Assembly (NCBI GenBank): GCA_016987375.1
Contig: PJRA01000508.1
Span: 2,870,258 to 2,932,279, forward strand
Length of the DNA: 62,022 nt
Direction: 5' to 3'
Source: Brachionus koreanus
Taxonomy: Eukaryota > Rotifera > Eurotatoria > Ploima > Brachionidae
Positions within the stretch are counted from its first letter, which is position 1, and each line of letters opens with the position of its first letter. Both the position numbers and the translations under genes were made by a program. Positions 1 to 62,022 of this stretch are shown here, in pieces. The notes below the pieces were generated by a model. That model was not told the DNA's origin. It saw only the letters and a list, made by a program, of their open reading frames with translations, and made no database searches.

Positions 1-1015
1 TAGTTTGATATTCGGTATAATTATAAACGATGGAGTCAAAACTAACACAAAAATGATTAGAAGACTAAATTATAGGAAAGGCAAATATGTGAGAATTCGA
101 GATGATTTTAGCTTAGTCGACTGGTATGAGCTCCTGAACGGAAGAAATGCAGAAACATGTTGTGAGCTGTTTCAGGACAAGTACAATGAGATAATACTAA
201 GGAATATACCTGAGAAAAGAGTGTTGGTAGATAGAGTGAAAAAAAATCCTATTTGGTTCAATCGAGATATTAAACAAGCATGTCAACTTAAATTCAGGGC
301 TTTTGCCAAATATAGGGGAGCTTCTACAGCGAACAAACAAGAGCTTAAATCTAAATTCAACAAGCAAGCTAGAAAAGTTAAAGCGCTGGTCAAGTTAGCT
401 CATAGACTCTATGAAAAGTCAATAATCGATAAGTGTAAATCGAATCCAAAGCTGCTATTCTCCTATGTGAATAGCAAGAAAAATGTTAAGTGCATAATTA
501 GATCGCTGACTGATAAATTTGGAAATCAATTGATTAAAGGCAATGATATTGCAAAATGTCTAAATGATCATTTTTCAGCTCATTTAAAGCGGATGATGAG
601 TTAAATAGCGAACTAGAGTTCCCCTTAAGAACTCCAGTAAATTGCATAGTAAATCCAAATTTGGTCTTTAGTCCAACTGCAATAAAAAAGAGACTTGATG
701 AGCTGGACAAAAACAAATCAATAGGCACTGATGGCATACATCTATATGTACTTAGAGAGTGCAGTAATGTATTATGTGAACCGCTGTCTTTTCTGTTCAA
801 GTTATCTTTCGAATCTAGTGTGATACCAGCATGTTGGAAAAGAGCTAATGTTACTCCAGTATACAAAAAGAAAGGTGGTAAAACAAATCCTAGAAACTAT
901 CGTCCAATATCGCTTTTATCAATACTGATAAAATTAATGAAAAAGCTAATTAGAGATGAAATGGTAATTCATTTATCTGAACACAAATAACTTTCTATCC
1001 ATCAACATGGATTTA
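1..1015 (+). pseudogene. LINE reverse-transcriptase fragment, frameshifted
   Basis: This is the linker and first RT part of a non-LTR retrotransposon ORF2 (jockey/CR1-like). Residues at 5-604 are the basic linker region between endonuclease and RT. From 661 the frame reads the RT start: a KSIGTDGIH block, then VTPVYKKKGG and NYRPISLL, as in RT motifs 0-2. A single extra base near 570-590 shifts the frame from ...NDHFS to the continuing SFKADDELN frame, and TAA at 988-990 interrupts HLSEHK. Homology stops at about 1015 just after HQHGF, where LRR sequence begins. Two other fragments of the same family, at 21870-22254 and 31640-32251, carry the following RT motifs. The family is clear; the exact clade is not. 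Confidence 0.8.
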
Positions 1016-1485
1016 CGTCAACATGGAAGTTTCAGGAACACCTTCGATTAAATTATTGACTAAGTCTAATTCTCGAATATTATTTATTTCACTTAAATTC
1101 CATTTGTCAATATTCTTTATTATATTCCCATTTAAATTCAATATTTCCAAACTTGTTAAATTATTAAAAAAAGTTTCGGGAACACTTTCGATTAAATTAT
1201 AACCTATATATAATTCTCGAACATTATTTATTTCACTTAAATTCCATTTTTCAATATTCTTTATTATATTCCCATCTAAATTCAATATTTCCAAACTTGT
1301 TAAATTATTTAAAAAAGTTTCAGGAACATTTTCGTTAAAATTTTAACCTATATATAATTCTCGAACATTATTTATTTCACTTAAATTCCATTTGTCAATA
1401 TTCTTTATTATATTCCCATCTAAATTCAATATTTCCAAACTTGTTAAATTATTAAAAAAAGTTTCAGGAACACTTTCGATAAATT
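1016..1485 (-). pseudogene. LRR gene relic 1, distal part (cut off by LTR element)
   Basis: Minus-strand leucine-rich repeats of the same family as the intact gene at 25008-28813. The repeats alternate LTSLEILNLNGNIIKNI with NLIESVPETFFNN. About three 48-residue units are visible, with a frameshift near 1321-1345, so the fragment is not translatable as a whole. It abuts the LINE fragment on one side, with a short repeated CAACATGGA at the junction. On the other side it stops at the LTR at 1486 and resumes at 12853, so the retrotransposon pair split one LRR copy. Confidence 0.85.
1481..1485. repeat. 5-bp target-site duplication AAATT (left; partner 12853-12857)
   Basis: AAATT immediately precedes the first LTR and follows the third LTR. 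Removing the composite and one copy restores the LRR-family sequence cgataaattataacc, which matches sibling repeats in the same relic. No such duplication flanks the middle LTR. Confidence 0.9.
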
Positions 1486-1774
1486 TGTTATAGGGCTGAT
1501 TTACTTAGTAGATCGGTTGCTAAGCATTACTCTACTTGTTTGATAAATATATTAATGGCGGTTAATTAATATATTATCTTAATTGGTAAACTAGGCGACT
1601 CTAATTGATGGCTTTGAGACGAATCAGAGATAGTATTTAAGAGAAATATTTTTTTTTCTTTTTTTAGTTTTTTTGTTGAAACTTTTATCTGTTTTGTGTA
1701 GTAATAAAGATATTTAAAACCATCTATTCTTTTTATAATACAACGAATATAATGAAGGAAATCACACTACAACA
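1486..1774 (+). repeat. 5' LTR of first gypsy element
   Basis: 289 bp, TG...CA ends. It holds a TATTTAAG promoter-like box near 1633 and AATAAA at 1703-1708. Unusually, it also contains the Gag start codon at 1752. It is identical by eye to the LTRs at 7025-7313 and 12564-12852. Confidence 0.92.
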
Positions 1775-2726
1775 ACTTGGCGCTGCGACTAAAAGAACCA
1801 CGGAGAGAGAAGAAGAAAGTGCAATTGGAAGCAAACAAAGAGGTCCTGGTAGACCAAAGAAAAAAACAAGAAGTGAGGTAGTCTTCCAGGGAGATATCGA
1901 CAGTGACGATACAGTTTTGGATGAACCGGCTCACATAAGAAAAAAAAAAATCGTAAGAAGAGAAGAAGTCCTTAAGGATGATGTCGGTTGTGAAGCAACA
2001 GTTATGACTACTCACCCTCAATATCCAATAAATATTAACATTCGGCTATATAATGGATTACCAGGAGAGGACTTTGAACAATGGCTTGCTGAATTTAAAA
2101 CCAAAACATCGAGAGTTGGTGAAAATTATAAGATAGAGCTCTTTAAAGCTTATATGGGATCGAAGGCAAGGGAATGTATGGAAGGCCTTAATGAACAAGA
2201 TATGGACACTTTTGACAAATTAAGTTTCGAGATGAGAAAGCTCTTTTGTAAGACAAATCCTGAGCATTATTTGCTAGAATTAACTAAGCTCAAACGTGAC
2301 TCATCCGATTCTCTAGTTTTCTTTAGCTTGAAGATAGCTCAAATGGTAAAGAAAGCTTATCCTATGATCGCCGATCCAATTGTGTTAGAAAAATTGAAAT
2401 TGGAAAACTTTTTAAGAGGATTGTCGAATGATTTGGCTGCAATGGTTCGTGTAAGAAAACCAACTGATCTACAAGAGGGATTACGTTTTGCCGAGATTTG
2501 TGAAGTTGATAAAGGAACTAAAAAGAAGGAACAACTTTTTGTCAATGAAATAAAATCAGAAGAGCCTGATTCTGAAGGCAGTGACAGACAAAGTACAAAC
2601 ACATCCACTTCAAAAACTGATTCTAAAAAGAAGATAGACAATGATTCGAAAAACTCAGAAAACAACTTGTCAACTTTATATCAAAAATTAAACAAACAAG
2701 TAAACCAAGTGAGACAACACTATTAA
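1752..2726 (+). CDS. gag: Gag polyprotein (capsid part), gypsy copy 1
   Basis: 324 codons. The basic, low-complexity N-terminus carries an AT-hook-like RGPGRPKKK block near residue 33. A Ty3/gypsy capsid domain follows, with the signature YNGLPGEDFEQWLAEF at about residues 102-117 and the RKLFCKTNPEHYLLEL region near 167. The start codon lies 22 bp inside the LTR, so the first residues are LTR-encoded. The frame ends in TAA at 2724-2726; the pol frame continues in the same frame one codon later and contains the nucleocapsid zinc knuckle. This Gag therefore ends before its nucleic-acid-binding part unless the stop is bypassed. It acts in virus-like-particle assembly in the cytoplasm. Confidence 0.88.
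   Translation: MKEITLQQLGAATKRTTEREEESAIGSKQRGPGRPKKKTRSEVVFQGDIDSDDTVLDEPAHIRKKKIVRREEVLKDDVGCEATVMTTHPQYPININIRLYNGLPGEDFEQWLAEFKTKTSRVGENYKIELFKAYMGSKARECMEGLNEQDMDTFDKLSFEMRKLFCKTNPEHYLLELTKLKRDSSDSLVFFSLKIAQMVKKAYPMIADPIVLEKLKLENFLRGLSNDLAAMVRVRKPTDLQEGLRFAEICEVDKGTKKKEQLFVNEIKSEEPDSEGSDRQSTNTSTSKTDSKKKIDNDSKNSENNLSTLYQKLNKQVNQVRQHY
1778..1792 (+). other. Primer-binding site (tRNA-Ser-like), inside gag
   Basis: TGGCGCTGCGACTAA begins three bases after the LTR end. Its complement ends in GCGCCA, with an acceptor strand TCGCAGC, as expected for a serine tRNA 3' end; the tRNA identity is inferred from memory of tRNA ends. The site codes for Gag residues LGAATK, so priming site and coding sequence overlap. 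The equivalent site of the second unit is 7317-7331. Confidence 0.6.
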
Positions 2727-2729
2727 AAT

Positions 2730-5700
2730 TTGATGAATGAGATCCAAACTCGGAAAAATATACGTAATGACAGAACAAGCCCTCGTAACCGCCATAATTG
2801 GCAACCTAACAATAAGCGTTTTAAGAAGAATTTTTGCAGAAACAATAGGAATATTAATCAAGGAGCAACCAATACAAATGATCAACAAACAAATTATCCG
2901 GAACCCGTTCAAGTTCAGGGTAAGTTGACTCCTGCTTCCCCGAAAGAGACTAGGAAATGCTTCAATTGTCAACAAGTTGGCCACATAAGATATTATTGCC
3001 CTAACAAAGTGAGGTCTTCGGATTCACCTCTTAATCAAGTGATGACAGCTGCTAACCAGTTCTCTAATTTAATAAATAGTTTTGAATTGTGTATGAAGCT
3101 ATTTTTTGACCCTGTCTTATTTCACAGCCCATTCAGTCCTGTAATGGAACCTAACTCTTTAAATAAAAATGAAATTAACCTGCACAAATCCCTCTCTTTA
3201 GACTTAACCAATAGTAATTTAATACAATTATCCGCTAAAGTCTTTGGTGTTGAAGTTTCGAATGTTCTGGACACAGGAGCCAGCAGAAGTATGATTAGTA
3301 AATCATGCTTGACTAAGTTTTTAGGAATTGCAGATCAAAACAGCATTAAATTTAGTAGATTAACTAGACCTTTAAAAATTAAATTGGGTGACTCTTCGGT
3401 TACCGAGTGTAAAATGAGAGTAAATTTGGAAATTGAAATTGAAGGTGACTCTTATCCATTGGATTTATTAGTTTTAGAAAGTTTGCCATATGATGTTCTT
3501 TTTGGGATGGACTTTATTATACTATATGATGTATTGATCCGACCCGCCTCTAAGACAATTTTAATTGAACCAGACCAGGTAATAACAAACAGATGTGAAA
3601 TTCCGGAAAACTATTTGACTTTATCAGAAAATGCTTACATTCCTTCCTTTTGCGAGACCGTAGTATCAGTAACAAAGAATAAATCTTTTAGTGGTGACGG
3701 GATCGTAACTAGTTATTCACCACTTGTAGATAGGTTTGGAGTTTATGTTGGTAAAGGAGTTATTTCCAATAATAGCAATATGTGTGTTTTAGCTAATTTA
3801 ACTAGAGGGACTGTTTGTTTGCCAAAAGGGACCATCGTCGCAAAGATTAACGAGGTTAAAGCTCAAGATATGCTATTACTAGCTGCGGAAAAAATTGGAA
3901 AAATACAGGAAAAATCTAAGGATATAATAGAGGACGAAATAACCACTGAAGAGATAGATCTTTCTGGTACCACCTTAGATGACCAACAAAAGAAACAGCT
4001 TACGAAACTTTTGGTCGAGTATAACAGTTTATTTAGTCATAGTCTTGGGAATCCAGGTTCTGCTAAGGGGGTAGTACATCACATTAATACGGAAACAAAT
4101 AATCCAGTGAGTTGTGCTCCCAGAAGAGTGGGTATAAGAGAGAAACAGGTCATAGATGAACATGTAAAGGAAATGGTAGATAAGAATATAATCCAGCCTT
4201 CACGTAGTCCTTGGGCATCTCCTGTCACACTAGTAAATAAAAAGGATGGTTCAATAAGGTTTTGTGTAGACTATCGTAAGTTAAATAATCTGACGAAGAA
4301 AGATGTGTATCCATTACCGAGGATTGATGATACACTTAATAGCCTTGGAAAATGTAGTTTCTTTTCCACATTGGATTTAACAACTGGTTATTACCAAATC
4401 CCTGTAGCCCCTCGGGATAGAGAAAAGACTGCATTTATAAGTCATGCAGGGCTGTATGAGTTTCAGGTAATGCCTTTTGGGCTTACAAACGCTCCTGCTA
4501 CTTTCCAAAGGTATATGGACATTGTATTTGCAGGCTTGAAGTGGCTTTGTTGTTTAGTTTATCTAGATGACATAATCATTTTTTCAGGAACATTTGAGGA
4601 ACATGTAGAGCATTTAAAATTGGTTTTCGATAGGATGAAAGAATATAACTTAAAAATTAAAAGATCAAAATGTTCTTTTTGTAGAGAAGATTTAATTTTT
4701 CTGGGACATAAGGTGACCGCTGCTGGAATTAGCCCAGATCCACAAAAAGTAAAAGCTATTCTAGAAATTGTAATACCAAAGAATAAAGCAGATTTAAGAA
4801 CTTTCTTGGGATTATGTGGATACTACCGTAAATTTATAGCAGACTTTGCTAGAATCGCGGCTTGTCTATATGATTTGACGCGTGAAACTTCTGATTATGT
4901 TTGGGAAGATAAGCACCAGAAAAGTTTTGAGAAGCTTAAAAACTTACTTTCAAAATATCCTATTTTAAGACACCCTGACTTTAATTTTCCTTTTACAATC
5001 CAAACAGACGCTAGTGATATCGGGTTAGGTGCTGTATTGTGCCAAATAATAGATGGAGAGGAAAGAGTTATTGAGTATATAAGCAGAAGCTTACAGCCCT
5101 CTGAAAGGAAGTGGTCGGTGAGAGAAAAGGAGGCTCTTGGAATTATTTGGGCTTGTGAACAATTTCGACCTTTTATTATTGGGACAAAATTTATAATTGA
5201 AACTGATCATGAGTCCTTAAAATGGCTAATGGATGCACAAACCCCTGCGCGTCTTGTCAGATGGGCTTTAAGGTTAAGTGAATTTGATTTTGAAATAAGG
5301 CATAAAAGAGGTTCAAAAAATTCAAATGCTGACGCCTTATCTCGTTTAGTTCCGTGTAGAGAAGAGCCGGAAATTGAAGATATAGACTCTTACCTTTTAT
5401 TGAGAGACAATCTGTTAAGGATCGAAAGTCCACTTCAGAATCTGAACATTATAAAAGAGCAAACTAAGGATCCCTATTTACTTTCGATTTATAATAGTAT
5501 TTTAAAGGATCCAAACTCCAGTTATTCTTCTAAATTTACCATTAAAAATTCTATTCTTTATTTTAAAAGCCAAAACCAACAAAATCTACTTGTTGTTCCC
5601 CAACAACTGATTCCTATTGTACTAGAACATTACCATCATAAAGCTCTGGCTCATGTGGGTAGGGATAAGATGTTTTTCCACCTAAGAAATAAATTTTATT

Positions 5701-6671
5701 GGCCGGGAATGTATGAGGATGTTAGAAGATGGGTAGGCGCATGTTTAAGTTGTAACCGGGTAAAACCAAACCAACCGATACAGAACGGGAAGTTGCAACC
5801 TATTCGTGTATCATACCCCTTTGAGGTTGTAGGAATGGATATTTTGGGTCCTTTAAAAAGGTCAAGAAATGGTTTCAAGTACGTTTTAGTTCTAGTTGAT
5901 CTTTTCACAAACTGGGTGGAAGCCTGTCCACTTAAAACTTTAGAGGCGGCCGAAGTAGCGAAGAAATTTTATAGTATTATTATTACTCGCCATGGATGTC
6001 CTAGTAAAGTATTGACTGATCAAGGTACTCAGTTTACTTCGAATCTTTTTAAAACACTGTGTAAAAAATTTGGGATTTACAAATTAGAGTGTAGCAGTAA
6101 ACATCCACAAACCAATGGTAAAACGGAAAGATTTAATCGATTCTTGTCCAATTCATTAGCAATGCTAGTTAATGAAAGGCAAAATAATTGGGATGAACTC
6201 ATTGATGATATATTGTTAGCATATAGAGTTACTATCAACATGACGATTAGAGAAACACCTTTCTTTCTCTTATATGGTAGAGACGCTGTTTTGCCTTCCG
6301 ATGTAATGTTTGGTGTTTCAAGAAGTTTGGGACCTGATTATTCTGAAGACAAATTTGATTATAAAATAAAATTGTTGAATAGATTGAGAGCAAGTTATGA
6401 GAATATAGAGACACAAAGGGAAAAACAAATGAATTATTACAAAGAACGGTATGATAAAACCCATAAGAATGTCAATTTTGAAATAGGCTCGGAAGTTATG
6501 GTTTATTGGCCTGTACCTAAACAGGGTTATTCTCAAAAGCTTCTTCCAAGTTGGCAAGGCCCATACAAGGTACTTGCGAAACTAAGTGACTTGACTTATA
6601 GAATAGAAAAGGATAACAAGTCATTTGTGATTCATGTCCAACGATTAAGACCATACAAGCGATTTGAATAG
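2730..6671 (+). CDS. pol: Pol polyprotein (NC-PR-RT-RH-IN), gypsy copy 1
   Basis: 1313 codons, uninterrupted. In order: a CX2CX4HX4C zinc knuckle at residues 77-90, aspartic protease DTGA at 181-184, reverse transcriptase with [13 protein letters not shown] near 547 and YLDD at 611-614, RNase H ([22 protein letters not shown]), the integrase HHCC finger, and the integrase core with [16 protein letters not shown] and the KTERFN glutamate. A GPY/F-type end ([10 protein letters not shown]) closes the protein. There is no chromodomain and no env. Order PR-RT-RH-IN is that of Ty3/gypsy. The frame equals that of gag, separated by one TAA, so expression needs stop bypass or internal initiation. All catalytic motifs look intact. 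Confidence 0.93.
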
Positions 6672-7024
6672 TTTTATATGAATTGAATTATGTTCTGTTT
6701 ATTTCTTCTATTTCTATTCTAAGGTCATTAATTGGAGTTCTAGGATTTGTTTAAATGATCTACTCAGGCTCCTATAGAGCTGGTAGATACGCTGTGCCTC
6801 CGCGTAGTGGAATACGAACAGCTACTTTCCTGAAGAGGGATAGACAGGCGTGCCACAGGAAACGGGAGACGGTGTGTAATACCCCAATCTTAGAGATTGA
6901 CCTGCAGCCGTAGTAGACACAGCTCAACGCAGAATTCTGTGACTGAATTCAATGCGGTTCGAGGAATGTTCTGTGAATCAGGCACCTTAGCGACGAGGAC
7001 ATCGCTTATTAACAAGGGGGAGTT
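6672..7024 (+). other. 3' untranslated region and polypurine tract, gypsy copy 1
   Basis: About 340 bp of non-coding sequence, noticeably richer in GC than the surroundings, follow pol. The polypurine tract AAGGGGGAG at about 7013-7022 lies directly before the LTR start at 7025, as expected for plus-strand priming. A short open frame at 6897-7082 has no recognisable product. The copy-2 counterpart is 12211-12563. Confidence 0.8.
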
Positions 7025-7313
7025 TGTTATAGGGCTGATTTACTTAGTAGATCGGTTGCTAAGCATTACTCTACTTGTTTGATAAATATATTAATGGCGG
7101 TTAATTAATATATTATCTTAATTGGTAAACTAGGCGACTCTAATTGATGGCTTTGAGACGAATCAGAGATAGTATTTAAGAGAAATATTTTTTTTTCTTT
7201 TTTTAGTTTTTTTGTTGAAACTTTTATCTGTTTTGTGTAGTAATAAAGATATTTAAAACCATCTATTCTTTTTATAATACAACGAATATAATGAAGGAAA
7301 TCACACTACAACA
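7025..7313 (+). repeat. Shared middle LTR
   Basis: It serves as the 3' LTR of unit 1 (polypurine tract upstream) and as the 5' LTR of unit 2 (primer-binding site at 7317 downstream). It is 289 bp, matching the two outer LTRs by eye, and has no target duplication of its own. Confidence 0.92.
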
Positions 7314-8265
7314 ACTTGGCGCTGCGACTAAAAGAACCACGGAGAGAGAAGAAGAAAGTGCAATTGGAAGCAAACAAAGAGGTCCTGGTAGACCAAAGAA
7401 AAAAACAAGAAGTGAGGTAGTCTTCCAGGGAGATATCGACAGTGACGATACAGTTTTGGATGAACCGGCTCACATAAGAAAAAAAAAAATCGTAAGAAGA
7501 GAAGAAGTCCTTAAGGATGATGTCGGTTGTGAAGCAACAGTTATGACTACTCACCCTCAATATCCAATAAATATTAACATTCGGCTATATAATGGATTAC
7601 CAGGAGAGGACTTTGAACAATGGCTTGCTGAATTTAAAACCAAAACATCGAGAGTTGGTGAAAATTATAAGATAGAGCTCTTTAAAGCTTATATGGGATC
7701 GAAGGCAAGGGAATGTATGGAAGGCCTTAATGAACAAGATATGGACACTTTTGACAAATTAAGTTTCGAGATGAGAAAGCTCTTTTGTAAGACAAATCCT
7801 GAGCATTATTTGCTAGAATTAACTAAGCTCAAACGTGACTCATCCGATTCTCTAGTTTTCTTTAGCTTGAAGATAGCTCAAATGGTAAAGAAAGCTTATC
7901 CTATGATCGCCGATCCAATTGTGTTAGAAAAATTGAAATTGGAAAACTTTTTAAGAGGATTGTCGAATGATTTGGCTGCAATGGTTCGTGTAAGAAAACC
8001 AACTGATCTACAAGAGGGATTACGTTTTGCCGAGATTTGTGAAGTTGATAAAGGAACTAAAAAGAAGGAACAACTTTTTGTCAATGAAATAAAATCAGAA
8101 GAGCCTGATTCTGAAGGCAGTGACAGACAAAGTACAAACACATCCACTTCAAAAACTGATTCTAAAAAGAAGATAGACAATGATTCGAAAAACTCAGAAA
8201 ACAACTTGTCAACTTTATATCAAAAATTAAACAAACAAGTAAACCAAGTGAGACAACACTATTAA
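7291..8265 (+). CDS. gag: Gag polyprotein, gypsy copy 2
   Basis: 324 codons, identical in residues to the first-copy Gag. It starts within the shared middle LTR and ends at the same TAA before the zinc knuckle. That the same stop is present in both units shows it predates their duplication and is not a new mutation in one unit. Confidence 0.88.
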   Translation: MKEITLQQLGAATKRTTEREEESAIGSKQRGPGRPKKKTRSEVVFQGDIDSDDTVLDEPAHIRKKKIVRREEVLKDDVGCEATVMTTHPQYPININIRLYNGLPGEDFEQWLAEFKTKTSRVGENYKIELFKAYMGSKARECMEGLNEQDMDTFDKLSFEMRKLFCKTNPEHYLLELTKLKRDSSDSLVFFSLKIAQMVKKAYPMIADPIVLEKLKLENFLRGLSNDLAAMVRVRKPTDLQEGLRFAEICEVDKGTKKKEQLFVNEIKSEEPDSEGSDRQSTNTSTSKTDSKKKIDNDSKNSENNLSTLYQKLNKQVNQVRQHY

Positions 8266-8268
8266 AAT

Positions 8269-11200
8269 TTGATGAATGAGATCCAAACTCGGAAAAATAT
8301 ACGTAATGACAGAACAAGCCCTCGTAACCGCCATAATTGGCAACCTAACAATAAGCGTTTTAAGAAGAATTTTTGCAGAAACAATAGGAATATTAATCAA
8401 GGAGCAACCAATACAAATGATCAACAAACAAATTATCCGGAACCCGTTCAAGTTCAGGGTAAGTTGACTCCTGCTTCCCCGAAAGAGACTAGGAAATGCT
8501 TCAATTGTCAACAAGTTGGCCACATAAGATATTATTGCCCTAACAAAGTGAGGTCTTCGGATTCACCTCTTAATCAAGTGATGACAGCTGCTAACCAGTT
8601 CTCTAATTTAATAAATAGTTTTGAATTGTGTATGAAGCTATTTTTTGACCCTGTCTTATTTCACAGCCCATTCAGTCCTGTAATGGAACCTAACTCTTTA
8701 AATAAAAATGAAATTAACCTGCACAAATCCCTCTCTTTAGACTTAACCAATAGTAATTTAATACAATTATCCGCTAAAGTCTTTGGTGTTGAAGTTTCGA
8801 ATGTTCTGGACACAGGAGCCAGCAGAAGTATGATTAGTAAATCATGCTTGACTAAGTTTTTAGGAATTGCAGATCAAAACAGCATTAAATTTAGTAGATT
8901 AACTAGACCTTTAAAAATTAAATTGGGTGACTCTTCGGTTACCGAGTGTAAAATGAGAGTAAATTTGGAAATTGAAATTGAAGGTGACTCTTATCCATTG
9001 GATTTATTAGTTTTAGAAAGTTTGCCATATGATGTTCTTTTTGGGATGGACTTTATTATACTATATGATGTATTGATCCGACCCGCCTCTAAGACAATTT
9101 TAATTGAACCAGACCAGGTAATAACAAACAGATGTGAAATTCCGGAAAACTATTTGACTTTATCAGAAAATGCTTACATTCCTTCCTTTTGCGAGACCGT
9201 AGTATCAGTAACAAAGAATAAATCTTTTAGTGGTGACGGGATCGTAACTAGTTATTCACCACTTGTAGATAGGTTTGGAGTTTATGTTGGTAAAGGAGTT
9301 ATTTCCAATAATAGCAATATGTGTGTTTTAGCTAATTTAACTAGAGGGACTGTTTGTTTGCCAAAAGGGACCATCGTCGCAAAGATTAACGAGGTTAAAG
9401 CTCAAGATATGCTATTACTAGCTGCGGAAAAAATTGGAAAAATACAGGAAAAATCTAAGGATATAATAGAGGACGAAATAACCACTGAAGAGATAGATCT
9501 TTCTGGTACCACCTTAGATGACCAACAAAAGAAACAGCTTACGAAACTTTTGGTCGAGTATAACAGTTTATTTAGTCATAGTCTTGGGAATCCAGGTTCT
9601 GCTAAGGGGGTAGTACATCACATTAATACGGAAACAAATAATCCAGTGAGTTGTGCTCCCAGAAGAGTGGGTATAAGAGAGAAACAGGTCATAGATGAAC
9701 ATGTAAAGGAAATGGTAGATAAGAATATAATCCAGCCTTCACGTAGTCCTTGGGCATCTCCTGTCACACTAGTAAATAAAAAGGATGGTTCAATAAGGTT
9801 TTGTGTAGACTATCGTAAGTTAAATAATCTGACGAAGAAAGATGTGTATCCATTACCGAGGATTGATGATACACTTAATAGCCTTGGAAAATGTAGTTTC
9901 TTTTCCACATTGGATTTAACAACTGGTTATTACCAAATCCCTGTAGCCCCTCGGGATAGAGAAAAGACTGCATTTATAAGTCATGCAGGGCTGTATGAGT
10001 TTCAGGTAATGCCTTTTGGGCTTACAAACGCTCCTGCTACTTTCCAAAGGTATATGGACATTGTATTTGCAGGCTTGAAGTGGCTTTGTTGTTTAGTTTA
10101 TCTAGATGACATAATCATTTTTTCAGGAACATTTGAGGAACATGTAGAGCATTTAAAATTGGTATTCGATAGGATGAAAGAATATAACTTAAAAATTAAA
10201 AGATCAAAATGTTCTTTTTGTAGAGAAGATTTAATTTTTCTGGGACATAAGGTGACCGCTGCTGGAATTAGCCCAGATCCACAAAAAGTAAAAGCTATTC
10301 TAGAAATTGTAATACCAAAGAATAAAGCAGATTTAAGAACTTTCTTGGGATTATGTGGATACTACCGTAAATTTATAGCAGACTTTGCTAGAATCGCGGC
10401 TTGTCTATATGATTTGACGCGTGAAACTTCTGATTATGTTTGGGAAGATAAGCACCAGAAAAGTTTTGAGAAGCTTAAAAACTTACTTTCAAAATATCCT
10501 ATTTTAAGACACCCTGACTTTAATTTTCCTTTTACAATCCAAACAGACGCTAGTGATATCGGGTTAGGTGCTGTATTGTGCCAAATAATAGATGGAGAGG
10601 AAAGAGTTATTGAGTATATAAGCAGAAGCTTACAGCCCTCTGAAAGGAAGTGGTCGGTGAGAGAAAAGGAGGCTCTTGGAATTATTTGGGCTTGTGAACA
10701 ATTTCGACCTTTTATTATTGGGACAAAATTTATAATTGAAACTGATCATGAGTCCTTAAAATGGCTAATGGATGCACAAACCCCTGCGCGTCTTGTCAGA
10801 TGGGCTTTAAGGTTAAGTGAATTTGATTTTGAAATAAGGCATAAAAGAGGTTCAAAAAATTCAAATGCTGACGCCTTATCTCGTTTAGTTCCGTGTAGAG
10901 AAGAGCCGGAAATTGAAGATATAGACTCTTACCTTTTATTGAGAGACAATCTGTTAAGGATCGAAAGTCCACTTCAGAATCTGAACATTATAAAAGAGCA
11001 AACTAAGGATCCCTATTTACTTTCGATTTATAATAGTATTTTAAAGGATCCAAACTCCAGTTATTCTTCTAAATTTACCATTAAAAATTCTATTCTTTAT
11101 TTTAAAAGCCAAAACCAACAAAATCTACTTGTTGTTCCCCAACAACTGATTCCTATTGTACTAGAACATTACCATCATAAAACTCTGGCTCATGTGGGTA

Positions 11201-12210
11201 GGGATAAGATGTTTTTCCACCTAAGAAATAAATTTTATTGGCCGGGAATGTATGAGGATGTTAGAAGATGGGTAGGCGCATGTTTAAGTTGTAACCGGGT
11301 AAAACCAAACCAACCGATACAGAACGGGAAGTTGCAACCTATTCGTGTATCATACCCCTTTGAGGTTGTAGGAATGGATATTTTGGGTCCTTTAAAAAGG
11401 TCAAGAAATGGTTTCAAGTACGTTTTAGTTCTAGTTGATCTTTTCACAAACTGGGTGGAAGCCTGTCCACTTAAAACTTTAGAGGCGGCCGAAGTAGCGA
11501 AGAAATTTTATAGTATTATTATTACTCGCCATGGATGTCCTAGTAAAGTATTGACTGATCAAGGTACTCAGTTTACTTCGAATCTTTTTAAAACACTGTG
11601 TAAAAAATTTGGGATTTACAAATTAGAGTGTAGCAGTAAACATCCACAAACCAATGGTAAAACGGAAAGATTTAATCGATTCTTGTCCAATTCATTAGCA
11701 ATGCTAGTTAATGAAAGGCAAAATAATTGGGATGAACTCATTGATGATATATTGTTAGCATATAGAGTTACTATCAACATGACGATTAGAGAAACACCTT
11801 TCTTTCTCTTATATGGTAGAGACGCTGTTTTGCCTTCCGATGTAATGTTTGGTGTTTCAAGAAGTTTGGGACCTGATTATTCTGAAGACAAATTTGATTA
11901 TAAAATAAAATTGTTGAATAGATTGAGAGCAAGTTATGAGAATATAGAGACACAAAGGGAAAAACAAATGAATTATTACAAAGAACGGTATGATAAAACC
12001 CATAAGAATGTCAATTTTGAAATAGGCTCGGAAGTTATGGTTTATTGGCCTGTACCTAAACAGGGTTATACTCAAAAGCTTCTTCCAAGTTGGCAAGGCC
12101 CATACAAGGTACTTGCGAAACTAAGTGACTTGACTTATAGAATAGAAAAGGATAACAAGTCATTTGTGATTCATGTCCAACGATTAAGACCATACAAGCG
12201 ATTTGAATAG
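8269..12210 (+). CDS. pol: Pol polyprotein, gypsy copy 2
   Basis: 1313 codons with the same protease, RT, RNase H and integrase motifs as copy 1. It differs at two residues: T for A in the integrase HHCC region (codon at 11182) and T for S near the C-terminus (codon at 12070). A third difference at 10164 is silent. No disabling lesion is seen. Confidence 0.93.
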
Positions 12211-12563
12211 TTTTATATGAATTGAATTATGTTCTGTTTATTTCTTCTATTTCTATTCTAAGGTCATTAATTGGAGTTCTAGGATTTGTTTAAATGATCT
12301 ACTCAGGCTCCTATAGAGCTGGTAGATACGCTGTGCCTCCGCGTAGTGGAATACGAACAGCTACTTTCCTGAAGAGGGATAGACAGGCGTGCCACAGGAA
12401 ACGGGAGACGGTGTGTAATACCCCAATCTTAGAGATTGACCTGCAGCCGTAGTAGACACAGCTCAACGCAGAATTCTGTGACTGAATTCAATGCGGTTCG
12501 AGGAATGTTCTGTGAATCAGGCACCTTAGCGACGAGGACATCGCTTATTAACAAGGGGGAGTA

Positions 12564-12852
12564 TGTTATAGGGCTGATTTACTTAGTAGATCGGTTGCTA
12601 AGCATTACTCTACTTGTTTGATAAATATATTAATGGCGGTTAATTAATATATTATCTTAATTGGTAAACTAGGCGACTCTAATTGATGGCTTTGAGACGA
12701 ATCAGAGATAGTATTTAAGAGAAATATTTTTTTTTCTTTTTTTAGTTTTTTTGTTGAAACTTTTATCTGTTTTGTGTAGTAATAAAGATATTTAAAACCA
12801 TCTATTCTTTTTATAATACAACGAATATAATGAAGGAAATCACACTACAACA
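12564..12852 (+). repeat. 3' LTR of composite
   Basis: 289 bp, preceded by a polypurine tract and followed by AAATT and then LRR-relic sequence. Because Gag begins in the LTR, this LTR also ends with an orphan start codon and the first seven Gag codons. Confidence 0.92.
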
Positions 12853-13600
12853 AAATTATAACCTATATATAATTCTCGCATATTATTCATTTCAAAAAAA
12901 TTCCATTTGTCAATATTCTTTAATATATTCCCATTTAAATTCAATATTTCCAAACTTTTTAAATTATTTTAAAAGGTTTCAGGAACACTTTCGATAAATT
13001 TATAACCTATATATAATTCCGAACATTATTTATTTCACTTAAATTCCATTTGTCAATATTCTTTATTCTATTCCCATTTAAATTCAATATTTCCAAACTT
13101 GTTAAATTATTAAAAAAAGTTTCAGGAACATTTTCGATAAAATTATAACCTATATATAATTCTCGCATATTATTCATTTCAAAGAAATTCCATTTGTCAA
13201 TATTCATTAATATATTCCCTTTTATATTCAATATTTCCAAACTTGTTAAATTATTAAAAAAAGTACCAGGAACACTTTCGATAAAATTATAACCTATATA
13301 TAATTCTCGAACATTATTTATTTCACTTAAATTCCATTTGTCAATATTCTTTAATATATTCACTTTTAAATTCAATATTTCCAAACTTGTTAAATTGTCA
13401 AAAAAAGTTGCATCGACACTTTCGATTAAATTATTATTCAAATTTAGTTCGTTTATATTATTGAACGAATTGAAAAAATTTATTGGTATTTCTTTTATGT
13501 TTGAAAAGCCTAAATATTGATCCTTTTTGTTTAAATCTATTTTTATGAATTCATTCGATGTTTTTAAATATACATACTTTATCCATTTTTAATTTTTTTT
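12853..13600 (-). pseudogene. LRR gene relic 1, 5' part
   Basis: Minus-strand continuation of the relic at 1016-1485. It includes the conserved N-terminal block (IPINFFNSFNNINELNLNNN, about 13440-13510) homologous to the start of the intact gene, then several 48-residue LRR units ending toward 12853. Lesions are a missing base near 13018 (aattccgaac where siblings have aattctcgaac), an altered run near 12965-12975, and a candidate ATG near 13590 that is out of frame with the LRRs. About 150-200 bp of the upstream sequence is shared with the relic at 15453-15967, so the copies include promoter-proximal DNA. Confidence 0.85.
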
Positions 13601-13915
13601 GAGTTTTTTGAAATTTTGTATTCTTGATTGCTTAAATATTTTATATTACTTATTACTGTTTGTTGATTTCTTTTTAAATATATTTCTTATCAAATTTTAT
13701 TTTATTTTTGTTTCTTTAGTGATTAGTTAGGAGAATTATATTTTGTTTCTAATCGTTACCTTTTTAAAGTATAATTTTTCTTTTATATTTTTTTTAAGAA
13801 TTTAGCTTTTCAAGATTTTTTTAAAATTTTATTCTAAAGATGTTCTGAACATGGCTACTACTTACTTTATCTATGTCCCGTATAGATTTTTTACAACGAG
13901 GCCATTTATTGTTAA
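13601..13915. other. AT-rich flank of LRR relic 1
   Basis: The first 150-200 bp align by eye with the upstream sequence of LRR relic 2 (shared TTACTGTTTGTT and a gaatag/gattag block). The remainder shows no gene. Toward 13900 the sequence begins to resemble plexin sema-domain coding sequence. Confidence 0.6.
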
Positions 13916-14485
13916 CAAAATTAGCTCGTTTGTGTTTTAACGATCTCTAATATACCTAATCTTACACAGAAATACCAATTTTATGTGTCTGTGCCAATTC
14001 ACATATTCAAAGCAGGTCCTATGCGTGTTCGACATGGACGATGTACAGCAAACATTTCGCGACAAAATAAACAAATGCTACAACAGTGAGGTAATGCAAG
14101 GCATAAACTTCATCAAACCAGACAAGAAATGCATGGCCAAAATGTAACGCTTTAACGCAAATGAGTACATTGATGAAGATTTTTGTTCATCCGCCGAAAG
14201 TGGTTTGTATCCGATTAGCGGCACTATACCCTTACAAGCGAATGCAATGCTTCAATTTGAAGACAAATTTTATCGACTCTGTGTCCCTGTTTCAAACCCA
14301 AATTGTCAATACAATGATCCTAAAGTCCGAAAAACAAAGCTCGCTTAGCTTTTATGACATGGACAGATGAGACTTTACCGTAATGTTAAATTAACAAATT
14401 TGGCTACAAACAACGACAATAACTTGTTGACCAAAATAAAAGACATTGCTATTGACACTGCTCAATCAGCCGTGTATGGACTTAA

Positions 14486-15218
14486 TAGTGTTGGGTGGCG
14501 GCCAAGTCTGGACGGTCTGAACGCGGCCAGAATAAAGCGGCCAAATGGGCGGTCAGACCGGCGGCCAAAATTTTGGACCGCGATGTTGGCCGGCCAAATC
14601 ATTGACGGACGGCCAATTGGCATAAAATCTATATATACTAATTTATTTTTTTTTAATCGATTTATAAAGTTAGCGATTTAAATTTTTTTTTAATTTTAAT
14701 TTAAACAATTGAAAGGAATAAGATTTATGCTTTTATTATTACATATTCAAAAAAAATCCACTTTAATTAAATTGATAAAGTTAGCTAAAACAAATTTAAC
14801 TTTGTAGTACATCATATGTACAATTTTCATAAAATATGTCGAATAAAATCAGTTAGAATTGATTATCTAATAAAAAAATGAATTGCCGTCCGTCAATGAT
14901 TTGGCCGTACATTTGGCCGTCCGTCAATGATTTAGCCGTACATTTGGCCGTCCGTCAATGATTTGGCCGGCCAACATCGCGGTCCAAAATTTTGGCCGCC
15001 GGTCTGACCGCCCATTTGGCCGTCCGTCAATAATTTGGCCGTACATTTGGCCGTCCGTCAATGATTTGGCCGGCCAACATCGCGGTCCAAAATTTTGGCC
15101 GCCGGTCTGACCGCCCAATTGGCCGTTCACCTTTATCACCGTCCGTATAGGCGGTCTTGATCGCGGCCAAAAATTTTTTTGGCCGCGATCAAGACCGTTT
15201 GTACGGCTCCCAACACTA
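14486..15218. mobile_element. hAT-type MITE/foldback element, 733 bp
   Basis: Terminal inverted repeats TAGTGTTGGG and CCCAACACTA are flanked by the perfect 8-bp target duplication GGACTTAA (14478-14485 and 15219-15226). Eight-bp duplications and this terminus are typical of hAT elements. Inside, long GC-rich inverted arms repeat GGCCGTCCGTCAATGATTTG and related blocks several times, separated by an AT-rich core. No transposase is encoded, and short reading frames inside are by-products of the repeats. Excision plus one target copy restores the plexin reading frame across the junction. Confidence 0.9.
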
Positions 15219-15415
15219 GGACTTAATGCTAACGATTTGTACAAGATTGGAATAGATCGAGCCGTACCGTTGATGGTGCACGTCTACTAGCCAGTTAAGC
15301 GCACAGTCCGAGTGTCCTAGTGATAAATGGTTGAATTCAAATCAAATGAATGTAACATCGTCTAGTGAACTAGAGTCTGTTTGTGTTGACATTAAGCGTA
15401 TTGAGCCGTGCTCGC

Positions 15416-15452
15416 TACACATTGACTCACAAGAATGGGTCCGTGTACAGTT
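15416..15452. repeat. 37-bp direct repeat flanking LRR relic 2 (partner 15968-16004)
   Basis: Both copies read tacacattgactcacaagaatgg, then four variable bases, then tgtacagtt. They encode the same plexin peptide HIDSQEW. The insertion at 15453-15967 lies exactly between them, so this part of plexin was duplicated when the LRR fragment arrived. Confidence 0.8.
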
Positions 15453-15967
15453 CAATTTAATATTACACTGAATTTATTTGACTGGATTTCCATTTATTTA
15501 TATTTTTTATTCTATCTCCATTTAAATTTAATATTTTCAAACTTTTTAAATTATTAAAAAAAGTTTCATCGACACTTTCGATTAAATTATTGTTCAAATA
15601 TAGTTCGTTTATATTATTGAACGAATAGAAAAAAATTTTTGGTATTTCTTTTATGTTTGATAAGCCTAAATATAGTGCATTTTTGTTTAAATCTATTTTT
15701 TTTAATTCATTCGATTTTTTTAAATATACATACTTTTCTTAAGTTCTTTCCTTTTCCATTTTTAATTTTTTTTGAGTTTTTTTAACTTTTGATTTCTTAA
15801 TTTTTAAATTTAATTTTTGATTTTTAAAAAATATATATACTTTTTACTGTTTGTTAATTATTTTTTAAAATATATTACTAATTAAATATTATATTACTGT
15901 TTCTATCTTTGGTGAATAGTAAGGATAATATAATTTTCCATACAAAAATTTTCCTTACTAATCTTGT
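15453..15967 (-). pseudogene. LRR gene relic 2 (5' fragment inserted in plexin relic)
   Basis: On the minus strand a start ATG near 15757 gives MEKERT, a stop, then EKYVYLKKSNEL and IKEIPKIFFYSFNNINELYL, then one LRR pair (NNLIESVDETFFNN, LKSLKILNLNGDRIKNI). It ends near 15480. About 190 bp of shared upstream sequence is carried along. Homology matches the N-terminal region of the intact LRR gene at 28813 and relic 1. It is a partial copy of about 500 bp, flanked by 37-bp direct repeats. Confidence 0.8.
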
Positions 15968-16823
15968 TACACATTGACTCACAAGAATGGCTAAGTGTAC
16001 AGTTTAGAAAAGAGCTAACTTGGAACACAAATACCAACTTTTCATGTGTGTTCAACTACAATAGACAATTTATAATTTAATTTACAAATTGGAAACAAAA
16101 GCATTAAAAGAAAATAACGTATTTGCTCGATTTTAGTGACATGTTACTATACGCAGGTATTCGCTTATAATGACATGTCACTTTAAATCGGATAGAGGTT
16201 TGAAAAACCTATAATGACATGTCATTATAAGCGAAAAAATATTAAAATAGCATTTTTTTCAAAATATTTGTACCCCTTATAGTGACATGTCAATATAGGC
16301 GAAAAATATTGAAGAATATTTATAAATTCTTACCTCTTTAAAATAAAACAGATTTATTTGAAAAAAGAACTTAATTGGCGTGTAATAGAAAAACTTTTAA
16401 TTTATTTGTGATGTTTTTTATTAAATATCGAATTTTAAACATAACAAAAATGACCAAATTAACAAATTAACAAACCTTTATTGTTTTTTAAAACCGACTT
16501 ATAAATATATTTATACTTCATTTGCATGAATATTTGTTATGTGAGTCAAAAAATATCTTAAATGTTAGAAAATAAAAAGTTAAATTGTTTTTTATTTCGA
16601 ATTTGAGATTTTGATTTTTTATCATAATTTAGTGAATAGAAAATAACATGAGTCGTTATTAAGAAGGTTTGAGTTTATGCTAAATAAAATTGAAATAAGA
16701 TTTAATTAAAAATAAAAATTTAAAACAAATTTTGAAAGCAAAAGTTTTGTTTTATTAGAAATAAAGAATAATAATAATAATAATTGACATTAACTATGTA
16801 AATATAAACTATGTGTCATTACA
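15968..16823. other. Plexin remnant, then non-coding with TGACATGTCA cluster
   Basis: The first 110 bp continue plexin-like coding (LHIDSQEWLSVQF, NTNTNFSCVFNYN). After that the stretch is AT-rich with no gene. The only structure seen is the palindrome cluster at 16130-16310 (separate entry). Confidence 0.6.
16130..16310. repeat. Cluster of four TGACATGTCA-type palindromes
   Basis: TGACATGTTA at 16137-16146 and TGACATGTCA at 16171-16180, 16215-16224 and 16283-16292. The third sits inside a longer palindrome (TATAATGACATGTCATTATA). Flanks repeat too: AAGCG/AGGCG followed by AAAAATATT after the third and fourth copies, and the inverse TTCGCTTATAA before the second. It could be a decayed inverted-repeat element or a binding-site array; function unknown. 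Confidence 0.7.
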
Positions 16824-17112
16824 ATGCACAATGGTGTACCACTTGAACAAAATATAATCATACCATTCAAACAAATAAACAAAACTCATTCAAGTTGTAC
16901 ACTAAGTGATACATTTGAAGCACCGGAATCCTATTTGATCAATGGTCAAGTTCAAACTAATTTAAGACTATTCAATGGACGCTATAACATAGACTCGCCA
17001 TCAAATGGCAAATTGAATTTTGTATTTTACAAATGTGAATACAAGGCAGACGATTGTTCGTCTTGTTTGTCCATAAATCGTCAATTGAGTTGTATGTGGT
17101 GTTCGGGCTGGT
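16824..17112 (+). pseudogene. Plexin pseudogene, PSI-domain region
   Basis: The frame from 16824 reads SSCTLSDTFEAPESYLINGQ and then FVFYKC...DDCSSCLSINRQLSCMWCSGWC, the cysteine pattern of a plexin PSI domain with its preceding beta-sandwich. It breaks off at 17112 in a TTTA-rich tract. Order after the sema fragment and before the IPT domains is that of plexins. Confidence 0.75.
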
Positions 17113-17380
17113 GTCAATTTATTTATTTTATTTATTTATTTATTAATATTAAATTAACCTCCTTTAAGGAGAAGTAAAAGTATAATTTATTTTTAGAAAA
17201 ATATAAAATATATTACATAAAAAAAATTAAAAAAAATGATAAAAATAATAAAAAATTCATTTCAGTTCAGAAGAAAAAAAATAGGAGAGAAATTATTACG
17301 TTTGATATGGATTTTAAACATATTTTAATTACTTCTTCAAAAGTTGTCTATAATGTTTGAGTCTTTAATTGTTTAGACAC
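17113..17380. other. TTTA-rich and AT-rich interruption in plexin relic
   Basis: A TTTA-type microsatellite (about 17116-17146) followed by AT-rich sequence without coding character. It may be the remains of an intron between the PSI and first IPT regions. Confidence 0.5.
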
Positions 17381-18600
17381 AGCCAGATAGAGTCCGAGAT
17401 ACCATCATTAATGAATCGAATTAGAATTTATGAATCCTCATTCAAAATTTGCCCTTTTGTCTGAATGTATTGGACAATCGAACAATCAATGCGACAAGCC
17501 GCAAATAACATCGATTCATCAGCTAAAGGTGCTGTATTCAGGCGGCTCAGTGCTTACAATTAGCGGCGCAAATCTGGGCTCTTCGTACAACGACTTGCTA
17601 GGCGCTTATCTAAAATGTGATCAGACCCGTATTCAATGTGACCTAATTAAGTCCAAAAACACATCATCCAAACAAATTGGTTGCAAATTGAGACCATTGC
17701 AAAGCATGCAAACAACCGCAAATGGCAACAAGTGCACATTGAATGTCATGTCATTCAATCGGCCAATTTTGTTTGGTTAACATTGATTGGTGTTGATTTG
17801 GACTCGGAACAACATCGTCAATTGCAAATAAAGAGAAATTTTCCACATTGGGAAAAAAGTCATTAGGTTTAATAATTGATGAATACACAACTATAAACGC
17901 TTATTTAAAAGTCAATTCAGATCCATTGGTAAAATCAATTGATAATTGGATTAGCTTTTATGCTGGCGGTTCTAAATTTGAATTGAATGGTTTTAACTTT
18001 GACTCGGTACAAAGTGTGTACACATTTGTAAATTATAGAGACATGTGGTACTCGTAGCCGGTGAGTGCCAAGTATCGTATATCAAATGAAAAGATTGTAT
18101 TCGAAAGGCCAGCATTGAGCGAGCCATTTTTTGCTCTTACCAAGCCAGAGGATGGCTCAATTTAAGGCCGTAGTGTACGATTAGGATCACTTGATTTCGT
18201 TAAACAAAATGAATTGTACACGTTAAAGATTAAAGCTGAAATGGACTCAAGCATTGGTCAATATGTCGATTTGGTCAAGAGAGACTTTCAAATTTACATT
18301 GGTTGTTCGCTATGTCAAAATGGTCAACGGTCACTTGATACACTTGACTACACATGTACACTGCCTTGTTTGACACGTGATCAATCAGATGACAACCAAC
18401 AATCATGTGATCTTAAATTGTACACTAGAATGCTAAACGAGCTAAATAGGCATGATTCTTTGCTAATGTTGAACATGTTTGTTGGCAATAGTCAATTTAA
18501 CATTGACACACAATTGTTAAACAATCAAAATATACATTTGTATACACAAAGCTATCAATTGAACAATGTGAAGATTGAAGAGAAAAAAAAAGCCCTACAT
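17381..18600 (+). pseudogene. Plexin pseudogene, IPT/TIG domains
   Basis: CDKPQITSIHQLKVLYSGGS followed by LTISGANLGSSYNDLL (17490-17610) is a clear IPT domain. A second begins at DPLVKSIDNWISFYAGGSKF and continues FELNGFNFDSVQSVY (17920-18020). In-frame stops occur at about 18055 (TAG) and 18162 (TAA), and a frame change lies near 17778-17865. The part from about 18205 (LYTLKIKAEMDSSIGQYVDL) is the end of a further IPT domain. No transmembrane segment is recognisable between here and the cytoplasmic part. Confidence 0.8.
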
Positions 18601-19640
18601 ATACAAACTAGACTGTAAACGAGACAGTCTCGAATTTGACCCAATACAAAAACAAATTAATCAATTGGAATTGTCAATTAGGTCAAAATGTTCCCAATTG
18701 TATCAACAATTTCTAACGGACTATTTAAATGATTTAAACAATGATCTTAAATATACAGTTAATGGGTTGCTGTGTATGGAATTACAAGACCTAATTTTAT
18801 GCGTACATATTTCCGCACAATTTGGAAATGATCAATTCACCATTTAACTTAGCAATGTCCTCATCGTCAATGTCCAATTCAACAACAAACACGCCAGCAA
18901 TACAAAAAGCGAACATGTCCGTCTATGCCACAATTAAATCAAGTTCAATGCTTCGATTTGACGAGGACAATTCATTGAATAGACAACAACAATTTGTCTC
19001 GTATGGCAATATTGGCGAGACTTTGTTGCTATTTGATCAATTGATACGCAATAAACAATGCGCAATAAAAATTTTCTATTAACATTTATGAGAGTGTGTG
19101 AATCGCAATCTACACTATTTGTACAGATTGATTATAAATCTTCTAGGCGAGCACATACGCTACTCACTTAACTCAAAGAAAAACATTTGTCGCGCCAATG
19201 ACAACATAGTCGAACCACTATTGACCAATTTTATAGCCATGTTTATGTACGACTATCAGCGCGATTCTCAAACAGCTCAGCTCTACACCTTTATTGATTG
19301 GTAAAGAATATTAAAAGCTACATTAACATGGCACCATGCGATCAAGTAAAACAATTAAGTGTTAACTCGCTTAATCAAGACACATTGCTTGACGACACAA
19401 CTATAGAGCCCTATCAAAGCCTATACGTTTATGAAGTACTAAATGTGAATGTTTTATCAACAGCAGCAGCAGCAGCATCAAATAAGAAAAATTATTTCTA
19501 TTGGCGCTAATTGACACGGACACAGTCCATCAGGCCAAAGTGAAAATAATCGATTGTGTATTCAAACGAGCCAATATGAGCCTATTCAATTTGACATTGG
19601 CACCAAACACAAACAATTTAGATGTTAATACAACAAGGCA
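18601..19640 (+). pseudogene. Plexin pseudogene, cytoplasmic RasGAP-like domain
   Basis: Pieces in shifting frames: DPIQKQINQLELSIRSKCSQ (juxtamembrane helix), LLLFDQLIRNKQCAIKIF, a block ending NIVEPLLTNFIAMFMYDYQR, then SLYVYEVLNVNVL and finally DTDTVHQAKVKIIDCVFK, matching the plexin rule of a DCDT..VK.KILD block. The order is that of the plexin GAP domain with its inserted Rho-binding region. Stops or frame changes lie at about 18616, 18845, 19081, 19303 and 19509. A CAG run (about 19460-19476) encodes five alanines. The last certain plexin residues are near 19600. Confidence 0.85.
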
Positions 19641-19779
19641 ACGAAACAAATCAAACAACTCTAATAACACTCAAAGAAACCGAAGACGAGCTGGTCAACT
19701 CGCCACTGCTACACTTGTCACCAAAAAGTTTACTCACACTCAAAGACATTCAAAATGGCTCGTTCATTGAACAGCTTAC

Positions 19780-20698
19780 TCTTAACGAACCGATTACCAT
19801 GAGTGAATTGGTTCTGGTATTAAAAAAGCTTAGGGATGATGCAGCATCAGGACCAGATTAAATTCATAATTTAATTTTAAAAAATCTACCTAATAACTAC
19901 CTAAAAGAACTTATTAATCTATTTAATCTTAGTCTCGAATATGGCACGATTCCTAGAGCATGGAAAACTGCAAACATAACCATGATACCTAAAAAATCAT
20001 CTCAATTACAAGACCCGTCCAATAATAGACCAATTAGTATGACAAGCTGTCTTGGAAAGGTGCTTGAGCGCATAATCTATCTTAGATTATATAGATTTCT
20101 AGAGCAAAAGTCTTTACTTCTTCAAGAACAGTCAGGTTTTAGGAAGCATAGACGAACTGCTGACAATCTTTTCTTTCTTATCCAAAAAATTGTTGAATCT
20201 TTTAATAGAAAGAAAAAAGTGAACGCTTTGTTTTTTGACATTTCGAAAGCTTTTGATAGGGTTTGGCATGACGAATTAATATACAAGCTAATAAAAATGA
20301 ACCTCCTACATTATTTTACTTACTGGATAAAGTATTTTCTTGACTTAAAGAAATTTAAAGTAATGAGTACTGAGGAATTTTCAATTACAGCAGGTGTACA
20401 TCAAGGCTCGGTTATTAGTCCATTATTATTCAGTATTTTTATTAACGATATCCCTAGAAAAAACAAAACAAACAATGAATACTCCCTCCTTTTTGCAGAC
20501 GACCTTGTCATCTTTTTTATTTATAAAAAACAGGGTAATTTAGAAAATAAAATCAATAAATACTTGAATGAACTAGAACAGTGGTTTTGCTGGAAAATGA
20601 AAATATCATTTGGAAAGTCTTGTTCGATGGTCTTTTCAAAACAAAACAAGGAAAAGGCTGATCTTAACTTAAGAATCTATGGAAATAAAAAAATATAA
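19780..20698 (+). pseudogene. 5'- and 3'-truncated LINE reverse transcriptase
   Basis: RT of a jockey/CR1-like LINE. MSELVLVLKKLRDDAASGPD is followed by a TAA at 19859-19861 where the family has a coding residue. The frame then continues to 20698 with AWKTANITMIPKK, NRPISMTSCLGKVLERII, motif A LFFDISKAFDRVWH, motif B GVHQGSVISPLLFSIFINDI and the catalytic FADD (F-A-D-D in place of Y-A-D-D). It ends abruptly with a short A-rich stretch. The sequence differs from the LINE family at 1-1015, so at least two LINE families are present. Confidence 0.85.
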
Positions 20699-20724
20699 AT
20701 AAAAATAACTAAAACCACTGTGTG

Positions 20725-21715
20725 TTTAAATTTTTAGTTTCAAATTTTTAATTTTTAATAATATTAACTTAATAAATACAAAATATTGAGATAATAAAAA
20801 TAACAATTAGCTACAACAGACACGCTTATTAATTGATCCTTACTGAGTTTGAAGAATTGAATCATGTCGCCTTTTATACGACGCTCTTGGAGTTATTTTA
20901 GGCACAAGACTGCAAATCGGTCTTGGTAGCTCCAATTTATGATTCTTGCTACTTCTCAGAACTTTCTCGAGAGCCTTTATATCTTTATATTAATCATTTT
21001 TTATTTTTTTTGTTCAATTTAGTTTTATCATCCGTATGCATATAGAATATAAAATAAAAAAAAAATATTATAAAAAAAAATTAAAAATAGTAAAATTAAA
21101 ATGGTTTTAAAATAAATTTATTTTTATGTTTTTTATTTTATATATGTTATAGTAAATTTTGATAAAACGTAAATATCGAAATAAACCGTTTATTTTGATA
21201 TAAACGTTAATTTATTTTAAGTTAATATCAAAATAAACGGAATTTTTTGTGCTTAAGTGAGTTTATTTCGATATTTACGTTTTATCAAAATTCACTGTAA
21301 CATATATATATTATATTTTTATTATTATTATATTATATTTTATTTTTTATATTATAGTAATATTATAATTGAATCTATAATATAAGATAAAAACAAAAAT
21401 AACTATAACCTCCGGGGGTATTGAATTGACTAATAAATTTCTAGATTTAAGTCAATTGATAAGTTAATGATGCAATAAAGCTTGGATGAAAAATGGATTT
21501 GAGATACTCTAATCTTGGTGAATTCACCTCATTTCTGCCGTTGTTATCTCCGTCTTCTTAGGGTCACATAAAGTAAAAAACGTAACAATTTTTGGCATAA
21601 TTTAATGTAAGTAATATTTGTTTTATGTAAGTAAGTAATTGATGCTTTTGATCAACAAACTGAATTATTGATTATCTAACTTCATAATTTTTAAAATTCA
21701 AAATGTAGCAAGATT
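20725..21715. repeat. Segmental duplication copy A
   Basis: About 900 bp matching 30005-30990 in the same orientation: shared GCTACAACAGACACGCTTAT, GACGCTCTTGGAGTTATTTT and the block ending CGTAACAATTTTTGGCATAA. Copy A carries a 148-bp MITE (21150-21297) missing from copy B and lacks a 234-bp segment present in B. No coding capacity seen. Confidence 0.85.
21150..21297. mobile_element. 148-bp TA-flanked MITE (mariner-like)
   Basis: Near-perfect long inverted repeats: the left arm TAGTAAATTTTGATAAAACG continues for about 38 bp and the right arm is its complement ending TTTTATCAAAATTCACTG. The terminus CAGTGAATTTT (C to T in the left arm) and TA on both sides suggest a Tc1/mariner-derived MITE. 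Copy B of the segmental duplication (near 30440) has plain TA repeats at this spot and acts as the empty site. Confidence 0.85.
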
Positions 21716-21869
21716 AGGGCTGTCTTTAAAATCCGGACCCGGACATTTTCACCTTAAATTCTATCTAAAACATTGATACGGACTTAGTAATAATTTACTA
21801 AAATAAGGACACGAACCCTTTTAGACCATAAAGCTTACTTAACATGAAGATAAAAATGATAATTTTAGA

Positions 21870-22254
21870 AAAAAACGATAAGAGATGAAATGGTAATGCA
21901 TTTATCGGAACACAAATTACTTTCTGTTCATCAACATGGATTTATGCGTGGTAAATCCTATGTAACCAACTTGCTTGAAAGCTTAGATATTATTACTGAG
22001 GCCTTGAATTGAGGATTCAGTGCTGTGGTAGTATTTTTAGATTTCTCGAAAGTGTTCGATCGCGTTTCTCATAAGCTACTAAAGATCAAGTTAAACAGTT
22101 AATCGGTAAGCTTTTTGCGTGGCTCGAAAATTTTCTACTATATAAGAAAGAGAGAGTAGTAATAGGACAGTATGAATCTTATTGAGTTGATGTGCTAAGT
22201 GGGGTTCACCAAGGTTCAGTTCTTGGTCCGTCACTATTCCTGATCTTCATAGAT
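21870..22254 (+). pseudogene. LINE RT fragment (same family as 1-1015)
   Basis: Reads RDEMVMHLSEHKLLSVHQHG, then VVVFLDFSKVFDRVSHKLL (RT motif A), and GVHQGSVLGPSLFLIFIDD (motif B). Stops occur after EALN (TGA) and LNS, plus a frame break near 22100. It starts where the 1-1015 fragment stops being recognisable, so the two cover adjacent parts of one family. Homology ends at about 22254. Confidence 0.85.
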
Positions 22255-22823
22255 GATGACCCGAACCCTAGCCCAGGGCTCCGCCCCGGACCCCAAATTT
22301 TAGAGTTGAATTAATTAATTAAAAAATTTAAATATTTTTTTTAATAATTTTTTTTGAATAATATGAATAAAATGAAATATATTCAGAGTATGAAAACTAT
22401 GAATAATATGAATAAAATAAAATATGTAAGAGTATGATATATTGAATACATTGAAATTTTTAAAGAGAATGAAAATTATGAAAAATATGAATAAGATTAG
22501 CTTAATCTTACATTAAAATATATGAGTATTAAAAAAAGAAATATTTAGGTACTTCTAAAAATTCAATATGAAGTTTGTCATATTAAATCATATCGTTAAT
22601 ACATGGAATTGTTGAGACTTTTTTTCCTGACTTTTGTACAAGTGTCTGATTTTAACCTTACGCTAGGGATATTTCACGATTTGGTCCTGCTACTTTTGAG
22701 CTTTTTTCAATGTTCCAAAAATAAATTATTAATATTTATTATGTTTATATAATTTTTATTAACTAAAAGTATATTTTAGTTGAATTTTTAAAATTTCAAA
22801 AATCAAGCTAATTATTTATATGG
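22255..22823. other. Non-coding; short GC-rich tract then AT-rich
   Basis: A GC-rich 45-bp patch (gggctccgccccggacc within it, about 22260-22303) stands out. The rest is AT-rich with loosely repeated aatatgaataaaat blocks (22360-22490). This is the 3' flank of the channel gene; no clear terminator signal was identified. Confidence 0.5.
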
Positions 22824-24453
22824 TTAAAAACATTTTTTGAAAAATAATTTTCTTTTGTTATTTACTCTCTTGTTCTTATTCTTTATTTTCATTCCTATTT
22901 TTTTCAAATAATTGTTAATTTCTGAAATTTTTGATTCTAAATCATTGATTTTTTCATCCAATTCGAATGTTTTATCATTAATTTTTTGATTTTGAAAATT
23001 GATTTGATCTAATGTTGACAAAACTTTTGAAAAATCATTTCGTCTTGTTTTTTTTTCTTTTTTTTTTTTTTCTCTTTTTCCTTTTTTTTCTTCAAAATAA
23101 TTTTTTATTTTTTCGATATCATCAAATTTTTTGAAAGGAAAATCTAAAAGCATTATTTTATTAATTGTTTCATCAAATTCTCGATTTCTTTTATCTAAAT
23201 CAGATGTTTTATCATATATTCGTTGAATTTGATCATTTAACTGATTTAAACTATTCAAAATTTCTCTTTGATTGTTCTTATTACCTCTTTCTTTGTCATG
23301 AATTAAATTATTAAATTTTCTTTCATTTTTTTCATTTAAATAATTATTTTGAAAAAAGAGTTTTTTGTATTTTAACCATTTTAATTTTATCCCTTTGTTT
23401 TCCACATATTTTTTTAATTTTTCCAAAATTTTCTCTTTTAAAACTTGAACAAATTTAATTTTTTTTAATTTCTCTATTTTTAAAATGAAATCAATTTTAT
23501 TTAGTGTGTCGTCTTTTTCAGCTCTTTTAAACAATTCGCTTACTTCATCTAATGAAATACCTGTGAAAATATTAAGCATCAGAATCGACATAAAATAAAT
23601 AAATACTCCATAAATAATAAAATTAATGAAAGAAAATATATTTAGCTCATCAATTCCCATGTTTTCTGTTTCCAAAGACCCAATCATCATTGTGATTGTT
23701 TTAAATAAGCCAAGCTCAAATGAAGAATTAAATGAAACAATATAGTCTTCTTGATAAGGACTGAAATTTCTCTCCAAATTTTGAAAAGAGAGACAAAAAC
23801 CTATTAAAAATAGTATGACAATTACTATCAAATCATTTGCTTTTCTTAATATTTTCCCAATTACTCGAATATATTTTCCAAAACGAAAAAATTTGGCCAT
23901 TTTAATTACCAAAACACTGTATGCAAGAACAATTGTAATTGAAAATAAAACAATATTTGCTTGATTTAAATCCAAAACAATCGTCGTAAATGCGAGAATA
24001 TAGGTGATTAGTTCTATTTGGTTTTTCTTTGAAGTAAAATAGGATTTTTCAAAATTTGTATTTTCATTGTAATCTTCGTTTATTTTCTTTTTCTTATTTA
24101 AGTTCTTAAAGAAAATAACAGTAGAATAAATAATCTGGGAAATTTCAAACGATGAATTAATGATCAAAAAAATGAGTGAGGTAATTTTTGAATACCCTTT
24201 CCATGAGCCAGATAAAAATTTATATTCTTTAGTATATATTGAATAAAATATTAGAAAAATACCATAATTGATTAGAAAAAAATAATAAATAAATATTGGC
24301 ATTCCTTTCCATGTTCTATCAAGTGTTTTTTTAAGATTTTGGTTATTAAGAATTCCATCATCTTGATTTTTTTTTAAGTTTTTTAAAAATTCTTCAAAAA
24401 TTCGATCATTTCTGTCACTTTTAGCACATATTTTTTGTTTCATTTGCTCAGTC
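22824..24453 (-). CDS. Six-transmembrane TRP-like cation channel (3' exon of LRR-TRP gene)
   Basis: 539 codons from the ATG at 24443, or 542 and a partial codon from the acceptor at 24453. Hydrophobic segments fall at about residues 49-70, 88-112, 142-158, 163-185, 203-222 and 271-297. A pore-loop region (SSFELGLFKTITMMIGSLET, 240-259) lies between the fifth and sixth. The sixth ends LMLNIFTGISLDEVSELFKR, resembling the TRPA-type S6/TRP-helix rule (LMNLLIGLAVGDI). The C-terminus is lysine-rich and predicted coiled coil (about 395-530). Only 48 residues precede S1, too short for the usual cytoplasmic repeat domain of a TRP channel. The upstream LRR exon can supply one by a frame-keeping splice. 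The family assignment is by pattern; a polycystin-like or other Ion_trans member is possible. Confidence 0.8.
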
Positions 24454-25007
24454 CTTAAAAAATTAGTTAAAAACTAAAATTATATTATTTATAATATGAT
24501 TAAAAGATTTTAATTAAACTTAAGTTTAAATTTATTGAAAAAATATGAAAAATCACAATAATTCGTTTAAATGAGTGTATTTTTTTAAGGGCACAAGTTT
24601 TGTCGAAGTCAAAGGCTAATTATTTATTATTATTTTAAAAAAATCGATAAAAATTAATAAAAAAAATTAGCTAATTTTTTGAAAAAAAAAATCAAAATTT
24701 AAGGCTTTTGCAATGAATTCACTAAATTATTTATCAATTCCTGTTTAAGTCCAGCTGTTAGCCTTTTTTTTAATTCAGGTCATATCAACTGACAACCTTT
24801 TTAAAAAAATTAAAAAAAAAAAGCTCGGACTTTGATTATAATTTTTAAAAACTGAGACTTCAATTTTGAATTTTTATAAAACTCTATCATTTCTTTTTTA
24901 AGAAATAAAAAGTTAAATGTTATTTTTTAAAGAACAAGGGCAAATGAAAAACTTTCCCATTTAAAAATAAAATTTACAAAAAATATAAAAAATGAATCAA
25001 AACTTAC
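24454..25007 (-). other. Predicted 554-bp intron joining LRR and channel exons
   Basis: Minus-strand donor AAAA|GTAAGT starts at 25007; the TAA stop of the LRR frame is bases 2-4 of this donor. The acceptor is TAACTAATTTTTTAAG|G ending at 24454, with a branch-like CTAAT about 10 bases before the AG. The exon ends with two bases of a codon (AA) and the next exon supplies G, giving AAG ACT GAG CAA ATG, in frame with the channel. Intron content is AT-rich and shows no gene. Confidence 0.65.
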
Positions 25008-28000
25008 TTTTGTTTTTTGTTTTCTTCAAAATTCTTGATATATTCCAAACAATCATTGTTCAATAATGAATCTATTAACTTTAGCCATTGTTTTTCAAAA
25101 TAACTTTTAAAATTAAAAATTTTCTTAAACAGTGAAGTAAAATTATCTGGTATTTTATCATCCAAAAATCCTAAATATTTAAAAAATATTTCAAAAAAAC
25201 GAATATATAGTTCTTCATCTTGATTTTTTTCCAATAATCGCCAACAATCTTTAAAATCAATATTTTCATAAAAGTTTTTTTCATAAATGAATTCGTTATC
25301 TTTCATTAGAGAATCGAATAAATGTATATCCCCTCTTTGAATAAGATAATAAAATGTTTTAGATGAAAAAATCTTGAAATCAACGTTGATTAATTTTAAG
25401 TTGTTTATTTTGTTTGATACAATTATTTTTAAACCTAAAATAAATTCAGCAGAAAAGCTATTTAGAATAATAATTATATCCAGAAAAGTGTATTTAAAGC
25501 TATTAAAATCACTTATAAATTCTTTCACTCCTGAAAAACTATCAAAAAAAATATCATTTGTAGAAATTTGTTTAAAGAAATAAATAAAATAACTGAAATC
25601 GTATGACAAATTCCGAACTAAATATTTCATATTCTCATTTGGAGCTACATTGAAAATTCGTAAAATATTAAAATATTGGTTATTCACGTTATAAATTGAA
25701 AAATTCTCATACTTCCGAAAAAAATTATTTTTTTTTTTTTTTAAGTAATCACGATCAAACATAAAATTTTTCGAAAAAACAAGATCTACAGGTTCAAATA
25801 TGAATTCGTATTTAAAAGATATTTCAAATTCATTTAAACTATATAAATTAAATCTAAATAAGGAGTTAATGTTGATTCTATTATCTGTAAGGTCAATCAA
25901 ATTTACCTTGAATCGAATATTTGGAAAATCTCGAATTAAATTATTAGCTAAATTCAATTCTTCAAGAAAATCGAATTCCCATTTATCAATATTCTTTATT
26001 CTATTTCCATTTAATTTAAAAATTCTGAGACTTTTTAAATTATTAAAAAAAGATTCAGGAACACTTTCGATCAAATTATTACCTAAATCTAATCCTTGAA
26101 CGTTACTTATTTCCTCGAAATTCCAATTATCTATATTCTTTATTTTATTTCCGTTTAAATTTAATGTTAAAAGACATTTAAAATTATTAAAAAAACTATC
26201 AGGAATACTTTCGATTAAATTATTACTAATATCTAATTCAAATATTTTCATTTTTACCACGAAATTCCAATTATCAATGTTCTTTATTTTATTCCTACTC
26301 AAATTCAATTTAAGTAGACTTTTTAAATTTATAAAGAAAGAATCAGGAAAACTTTCAATTAAATTATTACCAAAATCTAATATTTTTATATTATTGTCTC
26401 CGTTCAAAAAACAATCATCAATATTCCTTATTATATTGCCATTTAAATTTAATATATCCAAACATTTGAAATTATTAAAAAAAGTTTTAGAAACACTTTC
26501 GATTAAATTATTCCCAATATCTAATTCCTGCATATCCTTTAATCCACTCAAATTCCAGTCATCAATATCTTTTATTCTATTCCCATTTAATTTTAAAATA
26601 TGTAAATATTTTAAATTTTTAAAAAAACTATCAGGAACTCTTTCGACTAAATTATTACTAATATCTAATTCCCATATATTCTTTAAACCACTCAAATTCC
26701 ATTTATCAATATCCCTAATTTTATTCCCATATAACTTTAAAATTCGTAAATTTTCTAAATTATTAAAAAAACTATCAGGAACACTTTTGATTAAATTATT
26801 CCCAATATCTAATTTCTGCATATCCGTTAATCTACTCAAATTCCAGTCATCAATATCTTTTATTCTATTCCCATTTAATTTTAAAATATGTAAATATTTT
26901 AAATTTTTAAAAAAACTATCAGGAACTCTTTCGATTAAATTATAACTAATATCTAATTCCCATATATTCTTCATTTCCATGAAATTCCAATTATCAATAT
27001 TCTTAATTTTATTCCCATTAAGCTTGAAAATTCGTATAATTTTTAAATTTTTAAAAAAACTATCAGGAACACTTTCGATTAAATTATTACTAAAATCTAA
27101 TTCAAAAATTTTCTTTATTTCACTAAAATTCCAATTATCTATGCTCTTAATTTTATTTCCATTTAAATTTAAATTTTGTAAATTTTTTAAATTATTAAAA
27201 AAATTATCAGGAACACTTTCGATTAAATTATAACTAATATCTAGTTCCCATACATTCTTAATTTCACTGAAATTCCAGTTATGAATATACTTAATTTTAT
27301 TCCCATTTAACTTTAAATTTCTTAGACTTTTTAAATTTTTAAAAAAACTATCAGGAACTCTTTCGATTAAATTATTACTAATATCTAATTCCAATATATT
27401 CTTAATTTCACTGAAATTCCAATTATCGATTTTCTTGATTTTATTTCCATTGAATTTTAATACTAACAGACTCTTTAAGTTTTTAAAAAAAGTATATGGA
27501 ATACTTTCGATTAAATTATTCCCAATATCTAATTCCTGCAAATCATCTATTTCACTGAAATTCCAATTATCTATGCTCTTAATTTTATTCCCATTTAGCT
27601 TTAATATTCCCAGATTTTTTAAATTTTTTAAAAAATTATCAGGAACACTTTTGATTAAATTATTACTAAACTCTAATTCCAATAATTTATCTTTTTCAGT
27701 GAAATTCCAATTATCAATTGTTTTAATCTTATTTCCATTTAGAAATAATTTTTTCAAGCTTAAATAATTAAACAAAGCATTTGGAACCTTTTCGATTAAA
27801 TTATTACTAATATCTAATTCCCATATTTTCTTTAAAAAACTGAAATTCCATTTATCAATGTTCTTTATTTTATTTCCATTTAAATTTAAAATTTGTAAAT
27901 TTTCTAAATTATTTAAAAAAGTATCTGGAACACTTTCGATTAAATTTTTACCAATATCTAATTCCCATAAAACCTTTAATCCACTGAAATACCAGCTTTC

Positions 28001-28813
28001 AATGTTCTTTATTTTATTCCCATTTAACTTTAAAATTCGTAAATTTTCTAAATTATTAAAAAAAGTATCAGAAACACTTTCGATTAAATTATCACATATA
28101 TCTAATTGCCATATCTTCTTTATTCGACTTAGATTCCAATTATCAATATTCTTTATTTTATTCCTATTTAATTTCAAAATCTCCAAGCTTTTAAAATTAT
28201 TGAAAAAAGTTTCAGCAACATTTAAGATTAAATTATTCCCAATTTCTAATTCCTGAAAATCAACTATTTCACTGAAATTCCAATCATCAATTATCTTAAT
28301 TTTATTTTTATTCAGATATAATTTTTTCAAGCTCTTTAATTTATTAAAAAAAGTTCCCGGAACACTTTCGATTAAATTACTACTTAAATCTAATTCCCAT
28401 ATATTCTTTAAACCATTCAAATTCCATTTATCAATATCCTTAATTTTATTCCCATTTAACTTTAAAATTCGTAAATTTTCTAAATTATTAAAAAAAGTAT
28501 CAGAAACACTTTCGATTAAATTATTACCAATATCTAATTCCTGCAAATCATCTATATCACTGAAATTCCAATTATCTATGCTCTTAATTTTATTACCATT
28601 TAGCTTGAAAATTCGTAGACTTTTTAAATTATTAAAGAAAAATCCATCGAAACTTTCGATTATATTATTATTTAAATTTATTTCGTTTAAATTTTTGAAC
28701 GAATTGAAAAAATTAATTGGTAATTCATTTATATCTAAATGGTTTAAACATAGTTTGTCCTGAGTTGTATCAATTTTTATTGATTCATTCAATGTATATA
28801 AATTTTCATTCAT
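25008..28813 (-). CDS. Giant leucine-rich-repeat protein (5' exon of LRR-TRP gene)
   Basis: 1269 codons as a single open frame. After an N-terminal cap (INELPINFFNSFKNLNEINL, near residue 30) come about 19 units of 48 residues, each a pair of LRRs: LKNLRILKLNGNKIKNIDNW and LWELDISNNLIESVPDTFFN. This makes roughly 39 LRRs to about residue 960. A helical, repeat-free region of about 300 residues follows, with an ankyrin-like stretch (FYYLIQRGDIHLFDSLMKDN, near 1130). There is no signal peptide, so a cytosolic location is likely. The start ATG at 28813 matches the start region of the relics; the frame stays open upstream to a CAG acceptor at 28865, so an upstream exon or trans-spliced leader is possible. 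The apparent stop is part of a GTAAGT donor, so the protein probably continues into the channel exon. Confidence 0.85.
26540..27115 (-). repeat. 288-bp recent in-array duplication of LRR units
   Basis: Blocks at about 26540-26680 and 26828-26968 are almost identical over about 130 bp (same codons for KYLHILKLNGNRIKDIDDWN) and lie exactly 288 bp apart, i.e. two 48-residue units. This shows repeat number still changing by unequal exchange or slippage. Confidence 0.7.
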
Positions 28814-29074
28814 TTGTTCAGTTATTTCTTCCTTTATTTTTAGTTTCTTGAGTTTTTTATTTAACTGAAATCTTATTTTAATGTAAAATTATCATAAGAA
28901 AACTTTTAAAATGTAACTTTTGTAGACAAAATATATTTTTTAATATCAATCACCATAGCAACAAAAAAATTTAATATCTAGGATTAAAGAATTCAGTTAA
29001 ATAAAAAACTCATTAAGAAACTAAAAATAAAAAAAGAAATTACTGAAGAAATGTAAGAAAATTAATATACATTT
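28814..29074. other. Upstream region of LRR-TRP gene
   Basis: Minus-strand leader. An open codon run from a TTTCAG acceptor (ending 28865) runs to the ATG, then AT-rich sequence with one arm of an inverted repeat (28925-28970). No TATA box was identified with confidence. Confidence 0.5.
28925..28970 (+). repeat. About 46-bp inverted repeat arm (partner 29518-29562)
   Basis: ACAAAATATATTTTTTAATA followed by TCAATCACCATAGCAACAAA here appears as the reverse complement at 29518-29562 with about three mismatches. The two arms enclose LRR relic 3. Each arm lies about 90-130 bp upstream of an LRR start but in opposite orientations. Confidence 0.75.
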
Positions 29075-29445
29075 TATGAATAAATCAAAAATGTATCAGC
29101 AACACTATCGATTAAATTATTGCCAAAATCTAATTCCTGAATTAAATTTATTTCACTTAAATTCCAATTATCATAATTTTTATATTTTATTCCTATTTAG
29201 ATTTAATTTTTCATACTTTTTAAATTATTAAAAAAAATCCATCGAAACTTTCGCAAAACATCAATATCATATATTTCGATTATATTATTCAAATTTATTT
29301 CGTTTAAATTTTTGAACGAATTGAAAAAATTAATTGGTAATTCATTTATATCTAAATAGTTTAAACATAGTTTGTCCTGAGTTATATCAATTTTTATTGA
29401 TTCATTCAATGTATATAAATTTTCATTTATTTGTTCAGTTATTTC
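29075..29445 (-). pseudogene. LRR gene relic 3 (5' end copy next to the intact gene)
   Basis: On the minus strand the leader TAACTGAACAAATAAATGAA aligns with that of the intact gene (AACAAATGAATGAA), but the ATG has become ATA. The next residues NENLYTLNESIKID and LDINELPINFFNSFKNLNEI match it almost exactly. A short insertion (ATATATGATATTGATGTTTTG on this strand, about 29251-29275) disrupts the first LRR, a TAA follows KSMKN at about 29203, and one more degenerate LRR pair runs to 29075. It is a tandem partial duplicate. Confidence 0.85.
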
Positions 29446-29562
29446 TTCCTTTATTTTTAGTTTTTAATTTTTAGTGTTTTTTATAACTAAAATTTTGAAT
29501 TTTACAAATCAAATTTTTTTTGTTGCTATGGAGATTGATATTAAAAATTATATTTTGTATAC

Positions 29563-29950
29563 CATAGTTATCTTTTAATAGCCTTTTTATGGTTATTTTA
29601 CGTTAAATTTTGTCAAGTTATTATTTTAAAAAATCAGCTCTTTCCTATGAGTGGTCCTCATTCAGGAGAGAGTCGTTTTACATTTGAAAATCGTACAAAT
29701 TTTTAATCCAAATATTTATATAATAATATTTGAATAAAATAATTTTAATAGACCAAATTCCCAACTAAAATTTTTTACGATGACTATCAAATTTTTGCAA
29801 AATAATACTAAAATTTTAATACAAATATTTTTTACAAAATCTTAAATTTTTTAAATAATTAAATATAAATAATATGGTTTTTTTAAATTAATATTTGTCA
29901 GCTTATTTTTTAAAAAAATCAGCTTGTACAGACCAGTTCTTTGTGTGCTA
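29563..29950. other. AT-rich spacer, no gene seen
   Basis: Loosely repeated pieces (gtcaagttattattttaaaaa near 29613; gtcagcttattttttaaaaa near 29897) but no reading frame or recognisable element. Confidence 0.5.
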
Positions 29951-31000
29951 GTGATCTTAAATTGTACATTAGAATTTTAAAAGAGCTAAATAGGCATGAT
30001 TCTTCTTAGTTTCAAATTTTTAATTTTTAATAATATTAACTTAATAAATAAAAAATATTAAAGATTATAAAAATTAGCAATTAACAATTAGCTACAACAG
30101 ACACGCTTATTAATTGATACCCTTACTGAGTTTGAAGAATTGAATCATGTCCCTTTTACACGACGCTCTTGGAGTTATTTTAGGCAAAAGACTGCAACTC
30201 GGTCTTGGTAGCTCCGATTTGTGATACTTGGGACTGGTTTTGTAGTTCTTCTCAAAACTTTCTCGAGAGCCTTTATATCTTTATATTAATCATTTTTTAT
30301 TTTTTTTGTTCAATTTAGTTTTATCATCCGTATACATATAGAATATAAAATAAACAAAAAGAATGTTTTTAAAAAAAAATAAAAATAGTAAAATTAAAAT
30401 GGTTTTAAGATAAATTTATTTTTATGTTTTTTATTTTATATATATATATATATATTATATTTTAATTATTATTATATTATATTTTATTTTTTATTTTTTT
30501 TTTAGTAATATTATGATTGAATCTATAATATAAGACAAAAACAAAAATAACTATAACCTCCGGATGTATTGAATTGACTAGAAAATTTCTAGATTTAAGT
30601 CAATTAATATGTTAATGACGCAATAAAGCTGGGATGAAAAATGGGTATGCTGAAAAGTTTCTGAATAAAAAGCAAAGCTTGTCCAAACAATGCAAATAAA
30701 AGAAAATTGATCCACTAAAACTAATTTTAAAAGCTTTTCAGAATTTTGTTTAGATTCTATTACTGTCTTTACTTATTATCTGTATTGATTGAAACAAACA
30801 TTACTTTTGATTGGATTTGCATTGTATAATAATTTTCCTTTCATAAAATAACACTGCATCTGCTACTAGTTAATCTAGATTTGAGATACTCTAATCTTGG
30901 TGAATACACCTCATTTCTGGCGTTATTACCTCTGTCTTCTGAGGGTCACATAAAAAAAGTAAAAAACGTAACAATTTTTGGCATAAAAAATATAATTAAT
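29951..31000. repeat. Segmental duplication copy B, with plexin fragment
   Basis: It begins with about 55 bp of plexin-relic sequence (gtgatcttaaattgtac... gagctaaataggcatgattc, as at 18405-18462) joined directly to sequence matching 20727 onward. Relative to copy A, 2.26 kb including the plexin GAP part and a LINE are absent, the MITE is absent, and a 234-bp segment (30645-30878) beginning GTATGC and ending TTAATCTAG is extra. Non-coding. Confidence 0.8.
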
Positions 31001-31640
31001 TTTTTAATTTAAATTTTCTTTCTCTTTTAGGGAACAAAATTTGTCTTTTAGTGTTAATAAAACTTTATAAACTCATATCTGTAAAACAATTCTGATAAAC
31101 AGAATAATCAATATTAAGAACACCACTAGCCGAATCTTCAGGTTTACATATCAAATAACTCTGTTGAATCAAATTTAAAATAATTAATAAAAATTTAAAA
31201 TTTAAATTTAAATTTCGGCACTAGCAGCGCACAAAAATTCTTATCGATTTTAGCTTCTTCAGGACCAGTTTAAAGGCTTTTTTCTAAATCTGGTTATATC
31301 AGCGAACCACATACGTCAAGATTAACTGACATCAACCTAGAAGATAACTTTATTGATTAGTAATATGGATTTACTCAGGACTAAATTGAAAAAAACTTTT
31401 TTTATTGTAAGCTAAAGAGAATCTTTATTAATAAAAATTTGGAATATATTTTTTTTTTTTTACTAAAAATTTGTATCGATTTTTAAAAAATAAATTAAAG
31501 TCTTGAACTTGTCTTGAGACTTATGACTTTTAAGCAACTCTGCCGTATTTTAGGCGACATGTTCGGCAGTCCGGGTCCGGATTTTAGGGATTGTCCAAGA
31601 TTATAGCATAATCCCAAAAGAGGTTGACCTTACCGAAAAG
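31001..31640. other. Non-coding AT-rich stretch
   Basis: No gene seen. At 31569-31586 gtccgggtccggatttta is the reverse complement of the sequence at 21736-21753, hinting at an inverted piece of a common repeat near the LINE fragments of both copies. Confidence 0.5.
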
Positions 31641-32251
31641 AGCAAATGTTACTCCAGTATACAAGAAGAAAGGTAGTAAAACAAATCCTGAAAACTACCG
31701 TCTAATATCGCTTTTATCGATATTAATAAAAATAATGGAGAAGCTAATAAGAGATGAAATGCTAATGCATTTATGGGAACACACTATAAAATAATCCGTC
31801 ACTATAAAGTAATTGCTTTATAAGTAATAAATTACTTTCTGTTATCGATGCTAAATCCTGTGTAACCAACTTGCTTGAAAGCTAGATATTATTTCTGAGG
31901 CCTTGAATAGAAGATTCAGTGCTGTGGTAGTATGTTTAGATTTCTCTTTTTAGATTTTTGCGTTGCTCGAAAATTTTCTACAATAAAGGAAACAGAGAGT
32001 AGTAATAGGACAGTATGAATCTTATTGGTTTGATGTGCTAAGTGGGGTTCACCAAGGTTCAGTTCTTGATCCGTCACTATTTTTGATCTTTTTAGATGAT
32101 TTACAAGAGCTAGTGAGTAACTTTGCAAATGTGTGGATGACAGTAAATTTTTAGTGTCATTAGAAATACAAGTAATTAAATGCTAATTCAAGATGACATT
32201 GACAAGATGGTTGAGTTGTAAAAACGTTGGAGTATGGAATTTAATGAATCC
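31640..32251 (+). pseudogene. LINE RT fragment beside copy B
   Basis: Same family as 1-1015 and 21870-22254: VTPVYKKKGSKTNP then LISLLSILIKIMEKLIRDEM, after which the frame decays (a duplicated taatc/actataaa stretch near 31790-31830 and several stops). Nucleotide similarity to GTGCTAAGTGGGGTTCACCA persists at 32035-32055. It is cut off by the N gap. Confidence 0.85.
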
Positions 32252-33049
32252 NNNNNNNNNNNNNNNNNNNNNNNNNNNNNNNNNNNNNNNNNNNNNNNNN
32301 NNNNNNNNNNNNNNNNNNNNNNNNNNNNNNNNNNNNNNNNNNNNNNNNNNNNNNNNNNNNNNNNNNNNNNNNNNNNNNNNNNNNNNNNNNNNNNNNNNNN
32401 NNNNNNNNNNNNNNNNNNNNNNNNNNNNNNNNNNNNNNNNNNNNNNNNNNNNNNNNNNNNNNNNNNNNNNNNNNNNNNNNNNNNNNNNNNNNNNNNNNNN
32501 NNNNNNNNNNNNNNNNNNNNNNNNNNNNNNNNNNNNNNNNNNNNNNNNNNNNNNNNNNNNNNNNNNNNNNNNNNNNNNNNNNNNNNNNNNNNNNNNNNNN
32601 NNNNNNNNNNNNNNNNNNNNNNNNNNNNNNNNNNNNNNNNNNNNNNNNNNNNNNNNNNNNNNNNNNNNNNNNNNNNNNNNNNNNNNNNNNNNNNNNNNNN
32701 NNNNNNNNNNNNNNNNNNNNNNNNNNNNNNNNNNNNNNNNNNNNNNNNNNNNNNNNNNNNNNNNNNNNNNNNNNNNNNNNNNNNNNNNNNNNNNNNNNNN
32801 NNNNNNNNNNNNNNNNNNNNNNNNNNNNNNNNNNNNNNNNNNNNNNNNNNNNNNNNNNNNNNNNNNNNNNNNNNNNNNNNNNNNNNNNNNNNNNNNNNNN
32901 NNNNNNNNNNNNNNNNNNNNNNNNNNNNNNNNNNNNNNNNNNNNNNNNNNNNNNNNNNNNNNNNNNNNNNNNNNNNNNNNNNNNNNNNNNNNNNNNNNNN
33001 NNNNNNNNNNNNNNNNNNNNNNNNNNNNNNNNNNNNNNNNNNNNNNNNN
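32252..33049. other. Assembly gap (798 Ns)
   Basis: Unresolved bases. The gap is flanked on the left by LINE sequence and on the right by a poly-T run, so it probably contains the rest of a repeat. Its true length is unknown. Confidence 1.
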
Positions 33050-33388
33050 CTTTTTTTTTTTTAGTAATTGCTTTATAAGCAATTATAATTGACTAATTCT
33101 AAAGCTTTATTGCAAAGTATCCGATTTAACTTAGAATGCTTTTTTACATTATAAAAGTTTTATTAATCTTAAAAAGGTAATTTTAAAGATTTTTGAAAAA
33201 ACTCTAAACATGAGTAATTATTTAATTTTTTTTACAAGAATGAATAAATATTTAGGAAAAAATTTTTTTTCAAAAATTAATAACAAAATTAAATATAAAA
33301 AAATCCGATAAATTTATTTAATTTTTTTTTTTAATTGTTTTGATTAATTCAGAATTAAGATTGAAAACAATATTTAAAATTAAAAAAA
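33050..33388. other. AT-rich spacer, no gene seen
   Basis: Poly-T and AT-rich sequence left of the mariner element; nothing recognisable. Confidence 0.6.
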
Positions 33389-33390
33389 TA

Positions 33391-34693
33391 CAGGTTGATC
33401 GTATTTTATTGAAACACTTTTTTTTTAATTATAATTTTTGAATGTGTCGTCGATGTATATCTTTAGTCTGCTCTATGTGTTCGCCATTCTTCGCTGATAT
33501 TAATCGACACCTTCTTTTCCAGGCATTAAATACTTTTCGACACGTTACGACTTCAATTTGTGACCATATCTCTTGAGAAAGTTTCCAAACTCCATCTAAG
33601 GTCCGAGCTCTTCTTTTTGAAAGCTGTTGCTTTATGTAACCGAAGCCATAAAAGTCAAGCGGACTAGCGTCTGGAGCTTTGACAGGTATGTCGTCTTTTT
33701 CAAGATATGAAATACCAATACTTGATTTTAGTTCCTCTAAATATTCGGTTGTCGAATAGGCTGTATGGCTAGATGCTTTGTCATGATGGAAAAACACCTT
33801 GTGCATCTCGTTTTGGTACAAGCGAGGAAGATGCTTAGTGAACAATGGTTTCAAAACATAGTCTACGTAGTACTGTGCATTTATTTTTACTTGAGATGGT
33901 ACCCTAAACAGAGGAACCGTACCTCTTCCAGTGATTATCCCTACTATCATAAACCCTTTTCTGAAACTTTCATCTTTTTCCATTACCCAACTTTCAGGTA
34001 TACGTTCGCCTTGTTTTACGTAGCAAATCCGTCTTTCCCGGTTCGAATCTTCAAGGTAGACCAATGCTTCATCTAGTGTTACTGCATATTCGGATCTTTG
34101 ACCAGCCAGATAATTCTCATAGAGCTTCCGGCAATTGGTTTTTCGATTTTTTTTATGCTCGGCATTAAGCTTGTGAACTCTCGTTTGATTTTTGGTTTCG
34201 AGTTTTAAATCTTTATGGATAATTTTGTGGATTGTATAAAGACTCAATGAGGTTTGTTTTTGTATATCACGACGGGTCGCAGGGTTCTTTTTATTCGCTA
34301 GCCGCTTAACTTTTTGTACATTTGCCGGGGTTCTCTTAATTGGTAATGTTCGATATTGTGGCACAGGCTGCTTATTATTTTTCGCAGAACGTCTGTTACC
34401 AATGTTTTTTAGAATACGACATATAGTTGCAATGCTAACACCAACATCTTCCTCTATGAGCTTATTCTTTATTTGTCTATATGAATATTTCTCTTTGGAA
34501 AGACGCTTCACGTCTATCTCGGTTTCGGTTGAGGTTATTTTTGGCATTTGAAAATTCAAAATTTTTTTTTAAAATTTATTATGAAAGAGAATTTCATGAG
34601 GATTAAAAAAATGTATAAATGTGTTTATATTTGTAAAATTGTCCAAGGGTTATAAGCAAAACTAAAGTGTTTCAAAAAAATACGATCAACCTG
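33391..34693 (-). mobile_element. Intact DD41D mariner-type transposon, 1303 bp
   Basis: 30-bp terminal inverted repeats (CAGGTTGATCGTATTTT... CACTTT) differ at a single position (A or T at base 18) and are flanked by TA on both sides (33389-33390 and 34694-34695), the Tc1/mariner target. A complete transposase occupies almost all of the interior on the minus strand. Intact ends and reading frame suggest recent, possibly current, mobility. Confidence 0.93.
33429..34559 (-). CDS. DD41D Tc1/mariner-superfamily transposase
   Basis: 376 codons, no stops. An N-terminal helix-turn-helix pair (KYSYRQIKNKLIEEDVGVS, about residues 24-42, then a second unit to about 130) binds the terminal repeats. 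The DDE catalytic domain shows D in VTLDEALVY (about 161), D in VFFHHDKASSHTAY, and D in ASPLDFYGFG, 41 residues later, which defines the DD41D (rosa-like) group. It catalyses cut-and-paste transposition into TA in the nucleus. The stop is 8 bp from the terminal repeat. A second ATG at 34547 (MPKI) could be the true start. There are no spliced neighbours. Confidence 0.92.
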   Translation of the reverse strand: MNFQMPKITSTETEIDVKRLSKEKYSYRQIKNKLIEEDVGVSIATICRILKNIGNRRSAKNNKQPVPQYRTLPIKRTPANVQKVKRLANKKNPATRRDIQKQTSLSLYTIHKIIHKDLKLETKNQTRVHKLNAEHKKNRKTNCRKLYENYLAGQRSEYAVTLDEALVYLEDSNRERRICYVKQGERIPESWVMEKDESFRKGFMIVGIITGRGTVPLFRVPSQVKINAQYYVDYVLKPLFTKHLPRLYQNEMHKVFFHHDKASSHTAYSTTEYLEELKSSIGISYLEKDDIPVKAPDASPLDFYGFGYIKQQLSKRRARTLDGVWKLSQEIWSQIEVVTCRKVFNAWKRRCRLISAKNGEHIEQTKDIHRRHIQKL

Positions 34694-34695
34694 TA

Positions 34696-35909
34696 CAAGG
34701 TCAAACAAACAAAATTCTTATCAATACTAATATCAAGCATCTAATCTGAAAGATTCTTTTAAAGAAATCAAATACTTCAACTTTATCTATTTGTTTTTAA
34801 AATTAAAGCAAAAGATTAAATTATGAATTTTATTTTAAGTTAAAAAATGGGTTATCAGTATTTATCACTTTAATCCATTATAAGAAAACTTTGATATCTT
34901 TTAAAATTTACTTCTCTGTCTTGTCCATTCAATAAAATTTTTTTAAATGATAAGCTAAGGTTAACACTCAAATAATCATTTTAATATCTTTGATTTTTTA
35001 ATCTTTATATATTAATTATCCGATAATTTAATTTTTTTTTCAAAAAATCAATCAAATTTTTAAACAGGGTAAAAATTTTATTCCTTAAACAACGATTATT
35101 TACAGTTTTCTTAAATAATCTTACTTAAATTTTGCTTCTCTTCACAGAAAACGGTGGATCAAGTCTATTTGTAATTTGCATGATTTCAGTGTATTGTTTC
35201 CAGTCAAATCGATTTTATTTTCAAACTAACATATTTATTGTATATTTTATTGAGTGAAATAGGACAATCAATAAAAAAAAGTAGAATGAAAATACTAAAT
35301 TTGATGATTTTTTTTTTATAATGTAAAAAATAGTGGGCTTTGATATATTTTTTAATCATTTTTAAGTCCTAGTGCATGCAGATGCGGTCATTTATTCCAT
35401 TTTCTTTGATGCATGGTTTTTGATGCCGGATTAAAAATTAAGCTTGAGTAAATTAATCCCTGTTTGATTAAAAGCTTTTAATTTAATATTTTGTTTTTGG
35501 TACTTGATTTCAACTAATGAATCAATCTTATTGTAAAACTTCTCGATATTGATATTTGACATAGCAAAAATAGTTATGAGGAAAAAAATGTATTAATAAG
35601 CAATTAGTATTTATAAATCTGATTATAATTTTTTGATGATATATAAAATAATTGAAGATGAAGATGTTAGGCTTGGGCAAAAATTAAGAAATTTTTGATC
35701 AGATTTTATTTTGAAAAATATTATTCAAAGATTTTTAAATGCGTATTTTAATTTATCGCAGATTTTTAATATTTTTGTAAAATTTTTAAAGCTTTATTAT
35801 TAAATTTATTTTATTATTTATTAATTTTAATTTATTACTTATTAATTTTAATTTTTTATTTATTTTATTTTATTTTTGAATTTTAGGATTGTTATTTATA
35901 TAAATGCAT
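34696..35909. other. AT-rich non-coding, no gene seen
   Basis: Homopolymer-rich sequence with no reading frame above background and no recognisable repeat. Confidence 0.6.
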
Positions 35910-36140
35910 TAGTAGTAAGTAGTAGCAGTACTAAGTTGAACTGCGACTCGGAAAAATGCCCGAGCAGAGCTCTAATGAGCTATAGCAGTCGCTTCTTTTT
36001 TCACAAGCCATGCATCTAGTTTCGACTTAAAAATATTCAACGTTTTTGCGCTAACTATTTCTTCCGGTAATCCATTCTACATGTTTACAACTCTATTTGT
36101 GAAAAAATGGGCATTAAAATTTATTTGCGCATTTAGAATT
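35910..36140 (-). pseudogene. LINE 3' end (ORF2 C-terminus) with trinucleotide tail
   Basis: Minus strand reads NAHFFTNRVVNM, a stop where the family has W, then NGLPEEIVSAKTL and FKSKLDAWLVKKEA: the classic C-terminal tail of CR1/jockey-like LINE proteins. The 3' end is an imperfect (TAC)n run (35910-35932), typical of LINEs with microsatellite tails. It is a short 5'-truncated insertion. Confidence 0.8.
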
Positions 36141-39100
36141 TTTTAGTCATATTTGAAAAATGAAATCTAATCAAAAATTTTACTGTGCCGAAATCAATTG
36201 ACATTGCAGAATTTAAAAAGAAAAGAATAAATTTTTCATGATTACAATCAAACTTTAGAAAAAAAAACATTTATTTATATTATTTTTTATTAAACATTTT
36301 TTGAAAAAATAATTTCCTAAACTATTGGTATCACGATCAGACAAAATTCAGACAAGTAAGGAAAAAACAAAGATCATAGACCCTAAGAAAAGTAATTCTC
36401 ATTCAAGCCCCGGAAAAAAAGACAGAGGTAATCGTACCATGACCGAGTAAATGCTCGATTTTTGAGATAGCATTTGGTAGTTTTTTTTTTAATTTGAATT
36501 ATTTTATTTTTTCTTTTGTAAATCAATTTAGTAATTATAATCTTAATAATTTTTTCTTAATAAAATAAATTTTTAAAAAATTCATTTGATGATTTATTAA
36601 TGAAATTTTAATGTTTTTCTGTTGAAATTGAGTCTAATATCTTTAAAAAATCATTGAATTTTAGTTTAGTAAGTTCAATTTTATTATATAAAAATGATTC
36701 AAGCCAAAGAGCTGTTATCAAAAATATTTCAAATAAAATCTAGATAATTTAAAAAAAATACATAAGAACTAAAGCTTTTGTAGCATACTTAGATCTGGTC
36801 GAATAGAAAGATCGGAATCAAACAAACGATAATTAATATGAATAACGTTTATGCTTGGTCTCTTCTTAAGCATATGGGGATTTTAGAACACTATGTTTAA
36901 AATGGTAAGATTCTTAGAATTTTATACTAAATAATATTTATAAAGCTAACAAAAGTTAATTTAAAATATTATTATTAAATTTAATAAAAAAACAGTTTTT
37001 TAATATAATTAAAAGCATAATTGAAAGTTCTGTTCACAGTAGTCCTAATATTTTTCATAAGCTATTTTATAATCAAATATCAATTAAAACTAAATAACTT
37101 CAAATTATAGAGAATCAAGCAATGGATGGAATTTTTCAGTGCCAGCATATGTTCAAACCAAGATGATATTCCAATTACAACAAAAAATTTACCCAAAATC
37201 AAATAAATTCAAAGAAATAAAAGCAATAATGTCAAACCAACTTAATTAGTTAAAAAAAAATAAAGCTCCGCTTAAAGCTGATTCAAAAAAAAATTATTAG
37301 AATATTCTTTTTTTTTTATTAAAAAAAATATTTTATTTATTTATTTAATTTAATAAATTGCCAAACGGCAGTGTTCAAAATAGTAAAATATAATATCAAA
37401 AATATAGAATAAAAATGAAATGCTTAATGCCGAAGCATCAGGTTAATTTGATTACAACATTAAAAATAACGAAAAAATAACTATAAAACTTGCACGCTTT
37501 AATTTTCATTGAATTAAGAATAATAAGAAATATGCTTAAGAGTTTTTTGCGTCACATGACTTATTATTGACCTGGCAGGAGGACATAAAAAAGTATGTAA
37601 TATCAAACAAGCATACCATATGGTCACAATCAAAAATAGCAAAGTGGGCAGACAATGCCTCCATAGAAATATCACGTCAAAGCGGGAGCTCCACAATGAA
37701 TTGCTTTACAAAAAAAAGCTTTAAGTGAAGAACAAATAAATAACAAAATGAAGATACTAGCAATACACGATTTTAACTTTGATTGTGATGCAATTAATTT
37801 TGTTGATGAATATTTTTTAAATTTAAAGTCTAATGATTTAGCTATTAAGAAATATTTTCAAAGCAATTCGATGTGAGTTATATTTCCTATTTCCTGAGCA
37901 ATTATTCAACGTTAGATGGCCCAAAAATTTTATTCAAACAACTAGAAAAATGTGTTTAAAAGGTGTCAAATTAAAGCAATATTTTCAACTTGAAATAATG
38001 CGACAAAAATATTTGAAAACAAAAAAACTAACACCAGAAAATTTTTTTTTTATTAATCAAATAAAAATGATTTATTACTTTTACAAATAATAAAAATTTA
38101 TCTGCTTTGAAATTAACATACTTTAAAAAAAAGAAAACAAAAAGGCTGTGTAACGACAAAGGGAGAAAGAGAGACCATAGGTTTAATAAACAAAATTAGT
38201 TTGAGTTTTTGTGAGTGTTTAATTTTAATTAGCATATGATACGATAAAATAAAATAAAAAAAACATGTCGTTTATCCTAAACACGGATAAAAGTAAGCAA
38301 ATGGAAAATTTCTAAATTGGCTCAACTCCGTGATTTCTCTATTCGAGAATTAAAAATTTAGGTCTATTTAGACGGGCTTGTTTGATTCACAAGAGAAATT
38401 TAATATGTCTAAACAAAAATCGGGAATCAAATTACTGGTCATAGAAAAAATTTGCGAATCTCACGAATTTATTGAGTAACCGATGTGCGCAAATTCTTTT
38501 CAGCTGATTCAAATGTAAACAGATAAGATAGCAAGTTTAAAGCTAATATTTGATTTTTTTCTTCACTTGAACTAAACAAACAATTTAAGATAAAATATTT
38601 AAAAGATAAAGAGACTCTTAGTGACGACGACGGTGTCGTTTTTTTTTTCTCTTTTTCTTTTCATCAGGAAACAACTCAATAATTCTGAAAAATTTGTCCG
38701 CATTCTCATAAATGTTTATATTTGCATATTAAAACTAAACGTATATTGGCCTCTTCTCTTTTCTGTGTCTTTTTTGCTTTTTAAATTTAAATAAATATTT
38801 AAAAATTTCTGTTTTTGTAGTCTACGTGACTTTGTTTATCTTTTACTCAAAAATGAAAAAAAATCTAAACTAAAAAGAGAAAAACAAATAAATTCTTTTT
38901 TCGGAGTTCAAGAGCTAATATTTAACTGAATTGGCAAGCCGATTGCCGATTTAATTTGTTCAGGAAATGGAAATTTTAATTTAATACCTGTCTATTAGCA
39001 TTGTTTAAAATAGAAGAGAGAGAGAGAGAGAGCACAAAAATTAGCTCGTTTAGCATACGATGTGAAATTTGTAGGAAAATTTCACTCGGTGCCAAATCAT

Positions 39101-42100
39101 GACAAAGTAATTCGATTCTTATTTACTTTTTTGGTTTTGTTTTTAAGCTTTAAACAAAGGTGCATTTAGTTATTTATTTTCAAAAATAGATTTTTGTTTT
39201 ACAAATGCTTTTTTTTTTCTTTTTTCTAATTGCCATTTTTAGATTTAGCCATTTTTTTTTCTTGTTTAATAATTTTCAATCTCTAAATGCTTCACATCTA
39301 GTTTTACAAATTTTACAAATGCGGTCTTTTTTACTATCTTATCATATCAGTAAAAATAAGCCTGACATTTAATTCATTTAAGCCTAGTGATTATATGCGT
39401 AAGCATTAGTAATTAAATTTTTTATTTATTTGAGCAAAAACACAACAATAAAGCTTTATAAAACTTAGTTTTAATCAGTTACGCAGTCTCAAAAAAATTC
39501 AAAATTAGGAATTTTAATTTTTTACATTATTAACAAAAAAATGTCATAAGTTTTAGTCAGACACATCAACTTTGAGAGTAAAAACTTGCGTCAGATTCAA
39601 ACAGTCTAAATGACTTTTGTTTCAAAATAGAACATAAAGCAATCTAATATGTTACAAATTCTTGAGCAAAATTGTTTTATTAATTTATATTGTCTTAGTG
39701 TTGTAGTTCTCTCAATAACTACAACACCAACTCTAGTCAACTTATATGTCTATAGTTTCACAGTGCAATACTATGATCTCATGCGTTTAGCAAGTCTATT
39801 TATGTTATAACCGCGAACCACCAGATCCTAACAGATCCGGAACAAGGCATATTCATTTATTTAAGGTTTATAATATTAGTCCAAATTTGAAAAATATTAA
39901 AAATTAGGATGTATGAGACACTTTAAAGTTTTAATTAAATAAGAAGATTGAAACCTAGCGCTTTGAGATTGTTAGAATGTTTTATTATAGAATCATTAGT
40001 TGCGTTTTTACGCTTGTATGTTGTCACGTCAAGCAAACTCAAACAAAAAATTTGAGGCACCCATGGATACTTTCACTAATTTTACATAAAATTTTATATT
40101 CAATTTTAAGTAACAATTGGGTTTAAAAGAAGCCATTCGATTGAAACTGGGACAATCAATTTTATTTTTTGATGAAAAAATAAATAAATTTCATTTTCAA
40201 TTTATTCATGAGATTAAGATTTTCAGAAAATTAAAAAAAGGTGTTTCTTAGAGGTAGTACCTGGCGAGTGCCAGTTTCTACTTGGTTAAAATATAACTTG
40301 ACCCAGCTGTTCATGATGTGACATAGCAATATCTTGGTCGATATCACTGGATTAGTTAACTAACTAAATTTTATTAACACTAGGTTTGGGGAGACAGGCC
40401 AAAAGGAGCTGATGTAAATATCACAAGTTTGATCATAATTGCACAAAATTTAACTTAAGGTGTGTTTGCATTTAAGAAAATCATTGACTCTTTGAATTTT
40501 GTTTTGGAAAGTTTATTGAATTAGTATCATCTTTCTTTAGTCTGTCAGTATAGTGTTCTCATTAGTACCCTTGGGCATGTCAATTAATCTACTGATGCCT
40601 ATAAAGATGCCGCAATTATTTCAGTCAGTATTAAAAGATAAACTGTTTTTTTTTTTGTTAATTAGGCTTCAAAATTTAACTCTCTCGTTAAGCAAGCTGT
40701 TTTTATTTTATTTTTAAAAGTCATTAAATTAATATTTTTGTCACAACGGAATAAAATCATAAATTATTATTAAGAAATTAGAAGAAAATGTATTTAGATT
40801 TTAATATTAGGCTTCTTGAGACATGGCGAGTCAAGATTATCAACAAATTAAAAAAAATTAAGTATTTTTAAATTTCTTGAGACAACCACAAGCAGAATTT
40901 GTGTGTTGCGACTTTTTCAAGCTAAACTCACAATCAAGTTTCTAAGGTATACAATATGATAAGTCATTGTCATATTTGGAAATTTTTATCAAATGACAAG
41001 CTTTTAATTGAAGTCCTATTTGTTTAGTTCATAGGCGAGTTGGCTCTCGTTGCCAAAATAAACATATCAAATTTTTATCTTTGCAAAAAAAGAAAGCTTT
41101 TTAATTAAAAATGTTTATTCAAAAAATTAGAATTTTTGTTTTGTTTTTAAAAATAATTTGTCAAACGATAATACGAAACTAAACGAGGCCCTGTAATGGA
41201 TTTTAATATGATTTTGATTTGATTATTTATATACTAAAATAAACACGTCCTAAATTATGATTGATTGAAACTTCTTAAATTTCAGCTTCGAAACAAAAAA
41301 AAAAAGCAAATCAACAACAAGATATTCAGCTAAATTTTTCTCTTTTTAGTCAACAAGAAAAAAGAAAAATTAAATATTTTTCTTAAACTTGAAGCAAAGA
41401 AGAGAAAAAAATCTGTATTGTTGTTGTTGATTGTTTTTAATCTCTGTCGAGTTAGCTTTACGACTAACCCTGGCACAAATAGCTTGGGCAAGTCTTCTAT
41501 TACCAAATACTTGTTAAGAACTGTTGTCACTTATTCTCAATAGATTTAATTTAAACTCTTCTCCATCGTTTATTGTTTTTGCCGAGTATTTGTTTTTGTT
41601 TTCAACTTTTATCCTTTTTATTTAGTCGTAAATCACGAATTTGAGTTTTTTTTTTAAATTTGGATCTATTTGCCTTTATTAAAGAAAATTATTTTAAATT
41701 AAATTTTCAAAAATTACAAGTCATTTTTCTATTTTAGAAAAAAAATCATCAGTAGTAGTGCCAGAATCAGAGTCAGATTAGACGTCTTGTTTAGAAACAA
41801 TTTTTGTGTTGCCTATTTTTGATTCAAAACAAAGTTTTCTATTTGTTAAAAAGTTTATTGTTAAAACGAGCAAATAAAAAGAGAATGAATTTTTATTTTT
41901 TGTTTCAAATATATAGACCAATTGAAATATTTATTTTTAGATATAAAAAAGAGAAATTTGCATTGAAAAAGAATAAGTTTTTTTCATACACAGTAACCAA
42001 TTAAAAAAAATGGGTTTATTTGAATTTTGTTTCGATCTTAAACAAGTAATTAAAAGTTTTATTTGTTCTAGTCTCTCTCTCTCTCTCTCTGACTAATTAG

Positions 42101-45100
42101 CTAGCCCGGGTTTGAGCTTTGTATGCAAGCAAGCAAGCCGTCTGTTGTTTATGTGTGTGTGTGTGCTGAAACTAAAGTAACTTGGAAAATTCAGTTGCAA
42201 TTCTTTTCAAATAAAGCTCATATTTGTTTTCTCTATTTTTTTTTAAATATTTTCAAAATCAGCTAAATTTACTTTTATGTTCCAAAAAAAATTTCGAAAT
42301 AGTTTCATCTTTTCGTCGATTATTGACATAAAGTTTAATTGTTGTATTTGTGTGTTATTCAAACTCGCATACACAAATTGCGCTCGGATTATTATTTAGA
42401 TATTCTGGATTCGACGACGAGCTTAGGCAAATCTATTATGAAAGTGTTTCTATTTGAGCCGAATAAATAAAACTGAGATCTCGTTAATTTCTTTTTAAAT
42501 ATTGTTGAATTTTGTTTTCAAAATCAAATTTCAAAAAATCTTTTTTATTTTTTATTTTTCATACTTTTTTATAAGCAGCTTCAAAATAAGTATAAAAATT
42601 AAACACAGAAAAAATTTTTTTTTTCTTCAGTCTTATTAATTAAATAGATTAGTGAGATTGTCACAAGATATTAAGTTGTAGCGTTTCTCCTCAAGTAAAA
42701 GAAGGCTAAAGCTTTTTTGGCTACTTCTATTTGATTATTTATTTTATTTAAGAAAAAATCTAGGCGGTACATCAGCTGATTGCAATGGAGACTTAGTCAT
42801 TCCTATTAGTCACATGATCAAGTTTTAAAACCATAAAATAGTGTTAGATGTTTAATAAGTTTGATTTAGGATTTCAAATTTTTTTAAGTGAATATTGAAA
42901 TTTATCCAAAGTTATTATTTTGAACAATTTGAATATTTGTAAAAGATGAAAAATAAATTCATGAATTAGGTGGTATTTTTAGAGTTGAATAGATGAATGG
43001 AGTGTGTTGAATTTTTTTTTGGTCAATTTGATTGTAATTACACAAGTTTATTTGGATTTGGCTGTAATGGATTTGGTATGTACCGGTATGATAAAATACA
43101 ATATATTGTTTTAAAAGCTTTATTTAGATAATTGAATAAAAATGATCTGAATCTCTATTTATACCTGTATTCTCGCGTTGATAAGACAGGTCTATAATTA
43201 AGTCAAGATGTGCTTTAAATGCATTTGTCAGCATTTCGAAGCTTCTAGTTTCTGAGATGCATGACAATCATACTCTTAGTGCACCAGTTGATAAGCTGAT
43301 GATTGGGTGGTAATTCAGGGTAACAGATAAGATCAGTGTTTGAGGAAATACGACTAGATTTATGTCAACTTTTAGATAGATGATGCATATAAACACACTA
43401 ATATCATATTAATTTAAATAGAATTAATCACAAAAAAGAGAGTTTTTTTTGAAAAAATTATAAATTATCTGATCAATGCAATTTGACGACTTTTTTGTAA
43501 AAGCATTTAAAACCAAGTCCTGAAATAGAGAGAACAAGAATTTATCAGATAAAATTAGAAAATTAAAGCTCAGCGAGGCAAACTTGTACTGTTATATTCT
43601 TCTTGAACTCTAAATTGTATTAGTAAATTATTAGCTATTTTTCTAACAATGTGTTAAAACTAAATGATGAATATTTTTTTGCATCAGCGTTTATGTTTCC
43701 AATCAAGTTTGATTGAAATGTATTTTTTTATATAATTTTTACCTTGGTATTTATTTTATTTTTCGTTTCAAAATTATAAAGCAAGTTATTTTAAATTTTG
43801 ATTTGTTTTTATTGGGGGACTAAGATTAACGAGATAAAAAATTATCGTATTACCACAGATAGAAGAGAGTTTAGTTTTTATTTTAGTCAACAATTATTTA
43901 TAAATCATAAATGATGTAGAACTTGAATATTCTTTTTGCTTATCAAATATAACTTAGGATAGTTGACTTCCCAACTCTCTTCGATTATTTTTTCAGCCTC
44001 ATAATTTTTGAAATAAAAGTATAAAATTAGTATAAAAGTAAAACATAAGAAAAAAAGCAAATATTCTGAATTGTGGCTATTTAAAGATTATTTATCAAAT
44101 GCGGAATTATTTAAAGAAAAGAAAATAGGAATTTTTTATTTTTTTTTATTTAGTTTAATATCATTTAAATAAAAATTAAAATTTATGAAAGTTATCTTCC
44201 CAAGTAAAAATCCTCTAACCGTATTTCATCAATTTATCATAAGAGAAAGTTCGATTATAATAGTGTTTATTCAATTTGAAAATATTTTAGTCTAAAAAAG
44301 TGACTCAAATAAAAAATATTTATTCATTTTTTTCTTCTATTGTAAACAAGAAGATACATGTTTTACATGGCAAACGACTGGTGAATTTTTTCATTAAACG
44401 AGTGTCATTTTTTTTTAGAAAAGTATCTCAAACGAAGGGAAAGTTTTGACTCAAATACTAGAAAGTTTCTTTTATTTGTGGCTACTTGTATTTGAAGAAA
44501 TTCATAAAAGATTCGTTTCATTCAATAAATTAGACACACATGATAATTTTTTTTCATATCACCTTATATTGCTAAAGCAAATTACATGCTTATTGTTATC
44601 AGAAACAAAAAAGATTGAAGATGAAGCTGTTTTTTTACCGCATTTACTTCCATAACTATTTAAGTAAAAGAAGATGAACAAAAAATAGGCTTAAACAATT
44701 ATTGACTTTTGAAAAAATATTTATTATTCTAATAAAAATTTAAACTATTAACTAGATTCATTGCACATATCAATTAGCTAAACCTTATACAATTTATTGC
44801 TTAAAATTGCTAATTAAATACACACCATTTTTTTATAATTATTTTTGTCTACTAATTAAATCATAAACATTATTTTACCTACCTGTTATTAGTAATTTAC
44901 CCTTATCCGATACTATAAAAAAGTTAGTTTTGATTAAATTTTAAAAAATTAGGTTTCAAAATTAAAAATTTTAATTTTAGCTTGTTTATTATTTTCTTTC
45001 AAAAAAAATATGCTCTAAATATAAAGTCTTTAATGATGGTGAGTTTAATTGAAATTGAAATAAATCCAACTGTATCAATTTAACACACAAGTTGGAAAGT

Positions 45101-46260
45101 TAAGTTTTAATAATTAGCAGAGGATCGGTATGTTTAGCACTAAGCCTAAGCTTCTTTTTTTTTGTTCTTTTAACAAGAGGGACAGTTTTGCTTTCAGATA
45201 AATTTTTGCAATCAGTCATTTGTGAGAAAAGTGTTTAGAAGCAATTTTCGTTTAGCTAAGTCGATTTTTCCTACAAGAAAATCGACATTTGGATTTGTTT
45301 AAATTTCTAAAATCGAACCATTTTTCGATTTTATTGAGAAATAGTTTATTTGTTTTTGAGCCCTCTTTTTGGCAAGCAAGTGTGCACAAAGTCAAGATAA
45401 AGGCAATAAATTAGAAAATGCCGGGCCTTAATTAGCATAGAACTATTATCGCTAAAATGCATTCATTTTACTAATAGCATTAATGCTATCTTCATTTACA
45501 ATCTTTGTTATTTACTTATTTAAATTTATTTATTTTATTGTTGAACTAAATCCACTCTATTTTTACCTTTAGTTTGTTTAAGATAAAATATTGGCAAATG
45601 CTAGCGATGACATACATTAAAATAGAGAAAAAAATTTATATTTTTTAGTTGAAAAAATTTAATGACCGAACGACATTAATAGCGCTGATTATCAGCCATA
45701 TAGGACCTGTACACAAGTCCATAAAAATTTATGACTTTAATTAAAAAAAAAAAAACAACAACATAAATGTAGATATTGCAATAAATAATTTTAATTTTTA
45801 AAATCTAATTGTTTATTTTACCTGAGTTTCGTGCCGAGATAAAAAAAAAATTAGTAAATTTATGTGTATGTGTTCAAAATGTAAATTTAAAAATTTTCTA
45901 TCTTTCATTTTATCTTTTGATGACAATTTTAGACGAAAAAACAACAACAACAACCAAACATTCAGGTGTTTCGAAACAAATAACAAGGATTATCACCAAC
46001 ATTTTTGTTTATTCATTTAATTTCTCATATTTAACTTAGAGATATTCGCTTTTAATTTCGTGCTTAGAGCTCAATTTACATCTAGATAGATTTTAGTTAC
46101 AAAAATTTGAGCCTAATACACGACTAAACGACTAAGTCTATCATAATCCGTTTAGAAAAAAACGGACCGGTAATTTCACCAAACGAGTAGCTTTGTCAGA
46201 CTAAATTTACACCAAGACAAAAAGTATGTCTCCATTTAAAATACCAGGTAAACGCAGCAG
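36141..46260. other. About 10 kb non-coding upstream of the zinc-finger gene
   Basis: No convincing gene. It contains simple repeats: (GA)n at 39013-39032, (TC)n at 42071-42090 and (GT)n near 42151-42164. A stretch at 37560-38090 keeps short open runs (AGGHKKVCNIKQAYHMVTIK; then WPKNFIQTTRKMCLKGVKL) in one frame and may be a decayed element I could not identify. The long gene-free interval before a developmental-type regulator may hold its enhancers; that is inference. Confidence 0.5.
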
Positions 46261-46269
46261 GCGATTCTC

Positions 46270-46277
46270 TATAAATA
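46270..46277 (+). promoter_or_regulatory. Candidate TATA box for the zinc-finger gene
   Basis: TATAAATA in the context ctcTATAAATAGGC, in a locally less AT-rich stretch about 0.8 kb before the coding start. An acceptor TTTAAACTTTAG ends at 47077, just before the ATG at 47094, implying a 5' untranslated exon upstream. AAG|GTAGCT at 46312/46313 could be its donor. Position relative to the gene is the only support. Confidence 0.3.
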
Positions 46278-46679
46278 GGCTCTTTGGCTTCGCTTGTTTT
46301 TCCACAATCAAGGTAGCTCTGTTGACCTTGTTTGAAATTCTTGAAAAATTCTTTGTTCTAGCGCCAAATTAATTTTTTATCTCTAAGAAAATTTAAAAAC
46401 AAACAATCAAAAAATAATTTTATTTACTTAATATTTTTTTTTTAATAGAACACTTATTTAAATGAAAAATAGAGAAACTACAACAAAAATCTTACAAGTG
46501 CATCGAGCTCAAAAATTTCAAATTGTTTACTTAAACCAAAAGTTATCCTTCTACCTTTTCATAAGAAAATTCTCTCTATATAATTTATATAACATTATCA
46601 CTCATTTGTTTAATTGTGACTAAATACACAAACTTTAAAACAAACAGAAATCTTTAAAAAAAATATGTGAGTGCATTCT

Positions 46680-46706
46680 GTGTGTTTGTGTGTGTGTGTG
46701 TGTGCG
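46680..46706. repeat. (TG)n microsatellite
   Basis: Run of TG dinucleotides ending TGTGCGCTTG, between the candidate promoter and the coding exon of the zinc-finger gene. Confidence 0.85.
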
Positions 46707-47093
46707 CTTGCCGGCATTGAAAATATTTTTTTTTCTATTTGCTAGTTTTCCTAAGATACCGATACTCGGTGTGTAAACAAGCGGTCCATCTCGAGCTATT
46801 GAATTTCGATCTCAAGTCTAAGCTCGTAATTTAATCAAAAACCACTTATTTTAGCTAAATAAACTAAAATATCTAATCTTCTTTTTTATTTAAAATTTAA
46901 ATTTCAAAAAAAAAATATATAAAATTTTCTTGATGTTTATTTTACTTAATTGAATTTTCTCTTTAAGAATGATAACTTAATCAGTTGTTCTAAAACTTGA
47001 TACTTTAAAAATAAATATTTAAAAGCCTTTTTTCTTTCTTTTTTCTTTCTCTATTTATTTTTTGATTTAAACTTTAGATATTCTAATTTTAAA

Positions 47094-48752
47094 ATGTCCA
47101 AAAATCATGAATTTGTCGACGAGGACGAAGATAAGAGCCAGTATGAGAGCGAACGTGATCAAGTGTTGGATTTGAGTGTCAAAAGCCGTGACAATTCGTC
47201 AAACAAACGCAAGAACAGGCCTATAAAGTCAGTGGAAATCGAAGACGAGTGCATAGAACAAGAAATTGATGACTATGAGAGCATAGCTCGAGAAGAGGAC
47301 CAAGTGCCCGAGTACACCGAAACAGAGAGTGCAAACAACCAGTCTTTTTTGAACGAGTCGACCGAGCTGGACGAAAATAGCCAGCCCAAGCCTAGAAAGC
47401 TAAAGACCAAGAACTACACGCCCGAGTTCCAGCCCATAGAGACAAAAACAAGTCTGCCTAGCACCAGCAAAAAACAAATGAGATTTCAGTGCAAGTTTTG
47501 CGCTTACAAGTCACACTCTGTAAGTCTGATGCAAAATCACATTTACCGACACATAGACACCACTCCATATGCGTGCTATTATTGCGGACACAAGTCGACA
47601 ACCAAGTCGACCATTATGGTTCACATCGAGCTGTGTCATCCAAACATGGAGGTTAAAATAAAAGAGAATCGAGTCAAAGAGGAAGACTTCTACCTGGATT
47701 TGAACTCGTCTGCCTCTTATTCGTCCAAGCCGGAGCTGGCCGCTCCAAAAACGCCCAAAGCGCTCAAGCGCAAGAGCAATGAGTCTAACGAAGATGAAAA
47801 AATCAACTCTAGTTTGTCCTTCAAGTCATTTAACTCCATTTCGCCATCGGTTTCGTCCGAGTCTTCGCTCTGCTCGTCTCCGGCACAGTCGCCCAATCCG
47901 CACAAGTCATCCGACCAGCTGCAAATAATCAAACCAAACGAGGACGAGCTGCTAATTAATACGGACGCTCTAGAAGAAAAAGACTCTGGCAATTACAATT
48001 CAGTATTCAACAGACCCAAGCAGTACTTTGGCTCTTTGTACGAACCAGACAAACAGTATTCGTGCAAGCTATGCACATACACAACTAATCATAAGCCTAG
48101 CATGGAGGATCATGTATATGTACACACAAACAAAAGACCATATCGATGTGGCTATTGCAATGAGGAAATCTACACCAGATATGCGGCAACTTATCACAAC
48201 AAATACAAACATCCTGGTGAGGCTAGAAATTTTATCAAAGACGAACAAGACGTGTCTATTTATTATGTGAATCGAGCTAAAAAAAGTTCCACTCAAGTGG
48301 AAGAAGAAACAGCCACTAAGAGCAAAACAGTTGAGAATGAGAATAGCAAAACATGTAAAAAAGTTAAACTTTCCGAGCCCAAGGTGACAAATAGCAACAA
48401 GCCAACAAATACATCTAGATCGAATGTTGAAAAAATTGACATGAATGCCAGGTCGGCACCACAAATGGCCGGATATGATTTTGGCCTAGCTCTCAAAATG
48501 TATCAAATTCAACTGCAAAGTTTAATGGCAGCAAATTATTTACAGTCTTTTCGATCATCTACTCATCAATCATCTAGCAACTTAATGGCATCTTATTTTG
48601 GACTCAATAGCGATCAATTGCAGCAATTGTCGATGTATTTGAATGCCAAAGGAAGAATGGAGAGTGACAAAATGACAAATAGTGAAGAAGATGCGGAAAG
48701 TTCGCTAAATGAGACTGAAAACAGTGATAAAAATGAGTCTTTGATGGGCTAA
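47094..48752 (+). CDS. C2H2 zinc-finger transcription factor, four fingers in two pairs
   Basis: 552 codons in one exon. Fingers lie at residues 133-153 (CX2CX12HX3H), 161-182 (HX4H), 324-344 (HX3H) and 352-373 (HX4H). Each pair has a short linker, and the pairs are 140 residues apart. Near the N-terminus VLDLSVK (24-30) resembles the CtBP-binding PxDLSxK motif, suggesting a repressor; that is inferred. The spacer is rich in Ser and charged residues, with SP phosphorylation-like sites and a KALKRK basic patch (222-227). The C-terminus has a GLALKMYQIQLQSLMAANYL helix. The coding part is clearly richer in GC than its surroundings and intact. A splice acceptor 16 bp upstream of the ATG supports this start. 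I do not recognise an orthologue. Confidence 0.9.
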   Translation: MSKNHEFVDEDEDKSQYESERDQVLDLSVKSRDNSSNKRKNRPIKSVEIEDECIEQEIDDYESIAREEDQVPEYTETESANNQSFLNESTELDENSQPKPRKLKTKNYTPEFQPIETKTSLPSTSKKQMRFQCKFCAYKSHSVSLMQNHIYRHIDTTPYACYYCGHKSTTKSTIMVHIELCHPNMEVKIKENRVKEEDFYLDLNSSASYSSKPELAAPKTPKALKRKSNESNEDEKINSSLSFKSFNSISPSVSSESSLCSSPAQSPNPHKSSDQLQIIKPNEDELLINTDALEEKDSGNYNSVFNRPKQYFGSLYEPDKQYSCKLCTYTTNHKPSMEDHVYVHTNKRPYRCGYCNEEIYTRYAATYHNKYKHPGEARNFIKDEQDVSIYYVNRAKKSSTQVEEETATKSKTVENENSKTCKKVKLSEPKVTNSNKPTNTSRSNVEKIDMNARSAPQMAGYDFGLALKMYQIQLQSLMAANYLQSFRSSTHQSSSNLMASYFGLNSDQLQQLSMYLNAKGRMESDKMTNSEEDAESSLNETENSDKNESLMG

Positions 48753-49859
48753 ATTTTTGTGTGTGTTTGTACAAATAGTGAGAATGACAATTTAGTTTAA
48801 TTCAGCATTCCGACAGTGTATTAATGTTTATAAATTTAAAAAAAAAAAATTTTTTTTCCGATATTCTTTTTTTAATCAAAGATGTATTTAAAGTAAGTCT
48901 TTTTTATTTTCTTTGTTTTTTAAAATAATCGGCATTAAGCAACTAATTTTTTTTCACAGAAATCTCTAAAAATTTGTAAAAGTTTCATTTTTTTTCTCTG
49001 TTTAAAAATAAAAACATTATAAAAAAAATTTAAATAAATATTTCTAAACCATAAAAAAATTTATTTTTTTAATCAAGCTTTTTTGTCAATTTAGTTTGTA
49101 AAAGTCTGGTCTTTTTTAAGATAAGATTTTTTAAATTAAATAAAAATTTGCAATGCAATTAGGTTTCTTTACCGAATTTTTCTGCTTAATGAAATTATTT
49201 TTATTCAAAACTTAATTCTAAAACATCACCAAAAAAAAAATTGACTTGCTTGATGGAAAATGGCTTTTAAATAGACCAAGTATGTAGTGATAGTCCACAG
49301 AAAATATTACAAAATCTTCTATAACAGGCATAATACTTATAGTTTTAATTTTTTGGGCACCTCTAAGCAAGAGAAATCTAGAAAATCAAAAATGACTTTT
49401 AGGAGAACAATTGAAATGTTTCGCTTATTGAATAAATATAAATGGCACAATTGATGAGACACACCGTGATTTACAATACTTTATATATGGGAATTACTTT
49501 ATATATTTTTTTTAATACATAAATTGTATTTTTTTTATAAAATTTTTAAATGAATAAGTAAAATAAATTAAAATAAAAAAGAGGGTTTTTAAGTCGAATC
49601 TAATGCAATGATATTTTGGGTTTTTTGACATTTTTCAGTTCAATTTTAAAAAAATTATTTAAAATCATGATGTTTGAAAAATAATTTTTTTATTATCTAA
49701 AAGCGTGAGTGCAACTATTCTATATTTTATATCAAAGAGAATGCATGGCTTTTTTTCAATAATTATAAATTTTGCATATAAGAATTTTGAAATTAAAAGA
49801 TCAAAATAATTGTCAGCTAAACGATTTCATAAAATTATGACAAGCTTTTTCAAAATTAT
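48753..49859. other. 3' flank of zinc-finger gene
   Basis: AT-rich with homopolymers. AATAAA at 49008-49013 is a plausible polyadenylation signal about 255 bp after the stop. No other gene seen. Confidence 0.5.
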
Positions 49860-50090
49860 TACTAATAGCTAAAATTTGGGTCAGAATGAGACCCACTAAA
49901 AGACCAGTCAGATCAACTCTCGCCAAAAAGATGACTTGTTTTGGCAGGCATGGTGGTGGCCAGCGAAGATTCCGCCCGATTATTAGGCAAAGAATCTGCA
50001 AATGTTTGTATTGATAAATTACCAGGGACAAAATATTGAAAATAATTCCAAAAAAATCATAAATATGGGTTGGAGCCCGAAACAAAAACC
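49860..50090 (-). pseudogene. Possible class A GPCR fragment (TM1-TM2)
   Basis: Minus strand reads HIYDFFGIIFNILSLVIYQY (a TM1 with the GxxxN pattern of position 1.50), a charged loop, then QVIFLARVDLTGLLVGLILT (a TM2 with the LAxxD pattern of 2.50) and a Cys-containing stretch (NNFEKACHNF) as before TM3. The loop between N and D is about 11 residues longer than usual. No flanking TM3-TM7 is visible, so this is either a single exon or, more likely, a relic. Assignment rests on two short patterns. Confidence 0.4.
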
Positions 50091-53000
50091 AATTACTAAA
50101 CTTAAAAACTATAAAAACTATACTTTTATATTAACTTGCAAAAAATACATATATATTCTCTTATATATAAGGAACAAACAATTAATTAAGCAACTTGCTT
50201 GCACTTTTCTTAAATATTTTTAAATTTTTTATTTTTTTAGATTTTTTGTGCATTTTTTCAGAAAATTAAAAAATCTCTTTCAAATTATTTGATAAGCATT
50301 TTGAAAATTAAAAATATCCTAAATTGTTTCACAAAAAATCTAAAAATATGAAAATAAAAAAATCTGAAATTTTTTTTTTATTTTGCTATAATTATATAAA
50401 TTAATTAAATTTTTTTATATTAGTTTTTTTTTTTATTAATTTATTATTTTTTTTTATTGAAATAATTAACATTAAATGAAAAAGTTCTTTGTTTTTATAA
50501 TAAGTTATTTTTTTTCTAAATTTCTTGCAAAATTTACTGAATTATGCCCTTTTAGGGTTAGCACCAGGTTTTTGATAAATATATTTAAGTCATTCATTTG
50601 TTAAGCTTTAATATTACCTGTACTATTAAAATACTATTAGTATCTCGAACAAAAAAAATGGTATTTTCTTATATAAATTTTTTAATTTATTTTGAAGATC
50701 TTTATAAATAAGATCTAGATACAAATAAGGTAAACCATATATTAAGTAATTTGTACGGATATTTGAGAATAAGTACAAGAAAAAATTAATTTATTTAGTA
50801 ATTTTTTTTGTACATAATTGAAATATTCTAAGTATTTTAACAGTATGGGTTAAGAACGGTAAGGTAAAAATTTTTGTGAATAAATTATTTAGACATTCAC
50901 CCTTTCGCACTATAACGATACAACTTAATCTCAATTATTTTTACTCCCGTCATTAAAAAATAATTAAACTTTTTGTTTTAAGTAATTTACAAGTTTAATT
51001 TTGAAAATTTTTTTTAGTTTTATTTATTGTATAAATAATTTGCGCAATAAAAAAAATCAAATATACAATAAAATTTATGTTCATATTTTGTATAAATAAA
51101 AAAAAACAAAATAAAATTTACTTAAGTAGGAAATATTGAATTTTTTTTTTATTTTAAATTGAAATAAAAATTTTCAATAGATTAAAATAAATTTCAAAAA
51201 AGTTTCTTGTTTAATCATTTAGGGATTTAAAACCATTTTATGTAAAATAAATAGAAAACTAAAATTTCAGATAATTGAGTTTTACTTTTTTTTTATTGTT
51301 TTAAGATAGTATTTTTCAATTTTTTTTTCAAAAAGCCAAATAAAAATTTAAAACAACTAATTTTATTCTTATTTTAGCTATTCATGAATAAAAACAGAGA
51401 TAAATAATTTAATAATTAATTTAAATTTTGTTTAATCATTTCAGTGAATTAATGAGATAAATTAAAAAAAAAACTTATTATATTTTTATTGTCAATAATA
51501 TGGCCTTTTTTTTAAGAGTCTAAATTTTAGGATTACTAATAGAAAATTAAATTTTAATAATATCATTGCTAGAGTGCTTAATTGAAAGCTAATATAAAAA
51601 ATAAATTCTTGTTTTAAAAATAAATAAAAAATATTGCTAAATAAATAAAAGATAACATTATTTTTATTATCTTAATTTAATGAATAATTTCTTAAAATAA
51701 ACTTTATGGAATTTTTGAATTTTTAAGGTAAATCAAAATTTATTGTGCAGAATAATTTTCTATGATTCGCATAATAAGCGAATGGAAGATAAGTCTTAGT
51801 TATCTTGGTAGGAGTGAGCCATTGAGCTTAACAGATGAAAATTTTTAGGAAAATATCTGTGTTACCATGAGTTGGATCAAAAAAACAAGCGATACTTTAA
51901 TAAAAAAATTTTTTTTTTATAATGATAAATTTTTGTTATTTTTTAAGCTAATTTAAGATTTCCAAAAAAATATCCAAGGAAATACTTGAGTTGCTTTAAT
52001 ATTTGTTAATCACTAGCAAAATATGATATTTAACCATAAATTTTTGCAAAAATATGTTTAATTTCTCTTGACTTTGATTAAATTATATCTTTAAAGTAAA
52101 AACACAAAAATCTCAAACTTGTGTTAAAAAAAAATATCATACGATTGTATCAAAAAATTTTTTTGCTAAATCTGATTTTTAGTTACGCTTATTTATTTTT
52201 CTAGATTCAATTTACCCTGGAAAGCCTAACTAATTTTTAATAAAAATTTCTAATTTAATTATGTAGATAAATTGAATATTTTTTCTGAAAATTAACTAAA
52301 TTTTTTAAGAATTATTTAGGCTATCTCAATTGTGATTCAAAATAATAAAGACTGGTCAAATCAATAAATTTTTCAATTTAAAATAAACTGATCTATTAAA
52401 ATCAAAATTTTTACTGTAGTTTCCCATTTTTTACAAAATTTTAAAATTAAAAAAATTCGCATTGTGCGTAAATTTGCGTAAAAAATGTTTTCTTTAAACA
52501 CCTGACAAATTTCTTATCTAAATATTCATTATCTAAATATTATTGTTTCGAGCCCAAGCTTTTTTTATAAGAAATTACTACTAACCAAATTCTTTTATAT
52601 TGGACTGCTCAAAGCTTTACATTTGCAGTCTTTTCTTTTTATTGATAAATTAAATTTTTTTTTTAAATTACTAATTTTTAAAAAATAATGCAAAAAAATG
52701 CCAAATACTTTGTTCCACATGTTATAACTAAATTTTACTTTCTTTTTTTTTAAATCAAAAAAATAACAATTAAAATTTAAAAATGTTTTATTTTGGGTTT
52801 TTTTTTCATAATAAAAATTTTTTTTAAGAAAAAAAGGTGCAACAAAGTATTAGGCACTTTTTACAGTATTTTTTAAAAAATATAAAAATGCAACTAATTT
52901 TTAACATCCAAGATAAATTGTAGTTAAATGACATTTTGAATTGATAATTACCTTCAAAATGCCGCTTTTAAGCAGAAAAGTCAGGAAATACAAATAAACA

Positions 53001-53752
53001 GAATTATCTTATGTAGCTCATTTTTATCCTAATTAAATTATCTATTTGATAATATCATTTTCTAATAAGCATAATGACCAAATTAGATCAAAAATTTTTT
53101 GAATTTAGAAAATTGTCTTAATATTTATTAAGCATCCTTTTTTATGTATGGTATTGTTTCTAAAGCAACGTACATAAAATTTTAACAGATATTCGTTTTT
53201 ATTAATAATTAATCAGTTAAAAAAAACAACAAAATTAATAGATACATTAGGAAAAAATTCCAAACTTTTATTGATAAAAAAAAAATTATGCTTTTGAAAA
53301 TAAATTCATTTAAAAAAATAAAAAATTTATTAAAAATTATCATAAAATTTTTCCACTAGTTTCATTGGTATCTCTAAAATTTAGTTGTGGATTTTTAAGA
53401 TATTTACATTAAGCTTAAATTTACGTCACATTAAGACAATAGAAAAAAATCAATATCCAGACAAAATAAAAAAATTGAGCTGTAATTTTTCTTCATATAA
53501 TTTAAATATTATTCAATAATTTACTTAAAGAAAGCAAAATTTGGAAAAAAACTCGATTGTATCCAATTGATGCAAGATTATAAAATTTTAATAACCGAGT
53601 AAATATATATATTTTTTCAAAGTATTTACTTCCTGTCAATAACTTAATGTAAAAATGTCAATCTTGAATTTTAATAAAAAAAATATACATATAAAAACTA
53701 AAAAATCAATTTTCTTAAAAACAAAAAAATCAAATTTGAAAAAAAAATTGAA
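50091..53752. other. 3.7 kb AT-rich non-coding, no gene seen
   Basis: Long A and T homopolymers, no reading frame of interest and no recognisable repeat. It includes the promoter side of the WSC/PKD gene, but no TATA box or other element could be assigned. Confidence 0.6.
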
Positions 53753-54124
53753 ATGCAACTTCTAGTCATAGGGCTTATTAGCTCACTTTTAATAACCATA
53801 AGCAAAAGTCAGCTTATTGATGAGAGCGGATTTTTGGGATGCTATGTAAACGACAAGGAAATAAATGAATTTCATGTATTTGCTTCTCACTTGGACCCAG
53901 ACTTAATGACACCACAGCTATGCGTAGAAGCTTGTTCAGTGATGGGACAAAGTCTTGCTGCCATTGAGGATGGTAATTTTTGCTTCTGCAAATCAGAACC
54001 GGGCACTAATCTGGTCAACACTTCTGACTCAAATTGTATGACTTTGTCATGTCCTGGTGATGTAGATTTGGCGTGTGGTTCTAACAACCACTTGATGGTT
54101 TACACCTCATCTTCGTCAGTACAA
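53753..54124 (+). CDS. Exon 1: signal peptide and WSC domain
   Basis: 124 codons. After the signal peptide come GFLGCYVNDKEINEF, the TPQLCVEAC pair, FCFCKSE, a CMTLSCPGD block and LACGSNNHLMVYTSS: all the WSC cysteines in order. The donor is CAA|GTAAGA. Confidence 0.9.
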
Positions 54125-55827
54125 GTAAGAAAAATAAATCTTTTCAAAATAAAATATAATTTTTCACTTTAAAAGATAAATTCTGTCAACATGGTTAATA
54201 GTCAAAGTATGGTGGAAATATTTTCTCCAATTAGTTTCCAGGTCGATTTTATCGGCTACCCGAAAAATCTTTTCGTGGTCGATGGCAACAACATGGCTGG
54301 AAACTATGACATGAATAATCATGTATCAAACGGAAATAATTATACTTATTATCTAACAGACATATTGACCGATTCGATTCAGATAATAGCGTCTGAATCT
54401 ATCATTAACTCACAAAAAGTAAACCAAAATTCGTATTATTTTGTAAGTTTATTTTTTTTTACAGGCAGGTGCAGCTATTTTGAAGACTCCAGTTGTAAAT
54501 GATGCTCTAAGTGAGCCTACTCTGACATGTCCATCGGTAGTGTTGGACACTGATATAGTAACTTGTGATCTTGTTTACAAATCTGGTGGAAAGATTGAGG
54601 GTGTTGTTAATTTCGGAGATGGTAGTACTGATACAATTGAAAAATCAGGTTAAAAAGCTCTAGAAATTTATCTCTTAATGGCTTAAAATATCGTTTATAT
54701 AATTTAGATTTTAACCTAGTGAGATATGGAGTTACAGTGCCCAAAGCTTTAAAGCAAAAGTCCGCTTTTTCAATGACAACTGAAACTGAATATTTGATTG
54801 CAAATTCAGAGGTTCTTTCTGAAGGTTATCTTAGAGCTGTTGAAATATTCTCAATTCAAACAAATCCAACTGAAAGTTTAACACTTAAGGTGCATATTTT
54901 TATTTTTAACTTAAAAGTGATTTTTTATTTTTTTAGTCACTAAGTTCTACATTATTTTTATCAATTATTTCAATTTTTTTTACAAAAAAAAAATTGAATA
55001 AAATTAAAGAATTTAATATCTAGATTTATTATTGTTAGAAAAAAAAATGGACATTTGCAAAATTTCTGTTTGCTTTTGTTTAGATCAAGCTATTAAAAAA
55101 ATTTGGAATCGATTTGATTTGGTTAACTTTTAAATTTAATTTTCAAAAGTACCATAAATTTCCTTTTTTTGTCTAAAAAATCAATAAATTATTTTCATCT
55201 GACGATAAAGTTAAATTTTTACCAAATTTTCAAAGTTTTTTTTTAGCACAATTATTATAAATATTTGCTTTTTGTCAAATTATCAAAATTAAAGCTTCAA
55301 AATCATTAAGTCAGTCAAAGTCAAATTTGGATTTCCACTTAATTTTTGTGATAAAAATATTTTTTCAATTTAAGTAAAAGTTAACATTAAAAAATAAAAA
55401 AAGATAACTTATATTTTTAAAAAAATTAATTAATTTTCTAGAATAAAATAAATTTTAGATTTAGAAAAAAGTGTTCTTTTTAATTTTAAAAATACCTAAT
55501 TAAAAAAATTAAAAATTAAATTAAATTAAAAATTAAAAAAAAGGAAAAGAAAAATGATAAAATAATAGAAAACTAGAAAGCCCGGCTGATTTCTCATTAA
55601 AATTTCAAATAAAGTTAAGAAAAATTAAACATTTTCTTTGAAAATTTATTTATTTTCTAAAAAATTACAATCAAAAGTTTTAGATAATAAAAACCGTTTT
55701 TTAAAATTTTATTTATATGCGGTAAAAATTAATTTTCAATTTTTCTAAAAGGGGTCTAAAAAACCCCTCGGGCGTTCTAGTGTTAATATTAACAAGTTTA
55801 ATAAATTGATTGTATAATACTCCTCTT

Positions 55828-55862
<35 letters not shown>

Positions 55863-58800
55863 AACTGCAGTTTAGGGTGAACATAAAACAGCGCTTAGCC
55901 CTTGAGCGAGCTGTCTTGACCATTGCAGTCGTTGTTTTTATTTACTGACTTTGATTAAATTATCTGATAATCCGTTCCGGATTGACACCACTCTATTAGT
56001 AAGAAAGTTATATCGGAAAGAGCCTCTTTTGTTTATTGGACTAGCCCTTTATTATGAGATCTTCTCAGATTCAATGACAGACTTTTCGCATAATTTATTC
56101 CATTAATTAAGTTAATTTCATCGAATCCGTTTAATATTTCAAACATTTGTATCAAGTCCCCTCTTAGTCTGCGGTCCTCTAATCTCTGCAAATATAGGTC
56201 TTCCAATCTTTCATCATACGTTTTTTTCTTAATTGGTTTGATTAATTTTGTTGCTCTTTTTTGAAGTTTTTCGAGAGCTTTAATATCAGTTTTTGCTAAG
56301 GTAAGGTCTTAGTAATGCAGTGTACAGTATCGTCTCTTTGTCGATATGAACTAGTAAAAATCATTGATAGTGGTAAAGAGAAAGCCTGGGAACAGTTTTT
56401 CAGAATAATCCTACAAATTTTATCTGGAATTGAGGTTTACCAAGTTAGTTTGATATTTGTGTCAGCTGCAACCAGATCCGCTTATGTAGTAAAATAAATG
56501 AGACGCTTTGTGGTGAAAATTTTTTTTTTTTACCCTGTTCTATCCTAGTGGATAGTGGGGAGGAGCTCATTTCCTTTTCAAGTATCTTTTTGAGTAACAG
56601 CTCTGATCTGACACAGAGGCTACTGCATCGAGTTGATCATCTTAACTGAAAATTTGAGCCTATATAGCCGAATGGTTTGTGTGTTAGTCATGCAAGCAGA
56701 GGATCGAGGGTTCAAAACCCACTGAGGGTGGAAATATATTCAAAATGTCTCCGCAATACGAGGCGCATGTTTAAACCCTTTTCATCAAAAAATGGGGAAC
56801 CGGTTTCGACTGGGTAAATTTTTCAGTGTAATGGTGAAAAATACTTAAAAATCAATATTTTCAGGTGTAATAACAAATTTTGAAACTGTAAAAAGTTCGT
56901 CATCATTGTCTATCACATCAAAAACTTTTCTAAAGCCGATAAATAATGATAGAATTTTAAGTTTTTTTTTGGTTTGATTTATTTCACTCAAATATTCATG
57001 AAAAGTAGTCTGGCATGAATGATCAGGCCTAAACCATGCTAACCATTATAAAAAATATTGTTTGATTCAAAATAGTTTGAAATCTGACATGCTGATAGAC
57101 TTTCAAGTATATTTATGTCTACTATATGTCCTTTATTTTTGAATAAAGGATTAACAATTGATTAACTATATTTCTTTAGAAAAAAATTCAATTTTGGAGT
57201 GGTTCATGGCCTTTAACGAAGAAACATAATCAGAAAAGTAAACATCTTAAAAGGGAACTTAAAAATTAAGTTTATAATTGAATAAATAGTCACATGTTTG
57301 ACAAGTTTAAACTTTCGACAATTCAGCAAAGAAAGAAGAAATAGTAAGATAACAATTATACAGTCGAGTCGGGTATTCGAGATATCTTGATTGAAAACCT
57401 TGTTTATATTTTTTCACCAGTCTGATAACTCGTTGAACTGAATGACTCAGTCTTGTCTCATTCAACTCATAAAGTTAATTTAAGTTTATTGAAGGTTTAA
57501 CCTTGAGTTATTTAATTTTATCAATCTTTGAGTTCAAATATAAAAGCTAAGTACTTCCGTATGCTAAGTGACCTAAAAAAAAAAAGTAAACGATTAAGGT
57601 TTACAACATGTATTTTAAAAATTTATCAAAATTTTTTTTTTTTCTAATGAAAACTTTTTTACTAAAATTGATTTTAAAATTTTTTTAAAGATTTTCCAAA
57701 TAAGTACATGCAATAATGGGGGTACTTATTCAAGTAATGCTGCTTTTGAGACCTGTGTAGATCTTTCATTAACTTCGGAATTCAATTGTGCAAATTTTTT
57801 TCAAAAATCAGCTTTTTCATGTTCATCAATTGACCGAGCAAATCGCTTTGGCACTTCTTATGCATATACTCAGATCAATTCATTTACATTGACTTTAAAG
57901 CCTGGCTATAATGTATTCACAGAGTTTCAGGACATGCTGATGAAACCAGGCTATGTATTGATAGTCCAATCATCAACAACTGGTTCGTTGATTGACCTGG
58001 ATGAAACAGCAACTGGTATGCCGGACTATCAGTTGTCAACATTTGGGTCTCTTAACGGAAAGCTCAGAATCAACTCAATAATATCGCCATTGAACAAAAT
58101 TTTGGGTTTTTCTCACTTTTACACAGTGCAGAATAATTATTCAGTATCCGTCACTTTAACAAATAGACTAAATACTTCTGAATCAATTTTTATATCTAAA
58201 AATGTGATGGTCTACGAATCTGTTCGTGATTTGTTGGTCACCAGTCTTAGTGGAGGTCTTATTTGCTACAAGGACAAAGACTGTACTTTAATTCCGACTG
58301 TATCAACTGGTAAAGATTTAACATACAATTGGACCATAGACACAAATGTAATAAGCACTACGGACATTCAATTAGTTCACAGATTCACTACTGTTGGACA
58401 GACAATAATTAATTTACTAGCTTACAATTTCTTATCTAATCAAAGTATTAGTATACCAATAACAGTTACAGACCGTCTAGAAGGACTTTATTTCAAAGCA
58501 GGAAATGCAGTTCAAAGTGCATCAGCATTGGGAAAGCAAGCTGATTTCCTTTTTATGCTTCAAGCTGGAGCCAACTATGTCTGTTCAGTTAATTATGGTG
58601 ATAAAACAGACATATTTAGTGATGATGTTTACAATTTGAACAACACATTTATCTCACATGTGTACAACCAAGAGAAAATATACCAAGTCTCAATTACATG
58701 TGCCAATCAAGTAAATAATGTTAGCTTAAATTTTAATCATCATGTTCAAAAAGAACTGATTGGACTTAAATTGGTTAACAATGTTACTACTGTTAATAGA

Positions 58801-61800
58801 CAATTTGCAATTGAATTCTCATTAGATTCAGGATCGTTTATTTCCGAAACTTATCTTATTTTTAATAACCAAGAAGAACAGGTTACTTTAAATGGCTTAA
58901 ACGGAATTGGCTTACTTCATCAAGGTATTGCTTTTTCCACCAGATATCCTATTTACATTAAGGTCAAAAATTATGTCTCCACACTTGATCTAAACACTAC
59001 ATTTGAAATAAGTTCACCAATAATAAATCCAAAATTTACCATTTCACCAACAGGAGATCTTGCCGAGGACAAATACAGCTTTCCACATGTAAATTATTTA
59101 GACATCAGCATGGACTCTGGTTCAAATGTGAGAATAAAAATAAATACAGATTTTTATGGAGAAAATTTAGTCGATGGTATAAATTTAATCGATATTCAGA
59201 CAACTGGTGAATGGTCAACTTTAGTAGACAGTACTACTAAAGTTTACAGAATTAATTATGATTTTATAAATCCTGGTGATTATTTGATTAAAGTGGAATT
59301 GTCCAACTATTTAAGCAGTTATATACTTACTAAGCAAATAAGTATTATTAGCAAAGTGGATGGGCTATTACCAGCATTAGCTGATCTAAACCCTAATAAT
59401 TATGTGCTTTTTGAGACAATTGATGGTAGTGTGGGAAAAGGAGTGGCTGATTTTGTGTTTCAGTTTGAAGAAGAAAGCAAAGCCGGTTCTCATGCATCAA
59501 TTATGCTTTGGCCAGGTGATCAAGTCAACTCGACTTTTGGTCCTTTTCAATTTAAAATGGATTTTAATAGAAATACATCAGTAACTCCTATTACATACAC
59601 GTACAATGCGAGTGGAACATATGAGGCAAGATTTTTGATCTACAATGAAAGAAGCTCGAAGAGCTTTAGTCTTGTGGTCAATGTAGTAGTCGGTATTATG
59701 GGTTTTTATATTGATGTATTGCCGAGAAGTGTTGGTCCAAATGATATTTATAAAGTATCAGCCTATATGATCCAAGGCGAAGGAGTAAATTACACCCTAA
59801 AAGTTAATGATGCTCTTATTGAGGAGTATCCGCGAACTGGTGAGTTTAAAACTCTTAAAATATTATTTGTATTCCTAGATAATTAATTTATGATGAAACT
59901 GACAATAATTTTTTATCCAACATTTTTGAAACAATATTTGCATAGACAGCTGTGTATCTAACTCTGATCATTATCTTACTAGTGATCAATTCTTGCTTCT
60001 TTGACTCTCTTTCTACTTTTAAATTTAACGTTTTTCATCATAATGTTAGTTATTTATTAATGAAAGGGTTAGTAATTATTAATTTTTCTACTCTATTCTT
60101 TGAAGAGAAACACATTAAAATAGTATTCCTTAAAAAATTCAATCAAATTTTTTTAACTTGGCTTTCAACTTAAAAATCAATCTATTTTTTGATTAATATT
60201 TTGAATTTTTATTTAAGCTTTGACTTATGAAGTGCCTGATTCTAGAGATCTTACTGCTGGAGCTGTTGGCACATACCAAATCGATGTTATAGCCAAGGAC
60301 AAATACTTTTCTATCACAAGATCTTACACTCTAAATGTGTTTGGAAAAATTTTATCATTTACATTTGATGCAACACCTTCATTGAAAATCAACGATGATT
60401 CAAGTAAAAATTTTTTTTATTTTTTAAATTGAGTTAAAAATTCAATAAAAATTTTAATCAAAAATGACTTTTTTATTTAATTTTCATTTAGATCCTATGT
60501 CAAGGACGTTTACATTTACCATTGGTAACAGTGATCCAAACGCAATGTTCTTAATTGACTATGGTGATAGCTCTATCATTAATTTTGCAAGACCAGTTAA
60601 CATACAAACCCAATTGATTCATGAGTTTCCTCAAAGTGGTATTTACCAAGTCAATGCAACTGTCTTCAATACAGTATCATCAATATTTAAAACAATTACT
60701 GTAATGAAATTGCACTTAAATTAGATTTTTTCAGTATACTTTTTTCTAAGGTTGAAATAGCTGCTGATTTTGCAGGATTTAATTGTCAATTATATTGGCG
60801 ACCATTTGACTCTGAAGGCACTATTGAATACGAATATACCCAAGTGCAAAACCAGTATATAATTAAACAGGAATATGATCTTAGATTTAAATGCACATGG
60901 TTAAGATTGGGTAAATAAATTTAATTTTATTTAAAAAATATTAATGAACATACATCAATCACACTGCAGTTCATCATCTATCTAGATAAAAATTATTAAA
61001 AAAATTTTGATCTATTTTTAAACAATATTTTATTTATTTTTTAAGAAAATTATTGAGTATTGAAAAAAATTTTATACGCACTTATTTTTACATAATTTTT
61101 CTTTAGTAAAAGTTAAAAGAAGTAAATTTTTCTTCAAAAATTTATTTTTTTATAAAACTAATTCTCTCTATCAAATTGATACAAAATTCATGTGCTTATT
61201 ATGCATTAATTGATAATTTCATTTTACTCTCAGCTGAAATTTAAAAGAAAGTGAAGACCATAAAAAATACTATCAATAAATTGTGAACAAAAATTTAGAC
61301 CAAAATAACAATAATAAATTTTAAATGATTTTAAAAAATTTTTTTTTCAAAATTATAACAGAATTAATTTTGTTTTTAAATTTTTGCTTCTTATTCCAAA
61401 ATTAAAACTGCTGCATGTCTTTTATGTCAATTTCAGCATTATTTGTCTTATTATTCACATTTTATCACAATTTAGGCAAAATATTTAAAATATAGCATTT
61501 ATTTACTTGATGAAAATTTTGCAAAATTTTTAATTTTTTTAGTGGAAAAAAACATTATGCTTTTAGTCGTAGTAAATATCAAAAAATAAAAGACTGTAGC
61601 CACTGAAATTCAAAGAAAATTTATTTTTTAATTTTTTTTTTGGTTTTCTTTTAAAATAATTTTCCAATCATTTAAAAAGAAAACCGTTTCAAAACTTCTA
61701 AAAATAAAATTTGAAATTTGGTAATTTAATTTTAAAAAATATTCAGACGCTTCACCGACCTCAATTGAAGTGAAAAGTAACGGTCAACTTTTAAACAATA

Positions 61801-62022
61801 CACCATTTAATGCGCAAAATTTACAAAAAATTCAAACTACAAACAGAGTTGGTATTGTGATACCAATTGATAAAACCCTTCTGCCATCAACAGTATATAA
61901 TTCAAATAAATGAATTTTTTAAAAAATAAAATTCAAATTTAAGATAGCATTATTTGATGTTGTAGTAAAAAATTCGGTTTTTTCTCGAAGTTTCAAGGCC
62001 AACATTTCAGCTTTTTCCAGCA
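53753..62022 (+). CDS. WSC + PKD-repeat protein, polycystin-1/REJ-like (ten exons, 3' incomplete)
   Basis: Exons whose ends keep phase: 53753-54124, 54176-54418 (or 54442), 54465-54648, 54708-54889, 57691-59839, 60218-60403, 60492-60700, 60751-60910, 61747-61892, 61944-62022 and beyond. Together they give about 1300 residues. A signal peptide (MQLLVIGLISSLLITISKS) leads into a WSC carbohydrate-binding domain, then repeated PKD/Ig-like units with VNYGDKTD, LIDYGDSS and NFGDGST turns and HVY...YQVSITCANQV strands, linked by V.GL segments as in polycystin-1. The REJ, GPS, PLAT and transmembrane parts expected of that family would lie beyond 62022. Likely a cell-surface or ciliary protein; function is inferred from the family. 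All introns are GT-AG. Confidence 0.85.
54176..54442 (+). CDS. Exon 2, with two in-frame 5' splice donors
   Basis: It reads INSVNMVNSQSMVEIFSPIS onward. Donor AAA|GTAAAC after 54418 gives a 46-bp intron; donor TTT|GTAAGT after 54442 gives a 22-bp intron. Both end at TTTTACAG (54464) and keep frame; they differ by eight residues. The 46-bp version fits the other short introns (50-59 bp) better. Confidence 0.7.
55826..56340 (-). pseudogene. LINE 3' end with (TAC)n tail, antisense in intron 4
   Basis: Minus strand reads from a decayed LYTALLRPYL block near 56330, through LEKLQKRATKLIKPIKKK and RLEDRRLRGDLIQMFEILNG, to SLSLNLRRSHNKG, then frameshifts into FRYNFLTNRVVS. These are the conserved C-terminal blocks of CR1-like LINE proteins. 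The 3' end is a pure trinucleotide run (TAG on the plus strand, 55828-55862), the presumed 3' tail. Confidence 0.85.
56521..56845 (+). mobile_element. tRNA-derived SINE-like element
   Basis: TAGCCGAATGGT at 56665-56676 matches a pol III A box. GGTTCAAAACC at 56709-56719 matches a B box at tRNA-like spacing, with a tRNA-like loop region between. Flanks are unusually GC-balanced for this locus (tatcctagtggatagtgggg upstream; gaaccggtttcgactgggta downstream). It cannot be a working tRNA: no acceptor stem closes. Element ends are approximate. Confidence 0.5.
57691..59839 (+). CDS. Exon 5: main PKD-repeat exon
   Basis: 716 codons and one base. The acceptor TTTTTTAAAG precedes 57691, and the first residues are IFQISTCNNGGTYSSN. 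About six Ig/PKD-like units follow, separated by V...GL linkers (VTDRLEGLYF, VQKELIGLKL, ISKVDGLLPA, VVGIMGFYID). Many N-glycosylation sequons (NNTF, NVS, NRT, NTS) agree with an extracellular location. It ends at CGAACTG|GTGAGT. Confidence 0.9.
60911..61746 (+). other. Intron 8 of the WSC/PKD gene
   Basis: 836 bp, AT-rich, donor TTGG|GTAAAT and acceptor TATTCAG. No element recognised. The neighbouring introns are 50, 51 and 88 bp, so this one is expanded. Confidence 0.7.

Follow-up and report, generated by a model that had tools for sequence, protein, structure and literature searches.

A predicted two-exon gene placing an LRR array ahead of a TRPA-like pore in the rotifer Brachionus koreanus

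A 62,022-nt stretch of the Brachionus koreanus genome (contig PJRA01000508.1; hereafter, the window) contains two neighboring open frames on the minus strand, the first dominated by an array of LRRs and the second resembling a TRP channel, raising the question of whether these are two genes or two exons of a single gene encoding a channel with an LRR arm. The original prediction favored the latter, and relatives of the locus elsewhere in the same genome provide a means of choosing between the two.

Two open frames and the predicted intron between them

Both frames were recovered as originally predicted, the LRR frame at 25004-28813 (minus strand, 1269 aa) and the channel frame at 22824-24443 (minus strand, 539 aa), so that in the window copy 1269 + 539 codons remain open at 20-24% GC. 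The LRR frame closes at an in-frame TAA (25004-25006) that is formed by the first bases of a predicted phase-2 intron of 554 nt (24454..25007, minus strand), in which a GTAAGT donor follows an exon ending in AA and the acceptor reads TTTTTTAAG ahead of the G that opens the next exon. The arithmetic of this junction was reproduced, with exon 1 ending at 25008, the intron running from 25007 to 24454, and exon 2 starting at 24453 to give a predicted joined frame of 1811 aa without a stop codon. Exon 1 (25008..28813, minus strand) would encode a short N-terminus, ~39 LRRs of 24 residues extending to about residue 970, and a linker of ~300 residues, based on matches to LRR_8, the spacing of the repeat motif, and conservation of the linker in 7/7 aligned loci. 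Exon 2 (22824..24453, minus strand) would encode a pre-S1 segment, a TRPA-like pore region spanning S1-S6, and a long, charged, helical C-terminus ending at the stop codon, based on matches to TRPA1 and on hhalign comparison with ankyrin-bearing loci.

The 5' start of the gene, including the ATG at 28813, lies within a segment (28666..28846, minus strand) that is 98% identical over 181 nt to a copy at 29283-29463. This duplicate of the first 181 nt, which includes the ATG, sits 617 nt upstream, with a decayed LRR stretch between the copies, and inverted arms (28771-28849 and 29015-29093, 85%) are also found between them. Short LRR-like fragments akin to the repeats of the gene occur at ~13010-13117, 15373-15561, and 1022-1171 (minus strand). 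Several other frames in the window resemble mobile elements by eye: tandem, near-identical frame pairs (324 + 1313 aa) at 1752-6671 and 7291-12210 look like gag/pol of a Ty3/gypsy element, a 376-aa frame at 33429-34559 (minus strand) like a Tc1/mariner transposase, and a 238-aa frame at 19982-20698 like part of a reverse transcriptase. An Rfam scan of the window returned 0 matches. Masked stretches reading N occur at ~32250-33060 in the window, in genomic segments L025/L026, at ~4070-4945 in L027, and in parts of L023 and L024, and frames that cross them do not count as evidence.

Related loci and the choice between one gene and two

The genome (83.3 Mb, 92 contigs) was searched with the channel of the window as query, which returned 11 matches at 10 loci, two of the matches falling at one locus. 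The channel of locus C3b recovered the same 10 loci, and that of C9 recovered 9 of those 10. LRRs were present upstream on the same strand at 7/10 loci (the window, C5, C18, C20, C26, C3b near C3:2317000, and C9), and ankyrin arrays were present at 3/10 (C4 twice, and C10). When compared to the PDB, C10 matched TRPA1 across both its ankyrins and its channel (3.4e-45), and solved NOMPC was matched as well. Outside these 10 loci, C50 (L031 4473-6149) carries an LRR-linker frame that ends at a phase-2 donor, GTAACT preceded by GG; no channel exon for C50 was found in the 3.7 kb downstream or among the matches of the three channel queries.

At 6/6 comparable loci, a count that leaves aside C9 (masked) and C50 (exon 2 not found), the LRR frame enters a donor-like site and an AG precedes the opening of the channel frame, both in phase 2, placing the predicted intron at the same position and in the same phase throughout. 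Because C20 and C26 are recent copies, these amount to five independent cases. The predicted introns range widely in length, from 88 nt in C3b through 180 in C20, 181 in C26, 427 in C5, and 554 in the window to 1572 in C18. The acceptors were picked to make the phase fit; in an unforced check, the earliest AG within the open stretch ahead of a conserved anchor was in phase 2 in 6/6. Three introns from the ankyrin genes served as a control and have donors of GTAAGT or GTAATA and TAG acceptors, whereas the acceptors in the window, C5, C18, and C3b are the less typical AAG. At C9, LRRs (LRR_8 1.7e-25) and the pore share one open frame that spans a masked stretch of ~0.9 kb. The order and strand of the two parts, the place and phase of the intron at 6/6 loci, and the open frame of C9 all support the originally predicted single, spliced LRR-TRP gene.

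Further comparisons of these loci bear on the single-gene reading, on the origin of the layout, and on whether it is maintained. An hhalign comparison of the LRR-class and ankyrin-class channels aligned them from the pre-S1 segment to S6 with 99.5% probability (E 3e-22, from a single-profile comparison), with detectable homology first appearing ~27 residues from the start of exon 2. The exon-1 linker found no real partner in the ankyrin class. A border of detectable homology at or near the intron would fit an exchange of the 5' module. In a tree of 118 shared columns, the ankyrin loci grouped at 100 and C20 with C26 at 98, C9 fell between the classes, and branching within the LRR class mostly had low support (26-75). 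Identity to the window channel was 64% for C18, 59% for C5, 54% for C3b, and 46-47% for C20 and C26, and the same ranking was obtained for the linker (53, 47, 32, and 22-23%, respectively), which favors a single gene. Channel dN/dS was 0.12-0.38 in the 13 of 15 pairs for which it was computable, one of these including the interrupted C18. Linker dN/dS was computable for 3/15 pairs, of which only C20 with C26 was used, as the values for C5 with C20 and with C26 (0.57 and 0.66) are near saturation. C20 and C26 are 96-97% identical in their exons and 89% in the intron, and the block of DNA that they share spans both exons and stops ~1 nt past the channel stop codon, which also favors one gene. 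Their NG86 dN/dS values were 0.023/0.075 for the LRRs, 0.027/0.128 for the linker, and 0.015/0.085 for the channel; by YN00, the LRR part gave a dN/dS of 0.56, indicating weak constraint.

Two adjacent genes might produce the same layout, one for a soluble LRR protein and the other for a short channel, if each had a separate start (e.g., from a trans-spliced leader) and the pair was duplicated together. The original prediction allowed for an independent start of the channel, given the ACTGAaCAAATGAA likeness of the sequences before the two ATGs; that likeness is real, and C20 and C26 also carry an ATG ahead of S1 in exon 2, but the exon-2 ATG is not conserved. In exon 2 of C5, C18, and C3b (3/6 loci), there is no in-frame ATG ahead of the conserved pre-S1 segment, so this segment could only be translated from further 5', which weakens the case for separate starts. 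Retention of the LRR-linker frame at C50, with no channel exon nearby, is what two genes would allow, but the preservation at 6/6 loci of sites that resemble a donor and an acceptor in matching phase and the presence of both parts in one open frame at C9, on either side of its masked stretch, argue against them, and we consider two genes very unlikely. Instead, we infer that exons 1 and 2 are joined in the mRNA.

A single gene might also yield two products, with splicing producing the LRR channel and intron retention a soluble LRR-linker protein, possibly a decoy or regulator. This would add to the single-gene explanation rather than compete with it and was therefore judged apart. The donors of the window, C5, C18, C3b, and C50 all contain the in-frame TAA, those of C20 and C26 are followed by a stop ~15 codons later, and C50 resembles a copy consisting of the LRRs and linker only. 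However, a phase-2 GTAA donor yields a stop automatically, and its presence need not imply use; a second product of this kind seems rather unlikely. Least probable is that the layout was once functional and that the window copy, or the family, has since fallen out of use. Both exons of C18 contain stops, C5 has a broken LRR exon, and the window itself contains stray LRR fragments and the duplicated 5' end with decayed sequence between the copies, but loss of function is difficult to square with the long open frames kept in the window copy despite its low GC content, or with the low dN/dS of the channel. A single two-exon gene remains the preferred reading.

The repeat arm, the linker, and the pore

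The LRR frame matched LRR_8 in Pfam with an E value of 3.6e-132 and 430.6 bits, compared to a curated cut-off of 27. A simple LRR motif matched 42 times in this frame, with a spacing of exactly 24 residues in 36/41 cases, and the array has a DNA period of 144 bp. About 39 of the motif matches fall in the first 960 residues, in agreement with the number of repeats originally predicted, whereas 200 shuffled versions of the same residues gave 5.6 matches on average and 12 at most.

The linker was less readily placed. It had been predicted to be partly ankyrin-like, and this was not borne out: in Pfam, neither exon 1 nor any of the 7 linkers matched an ankyrin family at E <= 1, and a PDB profile search and hhalign against the ankyrin-class linkers lent no support either. 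No relatives of the linker were found in the protein database at E <= 0.01. A structural model of the linker had a mean pLDDT of 61, with locally confident helix pairs near the linker end. Foldseek returned no match to this model at E <= 0.001, and a second structure aligner matched only its LRR end; the model neither shows nor excludes a helical-repeat fold. Hydropathy analysis detected no hydrophobic N-terminus in exon 1. A hydrophobic stretch is present at residues 1110-1131 of the window linker, and also in C5 and C50, but is absent from C20 and C26. If this stretch were to span the membrane, it could place the LRRs outside the cell, giving an alternative topology.

For the channel, the original prediction of a six-TM, TRP-like protein was upheld. 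The channel frame alone matched Ion_trans in Pfam with an E value of 4.9e-5 and 23.1 bits, slightly short of the curated cut-off of 25, and 6/6 family members matched at E <= 0.1 (best 5.3e-7). Against the PDB, the channel frame alone matched TRPA1 (7ykr) with an E value of 1.1e-7, and a profile built from the window and five relatives had the same TRPA1 structure as its sole match at E <= 0.1 (9.7e-14); NOMPC was not matched by this profile at that threshold. Hydropathy revealed five hydrophobic blocks, at residues 52-70, 91-113, 153-184, 196-227, and 268-294 in exon-2 numbering, with S3 and S4 merged. A low-confidence model of the channel (mean pLDDT 45) contained helices at 50-76, 84-120, 139-156, 161-187, 205-226, 241-256, and 269-294 (539-aa numbering), and these seven predicted helices follow the pattern expected for S1-S5, a pore helix, and S6. 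The pre-S1 segment is conserved and contains an invariant Trp. In the channel exon of C3b (L026 5930-7492), inserted sequence separating S2 from S3 contains an additional hydrophobic segment (exon-2 residues 148-166), which might be a seventh TM or reflect partial duplication of S3.

The putative selectivity filter separates the two classes of loci. In fly TRPA1 (GELD), the glycine of the filter is followed by an acidic residue, which is retained in the three ankyrin loci (GELE or GELD) and replaced by Ser in 6/6 LRR-class loci (GSLE) and by Asn in C9 (GNLE). Given that Ser stands in place of an acidic filter residue, the ion selectivity of these channels probably differs from that of TRPA1.

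Searching the protein database with the channel alignment identified two relatives, both with the GSLE filter and both covering the pore only: P0001 (383 aa), on a 2.2-kb contig, and P0002 (238 aa), from Brachionus calyciflorus. Full-length relatives with the LRR-linker-channel order were not found there at E <= 0.01, and no description of an LRR-TRP channel of this layout was found in the open-licence literature, whether on rotifers or in general. Ion_trans and LRR proteins of Phytophthora were among the nearest literature and are unrelated.

Comparison with known channels and a proposed mechanism

The closest known counterpart is TRPA1, together with the TRPA genes of this genome (C4 twice, and C10), which share with the window protein a homologous pore and pre-S1 segment and, by prediction for the window protein, a cytosolic N-terminal repeat arm at the same place. 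The window protein differs from these in having LRRs, and no match to an ankyrin family, in exon 1, and in its filter, G-S-L-E rather than G-E-L-D/E. NOMPC (TRPN) has a long ankyrin repeat arm before its TRP pore; it is similar in placing a long repeat arm ahead of the pore, but the arm is made of ankyrins in NOMPC and of LRRs here. LRRC8 anion channels unite LRRs and a channel within a single polypeptide, with the LRRs after four TMs, whereas in the window protein the LRRs precede the pore and the pore resembles that of TRPA1. Polycystin-1 (PKD1) has a signal peptide, PKD repeats, REJ/GPS and PLAT modules, and 11 TMs. No PKD, REJ/GPS, or PLAT module was detected in the window protein at E <= 1 in Pfam. 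Polycystin-1 resembles the window protein in having LRRs N-terminal to a membrane region of the TRP superfamily, but its LRRs are extracellular, lying with PKD repeats and other modules within a 3074-residue extracellular part (PMC12799467), and no such modules were matched in the window protein. Elsewhere in the window, a 665-aa frame with PKD domains (57889-59886; PF00801 8.3e-13) could be one exon of a gene resembling polycystin-1.

The genomic sequence itself shows the LRR array, the TRPA-related pore, and a conserved arrangement in two exons. Based on these, the locus is very probably one two-exon gene whose product, at ~1811 residues, would be a cation channel derived from TRPA, with ~39 LRRs and a linker specific to the family having taken over from the long ankyrin arm. 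This is a new domain architecture within a known channel superfamily. Like other TRPs, the protein may be a tetramer, in which case four LRR arms would, by analogy with TRPA1 and NOMPC, extend into the cytosol on the side occupied by the ankyrins of TRPA1. The LRR arm might serve for sensing or tethering by attaching to the cytoskeleton or to a partner protein; by the same analogy, binding to or pulling on the arms could be relayed through the linker and the pre-S1 segment to the gate. More tentatively, and with slightly more doubt than belief, we propose that these loci constitute a rotifer family of ionotropic LRR receptors. In this view, a modular exchange with its breakpoint at or close to an intron boundary gave the TRPA pore a giant LRR arm instead of its ankyrins; the new arm would detect force or a protein ligand and gate the pore directly, and the acidic residue of the filter was changed to Ser.

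Whether TRPA and NOMPC channels need their ankyrin arm as a spring or sensor is debated. A family with an LRR solenoid in the place of this arm, in a genome that also encodes ankyrin-bearing relatives, would represent a natural domain-swap experiment. If the proposal is correct, the protein would be an ionotropic LRR receptor that combines LRR recognition and ion entry within one molecule, and such an LRR-TRP channel would give an animal a way of coupling LRR recognition directly to ion flux.
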